A stretch of DNA of 42,083 nt. It comes from Planctomycetia bacterium. GTDB lineage: Bacteria > Planctomycetota > Planctomycetia > Pirellulales > Thermoguttaceae. This document shows, piece by piece, positions 1-42,083 of the stretch. The DNA is taken from assembly GCA_030527105.1 (NCBI GenBank), contig JAUNBK010000008.1, positions 38,071 to 80,153 on the forward strand, written 5' to 3'. Within the stretch, counting starts at the first letter, position 1. Every line of letters begins with the position of its first letter. The notes beneath the pieces were generated by a model. It had not been told where the DNA came from. It did not search any database and saw only the letters and a list, made by a program, of their open reading frames with translations. The translations under genes and the position numbers were made by a program.

Positions 1-39
1 GGCGGCTCGGAAGGATTGAAGAGGTTTGAAAAAGTTTGA

Positions 40-873
40 TTAAACGAGTGGCGGAGTCTCTGCCATTCTTTGCCTTGATGCCTCGTAGAAAAGGATCGCG
101 GCGGTCGTGGAGACGTTTAGGCTGTCGGCAATTCCACGCATGGGGAGAAAAATGGGCTGCACGCTCGGCACTCGGAAGGCGTCGGAAAGTCCCCACGCTT
201 CGCTCCCCAACACAATGGCGCAGGAGTGTGTGAAATCCGCGCAAGTGTAGAGTTCCGCGCCGTCCACAATCGCGGCGTAGATTTTAACGCCCCGATGGCG
301 CAATTCCTCCAGCGTCTCCTCGCTCGACGCGACGCAGACGGGCGTGGAGAAAATGGTTCCGAGGCTTGCGCGAATCGTGTTTGGGTTGAATAAATCGGTC
401 TTTGGATCCGCGACAATGAGCGCGTCGACTCCCGCGCCGTCTGCACTTCGCAAAATGGCACCGACATTGCCTGGCTTCTCGACGCCCTCAATGACTCCGA
501 TCAAATGTGGACGCCCCTGAGGGAGCGCGTCCAACATCTCGTCGAGACGAACTTCAACACGTCGCGCGGTCGCAAGAACTCCGTCGTCGCGCTCTCCATA
601 CGCCATTTTCTCGAAGATGCTGCGCGACGTTTCGAAAAACGCGACACGATCTCGATATTCCTCGTAGAAACGCTGCATCCACGCCGAAGTCTCCTCGCTC
701 GCCAAATCGGGAGCGAAAAAGACCTCCAAAAGCGGAAAGCCACAGCGCGCGGCGCGATCCGTTTCACGCCGCCCATCAATGAGGAACTTGCCCAACTGCC
801 GCCGTTTGCGACTTTGGCGCAGGTGGACGACCTCTTTGACGCGCGGATTTTGCGTGCTCGTGAGTTGCTGCAT
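40..873 (-). CDS. TrmH/SpoU-family RNA 2'-O-methyltransferase
   Basis: This is a SPOUT-class methyltransferase that would transfer a methyl group from S-adenosylmethionine to a ribose 2'-OH in rRNA or tRNA. The N-terminal part (LTSTQNPRVKEVVHLRQ and FLIDGRRE) matches the substrate-binding domain of TrmH-family proteins. The C-terminal half carries the three SPOUT motifs: NVGAILRSADGAGVDALIV, IVLGSEAWGLS, and LPMRGIADSLNVSTTAAILF, which form the trefoil-knot cofactor site. About 277 residues is normal for the family. I chose the ATG at 873; an in-frame TTG two codons upstream is also possible, and neither has a strong Shine-Dalgarno site. It is the last gene of a minus-strand run, 35 bp after the phenylacetate-CoA ligase gene, so probably co-transcribed. 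The exact RNA target cannot be read from sequence. Confidence 0.9.
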   Translation of the reverse strand: MQQLTSTQNPRVKEVVHLRQSRKRRQLGKFLIDGRRETDRAARCGFPLLEVFFAPDLASEETSAWMQRFYEEYRDRVAFFETSRSIFEKMAYGERDDGVLATARRVEVRLDEMLDALPQGRPHLIGVIEGVEKPGNVGAILRSADGAGVDALIVADPKTDLFNPNTIRASLGTIFSTPVCVASSEETLEELRHRGVKIYAAIVDGAELYTCADFTHSCAIVLGSEAWGLSDAFRVPSVQPIFLPMRGIADSLNVSTTAAILFYEASRQRMAETPPLV

Positions 874-908
874 AATCAACCAACGCCCTAAATCAACCGA
901 GGAAAGGG

Positions 909-2273
909 TTATTTCTTGTCGCCTTGCGAGGATTGGACGTTGTGCAGGTCGCGCAAATCCTCCAACCGCTTCGCTTTTCCCACAAAACGCTGCATCGTTT
1001 GGGGTGCCGCAAGCTCCAACTTGACGCGCAGACCCGTGACGACTTGGATTTGGTGTAAGATATTGCGCCGCAACTCGTCCATATCACTCATTTTGTCAGA
1101 GAAGTGAGACTCCTGAATCTCGACCTGAACCGTGATTTCGTCCATGGCGCCGGGTCGCTCGACCTTGATGAGGAAGTGGGGCGTCACGCCCTCGACGCGC
1201 AAGAGCGCCTCCTCGATTTGCGTGGGGAAAAGGTTGACGCCGCGTACGACCACCATATCGTCAGAACGTCCAACGATGCGCCCCATGCGCTGCGTCGTGC
1301 GTCCACAACGACAAGGCGACGAGTCCAAAATGGCGATGTCACGCGTCCGATAGCGCAAAAGAGACGTCGCCTCTTTGTTGAGATTCGTGATCACCAACTC
1401 CCCGGGCGTCCCCTCCGGCACGGGTTCAAGCGTCTCGGGATCAAGACACTCGATGAGGAAATTGTCCTCCTGAATGTGCATCCCGTTTTGATACCAACAT
1501 TCCCCACTGATGGAGGGGCCCAGAATCTCGCTCAAGCCATAATTGTTGAACGCTTTTATGCCGAGGAGATTCTCAATCACTTGGCGCATTTCTTCCGTCC
1601 ACGCTTCCGCGCCGAAGTGAGCGAATTTGAGCGCAAGCTCGTGAGGCTTAATCCCCATGTCGCGCACGGTCTCGGCAATATTCATCGCATAGCTTGGCGT
1701 GGCAATCAGCCCGTCGGTCTTCAAATCTTGCATGAACATGATCTGTCGCGGCGTATTGCCTGCGGCGGCGGGCAGAATCCCGGCTCCGACACATTCGATT
1801 CCGTAGTGCAAACCAAAACCACCCGTGAAAAGTCCGTATCCAAACGAAACCTGCACGAGGTGATTGCTCCTCAAACCACCCGCATACAAAAATCTGGCGC
1901 AGAGGTTCGCCCACGTCTCCAAATCCTTCCGAGTGTACGCCATGAGTGTCGGCTTACTCTTCGTCCCGCTCGAGCCATGAATACGCGCGATCTCGTGTCG
2001 CGGGATGAGAAGGTGCCCAAAAGGATAGTTCTCAAGGAGCTGAGCCTTGGTCGTGAAAGGGAGTCGACGGATGTCGTCGAGGGAGCGAATGTCGTCTCCA
2101 GAGAGCTTTGTTTTCTCGAAGAACTCACGATAAAGCGGGAGGTGCCGCACTTTATCCACCGTCTTGCGCAAACGCTCCAACTGGAGCACCCGCATTTCTT
2201 CTCGCGGGAGCGTCTCCATTTGGCTCCAATAAAGATTCTCGAAGGGGAGATTTTCGTAAATTGCTTCTGCCAT
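909..2273 (-). CDS. paaK: Phenylacetate-CoA ligase (AMP-forming)
   Basis: This enzyme activates phenylacetate or a related aryl acetate to its CoA thioester with ATP, in the cytoplasm. Visible signatures of the adenylate-forming superfamily are the P-loop HGSSGTKSKPTLMAYTRKDL, the YGLSEI segment, YRTRDI, and the hinge region GRSDDMVVVRGVNLFPTQIEE. The length of 454 residues is slightly above the usual 430-440. The start ATG is preceded by an AAGGCAG-like ribosome binding site. The gene follows an ACT-domain gene with a 16 bp gap. In many anaerobes such ACT/PaaK pairs sit together and are tied to aromatic amino acid fermentation through indolepyruvate or phenylpyruvate oxidoreductases (family knowledge). 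The partner oxidoreductase is not in this window, so the exact substrate is inferred. Confidence 0.93.
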   Translation of the reverse strand: MAEAIYENLPFENLYWSQMETLPREEMRVLQLERLRKTVDKVRHLPLYREFFEKTKLSGDDIRSLDDIRRLPFTTKAQLLENYPFGHLLIPRHEIARIHGSSGTKSKPTLMAYTRKDLETWANLCARFLYAGGLRSNHLVQVSFGYGLFTGGFGLHYGIECVGAGILPAAAGNTPRQIMFMQDLKTDGLIATPSYAMNIAETVRDMGIKPHELALKFAHFGAEAWTEEMRQVIENLLGIKAFNNYGLSEILGPSISGECWYQNGMHIQEDNFLIECLDPETLEPVPEGTPGELVITNLNKEATSLLRYRTRDIAILDSSPCRCGRTTQRMGRIVGRSDDMVVVRGVNLFPTQIEEALLRVEGVTPHFLIKVERPGAMDEITVQVEIQESHFSDKMSDMDELRRNILHQIQVVTGLRVKLELAAPQTMQRFVGKAKRLEDLRDLHNVQSSQGDKK

Positions 2274-2289
2274 GATTCTGCCTTAAACT

Positions 2290-2724
2290 TTAGCCAAGAC
2301 GATAGAGTTCTACGTCGTCAAAAACATTGATTCCATTGCGCTGAAGGACGCCCACGGCGGTGTCCGGGTCGTCGAAACGAAACACCAGAATCGCCTTGTC
2401 TTTTGCATGAAACGTGAACGCATACATGTATTCGACATTAAGACCTGCCGTTTCGAGAACCCTCAAAATCGAGGCAAGCCCACCAGGCTCATCGTTTATC
2501 TCGGTCGCGACGACTTCCGTGAGACGAACAACAAACCCCGCCTCCTGAAGGAGTTTCATCGCCTGTTCCCACTGTTCAACAATCAGGCGCAAGATGCCGA
2601 ACTGCTGCGTGTCGGCAAGAGAAAGCGTGAGGATGTTGATCTTTGCGTCCGCAAGACGGGCACAAATCGCGCTCAAATGCCCCGGTTTGTTCTCAAGAAA
2701 AACGGACAATTGCTTGATTTTCAT
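2290..2724 (-). CDS. Tandem ACT-domain protein
   Basis: A 144-residue protein made of two ACT domains. The first begins MKIKQLSVFLENKPGHLSAI, the second spans about residues 70-144 and contains NDEPGGLASILRVLETAGLNVEYMYAF. ACT domains bind amino acids and regulate enzymes. Here it is the first gene of the run ending in the TrmH gene and lies immediately upstream of paaK, the usual context of this small protein, so an aromatic amino acid sensor or modulator role is likely but inferred. AGGAG lies 8 bp before the ATG, a strong ribosome binding site. Confidence 0.9.
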   Translation of the reverse strand: MKIKQLSVFLENKPGHLSAICARLADAKINILTLSLADTQQFGILRLIVEQWEQAMKLLQEAGFVVRLTEVVATEINDEPGGLASILRVLETAGLNVEYMYAFTFHAKDKAILVFRFDDPDTAVGVLQRNGINVFDDVELYRLG

Positions 2725-2751
2725 GTTGGACTCCTCGTTTTAAGGGGGTTT

Positions 2752-2807
2752 TATGATACATTGCGTTGGAATTTCCAGACGGCTTCGGGAATTTCACTCG
2801 GAGCTAC
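2752..2807 (+). repeat. Partial copy of ~105 bp dispersed repeat (family A, copy 1)
   Basis: Resembles the left half of the family: TATGATACATTGCGTTGGAA followed by TTTCC and ending in GGAGCTAC. The right half is missing. It sits in the leader of the ACT-paaK-trmH run. Confidence 0.6.
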
Positions 2808-2950
2808 TATTAAGTATATCCCAAAACGCGACAAATAACAAGAGGCTCCTGCGAAAAAAGAGCCAAATTTCGCTTTTTCTCGCCAAAAATCTCCACCAGC
2901 GGGGGATGCGCACGAAAGATTCCGCCAAAAGTCTCGTGCAACGTCCAAAA

Positions 2951-3391
2951 TCACGCCAAGTGCTCCAGCCACGCTTGGGTAATGCTTCGGAATGTCTCGC
3001 GCGACGCTTGGGAGATGTCCAACATTTGGACGACGAGAAGGTAGGAGAATTTCCCTCGTTCGAGTCCCCGAATCATCGCGATACAGGGGAAATCGAAGTA
3101 GAAGAAATCGACGTCCACTCCCTCCAAGACGGCAGAAGGAAAAACTTCCTGAATCGGCACTGCGTCGCACCCCTCGTACATCTCCTCGAGCGCCGCGACT
3201 CCCTCCTCCACCAAATCCTCCGCCTTGTGGAACGCAGGGTATCGCGAGAGCGACCAGAAACTACCCTCTGGCGACGCAATCGTTAGCTCGTCCGCCTCGC
3301 TTTCGTCGTCGATCGAGAGCGTCCAATCGTCAGGGTACTGCACCCAGAAATCGTTTTCGTCATAAATGTTCATAGTCGCCTCGTACGACAT
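2951..3391 (-). CDS. Hypothetical protein, acidic, about 146 residues
   Basis: I do not recognise a named family. The protein is acidic and rich in aromatic residues near its N-terminus (NIYDENDFWVQYPDDWTLSID), and looks like a single compact alpha/beta domain. It has no signal peptide or membrane segment. The pattern of a short 'YPDDW' opening followed by strands and a C-terminal helix recalls small PsbP/DUF1795-like proteins, but I would not assign it on that basis. The start may instead be the ATG at 3373, which has GAGG at good spacing; the upstream ATG at 3391 has a weaker site. A repeat of family A ends just upstream (3411) and its AAAGGAG end faces this gene. It appears monocistronic. 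Confidence 0.7.
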   Translation of the reverse strand: MSYEATMNIYDENDFWVQYPDDWTLSIDDESEADELTIASPEGSFWSLSRYPAFHKAEDLVEEGVAALEEMYEGCDAVPIQEVFPSAVLEGVDVDFFYFDFPCIAMIRGLERGKFSYLLVVQMLDISQASRETFRSITQAWLEHLA

Positions 3392-3410
3392 TTCGCGCGT
3401 TGTTGCCTCA

Positions 3411-3516
3411 ATACTCGTTCTCCTTTAAAATTCCCTTTTGCGCGACACTTTGCGAGCCGTGGTGCGAGAGCTTCCAACGGCGGGCGGAACCGGAAATTTC
3501 AACGCAAAGTATTATA
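3411..3516 (-). repeat. ~105 bp dispersed imperfect-palindromic repeat (family A, copy 2)
   Basis: Full-length copy between the hypothetical gene and rplT. The ends read ATACTCGTTCTCCTTTAAAA on one side and, on the other, TTTCAACGCAAAGTATTATA. The core contains GCGAGCCGTGGTGCG and CGGCGGGCGG. These ends are imperfect inverted repeats of each other (TATAATACTTTGCG versus TATACTCGTTCTCC, both followed by an AAATTCCC-like stretch). Confidence 0.8.
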
Positions 3517-3525
3517 AAGCCTCTT

Positions 3526-3563
3526 CAAAAAAAGAATGGAAGCCTGAAAGACCTCCATTCTTT
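3526..3563 (-). terminator. Rho-independent terminator of rpmI-rplT
   Basis: On the minus strand a stem AAAGAATGGA pairs with TCCATTCTTT around a short loop and is followed by a run of T, directly downstream of the rplT stop. This is a textbook intrinsic terminator. Confidence 0.85.
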
Positions 3564-3598
3564 GAAAAATTCGCTCTTACGAGACCGCACGCATGGGA

Positions 3599-3955
3599 CT
3601 ATTTTGCCAAAGCGGCTTTCGCCAACTCCACGACCTGTTTGAATCCGTCCAGATCGCTGACAGCCATCTCCGCCAGAATTTTGCGGTCGAGCAGAATGTC
3701 GGCTTTTGCCAACCCCGCGATGAACTCGCTGTACCGCAATCCCAAATCGCGGCAAGCCGCATTGATACGGATGATCCAGAGAGAACGCATCTCACGTTTT
3801 CGCACCTTTCGATCACGAAACGCAAATGCACCAGCCCTGACCAAAGTCTCCTGAACCGTGCGGGACATATTCCGCCGACCGCCACGGAACCCCTTTGCAC
3901 GCTTGAGAAGGCGTTTCTTCGCCTTATTTCGTGCGGCACCATTTGTTGTACGCAT
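3599..3955 (-). CDS. rplT: 50S ribosomal protein L20
   Basis: Ribosomal protein L20 binds 23S rRNA early in large-subunit assembly. The 118-residue sequence is typical: a basic N-terminal tail ([19 protein letters not shown]), then [21 protein letters not shown] and the globular end [20 protein letters not shown]. It follows rpmI by 130 bp on the same strand, the usual L35-L20 order, and is closed by a strong intrinsic terminator. infC, normally upstream of rpmI, is absent here. The unusually long gap between rpmI and rplT could hold an autoregulatory leader, but no such structure was resolved. Confidence 0.97.
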
Positions 3956-4085
3956 ACTAATTTTCCTTTTGCAAATTTGCTATAAACCACGAGACAAAGG
4001 TCTCTTTCCTTCGGATGAAAGAAAGACGTTCACTCCTACCCGACTCGCTTTCTGATGAACGGGCTGACGTGCCGTTCGGACGAAC

Positions 4086-4289
4086 TCAATAGCTATTGCC
4101 ACAGAGTGCGGCAGCAATACGACGTTGTTCAGCAGTCGACGTTGCGGCCGTTCCACGAAGCTGACGACTTCGTTTTTGCGACATACGCGACGCCAAGTGG
4201 CTTGTGCCCGCTGATCGATGCATCGCCTTGCCTTTTGCCGACAGACGGAAACGTTTCTTTGTTCCCTTGTGTGTCTTCATTTTAGGCAT
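4086..4289 (-). CDS. rpmI: 50S ribosomal protein L35
   Basis: A 67-residue L35, recognised by MPKMKTHKGTKKRFRLSAKG at the start and the basic SQKRSRQLRGTA segment. The longer open frame extends upstream, but the conserved MPKMKTHKG start is at 4289 and has AAGGAGT eight bases before it, so that start is preferred. It is first of the rpmI-rplT pair. A possible promoter (TTGTAT, 16 bp, TAGAAT on the minus strand) lies about 60 bp upstream, but this is weak evidence. Confidence 0.95.
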   Translation of the reverse strand: MPKMKTHKGTKKRFRLSAKGKAMHRSAGTSHLASRMSQKRSRQLRGTAATSTAEQRRIAAALCGNSY

Positions 4290-5648
<1,359 letters not shown>

Positions 5649-5655
5649 AATACAA

Positions 5656-5703
5656 AACACGTCGTCCGCTCCGCACGTAAGCGCGAAAGCCGGACGACGT
5701 GTT
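5656..5703. terminator. Hairpin between convergent mdh and DUF1292 genes
   Basis: Perfect 13 bp stem AACACGTCGTCCG / CGGACGACGTGTT with a 22-nt loop, 7 bp after the mdh stop codon. There is no long T run, but the position between two converging genes suggests bidirectional termination. Confidence 0.7.
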
Positions 5704-5753
5704 AAATCTCGATGCGAAACGGGATTGAATCCCAAACCGCGACTTTCTTTTCG

Positions 5754-6128
5754 TTACTCTTTCTCGGAATCCTCGTCGAAGTCTTCGTCTTCGAAATCAT
5801 CATCGTCGAAGTCGTCCTCCAACTCCTCGTTGATATACTCCATGATTTCGTCCAAAAGTTCCTCGTTCTCAATTGCCGAGAACGTGTATCCTTCTTCCGT
5901 TTCGGCAATTTCCATCACCAGAACGTCGATTTCTGTCGCTCCTTCTGGCTGATCTTCATCCGTCGGGATAAGGATAGCATACTGTGTTCCTTTGTATTCG
6001 AAAAATTTATCGAGCGTGAACTCAAAACGCTCTCCATCCTCCGTGAAGGTTTCGATCACGATCGGCTCATAATCATCTTCATAATCGTGGTCGTGGTCGC
6101 AACCGCAATCGCAATTTCCGTGCGTCAT
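5754..6128 (-). CDS. DUF1292-family protein
   Basis: A 124-residue, strongly acidic protein. The central part ETFTEDGERFEFTLDKFFEY and TQYAILIPTDED matches the DUF1292 (YrzB-like) family, whose function is unknown. The N-terminus carries a CDCGCDHDHDYEDD stretch that could bind metal, and the C-terminus is a run of Asp and Glu (ELEDDFDDDDFEDEDFDEDS). I chose the ATG at 6128 because MTHGNCDCGC follows an AAGGA ribosome binding site; the longer open frame upstream has no family similarity. It converges on mdh. Confidence 0.82.
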   Translation of the reverse strand: MTHGNCDCGCDHDHDYEDDYEPIVIETFTEDGERFEFTLDKFFEYKGTQYAILIPTDEDQPEGATEIDVLVMEIAETEEGYTFSAIENEELLDEIMEYINEELEDDFDDDDFEDEDFDEDSEKE

Positions 6129-6373
6129 TTTCTTTTTCCTTGTGAAAATGTTGACAAATGGCAATATCGACTCGGCATGCGCCGGTCCCTTTCCCCGACC
6201 ATTGTATTCGAAATAGAAATTTTTCACAAGGGGGAGGGAGGAAAAAACCATCGGATTGTTTAAAATTTCTTCAACACGGAGGGACACGCTCAAGAGGACA
6301 ACCTCCAATTCCCCTTTGTGCCTCGGTTTTCGTTGGAAGTCACTCCAGGAAAAATACGTCATTCACGAAAGTT

Positions 6374-6481
6374 TATAATATTTCTTGTTGAAATTTTCGG
6401 CACAGCCCGCTGCCAGAGTTGCGCACCACGGCTCGCGAAACGTCGTGTAAAACCGGAATTTTAAAGGAGAGCGAGTACATA
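6374..6481 (+). repeat. ~105 bp dispersed repeat (family A, copy 4)
   Basis: Starts TATAATATTTCTTGTTGAAA and ends AAAGGAGAGCGAGTACATA, with the core GCGCACCACGGCTCGCGAAA. It is in the opposite orientation to copies 2 and 3. Confidence 0.8.
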
Positions 6482-6545
6482 AGGAGGAGAAGTATAAAAA
6501 TTTGTGAAATTTTCCCAAAATTGTCCCCTCCCCCCGTCTTTTTGC

Positions 6546-6574
6546 TTGACAACAGAAAGTATCTATGCTACAAT
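6546..6574 (+). promoter_or_regulatory. Sigma70-type promoter for the methyltransferase remnant
   Basis: TTGACA at 6546-6551, a 17 bp spacer and TACAAT at 6569-6574: perfect -35, near-perfect -10. It lies between two family A repeats, about 165 bp upstream of the start codon. Confidence 0.7.
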
Positions 6575-6604
6575 GGTTCCCATGGTGGAGTCTCCTTCGG
6601 GGGG

Positions 6605-6710
6605 ATAGTACCCCGTGCTGAAATTTCCGGTTTTTCTCCGCCGTTGGAGCTACGCACTACGGTTCGCGAAACATCGTGGAAACCGGGAATTCTCAAGCAC
6701 GATGCGTATG
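6605..6710 (+). repeat. ~105 bp dispersed repeat (family A, copy 5)
   Basis: More diverged copy: GTGCTGAAATTTCCGG, then CGCCGTTGGAGCTACGCAC and GGTTCGCGAAACATCGTG, ending in GATGCGTATG. It lies inside the likely leader of the methyltransferase remnant. Confidence 0.7.
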
Positions 6711-6745
6711 AGTGTTCCAACAAGAGGCTTGACAGGGAAATTTTC

Positions 6746-7234
6746 ATGAAAATGGCAAACTCCATTGAGCTTTTCACGGGCGCGGGCGGTCTGGCGATTG
6801 GGCTAGAAAGTGCCGGTTGCTACCATGTGGCTATGGTCGAATCCAACGGTACTGCATGCGACACATTGCGGTTTAATGCGAACAAGAGAAAAGGGGACGC
6901 AAAAAACCGTATTTTCCAACGCGACGCGAGAACAATGGATTATTCTGCAATCGGAGAATCGATAGATATGGTCGCTGGCGGACCTCCTTGTCAGCCCTTT
7001 TCCATGGGGGGAAAAGCAAAAGGGTACGAAGATTCCAAGGATATGTTTCCTGAAGCTGTTCGAGCAGTTCGTGAAATTCGCCCGAAATGCTTTCTGTTTG
7101 AGAATGTCAAAGGTTTGTTGCGTCAAAGTTTTTCCTCTTATTTTAATTACATTATTCTGCAATTGACCTATCCCTGTGTGGTCAAACGCAAGGGGGAAGG
7201 TTGGGTCGATCATCTTTCGAGATTGGAAAAATGA
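6746..7234 (+). pseudogene. Truncated DNA (cytosine-5) methyltransferase
   Basis: N-terminal part of a Dcm-type C5-cytosine methyltransferase. Motif I is SIELFTGAGGLAIGLESAG, motif IV with the catalytic cysteine is GGPPCQPFSMGGKAKGYED, and FLFENVKGL follows. The frame stops at TGA after KRKGEGWVDHLSRLEK, about residue 162, whereas these enzymes normally have 350-450 residues. The target-recognition region and motifs IX-X are missing, and the next 110 bp do not continue them in any frame I could read. A few residues past the stop (HTGG) might be original. A methyltransferase without motif X should be inactive. No restriction partner is nearby. The start ATG follows a gene-proximal repeat (copy 5) and a consensus promoter. 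Confidence 0.8.
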
Positions 7235-7298
7235 CATACGGGCGGACTAAAAACATAGGCATTTGCTCAAAAGTTGAACAAATAGTTCGTCTGGTTCG

Positions 7299-7327
7299 TT
7301 GATAATTTTGTTGTATTGTTTTATCAT
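7299..7327 (+). promoter_or_regulatory. Putative promoter of the TIM-barrel/sialidase operon
   Basis: TTGATA, 17 bp, TATCAT, located 18 bp upstream of the start codon, with AGGAGAG as ribosome binding site just before the ATG. The distance implies a very short 5' leader. Confidence 0.5.
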
Positions 7328-7344
7328 CCACATAGGAGAGACTC

Positions 7345-8196
7345 ATGGATAAATATCCTGTCGGCGTTTTTGCCAGCATTGGAGCGGGACTCGGCGTTCG
7401 GCTCGAAGTCGTGAAAGAATTGGGCATCCACTCGGTTCAACTTTGTTGTCCGCATAAAGAAATGCGTACGCAGGAGAACGCGCGCGATTTTATCGCCAAA
7501 TTGAACGACATCGGAGCGACAATTTCCGTCGTCTTCTGCGATTTTAAGGGGGAAAGCTACGCGACCATTCAAAAAACTCGCGAAACGATTGGCTTGGTGC
7601 CGAAAGAGACCAGAGCGGAGCGCAAGCAGGAGATTCGAGAGATTGCCGACTTTGCCAAAACGCTTGGCTGCTCGCGCATCGGCATCCATATCGGATTCAT
7701 CCCTCACGAGACGGATTCCGACGACTATCGTGATTTGGTCGGCTCGCTGCAAGAGCTTGCTGATTATCTCGCGGCGCAAGATCAGGCGTTTCATCTCGAG
7801 ACGGGACAAGAGACGGCAGATGGGCTTGAACGTTTCCTTTCGGACGTCGGACGTGAGAACGTGTTTATCAATTTCGACCCGGCAAACATGATTTTATACG
7901 GGTCTGGCGAGCCGCTCCCCGCGCTCAAAAAGTTGGGAAAATGGGTGCGTAGCTGCCATTGCAAAGACGCGAAATGGTCTGCCGAGCCGGGCAAAGAGTG
8001 GGGCGCGGAAGTGCCTTTCGGCACAGGAGACGTGAACGCGAAGGAGTTCTTCAAAACGCTCAAAGAGGTTGGGTACGAAGGTCCGCTTACGATCGAACGA
8101 GAAATCCCTGCTGAGCCAGAACGCCAGAAGGCGGAAATTTCGCAGGCAAAAGACTTGATCGAAGGCTTGAAGAGAGAAATCTTTGGAGTTGAATGA
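7345..8196 (+). CDS. Sugar phosphate isomerase/epimerase-like TIM-barrel protein
   Basis: A 283-residue xylose-isomerase-like TIM barrel (AP-endonuclease-2 fold), the family of hexulose and inositol isomerases or epimerases. Metal-ligand segments characteristic of the fold are visible: FHLETGQET (Glu), INFDPANMILYG (Asp), SCHCKDAKW (His) and PLTIEREI (Glu). Members act on sugars or polyols in the cytoplasm using a divalent metal; the substrate cannot be assigned. The ATG follows AGGAGAG. Its stop codon overlaps the start of the next gene (ATGATGA), so the two are translationally coupled, suggesting both work on released sugars. Confidence 0.85.
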   Translation: MDKYPVGVFASIGAGLGVRLEVVKELGIHSVQLCCPHKEMRTQENARDFIAKLNDIGATISVVFCDFKGESYATIQKTRETIGLVPKETRAERKQEIREIADFAKTLGCSRIGIHIGFIPHETDSDDYRDLVGSLQELADYLAAQDQAFHLETGQETADGLERFLSDVGRENVFINFDPANMILYGSGEPLPALKKLGKWVRSCHCKDAKWSAEPGKEWGAEVPFGTGDVNAKEFFKTLKEVGYEGPLTIEREIPAEPERQKAEISQAKDLIEGLKREIFGVE

Positions 8197-9845
8197 TGAG
8201 AAAAACGTTTTCCCTGCGGTTTTTGTGGCGCTTTTTCCCTCTCGCGTTGCTGTGGTCTGCCGCACTTTCGGCGCAGGACGTCGCAGCGCCCCTGAGTGAG
8301 ATGGCGCTCCAAACTCCCACCGTTTTGGCTCCTGTCCCGGAAAAATACTCGGACAAAAATCGGATGTTTCAAGGCATTCCGAGTTTAGCCGTCACGAACG
8401 ATCGAAACGTTTGGGCGGTTTGGTATACGGGCGGAACGACGGAGTGCGCCGAGAATTATATCCTCGTTGTGCGAAGTCGGGATGGTGGAGCGACGTGGAG
8501 CGAGCCGATTTTCGCGGTGGATATGGAGGGACCCGTTCGTTTGTACGATCCCTCAATGTGGCAAGACCCGGAGGGAAAATTGTGGGTCTTTTGGGCGCAA
8601 GGTTGGACCTGGTGGGACGGTCGCGCGGGTGTCTGGGCGATGACGTCGAAAAATCCAAACGACGACACGCCGGCGTGGAGCGAGCCGTTTCGAATTTGCG
8701 ACGGAATCATGATGGGGAAGCCTTTTGTCGACAGTCGCGGCGCGTGGCACCTCCCCGTCTCCATTTGGAACGTGCCCACTTCGGTCGGCATACCTCAAGG
8801 CGCCTTTTTTCCCGTTGAGGGAAGGAGCGGGGCGAAGTGTTGGACGTCCGTCGACCAAGGAAAAACGTGGCGCTGCTCGGGAAGCGCTTTTGTCCCGCGT
8901 GAAATTGCTGTCTTTGACGAACACAGCATCGTCGAAAAAAAGGACGGCACCTTCTGGGCGCTCGTGCGAACCAAAGGCATCGGCGAGGCGTTCTCGTCCG
9001 ACGGCGGGGTGACGTGGACGGAGTGCAAGCCGTGCGAAAATCTGCGCCACACGTCTGCCCGATTCTTTTTGCGGCGTTTGGCAAGTGGAAATTTGATTCT
9101 CGTCAAACATGGCAAACCGATGGAAGACTGCGGGCGATCCCGACTCACGGCGTATATTTCGCGCGACGATGGTGCGACGTGGGAGGGAGGGCTGCTTCTC
9201 GACGAGCGCAATGGGGTCTCCTATCCCGATGGAGATCAAACTCCGGATGGGACGATTTTCGTCGTCTATGATTTCGGTCGAACGGGGGCGAAGGAGATTC
9301 TTGCTGCGCGTTTTTCGGAAGAGGATATTTTGGCGGCGAAAATCATTTCGCCACATGGCGCGCTGCGTATTCTCGTGAACAAAGCGCATGGGAGCGCTCC
9401 GCCGCCCACGCCGCTTAAATTCACTCCAAATCCGAATTCGGATGGCGCGTCGCCACGCACGGACGACCCGCGCGCTGCGTTTCGTCCTTCCCAAAGTGAC
9501 GAACTTGCCACGTTAGAGAATGGTGTGAAACTTTTCCTCAATCGCGACTATCGAGCGCAAAATCTCCCCGAGTTTTTGCAGGGAAAAACGTTCGTGCGAG
9601 GAAATATCGATGGCATTCGCGCCTCTTGCACAACTTCGGGTACCGCATTTGTCTACACGCCGCTTCCCGCGCGCAACAAACACTCGGCAGTCGAAACACT
9701 TGAGTCGCAAGGGTGGTCGAAAGTCGCACTCCCGGAGATTCTTCTCTTCGGCAACGTGCCCGGAAATATCGTGACACTCTACCAAAAAGAGTGTCACGCA
9801 GGTGAGATGGTTGAATTCTCGTGGTGGGGTGTTTTGATATTCTAG
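8193..9845 (+). CDS. Secreted sialidase-like (BNR repeat) protein
   Basis: A 550-residue exported protein. Residues 1-28 form a signal peptide (basic MMRKTFSLRFLWRF, hydrophobic FPLALLWSAALSA, likely cleaved before QD). The body is a six-bladed sialidase-type propeller with several Asp-boxes: SRDGGATW, SVDQGKTW, SSDGGVTW and SRDDGATW. After about residue 400 there is an extra C-terminal domain of unknown type. It may remove sialic acid or a related sugar from host glycans, but this fold includes inactive members and I did not confirm all catalytic residues. It overlaps the TIM-barrel isomerase gene by 4 bp. It converges on uvrA. Confidence 0.8.
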   Translation: MMRKTFSLRFLWRFFPLALLWSAALSAQDVAAPLSEMALQTPTVLAPVPEKYSDKNRMFQGIPSLAVTNDRNVWAVWYTGGTTECAENYILVVRSRDGGATWSEPIFAVDMEGPVRLYDPSMWQDPEGKLWVFWAQGWTWWDGRAGVWAMTSKNPNDDTPAWSEPFRICDGIMMGKPFVDSRGAWHLPVSIWNVPTSVGIPQGAFFPVEGRSGAKCWTSVDQGKTWRCSGSAFVPREIAVFDEHSIVEKKDGTFWALVRTKGIGEAFSSDGGVTWTECKPCENLRHTSARFFLRRLASGNLILVKHGKPMEDCGRSRLTAYISRDDGATWEGGLLLDERNGVSYPDGDQTPDGTIFVVYDFGRTGAKEILAARFSEEDILAAKIISPHGALRILVNKAHGSAPPPTPLKFTPNPNSDGASPRTDDPRAAFRPSQSDELATLENGVKLFLNRDYRAQNLPEFLQGKTFVRGNIDGIRASCTTSGTAFVYTPLPARNKHSAVETLESQGWSKVALPEILLFGNVPGNIVTLYQKECHAGEMVEFSWWGVLIF

Positions 9846-9876
9846 ACTTTGGTCTCCACGAGAAAACGTGGGTGTG

Positions 9877-9904
9877 AGGTCGTGCCAGAAGCGTGGTGCG
9901 ACCT
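9877..9904. terminator. Hairpin between convergent sialidase and uvrA genes
   Basis: An 11 bp stem AGGTCGTGCCA / TGGTGCGACCT with two G-T wobbles and a 6-nt loop, in the 73 bp gap between two converging genes. No T run follows on the plus strand, so the terminator call rests on position and stem strength. Confidence 0.5.
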
Positions 9905-9918
9905 TGCTCTGCTTTGAG

Positions 9919-12900
9919 CTACTTTTGCATTTTCTCCGCTGTTTGACGCAAAAATTCCGCGAGACCTTTCTCCTCGCAATCGCTCATGTTCACGCATTCC
10001 GTGTGAAAAACGCAGAAACTTGGTGTCCAATCTGCTTCAAATTTCCCCTTGAGCGTAGGAGGAAAGCTATCTCGTGCGCCATAAATTTGGAACAAATGCG
10101 ACTCGCTGGATTTCGACCTCAGCCGAACGCCCAACCACCAATGCCGCATCTCCGCAGGAGTGAGTACGAAATTCGTGTCGTTCCAATTCCAATCGGCTCC
10201 GGGGAGAATATTTTCAAGAAATTCGATGATCTCCATCGCGGAAGCGTCGACTCCAAGCGTGGACAAATGATTCTTGCATACGGCATGGATTCTGTTGTTC
10301 CGATTCGCGTACGCATTGTGTACCACCAAAGCGGAGGCGCAGAAAGATCGAAATTCGTCCGCGCCCAATTCGTCCAAATTGTTGGGTCGGAATTCAATTT
10401 CGTCAAAATTTGGCTCCGCAAAGAAACGAACTCTCGGCTCCGTCCCATAAAGCGGAAGCTCCGGGCAGTCGTTGAGCGGCTTGAGTGGGAATTTCTTTAG
10501 AAGATTCTTTTCTAAAATGAACCCCTTCTCGACGCGAAAAACAAGCCGCAAAAGCCACTCTTCGTCCGTGTAGATGTGGAGAAATTTAGTTTTGAGGAAA
10601 TCTGTGCCGGAAATTTTAATCATGTTTTCGTGGCACATGTCGATTTCGTGCGTCTCCGAATTTTCCACGAGGTTCAAAAGCATGTCCAAAATACGGACGT
10701 CCCACTTGGGAGCGGGGCGATCCGGCAGCGGTCCGCCGACAAGCTCTCCGCAGCGCGAGCTTCGATTGAACGAGTGCCACGCGATGGGATTGGTTTCCCA
10801 CAAATTTTTCGCCGCTGGCTCGTCCAAAACCTCGTTCAGGAACAAATTTCGCTCTTCTTGAAGCGTCTGATAAGTGTGGATTTTTCGCTTCTCAAACGGT
10901 CCCGCATTCAACACTGGAGCAAGAAACTCCCCCGTGTAGGATCGAGGGAGCGGATTGGAACGATTCTGCGATTTAAGGGCGTTTTGGGCGTATTTCGCGA
11001 CCTCTTCTGGAGTCCCGCAGACGACGACCCGCCCACCTTCCGCACCCGCTTCGGGTCCCAAATCAATAATCCAATCCGCAGTCTTCATCACGTCCAAATT
11101 GTGCTCGATCACGATAACGCTATTCCCCAAGTCGACCAGCCGGTGGAGGACGGAGAGCAATTTGCTCAAGTCCGCAAAATGCAGCCCCGTCGTCGGCTCG
11201 TCGAGAATATACAACGTTCTGCCCGTGTCGGGTCGAGCGAGTTCTGCCGCAAGTTTCACGCGTTGCGCCTCGCCTCCAGAGAGCGTCGGAGCGGGCTGCC
11301 CCAACGCGACATAATCAAGCCCAACGTCGCACAACGTCTGTAGGATTTTATAGATTTGCGGGTGGGACGCAAACAACTTCAACGCCTCCGCGCACGTCAT
11401 TTTGAGGACGTCGGCAATCGAATACCCCTTGTATCGCACGGCAAGCGTTTCTTCCTCGTACCTTTGTCCCTTGCACGAGTCGCACGTCACCCAAACGTCT
11501 GGGAGAAAGTGCATTTCGATTTTGAGTTGTCCATTCCCCTCGCATTTTTCACACCGCCCGCCGGGGACGTTGAAACTAAATCGTCGCGCCGAGAATCCGC
11601 GTCTTTTCGCCTCTGGAAGAGACGCAAACAACTCTCGAATTCGCTCAAAAACGCCCGTGTACGTTGCGGGATTCGACGCAGGCGTTGCGCCAATCGGAAG
11701 TTGGTCGATTTCGATCACTTTGTTGATGTGATGAATTCCCAAAATCGAAGAGTGCGTGCCCGGAATCGTGCCCGCGCGATGCAAACGACGCGCAAGCGCA
11801 TTGTACAAAATATCCTCAACGAGCGTACTTTTCCCGCTGCCGCTCACGCCACTCACCACCGAGAGCGCTCCGAGGGGGAAACGAACGTTTATATTCTTGA
11901 GGTTATTTTGTTTCGCTCCGAGCACTTCAATGTACGGAAGATTGTAGTCTTTCGTGCTTTTAATGCGCCGGTTGAGCGGAACCGGGATTGCTAGCTTGCC
12001 AGAGAGATAACTCCCCGTGATGGAGGATTCCGTCTTCGCGACCTGTTTTGGAGTTCCGTTCCCAATAATCTCTCCGCCCCAACGACCTGCTTTGGGACCA
12101 AAATCAATCAATCGATCGGCACTTTCAATCACTTCGCGATCATGCTCCACGACAAGAAGGGTGTTTCCCAAATTGCGTAGTTTATGGAGGGTTTTGATTA
12201 AACGCCGATTATCTCGCGGATGAAGTCCGATTGTCGGCTCGTCCAACACGTACAAAACGCCACAAAGTCCGCTGCCGACCTGCGCGGCAAGCCGAATGCG
12301 CTGCATCTCGCCACCCGAGAGCGACGGCGCGGGGCGCGCAAGCGAGAGATACTCCAAACCCACATCGAGGAGGAATTGAATCCGATTTTTGATTTCGCGA
12401 ACAATTTCGCCCGCCACCTTGCGCTCGCTCGGCGTGAGCTTCCACCCTTGTACTTCAGCAAGCAATTTGTCTATCGGCAGATCGCAAATTTCGTCGACCG
12501 TTTTTCCCTTGAGTCGCACCGCAGCAGCATCGTCGCGCAGACGACTCCCGCCGCACTCCGTACACGGAATTTCGTCTAAATAGCTATCAAGTCGATATCG
12601 CAAAGAAGGCACAAGTCGGGCAGCCTCGTCCACGACCGGCGACAAACCTTTGAATTGGAACTTAAATTGCCACTCTTTCGTGCGAACCTCAAACCATCGC
12701 TCGCCCGTGCCGCGTTGGAGGATTTTTCGGAACCGAGGCGCAAGCGCTTCGTAAGGAATGTTGGTCGGGACCTCCATCTCCTTGCAAAACACGTCGAACA
12801 TCGCTTTCGCCATAGGATTATCCGTGGGATCCCACAGTGCCACCGCGCCCTCAGCCAGCGTGAGATGAGGGTCGCTGAGAAGCAGATTGGGATTCGCGCC

Positions 12901-15900
12901 ACTTTGAACGCCCAGACCTTCGCACACAGGGCACCAACCAAGAACCGTGTTGAACGAGAAATTATTGGGCGAAAGCTTGTCGAAACTTCTGCCGCACTTA
13001 TCGCAAACGTTATGAAGCGAGTGCGTTTTCCCTTTCCACTGCGTCTCAGGCTTGTCCTGCTCCACCTCGAGCACGACCATCGTGCCGCCGCCAGCGTCGA
13101 GCGCCTGTTCGACACTTTCTCCAATACGCGATCGAGTCTTTTTGTCGTGACGAATTTCGACGCGATCCACCACCACCTGCACGTCGTGATGGCTCCTGCG
13201 GTCGATGTTCGGAACCTGATCGAGCGAATGGATCGTGCCATCAATACGCACGCGCACGAATCCGCTCTGGCGCAGCTCCTGCCACAACGTTTCGTATTTT
13301 CCCCCGACGGGGATTTCGCGCCCCGCAAGGAAGATGAGGCGCGTTCCGTCCGGGTACTCCATGACTCGCGCAATGATTTCGTCGATCGTTTGTTTCCCAA
13401 TCGGAATCTGGCAGTCGGGGCAATACGGCACCCCCAAACGCGCCATCAGGATTCGAAAATAGTCGTAAATTTCCGTCACGGTTCCGACGGTGGAGCGTGG
13501 GGATTGGCTCATGCGCTTCTGCTCAATCGCAATAGCGGGGGCGAGTCCCTCAATGCGCTCGACGGCAGGCTTCGGCATTTGCCCCACAAATTGGCGTGCG
13601 TAGCTCGAAAGGCTTTCGACATACCGCCGCTGTCCCTCCGCATAAACGGTATCCATAGCGAGAGAACTCTTTCCGCTGCCGCTCGGACCGCTGCACACCG
13701 TCATTTTATTGCGAGGAATGTCGAGGGAGATGTTTTTCAAATTATGCTGGCTCGCCCCCTCAATATGAATGTCGCGTTGCTCAATCTCGCCATCTTTCGG
13801 CTCCCGCTTGGTCTTTTCGCGCGCCGTGCGGCTTTTGGGAGGCTGAAGTGTTTTTTTGAGAGCGGCGGCAGTGTACGATTTTTTGTTTTTGACGAGTTCA
13901 AGAGGCGTCCCTTGCGCGATAATTTGCCCACCAGCGTCGCCTCCCTCCGGACCAAGGTCGATGATCCAGTCTGCCGTTTTGATCACGTCCAGATTGTGTT
14001 CGACAACGACCACCGTGTTCCCTGCGTCCACAAAACTATGGAGAACCCGAAGCAGCAACTCAATGTCCGCAAAATGCAGCCCCGTTGTTGGTTCGTCGAG
14101 GATATAGAACGTGCGACCGGTGCTTATTTTGACCAATTCGCGCGCGAGTTTCACGCGTTGCGCTTCCCCTCCCGAGAGGGTTGGAGAAGGCTGACCAATT
14201 TTCATATAGTCCAATCCCACCGAGCTTAACGTTTGCAATTTTTGGTAGACGCGAGGGATATTTTCGAAAAGCTGCATCGCTTCTTGGACGTCCATTTCGA
14301 GCACGTCGGAGATGGAGTGTCCTTTGAAAAGCGCCTGAAGCGTTTCGAAATTGAACCTTTTTCCCCCGCAGACGGGGCACGTCACCCAAACATCCGCGAG
14401 AAAATCCATCTCGAGTTTGGTCGATCCATACCCTTGGCACGCTTCGCAACGTCCGCCGCTCACGTTGAAACTAAATCGTCCCGGCTTGAATCCCCGTTGC
14501 TTCGACTCCGGCAGCTCGGCAAAAAGCGCGCGAATTTCGTCGAAAAGTTTGATGTACGTTGCTGGATTGCTCCTCGGCGTGCGTCCAATGGGGGATTGAT
14601 CGATTGCGATCATTTTGTTGAGAAATTCTAACCCCTCAATCGAGTCGAAGTCGCCGGGCGTCCCAATTCCTCGATTGAGTTCGCGATGGAGGATTTGCTT
14701 AAGGACGCCGTTGACGAGGGAGCTTTTCCCACTTCCGCTCACGCCCGTCACGCAAATGAATTTTCCCAAGGGGAATTCCACATCAATATTTTTGAGATTA
14801 TGGTGCCTCACGCCACGCAGACGGAGAGTTTCGCCCGACCCTGCGCGAGGTGTCGCCACGACAGGTATCGCGCGGCGTCGGGAGAGAAATTGCCCCGTTA
14901 CGCTTTCGGGCGCATGAAGAATATCCTCCAAACTCCCTTCCGCAACGACTTTACCACCATGAATTCCCGCGCCGGGACCAAAATCAATAATCCTATCCGC
15001 AAAACGCATTGTGTCTTCGTCATGCTCGACGACAACAACCGTGTTGCCCAAATCGCGCAATTTCGCCAACGTTGCCAAAAGTCGATCATTATCGCGCGGA
15101 TGCAGTCCGATGGAGGGTTCGTCAAGGATATAGAGGACGCCCACAAGTCCGCAGCCGACTTGGCTCGCAAGCCGAATCCGCTGAAGCTCGCCGCCAGAGA
15201 GCGTGGGCGCGGTGCGAGAGAGCGTGAGGTATTCGAGACCAACGTCCATGAGGAACCCGAGTCGATTTCGAATTTCGCGAAGCAAATCCTGCGCAATGAG
15301 AATCCCTGTCGCGTCCAGCTCCAACTCCTTGAAAAATTGCACCGCGTCCGCAATCGACAACTGCGTGACCTGCGGGAGGGACAACTCCAACGCCGTACCA
15401 CGCTGCCCCGCGCTTCGACTCGAAATAAAGACGTTCCTTGCCTGAGGATTGAGGCGTTCCCCTTTGCAAAACCCGCAGGTGCAAACGTTCATGAACTTCT
15501 CAAGAAGGCGCTTTTGAATCCTGCTCCCCGTTGTCTCGTAGGTCTCGAGAAGCGTCGGGATAATCCCTTTGAAGCGCAGTTGATTGAATGTACCATAATA
15601 CACGGGCTTCATAGGGACCTTTTGATCCCCATAAAGGATCGCGTCACGCAGCCCCTCGGGCAAATTCTTCCATGCGATTCCCAATGCCGTGCGAAAGGTG
15701 AGTTTGTGCTGCGGATTCTGCTGGAGATACGCTTCAATCACGCTTCGATAGAGCGCTTGCTGGCTTTTGCGCATGTCCTTCCACGGAGGGAGCGTCGCGA
15801 GGCAGCCGTCCTTGAGCGACTTGGAGACGTTCGGGATCAATCGGAGTGGATCAATGGTATATTTTTCGCCAAGCCCGTCGCATTCTTCGCACATTCCTTG

Positions 15901-16746
15901 GGGACTATTGAAGCTAAAAAGCTGCGGAGACGGTGCCTCAAAACCTATTTGGCAGTCGGGACAAGCATAATCACTCGACAGGAGCATCTCGGGGAACGGC
16001 GGCACCTTCGTCCCTCCGCGCGCCTCCTCGTCGTACGCAATAATGACATGATTGAGACCGACGCGCAGCGCGGTTTCGACCGCTTCGGACAAGCGAAAAT
16101 TCGCATCGTTGGAGAGAACAAGACGATCTATCACAATTTCAATCGTGTGGCGCATCTGCCGATCGAGATTGAGATCGTCCGAAAGACGAACGACTTTTCC
16201 ATCGACGCGAGCGCGTAGGAAGCCTTGTTTTTGAAGGTCTCGAAATAAATCCTTATAACTCCCCTTTTGCCCACGGATTTTTGGTGCGAGAACGAGAATC
16301 GGGCTATTTGTCGGGAGCGATTGGATTTGTCCCAAAATTTGCGCGCGTGTGAGGGCGCTGATCTTTTTCCCACAATGAGGACAGCGCCCCATTCCGATAC
16401 GAGCGAAAAGGACGCGAAGATAGTCGTATATTTCCGTGATTGTTCCGACGGTGGAACGCGGGTTTTGCCCCGTCGTCTTTTGGGCTATCGAAATCGATGG
16501 GCGCAGACCCGAGATAAAATCCACATCCGGCTTCGGCATTTGTCCCAAAAACTGCCGCGCGTAACTCGAAAGACTCTCCACATACCGACGCTGTCCCTCC
16601 GCATAGAGTGTGTCGAACGCGAGCGAACTCTTTCCGCTTCCGCTCACGCCAGTGAAACAAATCAACTCGTTTTTCGGAAGCAGCAACTCCACGTTTTGGA
16701 GGTTGTGCTCCCGCGCGCCTTTCACGTGAATATCTTGTATGGACAT
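9919..16746 (-). CDS. uvrA: Tandem-fused excinuclease ABC subunit A with C-terminal extension
   Basis: A 2275-residue polypeptide, more than twice the usual UvrA length of about 940. Two full UvrA units follow each other. Unit 1 (about 1-955) starts DIHVKGAREHNLQNVELLL and has Walker A GVSGSGKSSL near residues 35 and 669 and signatures LSGGE near 519 and 861. Unit 2 (about 970-1925) starts DIHIEGASQHNLKNISLDI with Walker A near 1023 (GPSGSGKSSL) and 1635, and LSGGE near 1476 and 1825. Both keep zinc-finger cysteines (for example CEACQGYG and CEKCEGNG). Residues about 1930-2275 are a non-UvrA extension (WETNPIAWHSF, WDVRILDMLLNLV, NWNDTNFVL). UvrA dimerises to scan DNA for bulky lesions with UvrB; here the dimer may be covalent. 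Such fusions are, from memory, typical of planctomycetes. No ribosome binding site is obvious; the promoter is strong. Confidence 0.93.
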   Translation of the reverse strand: MSIQDIHVKGAREHNLQNVELLLPKNELICFTGVSGSGKSSLAFDTLYAEGQRRYVESLSSYARQFLGQMPKPDVDFISGLRPSISIAQKTTGQNPRSTVGTITEIYDYLRVLFARIGMGRCPHCGKKISALTRAQILGQIQSLPTNSPILVLAPKIRGQKGSYKDLFRDLQKQGFLRARVDGKVVRLSDDLNLDRQMRHTIEIVIDRLVLSNDANFRLSEAVETALRVGLNHVIIAYDEEARGGTKVPPFPEMLLSSDYACPDCQIGFEAPSPQLFSFNSPQGMCEECDGLGEKYTIDPLRLIPNVSKSLKDGCLATLPPWKDMRKSQQALYRSVIEAYLQQNPQHKLTFRTALGIAWKNLPEGLRDAILYGDQKVPMKPVYYGTFNQLRFKGIIPTLLETYETTGSRIQKRLLEKFMNVCTCGFCKGERLNPQARNVFISSRSAGQRGTALELSLPQVTQLSIADAVQFFKELELDATGILIAQDLLREIRNRLGFLMDVGLEYLTLSRTAPTLSGGELQRIRLASQVGCGLVGVLYILDEPSIGLHPRDNDRLLATLAKLRDLGNTVVVVEHDEDTMRFADRIIDFGPGAGIHGGKVVAEGSLEDILHAPESVTGQFLSRRRAIPVVATPRAGSGETLRLRGVRHHNLKNIDVEFPLGKFICVTGVSGSGKSSLVNGVLKQILHRELNRGIGTPGDFDSIEGLEFLNKMIAIDQSPIGRTPRSNPATYIKLFDEIRALFAELPESKQRGFKPGRFSFNVSGGRCEACQGYGSTKLEMDFLADVWVTCPVCGGKRFNFETLQALFKGHSISDVLEMDVQEAMQLFENIPRVYQKLQTLSSVGLDYMKIGQPSPTLSGGEAQRVKLARELVKISTGRTFYILDEPTTGLHFADIELLLRVLHSFVDAGNTVVVVEHNLDVIKTADWIIDLGPEGGDAGGQIIAQGTPLELVKNKKSYTAAALKKTLQPPKSRTAREKTKREPKDGEIEQRDIHIEGASQHNLKNISLDIPRNKMTVCSGPSGSGKSSLAMDTVYAEGQRRYVESLSSYARQFVGQMPKPAVERIEGLAPAIAIEQKRMSQSPRSTVGTVTEIYDYFRILMARLGVPYCPDCQIPIGKQTIDEIIARVMEYPDGTRLIFLAGREIPVGGKYETLWQELRQSGFVRVRIDGTIHSLDQVPNIDRRSHHDVQVVVDRVEIRHDKKTRSRIGESVEQALDAGGGTMVVLEVEQDKPETQWKGKTHSLHNVCDKCGRSFDKLSPNNFSFNTVLGWCPVCEGLGVQSGANPNLLLSDPHLTLAEGAVALWDPTDNPMAKAMFDVFCKEMEVPTNIPYEALAPRFRKILQRGTGERWFEVRTKEWQFKFQFKGLSPVVDEAARLVPSLRYRLDSYLDEIPCTECGGSRLRDDAAAVRLKGKTVDEICDLPIDKLLAEVQGWKLTPSERKVAGEIVREIKNRIQFLLDVGLEYLSLARPAPSLSGGEMQRIRLAAQVGSGLCGVLYVLDEPTIGLHPRDNRRLIKTLHKLRNLGNTLLVVEHDREVIESADRLIDFGPKAGRWGGEIIGNGTPKQVAKTESSITGSYLSGKLAIPVPLNRRIKSTKDYNLPYIEVLGAKQNNLKNINVRFPLGALSVVSGVSGSGKSTLVEDILYNALARRLHRAGTIPGTHSSILGIHHINKVIEIDQLPIGATPASNPATYTGVFERIRELFASLPEAKRRGFSARRFSFNVPGGRCEKCEGNGQLKIEMHFLPDVWVTCDSCKGQRYEEETLAVRYKGYSIADVLKMTCAEALKLFASHPQIYKILQTLCDVGLDYVALGQPAPTLSGGEAQRVKLAAELARPDTGRTLYILDEPTTGLHFADLSKLLSVLHRLVDLGNSVIVIEHNLDVMKTADWIIDLGPEAGAEGGRVVVCGTPEEVAKYAQNALKSQNRSNPLPRSYTGEFLAPVLNAGPFEKRKIHTYQTLQEERNLFLNEVLDEPAAKNLWETNPIAWHSFNRSSRCGELVGGPLPDRPAPKWDVRILDMLLNLVENSETHEIDMCHENMIKISGTDFLKTKFLHIYTDEEWLLRLVFRVEKGFILEKNLLKKFPLKPLNDCPELPLYGTEPRVRFFAEPNFDEIEFRPNNLDELGADEFRSFCASALVVHNAYANRNNRIHAVCKNHLSTLGVDASAMEIIEFLENILPGADWNWNDTNFVLTPAEMRHWWLGVRLRSKSSESHLFQIYGARDSFPPTLKGKFEADWTPSFCVFHTECVNMSDCEEKGLAEFLRQTAEKMQK

Positions 16747-16787
16747 GAATTAGGTTTTTCTTTTTTTGTGAGGAATTAAATTTTCCT

Positions 16788-16816
16788 ATTATACGGCAAA
16801 AAGGGATTCTCGTCAA
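16788..16816 (-). promoter_or_regulatory. Sigma70-type promoter of uvrA
   Basis: On the minus strand TTGACG, 17 bp, TATAAT, about 40 bp upstream of the uvrA start. This matches the sigma70 consensus at 11 of 12 positions. I see no LexA-like palindrome over it. Confidence 0.75.
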
Positions 16817-16886
16817 GTTGGAAGAGGCAAAAAAAGCGCATATTGAAAAATTTTGTTGAGATTCTGCGTAAAAAGGAGTCGCTGCG

Positions 16887-17567
16887 TCACACTGCAACAG
16901 TCGTTTCGCGCGCCACGAAGGTGGTTTGGAGTTGCCTCTTGTCGGGGAAAAATGACGTCGTGCTTTTTTCCCTCTGAGAACGTGCCCTCTGGCGGAATTC
17001 CCACGGCGGAATCCGATCCTTGCGGCTCCAAAGTCCGATTTTCTTCTCCTGCGCCATTTTTTGTGCGGCTGCGAGCTTTTTCTCCTCATTGAAGTTCGTG
17101 TAGTGCCACGCCAGACCAGCAGCGAGCATCTCTTCCTCAATGTCCACATCGCCGAGCCAAATTCGACCTACGACGCGCTCATATTTATCTCGTTTGTCAA
17201 CCAAAACTCGCACCGTCTTGCCGTAGACCAACGTATGAAGGTGTTTTCTCGAGGCGCTTCCAAAATCCTGATCCTTCTCTGGCGCGTCGATTGCTTGAAA
17301 TCGAACGCGGTGTGTCGTCAGTGTGTCGTCGAGCACCTCGATTGTGTCGCCATCAAAAACGCGCACAACCCTCCCAGAGAGGATATCGTTTGCAAAAAGC
17401 GAGGGCGTTTGCTCCTGAAGATATTGGAGGACACAAAAACCGATAGCCGCCAGGATGAGGAGGACAAATGAGCAGGAACGTTTCGTCCGCGACTTTCCTC
17501 CGCCTAAGCAACGGCGCGCGTTGTTCTTCATGCTTGCTTTAAGAATCTTCTTGAGTTTTCGTTTCAT
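16887..17567 (-). CDS. Membrane-anchored thermonuclease (SNase-like)
   Basis: A 226-residue staphylococcal-nuclease-family protein. After a basic start, one membrane segment lies at about residues 31-50 ([20 protein letters not shown]), so the nuclease domain (about 62-180) probably sits outside the membrane. The domain begins [15 protein letters not shown]. The three catalytic residues of the family appear as Arg89 ([10 protein letters not shown]), Glu97 and Arg131 ([13 protein letters not shown]). [15 protein letters not shown] closes the domain. Such calcium-dependent enzymes cut DNA and RNA and scavenge nucleic acids. The last 30 residues are of unknown type. It is encoded upstream of uvrA on the same strand with 140 bp and a separate uvrA promoter between, so a shared repair role is not implied. 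Confidence 0.87.
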
Positions 17568-17699
17568 ATCGCACCCAACCTACTCCTGCATCCTATTTTC
17601 ACGACGCACCACGGATCCGCACTCCTTTGCGAAAGATTAAATCCATTTGAGCGCCGATATAAAGCCAGTATAAAAAGGATATCTTCAAACCACAGGCGT

Positions 17700-17727
17700 A
17701 TTATACCGATTAGATGGAAAAATACAA
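17700..17727 (-). promoter_or_regulatory. Putative promoter of the nuclease gene
   Basis: Minus-strand TTGTAT, 16 bp, TATAAT, about 133 bp upstream of the start codon. Confidence 0.4.
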
Positions 17728-17882
17728 CCCACCCCGGCACCCGTGTAGGACGGGCGGACGAGAGATCGAAGGTTCAAAGGTTTCGCATAAAATCGACCCG
17801 GCTGGTATTTTTCCTAAAATATGATATACTCAATGGAACTAGAGCGTTGGAGATAGACGCGTGTCTCTCTCATCAACACGCT

Positions 17883-17934
17883 GGTGGAGCGACCAAGGCT
17901 CGCGAAACGTTGCGAAGACCGAGTTTTTATACTA
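17883..17934 (+). repeat. Degenerate half-copy of dispersed repeat (family A, copy 6)
   Basis: GGTGGAGCGACCAAGGCTCG followed by CGAAACGTTGCGAAGACCGAG resembles the centre and right half of the repeat but has lost its ends. Confidence 0.4.
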
Positions 17935-17963
17935 CATGGGTATCAAGGAGAAGTGGTACAAAT

Positions 17964-20708
17964 ATGAAAAAACATTCGAAACAGGATCCTTTTGGCGCAC
18001 GCGACACTTTTTGCACGGGAGCCGGACCAGCGACGCTTTATCGCTTGACGTCGCTCGAGAAAACGGGTGTTGAAATCGAGAAACTCCCGTATTCGATCCG
18101 AGTTCTCTTGGAATCCGCTTTGCGAAATTGCGACAACTTCGAAGTCTCGCAAAAAGATATCGAGAATATCGCATCGTGGACGCCGAATGGAGCGCGAATG
18201 GAGATTCCTTTTAAGCCCGCGCGTGTCATTCTCCAAGATTTCACGGGTGTTCCGTGCGTTGTGGATCTTGCCGCGATGCGCGACGCGATGGCGCGTTTGG
18301 GGGGCGACCCTCTTAAAATCAACCCGCTCGTCCCGGTCGATTTGGTGATCGACCACAGCGTGCAAACGGATTATTCCGGCACGTCAGACGCTTTCGTCAA
18401 GAATCTCGAGCTTGAGTTTCATCGCAATCGTGAGCGCTACGCGTTGCTTCGTTGGGCGCAGAACTCACTCAGCAATTTTCGCGCCGTGCCGCCGTCGATG
18501 GGAATCATTCATCAAATCAATCTTGAATACCTCGCGAAAGGGGTTTTTCTCCAGAAGGACGAGGAGACGGGCGAGAATGTCGCTTTTCCCGACACGTTGG
18601 TGGGAACCGACTCGCACACCGTGATGATTAATGGTCTCGGCGTCCTTGGTTGGGGCGTCGGTGGAATCGAAGCGGAAGCCGTGATGCTCGGGCAGCCGCT
18701 CTATATGCTCCTCCCGGACGTGATTGGTGTGGAGCTTGTCGGACGTCTCAAGCCCGGCACGACCGCGACCGATCTCGTTCTCACGCTCACGGAGATGCTT
18801 CGAAAAGAGGGCGTCGTTGGGAAGTTCGTTGAGTATTTTGGCGACGGCGCGTCGTCGATGAAACTTGCCGACCGTGCGACAATCGCGAATATGGGTCCCG
18901 AGTACGGGGCGACGATGGGATTTTTCCCCATTGATGATCAAACGCTCTCGTTCCTCCGCCAGACGGGACGAAGCGAGGCGGAAGTCCTTCTCGTCGAACG
19001 ATACGCGAAAGAGCAGAAGCTCTTCCGCAGTGCCGACGCCCCCACGCCGCAATACACCAAAACGCTCCGGCTCGATTTGTCGACTGTCGAACCCTGCTTG
19101 GCGGGACCAAAACGTCCGCAGGATCGAATCCCTCTGCGCGCGATGAAAGAGTCTTTCCGCAACACCCTCGGCACGGGTCTCGACAAACGAGGCTTCGCGC
19201 TTGACGAACCGGCTCAGCAACGCTCCGCGCGCGTGGGAGAGGACGTTCTCACTCATGGTGCGGTCGTGATCGCGTCCATCACGAGCTGCACCAACACGAG
19301 CAACCCGAGCGTGATGCTTGCGGCGGGGCTTCTCGCGAAAAAGGCGGTGGCGAAAGGTCTCCGCGCCAAGCCGTGGGTCAAAACCAGCCTCGCTCCAGGA
19401 TCGCGAGTCGTCACGGATTATCTCGACAAAGCAGGTTTGACGCCCTCCCTTGATGCGCTTGGATTCCAAACGGTCGGCTACGGCTGTCTCACGTGCATCG
19501 GCAACAGCGGCTCGCTCAAAGAACCCGTCGCGGACGCCGTCGTCAAGAATGAACTCGTTGCCGCCGCCGTCGTGAGTGGGAATCGCAATTTTGAAGGGCG
19601 TGTTAATCCGCTCGTGAAAGCGAATTATCTCGCAAGCCCACCGCTTGTCGTCGCTTATGCGTTGGCAGGAACCGTTGATTTCGACTTTGAAAACGACGCA
19701 CTTGGGTGCGATTCCGAGGGGCTGCCGGTCTATTTGCGCGACATTTTCCCGACGAACGAAGAAATTGCCGAGGCGGAGCGTGCGTCCGTTTTGCCCGAGA
19801 TGTTCGGGTCACGATATGCGTCGGTTTTCGATTGCGCGTCGGCGGACTCGTGCGCTTCCGACTTGGGCATGAGCGCTTGGAACGCGATTCCGGCGGGGAG
19901 CGAGCCGCGCTTTCCGTGGGATCGAAAGAGCGTTTATATCCAAGAACCTCCGTTCCTTCAGGAAATGTCGAGCGAAAAGGAGTGTGCCACAGACGGCTCC
20001 ATCCGCAACGCGAGAGTGCTTCTTGCGCTTGGCGACTCCATCACGACGGACCACATTTCGCCAGCGGGCGCGATTCGTAAGGATTCCCCCGCAGGTCGCT
20101 TCCTCCAAGAGAATGGCGTCGCGCCGGAGGAGTTCAATAGCTATGGTTCGCGACGAGGAAACGATCGCGTCATGACGCGCGGAACGTTCGCCAATATTCG
20201 GCTCCGCAACCTTCTCGCCCCCGGCACGGAGGGTGGTGTCACGCGGCATCTGCCCGACGGAGAAGAAATGAGCGTGTACGACGCCGCCATGAAGTATCGC
20301 GACGAAAATGTTCCTCTCGTGGTTCTTGCGGGCGCGGAATACGGCACGGGCAGCAGTCGCGATTGGGCCGCCAAAGGTGCGCGGCTTTTGGGTGTGCGCG
20401 CGGTTCTCGCCGCCGGGTACGAGAGAATCCATCGAAGCAATCTCGTTGGAATGGGCGTTTTGCCGCTCCAGTTCCTCCCCGGGGAGACGTGGCAGTCGCT
20501 TGGACTCTCTGGCGAGGAATTGTTCGACATTCTTCTCGACCTGGAAACGCTCGCGCCCGGCGCGATTATCCCCGTTCGTGCGCAAAAAACCTCAGGGGAC
20601 ACGGTGGAATTCTCCGTCGTCGTTCGAATCGACACGCCCGTTGAGATTGAGTACTATCGCAACGGTGGAATTTTGCAGACCGTTTTGCGAAAACTGCTCG
20701 AGGCGTGA
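17964..20708 (+). CDS. acnA: Aconitate hydratase A
   Basis: Iron-sulfur enzyme that isomerises citrate to isocitrate in the citric acid cycle. The 914-residue length fits the AcnA/IRP family. The three cysteines that hold the 4Fe-4S cluster are Cys442 ([15 protein letters not shown]) and Cys508 and Cys511 ([12 protein letters not shown]). The swivel domain carries [22 protein letters not shown], and [15 protein letters not shown] marks its start. The frame is open upstream, but the ATG at 17964 follows AAGGAGAAG and fits the family. It is probably a single transcription unit, closed by a strong hairpin shared with guaA. With mdh it shows that the host runs at least part of a citric acid cycle. 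Confidence 0.97.
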
Positions 20709-20787
20709 GCGGATTTGGGGCTTTGCCTCATGTTGCTTCCCACCGAGTCGTCCGTCGCTTGTGTGCGATGAACATGAAACCAAAAGA

Positions 20788-20826
20788 GGAGCGCGCTTCT
20801 GTCGTGTCGCAGACAGGAGCGCGCTC
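20788..20826. terminator. Strong hairpin between convergent acnA and guaA
   Basis: Ten-base stem GGAGCGCGCT / AGCGCGCTCC, continued by CTGTC / GACAG around an 8-nt loop, in the 155 bp between converging genes. No long T run, but the stability and position suggest termination in both directions. Confidence 0.7.
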
Positions 20827-20863
20827 CAACTTTGTGCAATTCTCACCCGATCCTTCCCGATCC

Positions 20864-22417
20864 TTACTCCCACTCAATCGTCGCGGGCGGCTTGCTGCTT
20901 ATGTCGTACACGACACGATTAATCCCCTTGATTTCGTTGATGATTCGCGTCGACATCTTCGCAAGCAAGTCGTAGGGGAGACGACTCCAGTCTGCCGTCA
21001 TGAAATCCTCCGTGCAGACGGATCGAATGGCAAGTGCGTTTTCGTACGTCCGCGCGTCGCCCATCACTCCCACACTTTGGACGGGGAGAAGTACCGCGAA
21101 CGTTTGCGAGGTCTTCCGATACCAACCCGCTGCGCGCAGTTCCTCGAGAACAATAGCGTCCGCCTCGCGCAAAACGTCGAGCTTCTCGCGCGTCACTTCG
21201 CCAAGACACCGCACCGCCAAACCCGGTCCCGGGAACGGATGCCGCCAAACCATCTCCTCCGGCAGACCAAGCTGAATCCCGAGGCGCCGCACTTCGTCCT
21301 TGAACAGGTCGCGTAGCGGTTCGATGAGTTCGAAATTCAGGTCTTTGGGCAAGCCGCCGACATTGTGGTGGAGTTTGATGGTCGCAGCGGGCCCGTCTGG
21401 CGCGCCGCCGCTTTCTATGACGTCGGGGTAGAGCGTGCCTTGGGCGAGAAACTTCGCGTTGTCGATTTTCTCCGCCTCCTGCGCGAAACAATTGATGAAC
21501 GCGTGCCCTATGCGCCGTCGCTTCTCCTGCGGCTCGGATATTCCCGCAAGCTGCTCGAGAAACAAGTCGGCTCCGTGGACGACGTGCAGGTCGGTGCGAA
21601 AGTGGTTCGAGAAGACCTCAATGACGCTCTGCGCCTCGTTCTTCCGGAGGAGTCCGTTGTCGACGAGAATGCAGGATAGTTGGTCTCCAATCGCTTCGGA
21701 GAGAAGTGCCGCCACGACGGAAGAATCGACGCCGCCCGACAGCCCGCAAATGACGCGATCGCGCCCGACTTTCGCGCGAACGTCGTCGATCACGAGGCGG
21801 GCAAAATCTTCAAGCCGCCACGTTTGATGGCAGCCGCAGATGTTGTAGAGGAAGTTGCGCAGCATCTGGCGTCCCTCGTCGGAGTGCGTCACTTCAGGGT
21901 GAAACTGCATTCCAAAAAGTGGCTTCGAGCAATGCCCCATTGCGGCAAAAGCGCACGTGTCCGTGGACGCAAGCGCCTCAAACCCCTCGGGAAGCGTGGC
22001 GATTTGGTCTCCGTGACTCATCCAAACACGCGTCGATTGCGAGACCCCTTCCCACAATGGCGACGACTTCGCGAGCGAGATAATAGCGTGCCCATACTCT
22101 CGCGACGGCGCGCCGATTACGCGTCCGCCAAGGTGGTGTGTCATTTGATGAATGCCGTAGCAAATGCCGAGTGTGGGGATTCCTAAGTCAAAAATGGCGG
22201 GGTCGCACTGCGGCGCGCCCTCCTCATACACGCTGCACGGACCCCCAGAAAGGATAAGCCCCTTTGGTGCGATTTCGCGTACACGCGTTGCGGAGATATC
22301 GTGACGCGTGATCTCGCAATATACGTGTTCCTCGCGCACACGCCGTGCGATGAGCTGCGCGTATTGCGACCCAAAATCCAGAACCAAAATTTTCTCACTC
22401 GTGATGGAATTTGCCAT
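20864..22417 (-). CDS. guaA: GMP synthase (glutamine-hydrolysing)
   Basis: Converts XMP to GMP with ATP and glutamine, the last step of guanine nucleotide synthesis. The class I amidotransferase half has [12 protein letters not shown], the nucleophile [10 protein letters not shown] (Cys near residue 87) and [13 protein letters not shown]. The ATP pyrophosphatase half has the P-loop [16 protein letters not shown] near residue 224, and the C-terminus ends KPPATIEWE, conserved in the family. The ATG at 22417 ([20 protein letters not shown]) gives 517 residues, the usual size; the upstream extension in the same frame is not conserved. The ribosome binding site is weak. It converges on acnA. Confidence 0.97.
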
Positions 22418-22925
22418 GTCAAACGCCTGCGAATTAGTGTCAAAACGGAAAAACGAAACCTCATTGTACACGAAATTGCGAAATTTACCAGTACCAGCGG
22501 GCAAATTTTCACGAGAAGAGAATAGGAACCCTCAAATTGAATGACCCCCGTTTGTGTGTCAAAATCATAAATTCAAACAAACGCCTGTTTCGCCCCCTTT
22601 TTCGTATTTTTTTCAGAGAAAAACTTTCACATTTCGCAATCGATCCGATAAAATACATGTCCTAAAGATTGTTGTTCGAGAAGTCCGATGTTTTGGTCCG
22701 CATTCCATACAAATGTATTTGAGTGCATGAAAACCGGAGTGGAACTCACATCAAAACAACCTCAAAAACAATTAAATTAACGAATATCAATTCCCCAGAT
22801 ACGAACTACCCCCCCCCTTCAAAGAAGGGGAATTGAGGGAGACCTCCCACTCGAGCGCCAAGTTTCGGTATAATGATTTCCATAGGGGAATGTTAAACGA
22901 AAAACAATATTCGACGCAAAGATTC
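22418..22925. other. Gene-free region upstream of guaA
   Basis: About 508 bp, AT-rich, no gene I can support. It should hold the guaA promoter; a minus-strand TTGACA at 22557-22562 has no convincing -10. A 7 bp stem CCCCTTC / GAAGGGG at 22814-22830 has no T run. Nothing else is visible before repeat copy 7. Confidence 0.5.
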
Positions 22926-23042
22926 TATACTCGTTCTCCTTAAAAATTCCGTTTTTCGCAACGTTCCGCCCGCCGTTGGAGTTACGCACCACGGTTCGCA
23001 AAGCGTCGCGCAAAACGGGAATTTTAAAGGACGACGAGTATA
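22926..23042 (+). repeat. ~117 bp dispersed repeat with two like ends (family A, copy 7)
   Basis: Both ends are of the TATACTCG type: TATACTCGTTCTCCTTAAAA at the left, and AAAGGACGACGAGTATA at the right, giving nearly 30 bp inverted repeats. The centre CGCCGTTGGAGTTACGCACC is the usual core. It abuts the truncated start of the FGE remnant. Confidence 0.85.
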
Positions 23043-23440
23043 GAAACGGCGACAAAGCGAATTGCAATGGAAATTATCCCTACGGCACGAGCTCGAAGGG
23101 CAAGTATCTGGAGCGAACGACAGCGGTGAAGAGCTATTCCCCGAATGCATGGGGCTTGTACGACATGCACGGGAATGTGTGGGAGTGGTGCTCGGACTGG
23201 TATGGAGATTACGTGGAGTCGCCAACGAGCGACCCGAAAGGACCTCTTGGTGGTTCGGACCGAGTGAATCGTGGCGGTAGCTGGGGCGACGGCGTTGGCT
23301 TCCGCCTTCTCTTCGTCCCCCAGTTCATAGCCATTGCGCAGGCGAAACGAACGCAAGGGGGCGATGGCGGACGCTCCCGAGCAGTGAGTGAGAAGAGCCG
23401 TAGCGTCGAATGCGCGTTGTGGCGGAGAGGAAGTTGGTAG
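23043..23440 (+). pseudogene. Formylglycine-generating-enzyme-like (FGE-sulfatase domain) remnant
   Basis: C-terminal fragment of a SUMF1/FGE-type protein. It begins GDKANCNGNYPYGTSSKGKY directly at the edge of repeat copy 7, then has the hallmark WGLYDMHGNVWEWCSDWYG and SDRVNRGGSWGDGVGFRLLFVP. The N-terminal half is missing. Between RGGSW and GFRL, intact members have about 25-35 residues (a CRSAYR-like stretch), but here only GDGV remains, so an internal deletion is likely as well. The reading frame continues for about 40 residues without family similarity. FGE-like domains often occur in large numbers in planctomycetes and related phyla. Confidence 0.75.
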
Positions 23441-23622
23441 GAAAAAGAGCAGGGTGGGAAGTATGCCCAATCCCAAACACGGTTGGCAGAGCGCCACTGC
23501 GAGTGCGGACTTGGGAAGTGGGGGCATCGCCCCCCAACGAGCAAGCCCGCAGAATAACTGCGCGAAATTAAACAAAAATGTGGATGGAAATGTCTCCCTC
23601 TGAATGGGGGTATGCCCGCAGA

Positions 23623-23911
23623 GCTAGCGCATGAAAAAATAGGCAATTTGAGGGAACTTGCCTAGTGCGTTTTTCGTCGATATTCAAAAACACATAATTT
23701 TTACATCGCGATTTTCAAAATCGTTGCGGACCGCCTAAAACCTTCATTATGAATAGCGCCCTGAAATCTTTGTTGTTGTCGTACATATAACGAATCTCCA
23801 TTTCATACCTGCTCATTTGGTCTATTTCGGACTCCTTTCATCAAACTTTTTTAATTTTATTCGGCAAAATAAGCTCCAAAACGTTATATTTTACCTCGTT
23901 CATGCATTAGC
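23623..23911 (-). mobile_element. 289 bp terminal-inverted-repeat element (family B, copy I)
   Basis: Ends GCTAGCGCATGAA and (reverse complement of the right end) GCTAATGCATGAAC. Over most of its length it is homologous, in inverted orientation, to 34236-34505, including a stretch around GCCGAATAAAATTAAAAAAG and TTTCGTCGATATTCAAA. It contains a small ORF but no transposase, so it looks like a non-autonomous (MITE-like) element. The stop codon of the ankyrin gene lies inside its right end. Confidence 0.8.
23715..23816 (-). CDS. Small ORF inside family B element (33 residues)
   Basis: A 33-codon frame, MSRYEMEIRYMYDNNKDF then RALFIMKVLGGPQRF. GAAAGGAG lies upstream, at better spacing for the ATA codon four codons before, which is ATG in the other copy; the ancestral start was probably there. 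The N-terminal half is conserved in the second copy (SR-EMEI-YMYD). Function unknown; it could be a real small protein or the leftover 5' end of a transposase gene. Confidence 0.35.
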   Translation of the reverse strand: MSRYEMEIRYMYDNNKDFRALFIMKVLGGPQRF

Positions 23912-25340
23912 CTTGGCGTCGAGGAGCCGTTTGACGATTGCCACGTTGCCGCTTCGGACGGCAAAATTTAAGCAGGGCTGCCCAATCCTTTTGGAACCTT
24001 CTGGCGAAGCCAGCTCCAACGCGAGCACGCGGTCGAACATTTCGAGGCAGCCAGAGAGGCATGCATTCTGGAGTGAGTATTCGCTCAGAGGCACATTTTG
24101 CGCGAGGCGCCACTCAAAGAGAGGAAAATTCGAATTTTGTATGTTTTTGTCGAACCACGGCGTTAGGTCTTCTTTTGGGAAATCCTTGGTGGTTTTTTGA
24201 AATTCGTCGAAAATCTCTTGGTCGAAATGTTGCGTGACGAACTCCAATTTCAAGAGGAATTTGTCGTGATTGGAGGTGGCACGATTGACGAAGTGGCGCA
24301 GCAGCGTTTTGTTGCCGCTCATCGCAACCCGAATCACCAAATCGTGGGCACGCAAAGAGATCGCGCAGCCATGATCCTCCAAGAGTTCGATCATTGCGAG
24401 ATTCCCCCTCGCGCACGTCAAAAGATAGGGGTGTGCGACGTTTGGGTGCCTTCCTTGTGGCGTCGACGAATTCCTTTTTGGAGAAGAAAGCGCACCATCG
24501 GAACGCTCCCGCTTTGAATCGCGCACCACAGCAGATCCTCTCGCAAATCCTTTGGGGCAGCCTGCGTCGTCAAAAACTCCTCGTCGTACACGCGTTTCAT
24601 TAATTCCAAATTTCCCCCCAAAGCGATGTTCGAAATCAAATATCTCCCCAGCGAGTCCCGCACCTTGGCTCCGTACGGCAATTGAAACCGTTGCTGAACG
24701 TAGTCGAAGGTCTCCTCAGTTTCGTATGCCGCCCAGAAAAGCAGGGAATATTGTTCCGTCCTCGAAAGATTTTGCCCGAAGCGGTCGGGAAGATACGCCA
24801 ACATGGGAGTATTCTCACTCTCGGCAGCGGCATGGAGCCAATCGGATTGCGCATATTCGAATTTTGCGCCAAGAATGTACGCCTCCTCTGGCGGCGTCCG
24901 CGCCTCGAGTATGCTCAAAATTTTATCAAAACACTCCGGCGAGCATTTCATTGCCGTCTCTTTTAGGAGAGAGTGGGGACCTTCCGAATACCTTTACAAT
25001 ACTTCGCGTTAAGATTCCCGGTTTCGTCCGCCGCTGGAGCTACGCACCACGGCTCGTAAAGCGTCACACAAGACGGAAATTTTAAAGGAGAACGAGTATA
25101 AATCGAGGCAAACCTTTTGTTGGAGACCTTTTTCGGCGTCCAAACATCGACGCCCAGACGCACGAGTCGAAGGAGTTCCTCCTCGTCGCCACGCTCAGCA
25201 GCGTCGAACGCAAGGGTTAGATTGTCCTTTTGCGCTTCGGTTGCGTTTCGGCAGAGGCACCCTGTGCGGTTTCGTGAAAAATCGCGCAGCTTGTGAAAAA
25301 TAAGGCAGCGAGTGTCGAAAAACGGAAAATTAATTGTCAC
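23900..25340 (-). pseudogene. Ankyrin-repeat protein, interrupted by a repeat and a frameshift
   Basis: Reading from 25340, the N-terminal part (NLTLAFDAAERGDEEELLRLVRLGVDVWTPKK) is an ankyrin repeat. It is cut at 25100 by family A copy 8. Removing that copy with one TA brings the two sides into the same frame, though the junction codon itself reads TAA. The body resumes at about 24994 (SLLKETAMKCSPECFDKIL) and continues with helix pairs such as LEMFDRVLALELASPEGSK. At a T5 run at 24475-24479 (AAAAA in the coding strand) a one-base shift is needed to go from MVRFLLQK to NSSTPQGRHPNVAHPYLLTCARGN. The last codons (DAKANA) lie in the end of family B copy I. Ankyrin repeats bind proteins; the partner is unknown. 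Confidence 0.75.
24995..25100 (+). repeat. ~105 bp dispersed repeat inserted in the ankyrin gene (family A, copy 8)
   Basis: TACAATACTTCGCGTTAAGA at the left end and AAAGGAGAACGAGTATA at the right, with the core GGAGCTACGCACCACGGCTC. Its position inside a coding frame that resumes in phase on the other side shows that the family has moved. Both ends begin or end with TA, suggesting a TA target duplication. Confidence 0.85.
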
Positions 25341-25381
25341 ATGGGCGGTTCCTATGGTTAAATTTTAAACTTATCGAGCTT

Positions 25382-25483
25382 TGTAATATTTCGCGGTGAA
25401 ATTTCGGTTTCGCACGCCGTTGGATATGGATGCCACGACTCCAACGGCGGACGGGATAGGAAATCGTAACGAAAAGTATTATA
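25382..25483 (+). repeat. ~102 bp dispersed repeat with two left-type ends (family A, copy 9)
   Basis: Left end TGTAATATTTCGCGGTGAAA; right end ATCGTAACGAAAAGTATTATA, the inverse of the same end type. The centre is an inverted repeat CCGTTGGA / TCCAACGG. Copy 9 thus consists of two left halves, while copy 7 has two right-type ends. Confidence 0.75.
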
Positions 25484-25647
25484 AAGCACGATGAGTTTAA
25501 ATATAGGCTTTTCACAAAAGTTCAATTATCATTTGGAGGGAACCTCAGCATACCACAGAGCGATGGGGGAGGCAAGACCTGGAGATGGAAGACTTTCGAT
25601 TGTCCGAAAAACCCCCAAAATTTTCTCAAAAACGTCCCTGTTGGCAC

Positions 25648-25676
25648 TTGCAAAAGGGAATTTCACCATGTACAAT
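25648..25676 (+). promoter_or_regulatory. Putative promoter of cas3
   Basis: TTGCAA, 17 bp, TACAAT, with the start codon about 70 bp further on. cas3 therefore seems to have its own promoter, separate from the Cascade operon. Confidence 0.6.
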
Positions 25677-25744
25677 AAAGTGGTGAGGTGCGAGACGAAC
25701 TCTCGCCAAATTTCAGGAGGATTCAATACGAAAAGGAGAATTAT

Positions 25745-28303
25745 ATGGCTTTTCCAAAAAAAGTGCCGGAGATTGTGCGGACGGTCTTGCCGCCGGGAGA
25801 GTGCTTGGCGAAGACGATTCGAACGACAGACGGGGCGGTAGAAAAAGGGTGCGACGTCCAAACGCACTTGAGGGCGACGGGGTTGGTTGGGCTGGCTCTT
25901 TTGGACTTTCTGAAGGGGACACGTGCGGGCGATTTGCTCGAAAGGAGGGATTTGCTCGGCGCGGTGCTCCACGACATCGGAAAGTTGACGCCTGCGTTTC
26001 AGGATAAGATTTATGGTGCGCTGGGAATGGCGCTGAATTTGGTTGCTGCGGAGGTAAAGGATGAAAATCATGCGGTCTCGTCGCGGGCGATTTTGGATGA
26101 TTGGGGGTTGGAAAATCTTGCCGAGTTGGCGGGCGATCACCACGGTAGGGCTTGTACGGGGAAAGCCGGTACTGCGTGTGTGGGTCAGAGCGGCTGGAGG
26201 GAGAATCAGCGTGCCGTGGCGGAGGCGTTGTGTTGCGAGTTCGGGTTGGAGTTGGAGGATGTGCCGTACAAGTGGGGTTCCCCGAAGTTCCGATTGGTGC
26301 AGGGTCTGACGTCGCTTGCGGACTGGCTCAGTTCCGGGCTGGAGCTTGGGGCGGAGGAGGAACTGTCGAACGCGAAAATCCAGTCGGCAGTGCATGGCGC
26401 GGGTTTCGTACCGTTTCGGGTGAGAGAGGGGCTGTCGTTCGAGGAGATTTTTGGGTTCCTGCCGTTTGCGGTGCAATCGCTCATGGCGGAGAAAATGGTG
26501 CCGGGCGGGGTGTATGTGCTCGAGACCGAGATGGGCGGCGGAAAGACGGAAGCGGCGCTCTATCTCGCGTATCGGCTGTTGGAAAAAGAGCGGCACAATG
26601 GGATATATTTCGCCTTGCCGACGCAGTTGACGTCGGACAAAATCCACGAACGATTCGGCAAATTCCTGGAGAAAATTCTTCCCGAGCAGGAATCGCGTCG
26701 GGCGCTTTTGCTTCATGGTCGAGCGTGGCTGCGGAACGAATTGTATAGTTCTGATGGCGAGGAAAACGAGCAGCGCGCGGTCGATCGTGACGCGTGGTTC
26801 GACCATCGGAAGCGGGGGCTTTTGGCACCATTTGCGGTCGGAACGGTGGATCAGCTACTGATGGCAGTCATCAATGTGCACTACAATTTCATGCGAGCGT
26901 TTGGCGCGGCGGGGAAGGCGATCATCCTCGACGAAATCCACAGTTACGACGCGTACACCGGGACGCTGATTCAGGCGTTGATCAAAATGCTGCGGGAAAT
27001 GAACTGCACCGTGATTCTCCTCAGCGCGACGCTCACTCGCCAGACACGTAACGACTTATTGGGAAATTCGGACGGAACGCCAAATCCGTTGGAATCGTGC
27101 TATCCGCTTTTGAGTTATCACGATGGAGAAGCGGTGCAATTTGAGAAGACGGAACCGCCTCAGAGCAAAACGGTGTCGATTGTTTCGAGCCGGAAAGTGG
27201 AGGATTCTATTGACCGTGCGTTGGAAAAAGCGGAAAATGGCGAGTGTGTTCTCTGGATCGAAAACACGGTGCGCGACGCACAGAATGTGTTTCGCATTCT
27301 CCGCGCACGAGCCGAGAAAAATATCCAGCTCGGGCTGATTCACTCTCGATTTCCGAGTTTCGTTCGTTCTCGACAGGAGAAAAAATGGACGGAACTGTAT
27401 GGAAAAGGTGTGGAGCCAGAAACGCGAGCGGGGGGGAAGATTCTCATCGGCACGCAAGTTTTAGAGCAGTCGATCGACATTGACGCGGACTATCTCCTCA
27501 CGCGACTCTGCCCGACGGACATGCTCCTCCAGCGCATCGGGCGTCTTTGGCGGCATCGGCGACTCGACGCCCTTCGACCGCCGTCTGCCCGGTGCGAGGT
27601 GGAAATTCTGAACGAGGAGCCGTTTGAGAATCGGGCGGAATATAAAAAGCCCCCGCATGAAGAGCATCGCGTCTATGCGCCGTATGTTTTAGCGCGCTCG
27701 CAGGAGGTATGGGAAAATCGGTCGAAAATCGCCCTGCCAAGCGACATGCGGACGCTACTGGAGGAGACGTATGCCGAGCGAGTGGAGACGGGGTATTATA
27801 AGGGGTTGAAGGATGATTTGGAAGAGCAAAAGGGGATGTTGAAAAGGCTTGCCTGTTTGAGTCAGGGAGATGCGGGGAAAACCCAGCAAGACGAGGAAGG
27901 GTTGCGCACCCGCTACGGCGAAAAAGCCACGGTGGAGCTGCTCCTTCTGGAGGAACGCGACCCGGAAAACAGGTGGATAAAACTCCACGGTCGGCAAGGC
28001 TCTTTGACGCTTCCGAGGAAAGATGCTTCGCGGGGGGAAAAGTTGCGTGCCTCCCGAATCCTGACGAACCACTTAATTCGCGTGCCGGACTACGCCGCGC
28101 CGACGTACGAGTCGTTCCCACTCGGATTTCTGAGCCACTTATTGTATATTGGTCGAGGAGACGAGCGTCCTATTCGCGCGGCGTTCATTGATCCCTGCGG
28201 GGGTAAACTCCGGGATTTTTCCCATAAGGAGGTTGAGTCGGAAAAATACGAGTTGGGATACCTCGAAGAAGTTGGGTATTTTTATACACCGAGGAAAAGA
28301 TAG
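25745..28303 (+). CDS. cas3: CRISPR-associated helicase-nuclease Cas3 (type I-E)
   Basis: The effector nuclease of type I CRISPR systems: recruited by target-bound Cascade, it unwinds and degrades foreign DNA. An N-terminal HD nuclease domain shows LLGAVLHDIGKLTPAFQDK (His76-Asp77) and LAGDHHGR. The SF2 helicase follows: Walker A EMGGGKTEAAL near residue 264, the DEAH-box variant ILDEIHSYDAYTG (Asp396), LLSATL, and motif VI QRIGRLWRHRR. The 852-residue length is normal. The ATG at 25745 follows AAAAGGAG; an upstream in-frame GUG/ATG extension is not needed. It lies 348 bp upstream of cse1 and is separated from it by a regulatory region, so it is probably transcribed independently. Confidence 0.96.
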   Translation: MAFPKKVPEIVRTVLPPGECLAKTIRTTDGAVEKGCDVQTHLRATGLVGLALLDFLKGTRAGDLLERRDLLGAVLHDIGKLTPAFQDKIYGALGMALNLVAAEVKDENHAVSSRAILDDWGLENLAELAGDHHGRACTGKAGTACVGQSGWRENQRAVAEALCCEFGLELEDVPYKWGSPKFRLVQGLTSLADWLSSGLELGAEEELSNAKIQSAVHGAGFVPFRVREGLSFEEIFGFLPFAVQSLMAEKMVPGGVYVLETEMGGGKTEAALYLAYRLLEKERHNGIYFALPTQLTSDKIHERFGKFLEKILPEQESRRALLLHGRAWLRNELYSSDGEENEQRAVDRDAWFDHRKRGLLAPFAVGTVDQLLMAVINVHYNFMRAFGAAGKAIILDEIHSYDAYTGTLIQALIKMLREMNCTVILLSATLTRQTRNDLLGNSDGTPNPLESCYPLLSYHDGEAVQFEKTEPPQSKTVSIVSSRKVEDSIDRALEKAENGECVLWIENTVRDAQNVFRILRARAEKNIQLGLIHSRFPSFVRSRQEKKWTELYGKGVEPETRAGGKILIGTQVLEQSIDIDADYLLTRLCPTDMLLQRIGRLWRHRRLDALRPPSARCEVEILNEEPFENRAEYKKPPHEEHRVYAPYVLARSQEVWENRSKIALPSDMRTLLEETYAERVETGYYKGLKDDLEEQKGMLKRLACLSQGDAGKTQQDEEGLRTRYGEKATVELLLLEERDPENRWIKLHGRQGSLTLPRKDASRGEKLRASRILTNHLIRVPDYAAPTYESFPLGFLSHLLYIGRGDERPIRAAFIDPCGGKLRDFSHKEVESEKYELGYLEEVGYFYTPRKR

Positions 28304-28343
28304 AAAATTCTCAAAAAAACGAGAAAAAATTCCCCCACCCCTA

Positions 28344-28372
28344 TTGACACGGAGGGGCAGATCGTGTAGAAT
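28344..28372 (+). promoter_or_regulatory. Promoter P1 of the Cascade operon or a short regulatory transcript
   Basis: TTGACA, 17 bp, TAGAAT. The expected start site is near 28379, exactly where the crRNA-like guide's target begins. Confidence 0.75.
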
Positions 28373-28376
28373 GCAA

Positions 28377-28396
28377 AACGCTAAATTGGTTGTTGA
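28377..28396 (+). promoter_or_regulatory. Cascade operator: target of the crRNA-like guide, with AAC PAM
   Basis: AAC at 28377-28379 is followed by GCTAAATTGGTTGTTGA. The spacer-like segment of the downstream mini-array reads GCTAATTTGGTCGTTGA. They agree at 15 of 17 bases; mismatches are at positions 6 and 12, and homology ends at 18. Type I-E Cascade flips out every sixth base, so these mismatches should cost nothing. Confidence 0.75.
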
Positions 28397-28479
28397 TAAA
28401 TAATGGTAAATCGGATTAGTCGTTAGCAATAAAGTTTTCTGCCACACAAACTGTTTTGCAAATTTTATTTTGCCCATCA

Positions 28480-28508
28480 TTGACACGAGAGTGACAATGC
28501 GATAGAAT
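28480..28508 (+). promoter_or_regulatory. Promoter P2 upstream of the crRNA-like gene and cse1
   Basis: TTGACA, 17 bp, TAGAAT: same boxes and spacing as P1. Expected start near 28515, about 39 nt before the first repeat-like element. Confidence 0.75.
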
Positions 28509-28553
28509 CAGAAGGTGTGGTTCGCAATCCATGATGCGTCGATAGGATTGCAG

Positions 28554-28632
28554 GCTTTCTTCCCAATTTATGGAGGGATGTTTCGGCTAATTTGGTCGTT
28601 GAACCATTTTCCCCACAATGTGGGGCTGTTTT
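28554..28632 (+). ncRNA. crRNA-like regulatory RNA (CreR/CreA-like degenerate mini-CRISPR)
   Basis: Two degenerate copies of the array repeat flank a 21-nt spacer-like segment. Element 1 (28554-28584) keeps the repeat's 5' GCTTTC and its last ten bases GGGATGTTTC, so the crRNA 5' handle is intact, while the stem is altered. Element 2 (28606-28632) keeps TTTCCCCAC and GTGGGG, the Cas6e hairpin, with AAT instead of GCGA in the loop, then TGTTT. Cleavage by Cas6e would give a small crRNA with a spacer of about 20 nt. The spacer-like part matches the P1 start site. Families known from other systems, CreA (antitoxin guide of CreTA) and CreR (cas autorepressor), have this design; assignment here is by inference. 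Confidence 0.8.
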
Positions 28633-28651
28633 ACCAGAAAGGAAAATTCGA

Positions 28652-30196
28652 ATGAGTTCAGAAAAACCCACTTTCAACTTGGTGAACAAGCCGTGGATTC
28701 CCATTGCGGGGGTCGGCGAGCGCAGCCTCCGGGATGTGTTCGAGCACCCCGAATACCAACGTTTGGGCGGCATGCCTGTGGAGAAAGTTGTGATCCTTCG
28801 CCTGCTCTTGAGTATCGTGCATGCTTCCACGCAGATTCCCGATAAAAAAGCGTGGCGGAAGTTGACGCCGGAGCAGATAGCGCGAAACGCCCTTGCCTAC
28901 CTCGAAAAGTGGCACGATCGTTTTGATTTGTTCGACGAGGAGCATCCGTTTTTGCAGTTCCCGCAGTTGAAAGGGAAGTGTGAGAAAGCGGGGCTGGAGG
29001 GCATCGCGTGGACGGCAGCCAGTGGAAACAAGACGCTTTTGACGCAGTGGAGCGACATGAAGTGTTTTTCCGACGCAGAGGTGGCTCGGCTGCTCCTCTG
29101 CGGCACATGTTATGGCGGCGGGGGCAAAAAATACGACTACAAAGCCAAAGTCGATCCTGCTGGTCCAGACAAGAGCAAGTCCGCTTCTCAGGGAACACTG
29201 ACGGGCTACAGTGGTTATCTTCATTCGTTTATGCTCGGGGAGACGATTCTGGAGACGATTTATCTGAATTTATTGACGGAGGAGGATCTGAAGAGGCCAA
29301 GCATATTCAGCGAATTGGATCCTTGGGGGCGTCCCTTTTGGGAAGCGATGCCGACCGACGAAAGCGGCTCCACTGCCGAGGCGTACCGTTCGACATATCA
29401 GGGGCATTTGTTTCCGTTAAATAAGTTTTTTTGCTTGGATGGAGACGCTCTTTTGATGACCGAAGGCATTTCCTACCCCACGCACAAGGCAGGACAATGG
29501 GACCCGGGAATCGTACTTTTGTATGGCAAAAAGCCGGAGGATACGCGTGCGCTCTGGTGCGATACCGAGAGGAAGCCGTGGCGGCAACTGACGGCACTGC
29601 TGGAATTTATGAACCAGGATAGTCATTCCTCCATGCCGGCGTTTATCGTTCGTGGGCTAGACAAGATGGACCGAAGCATCGACCGAACGTTCGGGATTTG
29701 GACGGGCGGCGTGGGTGTCAACTGCAACTCTGGGGAACAGTACGTCTCCGCCAAAAAAGACTACGTCGAGTCGGATTTCACCATCCCGATGAGTTGGTAC
29801 CACGGCGAGAACAACGTTTTTTTCGAGCGCTACAAAAATCTCATGCAGACGTTGGACGATTACGCTGATGCCCTATATCGTGCGGTCGGGCGCTATTTCA
29901 AAATACTGAACGAGCAGCGCAGTGGAGACTTGGCATCGCAGGCGGTGCAGCTTTTTTGGGAGAAGATGGAACCGCAGGCGCAGGCGATTATTGATTTGAG
30001 TTTGGAGGAAGAGGACTCCGAAATGGTTCTGGCTGCGAAAAAGGCGTGGTGGGGCGTGGTGCGTTCGTGCTACGACCAGTTTTGCTCTCACCAGACACCG
30101 CGACAAATTCAGGCGTACGTCCAAGGTGCGCCATACGTTGGTAAGAAATCGAGCAAGGCAAAATCAACCAAGAAAGCCAAAAAGGAGAAGGTATGA
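28652..30196 (+). CDS. cse1: Cascade large subunit Cse1 (Cas8e)
   Basis: Cse1 recognises the PAM and recruits Cas3. The 514-residue protein begins with the family signature FNLVNKPWIPI and continues SLRDVFEHPEYQRLGGMPVE, as in other Cse1 proteins; DRFDLFDEEHPFLQFPQL is the other conserved stretch. The ATG at 28652 has AGAAAGGA upstream. An earlier in-frame start would lie within the crRNA-like element and is rejected. Its stop overlaps the cse2 start by 4 bp. It is the first gene of an operon that runs to cas2, whose leader carries the crRNA-like gene. The last 20 residues are Lys-rich, which is unusual. Confidence 0.95.
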   Translation: MSSEKPTFNLVNKPWIPIAGVGERSLRDVFEHPEYQRLGGMPVEKVVILRLLLSIVHASTQIPDKKAWRKLTPEQIARNALAYLEKWHDRFDLFDEEHPFLQFPQLKGKCEKAGLEGIAWTAASGNKTLLTQWSDMKCFSDAEVARLLLCGTCYGGGGKKYDYKAKVDPAGPDKSKSASQGTLTGYSGYLHSFMLGETILETIYLNLLTEEDLKRPSIFSELDPWGRPFWEAMPTDESGSTAEAYRSTYQGHLFPLNKFFCLDGDALLMTEGISYPTHKAGQWDPGIVLLYGKKPEDTRALWCDTERKPWRQLTALLEFMNQDSHSSMPAFIVRGLDKMDRSIDRTFGIWTGGVGVNCNSGEQYVSAKKDYVESDFTIPMSWYHGENNVFFERYKNLMQTLDDYADALYRAVGRYFKILNEQRSGDLASQAVQLFWEKMEPQAQAIIDLSLEEEDSEMVLAAKKAWWGVVRSCYDQFCSHQTPRQIQAYVQGAPYVGKKSSKAKSTKKAKKEKV

Positions 30197-30717
30197 CCGA
30201 AGAGACAAAAAATAAGGACTATATCGCCAGTTTTGTGACGTATGTCACGACCAAGATTCAGGGCGACACTGGTTTTCGCGCCGCCATGACGCGAGCGGAC
30301 AATCCCGATACCGAGTCGCAGGCGTGGAGGTATCTGGTTCATTTCTGCGATTTGGGGAATCCTTGGCAGCGCCTCCCGCTGGGACTTGTGGGAGCTGCGA
30401 TTGCACGAAAACGGGTGACTCAGGACGGCACACAGCAGCTGGGCGAGGCGCTGCGGCTCTGCAAACAATCGATTCAGGACGATGATGACAGCGTGGAGCG
30501 CAAATTGCGACGGCTGCTTGCGTGCGATTCGTCGCTGGAATTGGTACAGGTTCTGCGTCCGGTTCTCCAGTTCGTGCAGAAGGGGGAGAGAGTTTCGCTG
30601 AATTACGCCCAACTTTTGCGCGACGTCCTCTACTTTTCCGAGAGGGTCAAATTGCAGTGGGCGAAACAATATTACGGTCAAAAACAGGAGGGCGACGCAT
30701 GTACCTCTCCCGAATAA
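30193..30717 (+). CDS. cse2: Cascade small subunit Cse2 (Cas11e)
   Basis: Helical small subunit that lines the Cascade belly and stabilises the displaced DNA strand. The protein of 174 residues shows the Cse2 pattern: FRAAMTRADNPDTESQAWRY, then ARKRVTQDGTQQLGEALR and VERKLRRLLACDS. It overlaps cse1 by 4 bp and cas6e by 19 bp, so translation is coupled on both sides. Confidence 0.9.
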   Translation: MTEETKNKDYIASFVTYVTTKIQGDTGFRAAMTRADNPDTESQAWRYLVHFCDLGNPWQRLPLGLVGAAIARKRVTQDGTQQLGEALRLCKQSIQDDDDSVERKLRRLLACDSSLELVQVLRPVLQFVQKGERVSLNYAQLLRDVLYFSERVKLQWAKQYYGQKQEGDACTSPE

Positions 30718-31277
30718 GTTTAACGCCACGAACCTTCCGCAAGTTTGTGCAGGACGACTACTCTATTCACAAGTTGGTGTACAACCTGTTTGCCGACGCG
30801 GAGGGTTCTCGATTGTTGTATGTGGACAAGGGAGGACGGCGAGGGGTTTATACCATTCTGGTTCTTTCCCCAAATTTGCCGAAAGTGCAAGACGAAATCG
30901 ACGTGGAGACCAAGCCGGTCGCCGAGTCGTTTTTGAACCATCGTCAATATGCTTTCGAGGTGGTTCTCAATCCCGTTCGCCGAAACGGCAAAACGCGGAA
31001 ACTGGAGCCTGTGGAGGGGCTGCTTCCGCTCTTGCAGTGGTTTCTCGAAAAGGCGAAGGCGAACGGTTTCGCACCAGATGAAAAGCGTCTGGTGGCAAAA
31101 ACCCAATCGGTTCAAACGTTTACCGCGAAAGAAAATACGTTTACTCAGCACAAAGTCGTTTTTTCCGGCACGCTGACCGTGACCGATCCTGACCTGTTTG
31201 CGGCGGCGTTCGCCAACGGAATCGGGCGCGGAAAAGGCTTCGGTTTCGGTCTGCTTCAACTTACCCCTATTTCCTGA
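30699..31277 (+). CDS. cas6e: crRNA endonuclease Cas6e
   Basis: Cuts the pre-crRNA after each repeat hairpin and stays bound to it. The sequence MYLSRISLTPRTFRKFVQDD is the family start, and His24 in YSIHKLVYNLF corresponds to the general catalytic histidine of the family. The glycine-rich end GIGRGKGFGFGLLQLTPI is the conserved RNA-binding loop. The length of 192 residues is slightly short of the E. coli enzyme. The true start is the ATG at 30699, inside the end of cse2; the frame is open well upstream but without similarity. Its position between cse2 and cas7e differs from the E. coli order, where it follows cas5e. Confidence 0.93.
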   Translation: MYLSRISLTPRTFRKFVQDDYSIHKLVYNLFADAEGSRLLYVDKGGRRGVYTILVLSPNLPKVQDEIDVETKPVAESFLNHRQYAFEVVLNPVRRNGKTRKLEPVEGLLPLLQWFLEKAKANGFAPDEKRLVAKTQSVQTFTAKENTFTQHKVVFSGTLTVTDPDLFAAAFANGIGRGKGFGFGLLQLTPIS

Positions 31278-31312
31278 ATATTCATTGAATCACCAAAAGA
31301 AAGGACATTCCC

Positions 31313-32386
31313 ATGTCGAAAAACAATCCGTATCTGAATACCCGAGTCGAATTTCACATTCTCCAATCGTTTCCCGTTTCGTGCCTGAACCGCGACGATG
31401 TGGGTGCGCCGAAGTCTGCCATGATTGGCGGAGTCCAACGTGCACGCGTCAGCAGCCAGTGCTGGAAGCGCGCCATTCGAATGGCAATGCACGATCTGGG
31501 CATCGAAATCGCAATGCGAACTCGTTATGTCACTTCGGTGCTTGCCGACGCTTGCGCCGCCTTGGGAGCCACGCCGGAAGCCGCTCTTGCGTGTGGGGAG
31601 GCTGTTGCCAAAACCTTGACGAAAACCGTCAAAGATGGGCAAAGCGACACGTTGTTCTACATTTCTCAGGCGGAAGCGACGGCTATTGCCGAGTTCTACT
31701 GCGAAAACGCATTCGACGCCAAAGCCGATCTCAAGCCCGTCCTGAAATCGCTCAAAGTCAACACCGATCGGGACGGGGTAGACATTGCCCTCTTTGGACG
31801 TATGGCGGCAAGCGCGCCCGAGGTGAACGTGGAGGCTGCCGCATCGTTTGCCCACGCCATTTCGACGCACCAAGTCGCGGCGGAAATCGAGTTTTTCACC
31901 GCAGTTGACGACCGCAACCCTAAGGAAGAAACCGGCTCCGCACACATGGGGTCGTTAGAGTTCAACTCGGCAATTTATTATCGCTACATCTCGGTTGATT
32001 TGGGCAAGCTCTACGAAAACCTCAACGGCCCCGAGGATATGTCGGTGGGCATAGATGCCTTCGTGAAAGCGCTCTATGGGGCGGTTCCAGAAGCGCGCCA
32101 AACGACCATGGCTGCCGCGACGCCGTGGGACTACGCAAAAATTTTCGTCCGCAAGGGGCATCGGTTCCAGGTCTCTTTCGAGGATCCGTCGAAAGCGGGT
32201 CGGGGCGAAACGCTTCTGGAGGCGAGCAAAAACGACCTTCGAAAGCAGTTGGAGCGCATCGAAAAACTGTCCGGCTCCCTCTTTGGCAAAATCAGCGAGT
32301 ACGAGTTTGGAGAGAGCCTTGATTTTTCCATCGACGACTTGGCACATGCTCTCAACGCGGACATCCAAAAGATTGCAAAACCGTAG
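31313..32386 (+). CDS. cas7e: Cascade backbone subunit Cas7e (Cse4/CasC)
   Basis: Six copies of this protein form the helical backbone that holds the crRNA; its thumb kinks the guide every sixth base. Family stretches are NTRVEFHILQSFPVSCLNRDD, GGVQRARVSSQCWKRAIR and the later HVAAEIEFFTAVDD-like segment (here HQVAAEIEFFTAVDDRNPKE). The 357 residues match the family. AGAAAGGAC is the ribosome binding site, 36 bp after cas6e. Confidence 0.95.
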   Translation: MSKNNPYLNTRVEFHILQSFPVSCLNRDDVGAPKSAMIGGVQRARVSSQCWKRAIRMAMHDLGIEIAMRTRYVTSVLADACAALGATPEAALACGEAVAKTLTKTVKDGQSDTLFYISQAEATAIAEFYCENAFDAKADLKPVLKSLKVNTDRDGVDIALFGRMAASAPEVNVEAAASFAHAISTHQVAAEIEFFTAVDDRNPKEETGSAHMGSLEFNSAIYYRYISVDLGKLYENLNGPEDMSVGIDAFVKALYGAVPEARQTTMAAATPWDYAKIFVRKGHRFQVSFEDPSKAGRGETLLEASKNDLRKQLERIEKLSGSLFGKISEYEFGESLDFSIDDLAHALNADIQKIAKP

Positions 32387-32395
32387 GAGGTCGCG

Positions 32396-33109
32396 ATGAA
32401 ATACCTGTTTTTATGGCTGGAGGCACCGCTGCAATCGTGGGGTTTTGATTCCCGATTCGACCTGCGTGCCACCGCCCTATTTCCCACAAAGTCGGGCATC
32501 TACGGCTTGCTCCTCGCTTCCAGCGGCGACTCCGGTCCTCAGACGGATCTGCTGGCCCAAATGCGGGACGCGTCGTTCCTTGCGGTCGATTTTCGCAAGC
32601 CGGGGGATGCGGCACCCCAACTCCGAGACTACCACATGGTCGGCAGTGGCTACGATAAAAACGACCCGTGGGAGAAACTCCACATCTTGAAAACCTCCGA
32701 GGGAAAACCTGCCGTGGGGGGCGGTGCCAAGCAGACCTACCGCTACTACCTTCAGGACAAGAAATTCGGCGTGGTGATTGCCTTCCCCGACGACCTTGCG
32801 GACAAATTCGCGACCAGCCTGCAAAACCCGGTGTACGATTTGTATCTCGGGCGAAAATGCTGCGTTCCGACCGATTTTATCTATCGGGGCGTATTCCCCT
32901 CGGAAGAAGAAGCGTGCACGGCGATGGAAGCGCTGGCGGAGGGCAAAGGTTTGGTTCCTGACCGGTGTTTTCGGGATACCGACGTGGAAAACCCGGATGG
33001 GTTTTACATTTCCGACGTTCCGGTGGAGTTCGGCGAGCGCAAGCGCTATGTCGATCGCTGCGTTGTTATAGAGCCTTACGTTTGCGCGGGAGCGGCGAAA
33101 GATGGGTGA
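32396..33109 (+). CDS. cas5e: Cascade subunit Cas5e (CasD)
   Basis: Binds the 5' handle of the crRNA. The start MKYLFLWLEAPLQSWGFDSR and TALFPTKSGIYGLLLAS are diagnostic of Cas5 proteins, and DYHMVGSGYD with QTYRYYLQDKKFGVVIA fits the I-E type. Length 237 residues. A strong TAGGAGGTC ribosome binding site lies just before the ATG. Its end overlaps cas1 by 8 bp. Confidence 0.95.
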   Translation: MKYLFLWLEAPLQSWGFDSRFDLRATALFPTKSGIYGLLLASSGDSGPQTDLLAQMRDASFLAVDFRKPGDAAPQLRDYHMVGSGYDKNDPWEKLHILKTSEGKPAVGGGAKQTYRYYLQDKKFGVVIAFPDDLADKFATSLQNPVYDLYLGRKCCVPTDFIYRGVFPSEEEACTAMEALAEGKGLVPDRCFRDTDVENPDGFYISDVPVEFGERKRYVDRCVVIEPYVCAGAAKDG

Positions 33110-33953
33110 TCCGCTGATTATTCGCACGCAGCTTTCCAACATCCCCATGCTCAGGGACAGATACCCTTTTTTGTACTTGGAGCATGGGCGATTGGAAATT
33201 GACGACTCCAGCGTCCTCTGGGTCGGCGCGGACGGAAGCCGCATTCCGCTCCCCGCCGCCACCATCTCCACGCTCCTTCTGGGACCAGGCACCACGATCA
33301 CCCACGCAGCGGTCAAAATCCTCGCGTCCCTGAACGCCACAGTCTGCTGGGTGGGCGAAGATTCCCTCCTTTTTTACGCAGTAGGAACGACGCCGACCTC
33401 CAACACGTACAACCTGAAAAAACAACTCGCGCTGGCGACCGATCCCAAAAAATCGTTGCAAATCGCCCAAAAAATGTACTCCCTCCGCTTCCCCGACGAA
33501 GACGTCTCCAACCTTCCTCTGAAACAACTCATGGTCAAAGAAGGCTACCGCATTCAAAAGCTCTATTCCGAGCTGGCGGAGAAGTACCAAGTCGGCTGGA
33601 AAGGTCGTCGCTACACGCCCGGGAAATTCGAGTTGAGCGACATCACGAACCAACTGATCACCTCGTGCAACGCGGCTTTGTACGCCCTGATTTGCTCGAT
33701 CCTGTACTCCCTCGGTCTCGACCCCCGCATCGGTTTCGTCCACTCCGGCTCCCCACTCCCCTTCGTATACGACGTCGCCGACCTGTACAAAGAAAAGCTC
33801 GTATTCGACCTTTCCTTCCACCTAACCTCCCAGCTCGCTGGCACTTACGACCGCCGTTTGGTGTTCGAATCTTTCAAAACCCGGCTCCTCGATGAGAATT
33901 TCATGACCCGCTGCCCGCAAGATGTCCTCAACCTTTTAGGAATTAAAAAATGA
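33102..33953 (+). CDS. cas1: CRISPR integrase Cas1 (type I-E)
   Basis: With Cas2 it inserts new spacers next to the leader. The family's metal ligands appear as Glu in MVKEGYRIQKLY, His in IGFVHSGSPLPF and Asp in VYDVADLYK. The 283-residue length is normal. Overlaps with cas5e (8 bp) and cas2 (4 bp) place it in the operon. Confidence 0.96.
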   Translation: MGDPLIIRTQLSNIPMLRDRYPFLYLEHGRLEIDDSSVLWVGADGSRIPLPAATISTLLLGPGTTITHAAVKILASLNATVCWVGEDSLLFYAVGTTPTSNTYNLKKQLALATDPKKSLQIAQKMYSLRFPDEDVSNLPLKQLMVKEGYRIQKLYSELAEKYQVGWKGRRYTPGKFELSDITNQLITSCNAALYALICSILYSLGLDPRIGFVHSGSPLPFVYDVADLYKEKLVFDLSFHLTSQLAGTYDRRLVFESFKTRLLDENFMTRCPQDVLNLLGIKK

Positions 33954-34240
33954 TCGTCATAGTCGCCAACCACATCCCCGACGCCGTCCGAGGCAAACTC
34001 AAGCTCTGGTTCATCGAGCCGAAACCGAACGTATTTGTATCGGGCGTGAAAGACTCCGTCGCGCTCAAAGCCGCCGACCTCGTGATGTCCCACTGTCCCG
34101 AGTCGTCCGGTCTCCTCATATTCCGTTCGACGCCCCACCCCCCCGGCTTCATCATCCACGCCAAGGGCACGCCCGCGAAATCGATCACGTATCTTTCCGG
34201 TCTCCAACTCATCCGCGACCCACCCCATCCCCAAGGCTAG
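33950..34240 (+). CDS. cas2: CRISPR integration factor Cas2 (type I-E)
   Basis: The bridging subunit of the spacer integrase. The protein of 96 residues begins MIVIVANHIPDAVRGKLKLW and has SGLLIFRSTPHPPGFIIHAKG, both typical of the I-E branch. It overlaps cas1 by 4 bp. Its stop codon TAG lies within the terminal inverted repeat of family B copy II, so the very last residue or two may come from the element's insertion. Confidence 0.95.
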   Translation: MIVIVANHIPDAVRGKLKLWFIEPKPNVFVSGVKDSVALKAADLVMSHCPESSGLLIFRSTPHPPGFIIHAKGTPAKSITYLSGLQLIRDPPHPQG

Positions 34241-34505
34241 CGCATGAACGAGGTAAAATATAACGATTAACGTTTTGGAGCTTGTTTTGCCGAATAAAAT
34301 TAAAAAAGTTTGAAGAAAGGAGATTCCGAAATGGGTCAAAGGAGCAGGGATGAAATGGAGATTTGTTATATGTACGACGATGAAGGTTTTGAGTGACCCG
34401 CGACGGTTTTGAAAAGTGCGCCGTCGGAACTGAATCGTCTTTGAATATCGACGAAAAACAAACGTAACAAGTCCGCCCAGTTTGCCTATTTGTTCATGCG
34501 CTAGC
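34236..34505 (+). mobile_element. 270 bp terminal-inverted-repeat element (family B, copy II)
   Basis: Perfect 14 bp terminal inverted repeats, GCTAGCGCATGAAC and GTTCATGCGCTAGC. It lies between cas2 and the array leader and is inverted relative to copy I at 23623-23911. No transposase is encoded. Relative to copy I it lacks about 29 bp in the middle, which shortens the internal ORF. Confidence 0.85.
34331..34396 (+). CDS. Small ORF inside family B element (21 residues)
   Basis: MGQRSRDEMEICYMYDDEG then FE. GAAAGGAG is located 8 bp before the ATG, an excellent ribosome binding site. It is the counterpart of the 33-residue frame in copy I, shortened by a deletion that shifts the frame after YMYD. 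Possibly not functional. Confidence 0.3.
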   Translation: MGQRSRDEMEICYMYDDEGFE

Positions 34506-34609
34506 CCTGCTCCTCATGCCCCCAAGTGAGTTCGGCGCGCCGCCACCACCCCTCTTTGACAATTCGCAATATGTAGTGTATAATAACGCAGAGTTAGGTA
34601 TATAAGGGT
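34506..34609 (+). promoter_or_regulatory. CRISPR leader with consensus promoter
   Basis: The stretch between family B copy II and the first repeat is only 104 bp. It carries TTGACA at 34556-34561, a 17 bp spacer and TATAAT at 34579-34584, a perfect sigma70 promoter, with transcription expected to begin about 19 bp before the first repeat. I see no clear IHF site. Confidence 0.85.
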
Positions 34610-37600
34610 GCTTTCCCCACGCGAGTGGGGATGTTTCCAAGCGGATCGCTCAGGATGCTCGATTTCGAGCGCTTTCCCCACGCGAGTGGGGATGTTTCTG
34701 GGGCGAACGTTGGATTTCGAAGTTTGCGATTGCTTTCCCCACGCGAGTGGGGATGTTTCATTCTTTCAGAGCGTCCGCGTCCCTTCTTGCGAGCTTTCCC
34801 CACGCGAGTGGGGATGTTTCCGCGCTCGAGCCGGTCGAAAGTCGGCAGCCGCAGCTTTCCCCACGCGAGTGGGGATGTTTCTTACCATCGAGCACCGGCT
34901 TGTTTACAACTTTGGCTTTCCCCACGCGAGTGGGGATGTTTCAACTGTTGATGAATCTCCTGATCCCCTTGAGTGGCTTTCCCCACGCGAGTGGGGATGT
35001 TTCCGCAACCCGCCGACACCGGGATGTGATTGTTCGGCTTTCCCCACGCGAGTGGGGATGTTTCGACTTTGCACAGATTGCAGTGAGACTCAACAGGGCT
35101 TTCCCCACGCGAGTGGGGATGTTTCTCCAGAAGAAGGGGTTCGCGCTCCGCTTTGAAAGCTTTCCCCACGCGAGTGGGGATGTTTCCCCATTCGATTCTT
35201 GTGCAAAGTCCAAAAACAAGCTTTCCCCACGCGAGTGGGGATGTTTCATTGTCCCCGATGTTCTGGAAAATCTTCACAATGCTTTCCCCACGCGAGTGGG
35301 GATGTTTCTTTTCGTCTCGGCAATGTCATTAAGAACTGTCTGCTTTCCCCACGCGAGTGGGGATGTTTCTTAGATGATCCGAGCCATTTTGCTAAGTCTG
35401 CAGCTTTCCCCACGCGAGTGGGGATGTTTCCGCACTCGCGAGCCATCTCTGAAACCGTAAAAGGCTTTCCCCACGCGAGTGGGGATGTTTCTATATCTAT
35501 GATGACTTTAATAATTTACACAAAGCTTTCCCCACGCGAGTGGGGATGTTTCTGAAAATCCGGAGGAAGAGGGAGGCGAACAGCCGCTTTCCCCACGCGA
35601 GTGGGGATGTTTCCCTGCCAGACCTGAACACGCCGGCTATCCGCGAGCTTTCCCCACGCGAGTGGGGATGTTTCCGCGTGTGTTGCGTCCTCAGTATCAT
35701 GAGGACGGCTTTCCCCACGCGAGTGGGGATGTTTCTTGGAATAAGCCCCGCAGAAGATTATAACGCCGGCTTTCCCCACGCGAGTGGGGATGTTTCCGCC
35801 TGCTCTGGATCAATGACGGGTTCAAGACTGCTTTCCCCACGCGAGTGGGGATGTTTCAAAAGGAAAACGTTAAAAAAGGAGCGTGAACGAGCTTTCCCCA
35901 CGCGAGTGGGGATGTTTCCCTTGCGTTAAACACACGCAGTGATTTTTCTCGGCTTTCCCCACGCGAGTGGGGATGTTTCCGTTCTTCCCAGTCCCATGAG
36001 GAGGGACGGAGGGCTTTCCCCACGCGAGTGGGGATGTTTCTTTTCGATTTTTCGTAAAGATCGGCAGATGGAAGCTTTCCCCACGCGAGTGGGGATGTTT
36101 CTGCTGGTTCAAATATTACGGGCAATTTAAGCAAGCTTTCCCCACGCGAGTGGGGATGTTTCTTATTACTTTGTGATATTGGAGACTGACAAGTCGCTTT
36201 CCCCACGCGAGTGGGGATGTTTCTCACGGCAGAGTCAATCAATAGACTCCGGAGCGGCTTTCCCCACGCGAGTGGGGATGTTTCTAACAACATGCCACAC
36301 CGTAAAAGAAGGGGAGAGCTTTCCCCACGCGAGTGGGGATGTTTCCGATGGCGAGTTTGTTTTCGAGTGTAAAAGTTGGCTTTCCCCACGCGAGTGGGGA
36401 TGTTTCCAGGGAGTCCTGAACGCGGAACGACAGGCTACTGCTTTCCCCACGCGAGTGGGGATGTTTCTGGGAGTTCCCCATATTTGGATACATCTTCTTT
36501 GCTTTCCCCACGCGAGTGGGGATGTTTCTGACGCTCGAAGAGATATGGCGTCTTGTGCGAAGCTTTCCCCACGCGAGTGGGGATGTTTCGCCTTCCCTTT
36601 CGGCAGAATGCTCCTTAACCGGGCTTTCCCCACGCGAGTGGGGATGTTTCTAACTCTCTATACGACTGAATTTTGCTCAACAAGCTTTCCCCACGCGAGT
36701 GGGGATGTTTCCGGGACGATATCTGCCCCCCATTTTTGATCTTCGCTTTCCCCACGCGAGTGGGGATGTTTCTAAGCAAAAAATATTTGCAAAAGGTGGT
36801 ATCAGGCTTTCCCCACGCGAGTGGGGATGTTTCTCTTTTCGAGGTCTTCCATCGTCGGCGTCTTGTGCTTTCCCCACGCGAGTGGGGATGTTTCTCGTTG
36901 CTCTTGCAACACTCATTATCTTGCTACGCTTTCCCCACGCGAGTGGGGATGTTTCTCAGTCTCCGTGGGTTAGCAGCCCACCTCAACGGCTTTCCCCACG
37001 CGAGTGGGGATGTTTCGATGGATCCGTGCTCTATTGGATGTTTCGGTGCGCTTTCCCCACGCGAGTGGGGATGTTTCTGAGGCGTACCGTTCAATGCCGA
37101 AGCGCTCCGTGCTTTCCCCACGCGAGTGGGGATGTTTCCATGGAATCGGTTGGTGAACGCGAATACATCGGAGCTTTCCCCACGCGAGTGGGGATGTTTC
37201 TTCGGTTTCCTAAACCGTCCGGTACTGGATCGTGCTTTCCCCACGCGAGTGGGGATGTTTCTGGGGAATATCATGCTTGGTACCTCCTCCCGCAGCTTTC
37301 CCCACGCGAGTGGGGATGTTTCTTCAGAGGCATTATTTTCCCCAGATGTTCTCTGGCTTTCCCCACGCGAGTGGGGATGTTTCTTTTTTGTCCCGACGTG
37401 AAAGCCGATATTCTCAGCTTTCCCCACGCGAGTGGGGATGTTTCTTGCAGGAACGCGCCCATGAAGCCCGGAATGTTGCTTTCCCCACGCGAGTGGGGAT
37501 GTTTCTGGATTTCATCGACGAAAGACTCCGCAAAATCCGCTTTCCCCACGCGAGTGGGGATGTTTCTTCAGACGGAACCTATTTTTTGTATGGATTTGGG

Positions 37601-40600
37601 CTTTCCCCACGCGAGTGGGGATGTTTCTTTTATCAATCTCCGAACCGGATATCTTCTGATGCTTTCCCCACGCGAGTGGGGATGTTTCTTGGCTGAAAAG
37701 TTGTGTGATATCGCGCGTTATGCTTTCCCCACGCGAGTGGGGATGTTTCCCTCCGAAGCTCCTGTCAGCTTCGCAAGTTGGCGCTTTCCCCACGCGAGTG
37801 GGGATGTTTCTAACAACGCCTGCCTTTTTCAGAAAAAAAGGCAGCTTTCCCCACGCGAGTGGGGATGTTTCTTTATATCGTCTCCCCGAGGAGTCCCCCG
37901 AGAGGCTTTCCCCACGCGAGTGGGGATGTTTCTCTTTTCGAGCGACAGTGTGCGGAAAATTCTTGGCTTTCCCCACGCGAGTGGGGATGTTTCTGATGGA
38001 CTCTACCTTTGCGACGATGGGGAGTAGCTTTCCCCACGCGAGTGGGGATGTTTCTCCGATACCCCTTGCAACTTTCCACCACGTTCGGCTTTCCCCACGC
38101 GAGTGGGGATGTTTCCAAAAAACCGCCCGCGTGTGTGAAAATCGTGGCTGGCTTTCCCCACGCGAGTGGGGATGTTTCTCAATATCTTTTTTGAACCCGA
38201 AGCGCTCCTTGGCTTTCCCCACGCGAGTGGGGATGTTTCTGCTTCGCTTTTCGCCTCTCGTGTCTCTGCGGAGCTTTCCCCACGCGAGTGGGGATGTTTC
38301 TGGAGGTGTTGACGTTTTTTCACCAAGCACCCCGCTTTCCCCACGCGAGTGGGGATGTTTCCCACAAGAAAACAAAGACCAGTATCTGCGCCGAGCTTTC
38401 CCCACGCGAGTGGGGATGTTTCAGATCGAAAGCGAAGAGGAAATTTTGATTTGATGCTTTCCCCACGCGAGTGGGGATGTTTCTTACACCCGGGTCTTCT
38501 GACTCCGCTGTCATGCGCTTTCCCCACGCGAGTGGGGATGTTTCTCGAAATGGAAAAGCTATTCTACTCTTTAACGAGCTTTCCCCACGCGAGTGGGGAT
38601 GTTTCCTGTTCCGCCGTCAGAAGAACCCCCTTCTCCATGCTTTCCCCACGCGAGTGGGGATGTTTCTGTGATACAAAAAGGAAGTACGGCGTCGTCGGCG
38701 CTTTCCCCACGCGAGTGGGGATGTTTCTCGAATACCGATAGGTTGTCCTGTGCACCGTTAGCTTTCCCCACGCGAGTGGGGATGTTTCGTACTTAGTCTG
38801 GTACTTGACACTTAACAGACTGCTTTCCCCACGCGAGTGGGGATGTTTCTGCAGATTGAATCCAACTTTTTATCTTGTCAAAGCTTTCCCCACGCGAGTG
38901 GGGATGTTTCCATCTTTTAAAAAAGAAAAAGTTCAAACACGTGGCTTTCCCCACGCGAGTGGGGATGTTTCGCTCTTCGAGCGCGACCGCCGCGCGCGAC
39001 ATACGCTTTCCCCACGCGAGTGGGGATGTTTCGATACGTGTCAAGCCCACACGGCTACTAGACCGGCTTTCCCCACGCGAGTGGGGATGTTTCCGGCGTC
39101 GACCGCGTTATCGTTTCTTCGCGGGTGCTTTCCCCACGCGAGTGGGGATGTTTCCATAGCATGGAAGGGTTTCGGGCGTTCGTCATTGCTTTCCCCACGC
39201 GAGTGGGGATGTTTCCAATGCGTGCCCGCACGATGATACGCTTCCGCTGCTTTCCCCACGCGAGTGGGGATGTTTCTACATATCAAACCCACACAACTAC
39301 TAAACCACAGCTTTCCCCACGCGAGTGGGGATGTTTCTTACCAACGCGGAAAAGCCCTTACTCCCTAAATGCTTTCCCCACGCGAGTGGGGATGTTTCGC
39401 CACAAGTGACGCGCGGAGCGCGTAGTCTATCGCTTTCCCCACGCGAGTGGGGATGTTTCTGTGCTGGCACTGTGCGGCCAGTCAAAGATCGGGCTTTCCC
39501 CACGCGAGTGGGGATGTTTCGTACACAAGTACCCAAGCCCATAAAATGAGGATGCTTTCCCCACGCGAGTGGGGATGTTTCCACTTGCAGAGATTCTCAC
39601 AATCAAACCGGAGGGCTTTCCCCACGCGAGTGGGGATGTTTCGTTTTCTGCGGTCTAGCAGCCGTGTATGATAGTGCTTTCCCCACGCGAGTGGGGATGT
39701 TTCCATGTAACAATATTGGGGGGGGAAAAGATCGGGGCTTTCCCCACGCGAGTGGGGATGTTTCCATTCGGATAGTTTCTTATCCGACTTATATCGTGCT
39801 TTCCCCACGCGAGTGGGGATGTTTCCGTTCTTCCCAGTCCCATGAGGAGGGACGGAGGGCTTTCCCCACGCGAGTGGGGATGTTTCTTCAATTTTTTGTG
39901 GGAGGTTCACGAGAAGTAGGCTTTCCCCACGCGAGTGGGGATGTTTCTTGGTCATTGTGCCGATAGCACCACCCACTTTCGCTTTCCCCACGCGAGTGGG
40001 GATGTTTCTCGTCTTCCTGCAAGAGGGTTTTTCCCTCCTCAGCTTTCCCCACGCGAGTGGGGATGTTTCTCAGATTATTTAGTCGTTATCTTTGGTTCTC
40101 GTGCTTTCCCCACGCGAGTGGGGATGTTTCTGGGTGCCAGCCCCCTTCCGACCATGGACAAAAGCTTTCCCCACGTGGCGGCAAGGTAGTTTCTCTTGGC
40201 GAGCTTTCCCCACGCGAGTGGGGATGTTTCTTTGCGCCGCTCGTTCTGTTCGGACGTTATGGAGCTTTCCCCACGCGAGTGGGGATGTTTCCTTGTGATG
40301 GTTTCTACTCGTTCGTGAGGTACGGCTTTCCCCACGCGAGTGGGGATGTTTCCAAATCGACCGCAGAAATCTTCCCTCGCATACAGCTTTCCCCACGCGA
40401 GTGGGGATGTTTCTAGCAGATATGTCAAATAAAAGTTTAAAAAAGTGCTTTCCCCACGCGAGTGGGGATGTTTCCGCAAAAAAGTTTCATGCCCCCGTTG
40501 CTGCCTGGCTTTCCCCACGCGAGTGGGGATGTTTCCGCCCCCGAAAGGGGGAAAGGAAATTTTAAGATGCTTTCCCCACGCGAGTGGGGATGTTTCTAAT

Positions 40601-41783
40601 AGTTTGTGAAAGTCTAAAAGGAGTAAGTGGCTTTCCCCACGCGAGTGGGGATGTTTCTGGGTTTTGCTCCAACAGCCCCCACTTGACCGCGCTTTCCCCA
40701 CGCGAGTGGGGATGTTTCTTGTGGCGCACGTGTATCGAGGGCTGGATGTGCGCTTTCCCCACGCGAGTGGGGATGTTTCCATTCGAACGAGAACACCGTC
40801 CATTGGCGGTAGGCTTTCCCCACGCGAGTGGGGATGTTTCTATCCAGAGAGTTTTGCAACGACAATCCGGGCAGCTTTCCCCACGCGAGTGGGGATGTTT
40901 CTCGTCGTGTTGAGGTAAAATACACGATGCGGCAGCTTTCCCCACGCGAGTGGGGATGTTTCCCGAACGGTCTATAGTATCAGTATGCTGTGTGAGCTTT
41001 CCCCACGCGAGTGGGGATGTTTCTCACTTCGGGAAGAGTTGACGACTGCTGGCGGGGCTTTCCCCACGCGAGTGGGGATGTTTCTTACCCCCGTGCCTTT
41101 TGACTCCGCGATCAGCCGCTTTCCCCACGCGAGTGGGGATGTTTCCAGTGAAGTTGAATGCGGTTACGACTGTTGTAAGCTTTCCCCACGCGAGTGGGGA
41201 TGTTTCCCATCTTCCAACTTTTTATATGCCTGACCAAGGGCTTTCCCCACGCGAGTGGGGATGTTTCTACAACAAACTACCTTATAATCAACAGTAACAA
41301 GCTTTCCCCACGCGAGTGGGGATGTTTCTGGAGCGTAGCCACACAGACGATTTTTAGAAAAGCTTTCCCCTTTTAGAAAAGCTTTCCCCACGCGAGTGGG
41401 GATGTTTCCTGGTTGTTGAGAACATCGGAAACTTCAGTCTCGCCTTCCCCACGCGAGTGGGGATGTTTCTGCAAGCATTATGCGATAGAGCACGGCAAAT
41501 GAGCCTTCCCCACGCGAGTGGGGATGTTTCTTGGGACGAAGTAAAAAAGTCCCAACGGGATTTTACGACGAAGCTTTCCCCACGCGAGTGGGGATGTTTC
41601 TGTGTATCGCCCCGGACTTATGCGCTTCCGCAAGCTTTCCCCACGCGAGTGGGGATGTTTCTTTATGGTATAATACCTTTAACAATTGAGGGATGCTTTC
41701 CCCACGCGAGTGGGGATGTTTCTTTATGGTATAATACTTTTAACAATTGAGGGATGCTTTCCCCACGCGAGTGGGGATGTTTC
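34610..41783 (+). CRISPR. Type I-E CRISPR array, about 117 repeats and 117 spacer units
   Basis: The constant part is 28 bp: GCTTT, then stem CCCCAC, loop GCGA, stem GTGGGG, then ATGTTTC. The unit is 61 bp, so 33 bp are variable. Because the first variable base is T or C in about 88% of units, the functional repeat is probably 29 bp and the spacer 32 bp, the type I-E norm. The start of the array next to the promoter is perfectly regular; two spacers are 34-35 bp (units 42 and 58). Irregularities cluster downstream: a degenerate repeat at 40164, a partial repeat at 41362, two T-to-C variants at 41442 and 41503, a 42-nt spacer at 41531, and near-identical last spacers. This gives leader at the left, trailer at the right. 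Confidence 0.98.
40164..40193 (+). repeat. Degenerate repeat inside the array with a 9-nt spacer remnant
   Basis: GCTTTCCCCACG is followed by TGGCGGCAAGGTAGTTTC instead of the normal stem and 3' part; the Cas6e hairpin is lost. Only nine bases separate it from the next intact repeat at 40203. Confidence 0.8.
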
Positions 41784-41812
41784 TAAAAGTCAAGAGGGTA
41801 TATAGGGCGTTT

Positions 41813-42083
41813 TCACACAACATTTCTCAACAATTCGCAAATCATAGCGAGTTGAAGGAAGGAGCAAAACATAATGACCAGTTTTTCGTAGCGCGTAAAA
41901 ATGCGACGAAAACCCTTCAGACGACGGAAAAATCGTTCCACCTCATTGCGCCGTTTGTAAATTTTTTTGTCAAACCGCCACGATTTTTGACGGTTCGTTT
42001 TGGGCGGAGCCACCGGCACGAAACCCTCTGTACGAGCGGTTGTTTTTGCCGTTTTGAGACTTCCGAAAGTGGCGACCATCCGG
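41813..42083 (-). CDS. IS5-family transposase, C-terminal part (runs off the window)
   Basis: The open frame continues past the window edge; the visible 89 or so codons are the C-terminal end of a DDE transposase. EGFVPVAPPKTNRQKSWRFD and YKRRNEVERFFRRLKGFRRI followed by FTRYEKL match the end of IS5/IS427-type transposases, including the catalytic Glu in NEVERFFRRLKG. The frame closes normally at LLRNVV. The element's end should lie between 41784 and 41812; TATAGGGCGTTTTCACAC is a plausible inverted-repeat end next to a TA target, but the other end is not visible. It sits within 30 bp of the last CRISPR repeat and may have cut off older spacers. Confidence 0.85.
   Translation of the reverse strand, partial: RMVATFGSLKTAKTTARTEGFVPVAPPKTNRQKSWRFDKKIYKRRNEVERFFRRLKGFRRIFTRYEKLVIMFCSFLQLAMICELLRNVV

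Follow-up and report, generated by a model that had tools for sequence, protein, structure and literature searches.

Ahead of cas8e in a type I-E CRISPR-Cas locus lies a spacer-like segment that resembles a site over the predicted start of a promoter of the same operon, and the question raised by this arrangement is whether Cascade is guided to the promoter of the genes that encode it. According to our analysis of the window, that is, the whole stretch of 42,083 nt of Planctomycetia bacterium DNA considered here, the element is very probably a CreR: a crRNA-like RNA which is predicted from the sequence to guide Cascade to P1, a promoter of its own operon, and which likely blocks transcription there. 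CreR is reported for type I and type V-A systems, with type I-E among the cases (PMC13131331), and is described as a crRNA-like RNA that partially matches its own cas promoter, in a homeostasis that opens when crRNAs or anti-CRISPRs divert Cascade (PMC12737573).

The window contains a complete type I-E set, namely cas3 and all the I-E cas genes, together with a long array.

25688 to 28303, + strand: cas3 (type I-E; PADLOC Cas3e, E = 1.5e-147)
28652 to 30196, + strand: cas8e (cse1), gene 1 of the Cascade operon (TIGR02547, 144.6 bits against a cut-off of 70.05)
30193 to 34240, + strand: cas11e, cas6e, cas7e, cas5e, cas1e and cas2e (profile matches)
34610 to 41783, + strand: CRISPR array with the repeat GCTTTCCCCACGCGAGTGGGGATGTTTC in 117 copies, 115 exact and 2 with one mismatch

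From cas8e onward, the intergenic distances are, in order, -4, -19, 35, 9, -8, and -4 nt. Guide, target, and the two predicted promoters all lie within the 348-nt gap between cas3 and cas8e, and the effector genes of the cognate type I system thus adjoin the guide; since cas3 is upstream of P1, it falls outside the predicted CreR-controlled transcript. Cas8e could be aligned with named records from three MAGs labelled "Planctomycetia bacterium", two labelled "Thermoguttaceae" (from water deer rectum and goat colon), and, at a greater distance, a Lentisphaeria MAG from goat rumen, which makes a gut planctomycete the most likely source of the window. The gap itself is organized as follows.

28344 to 28372, + strand: predicted promoter P1 (TTGACA at 28344-28349, 17 nt, TAGAAT at 28367-28372; 11/12 consensus)
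28377 to 28379, + strand: target PAM AAC, read from the sequence
28380 to 28396, + strand: guide target, covering the predicted start of P1 (15/15 outside positions 6 and 12)
28480 to 28508, + strand: predicted promoter P2, untargeted (TTGACA at 28480-28485, 17 nt, TAGAAT at 28503-28508; 11/12 consensus)
28557 to 28584, + strand: psiR1, degenerate first repeat (17/28 overall, handle 7/7)
28586 to 28605, + strand: guide (spacer) of the predicted CreR, 20 nt, with G28585 as the 29th or -1 base
28606 to 28632, + strand: psiR2, second repeat (20/27 with one loop gap), with the hairpin CCCCAC-AAT-GTGGGG at 28611-28625
28636 to 28643, + strand: RBS-like AGAAAGGA ahead of cas8e, read from the sequence

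The guide, which lies in the leader of the Cascade operon, is flanked by repeat-like elements that provide a 5' handle conserved at 7/7 positions and a 3' hairpin. psiR1 ends in the same 7 nt as the array repeat, ATGTTTC, and the guide RNA would be expected to carry the 5' handle AUGUUUCG. Otherwise psiR1 is weak, since its 17/28 identity to the repeat is reached at 6 positions of 1-34500, and the case for it therefore rests on the exact handle and on its location. The 6-bp CCCCAC/GTGGGG stem of psiR2 was intact in both the folding and the terminator scan. The folding of psiR1 was no better than that of shuffles (z of -1.04), with z values of -1.32 for the whole mini-array and -3.76 for the array repeat, and no Rfam family matched at E<=1 across 28250-28700. 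The end of psiR2 reads CTGTTTT in the window and in the related genome G001, compared with ATGTTTC in the array, and it has a terminator-like score; psiR2 might also attenuate read-through into cas8e. Ordinary type I-E arrays, with near-identical repeats and 32- to 33-nt spacers, share the identical handle, the same-stem hairpin, and the same PAM rule, whereas here one 20-nt spacer lies between degenerate repeats and its target is in its own operon.

The positions of the guide can be numbered independently of its target. In type I-E of E. coli, the 29th base of the repeat is copied from the PAM. Base 29 of the window's array units is T in 66, C in 35, G in 9, and A in 5 (n = 115; T or C in 101/115), while the three positions beyond it are near even in composition. 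The 8 nt 5' of the guide are ATGTTTC followed by G; the end of the handle and the 29th base fix spacer position 1 at 28586 and predict a PAM that ends in T or C, and the target is indeed preceded by AAC. Since the handle sets this register on its own, the register of positions 6 and 12 was not fitted. Ahead of the guide itself, base 29 is G, found in just 9/115 array units. The same comparison of the array's 29th base with the PAM of the target or site gave T12 C5 (n = 17) and AAT in G001, T23 C11 A2 G1 (n = 37) and AAT in G005, T13 C11 A1 (n = 25) and AAC in G006, and G38 C4 A1 (n = 43) and AAG in G570.

Aligned in this register, the guide at 28586-28602 (GCTAATTTGGTCGTTGA) and the target at 28380-28396 (GCTAAATTGGTTGTTGA) are identical at 15/15 positions outside 6 and 12 (1-5, 7-11, and 13-17) and unlike at 6, at 12, and then at 18, 19, and 20, which bears out the three blocks of agreement and the end of homology at 18 claimed by the initial annotation; the interval quoted there, 28377-28396, consists of the PAM AAC plus the 17-nt target. 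As position -1 is also unlike (G28585 on the guide side, C28379 on the target side), the match spans exactly spacer positions 1 to 17. In 3000 dinucleotide shuffles of 28304-28556, scored on both strands, the best score was 13/15, reached in 3 shuffles, and the next-best site in the 42-kb window agrees at 11 of the 15 positions. Throughout the 4.1-Mb assembly, the exact 15-position pattern occurs at the guide and the target only, with 3 further places at 2 mismatches versus 10 for a reversed control pattern. An antisense action of the guide RNA was rejected, because this RNA and the P1 transcript run in the same sense and so cannot pair.

Target position 1 lies 8 nt past the -10-like hexamer of P1 (a 7-nt gap), which agrees with the earlier placement of the target over the expected start of this promoter. 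Since the promoter scan found 2 sigma-70-like sites in the gap against a shuffle mean of 0.9 (sd 1.1), P1 and its start are to be read as predictions; the guide thus has a PAM-flanked partial match to the predicted promoter of its own cas operon. P2 scores the same as P1 and is free of the guide target, so that a block of P1 need not fully silence the operon. A 7-codon open frame (28403-28426) lies between the target and P2, in a part of the gap absent from G001.

We compared the locus with seven genomes of the same genus, six of which carry cas8e. The same layout was found in G001, whose Cas8e is 62% identical to that of the window. Its gap is a short version, with a promoter-like counterpart of P1 (TTGATC-17-TATAAT, 10/12 consensus), a 7-nt gap, the target, 44 nt, the handle, the guide, the hairpin, and cas8e; the target reads AAT|GTTGAAGTGGTAGTTAA, the handle GTGTTTCG, the 20-nt guide starts with GTTGAAGTGGTTGTTAA, and the 7-nt spacing between the -10-like hexamer and the target is the same as in the window. 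Between the two genomes, the target differs at 2, 4, 7, 12, and 16, and the guide at these five positions and also at 6. At the paired positions 2, 4, 7, and 16, guide and target have changed to the identical base, while drift is seen at 6 in the guide only and at 12 in both, and within G001 the sole mismatch between guide and target is at 12. Were the four target changes placed at random among 15 positions, the odds of such a coincidence would be 1 in 1365, with the bases themselves uncounted. The G001 pattern at zero mismatches was found at its guide and target only in the whole genome. Covariation outside the flipped positions had been proposed as a check of the initial annotation, and the one relative of the same layout behaves as predicted, although the covariation, seen in one species pair, could stem from the target having been recopied into the guide and not from stepwise change.

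The same gap could in principle house a CreTA module, in which P1 would transcribe a small toxic RNA from between the target and P2 while the guide and Cascade silence this toxin, making the cell Cascade dependent. There are 83 nt from target to P2, with the 7-codon frame among them, and creTA modules are described in the cas3-csy1 gaps of Acinetobacter (PMC10097628). Yet we consider this reading improbable, since in G001 the target is separated from the handle by just 44 nt, of which 21 nt belong to psiR1, leaving little room, the small frame has no clear ribosome site by eye, and the terminator scan gave no hit from P1 to P2. CreA of CreTA, known from Acinetobacter I-F and haloarchaeal I-B systems, is alike in its psiR1-psiS-psiR2 order and its PAM (PMC10097628, PMC8501985) but differs in that it targets a toxin promoter, in contrast to the Cascade promoter here, with scant room for a toxin in G001. 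The Acinetobacter I-F CreA has a 20-nt psiS unpaired at 6, 11, and 18 (PMC10097628), and in the H. hubeiense I-B CreA mutation of 6 or 12 is silent whereas 1-5 and 7-11 are required (PMC8501985).

The genome nearest by Cas8e, G005 (81%), has no target and shows seeming relics of both repeats and of the guide beside cas8e. In the G005 genome, no target with <2 mismatches was detected for this relic guide, and 12 places with 2 mismatches compare with 30 for a control pattern. G005 has lost the cas8e-linked device, and the element is not conserved throughout the genus. That the window's element is likewise a functionless remnant of a CRISPR array whose spacer happens to match itself is very improbable: the degenerate repeats and the dead version in G005 would fit decay, but the joint change at four paired positions with drift at 6 and 12, and the conservation of the 20-nt length and of the target geometry, are hard to explain unless pairing is under selection.

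Beyond the window and G001, ectopic I-E-type guides with AAN-flanked partial targets were identified in three more congeners and in one genome of another family, in support of a CreR-like reading of the element. In G007, no guide adjoins cas8e; a lone repeat on a separate contig is followed by TGTATCGGTTACATTA.

L078, 1500-1610: G007 guide
L015, 335-351 and 433-449: the two G007 sites, with mismatches at 6 and 12 (and at 17 or 18)

With positions 6 and 12 left out, TGTATCGGTTACATTA occurs in exactly three places in the G007 genome, namely the guide and the two sites 5' of cas8e. Site 1 (AAC) is within a TTGACA-17-TATATT promoter-like site and site 2 (AAT) is 98 nt downstream; promoter-like sites there were not clearly above chance (2 versus 2.5 in shuffles). 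We rejected a reading in which the two sites are each other's partners, or the operator of a protein, because a third, handle-bearing copy on another contig makes them two targets of one guide. For the window, too, it is hardly credible that the two segments form a direct-repeat operator bound by an ordinary protein repressor. Repeated sites are common near promoters and one copy is at P1, which would fit an operator, but in two species the second copy is placed precisely between the handle of a CRISPR repeat and a repeat hairpin, the mismatches keep a 6-base register, and the G007 guide is on a separate contig behind a CRISPR repeat.

The remaining three ectopic guides with targets are 32 nt long, compared with 20 nt in the window and G001.

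L095, about 2448-2660: CreR-like gene of G570 (other family), PAM AAG
L099, about 5315-5395, - strand: G005-C63 mini-array, with its site at 5539-5558 (- strand), PAM AAT
L099, 5910-7082 and 7301-10030, + strand: cas12a ORFs of G005-C63, 390 and 909 aa (PADLOC Cas12a, E = 4e-68, for the first ORF)
L097, reverse complement, 1390-1640: G006-C63 mini-array, with its site just 3' of its own TTGACA-16-TACAAT promoter-like site

In G570, the mini-array is oriented away from cas8e and comes with its own promoter-like site and a terminator-like hairpin of 12 bp; the PAM AAG overlaps the -35 of a promoter-like site facing cas8e, and the guide mismatches its target at 6, 17, and 18. The G005-C63 guide and its site differ at 12 alone within 1-19 and then at 20. 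Both this mini-array and its target are in the gap ahead of the Cas12a locus; no strong promoter-like site was found at the target, and promoter-like sites in G005-C63, 7 versus 4.7 by chance, are not clearly in excess. The G006-C63 mini-array lies away from cas8e, and its site (AAC) is mismatched at 6, 12, and 15-17. This T-rich guide makes the weakest pair: the site ties with another one 8 kb off, and a closer match of 13/14 (mismatch at 1), inside the G006 cas8e, is preceded by ATT, not AAN. The 298-aa protein after the G006-C63 site had neither a PADLOC match nor one in Pfam that passed the cut-off.

In total, eight ectopic guides were examined, six of which have targets (window, G001, G570, G005-C63, G006-C63, and G007), and two have no accepted target, namely the cas8e relic of G005 and the C9 mini-array of G002. 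The latter (L105, 1436-2855) comprises two repeats and a self-complementary spacer just 5' of a 457-aa ORF whose GPNASGKT motif is presumably that of a P-loop ATPase; no AAN-flanked target was detected for it, and its best match is its own opposite strand (12/14). The repeat patterns tried revealed no guide directed at cas8e in G002, G003, or G006, and G004, without cas8e, has a three-repeat array. Whole-genome match searches covered the guides of the window, G001, and G007 and the relic guide of G005. A scan of 40 loci 5' of cas8e returned a 15/15 pair with a handle in the window and G001 only, further leads in G007 and G570, and array repeats in G002; 14/15 matches in 11 more loci, none with both a handle and AAN, were taken as chance. 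By eye, cas8e directly abuts the preceding open frame in G006 and in several loci of other genera, with no comparable gap. In 57 loci, the window included, a hairpin-and-handle scan yielded 9 guides for testing and found G005-C63 and G570 again; the window, G001, and G006 do not pass its requirement for a perfect stem.

The initial annotation had read the free drift at 6 and 12 as what selection for Cascade binding would produce. Across the seven sites of these six guides, 11/11 mismatches within positions 1-14 are at 6 or 12 (9/9 without G006), in line with that reading, and 7/7 target sites have an AAN PAM. For the control, four of these genomes contributed 212 array spacers, in which 97/685 mismatches fell at 6 or 12 against 97.9 expected, equal to chance; each array spacer was given its best match over six regions (11.5 kb, both strands), each ectopic guide its own region only. 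At least 12/14 was reached by 24/212 control spacers, 5 of these with AAN, and one (repeat at 37050) matched a site at 29378 in cas8e at 14/14, with GCC before it and 19/32 overall, which looks like chance. The pairs of G570, G005-C63, G006-C63, and G007 first surfaced by scores ignoring 6 and 12 or by repeat search, and all were re-scored on 14 equal positions. The seven sites do not count as independent, given that one guide serves both sites of G007 and that window and G001 are homologous, which leaves the product of 4.3e-11 as no more than indicative.

For the mechanism, we infer that P1 and P2 would transcribe psiR1-guide-psiR2 together with the Cascade operon, and that Cas6e would cut in psiR1 and psiR2, freeing the guide RNA and shortening the 5' leader of the cas8e mRNA to about 26 nt. 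The guide RNA would then load into Cascade and direct its binding to the template strand over the start of P1, where bound Cascade would sterically block RNA polymerase and so act as a feedback brake on its own genes, with P2, downstream of the target, supplying a basal level. Competition from immune crRNAs for Cascade, or its inactivation by an anti-CRISPR, would free P1 and allow more Cascade to be made. Cleavage of the target is not to be expected from so short a guide, of which only 15 bases can pair. E. coli Cascade has maximal affinity at a PAM-proximal match of <=18 bp while interference demands more pairing (PMC5904413), and repression by type I-B spacers of 20-24 nt comes with neither interference nor priming, a 20-nt spacer being a far weaker repressor (44-65% of transcript left) than 21-24 nt (PMC10989794). 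The window guide has this weak I-B length of 20 nt, which counts against the CreR reading.

Taking all the species-specific guides together, in cis or in trans, it is conceivable, if doubtful, that I-E Cascade serves this genus as a rewirable silencing platform, re-aimed with the flip-out code kept: at the Cascade promoter in the window, G001, and G007, at the guide's own promoter in G006, and at the control region ahead of the Cas12a locus in G005, where one CRISPR system might hold a second in reserve until Cascade is knocked out.

The CreR kind is already known, type I-E included, and what is unusual here is the clean evolutionary record of base flipping. Published CreRs are likewise crRNA-like RNAs that partly match the promoter driving their own cas genes (PMC13131331, PMC12737573), whereas the present case comes from a planctomycete genus, its match consists of three 5-base blocks that change together between two species, and the G007 guide is on another contig and has two sites. 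Our literature search, which is weak evidence of novelty as the primary CreR paper (Liu 2023, Cell Host Microbe) was outside it, returned no natural guide-target covariation under the six-base rule, no CreR encoded away from its two sites, and no type I-E guide with a target close to cas12a. The comparison of relatives suggests that guide-target pairs can turn over fast among related species. It also amounts to a natural mutational scan, in which the mismatches of the seven sites within the first 14 bases are all at bases flipped by Cascade, so that evolution records which bases are read. A register-aware search rule follows, which asks for the handle, a PAM (AAN here), and a match at 1-5 and 7-11 while skipping 6 and 12; it can find CreR and CreA genes that a plain identity search misses, including those far from their target.

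Elsewhere in the window, a 2275-aa open frame (9919-16746, - strand) contains DNA repeats about 2.9 kb apart, and related dispersed repeats of about 50-116 nt are present in the non-cas parts at 3408-3460, 4512-4564, 6372-6487, 6625-6709, 22924-23050, and 24993-25108.
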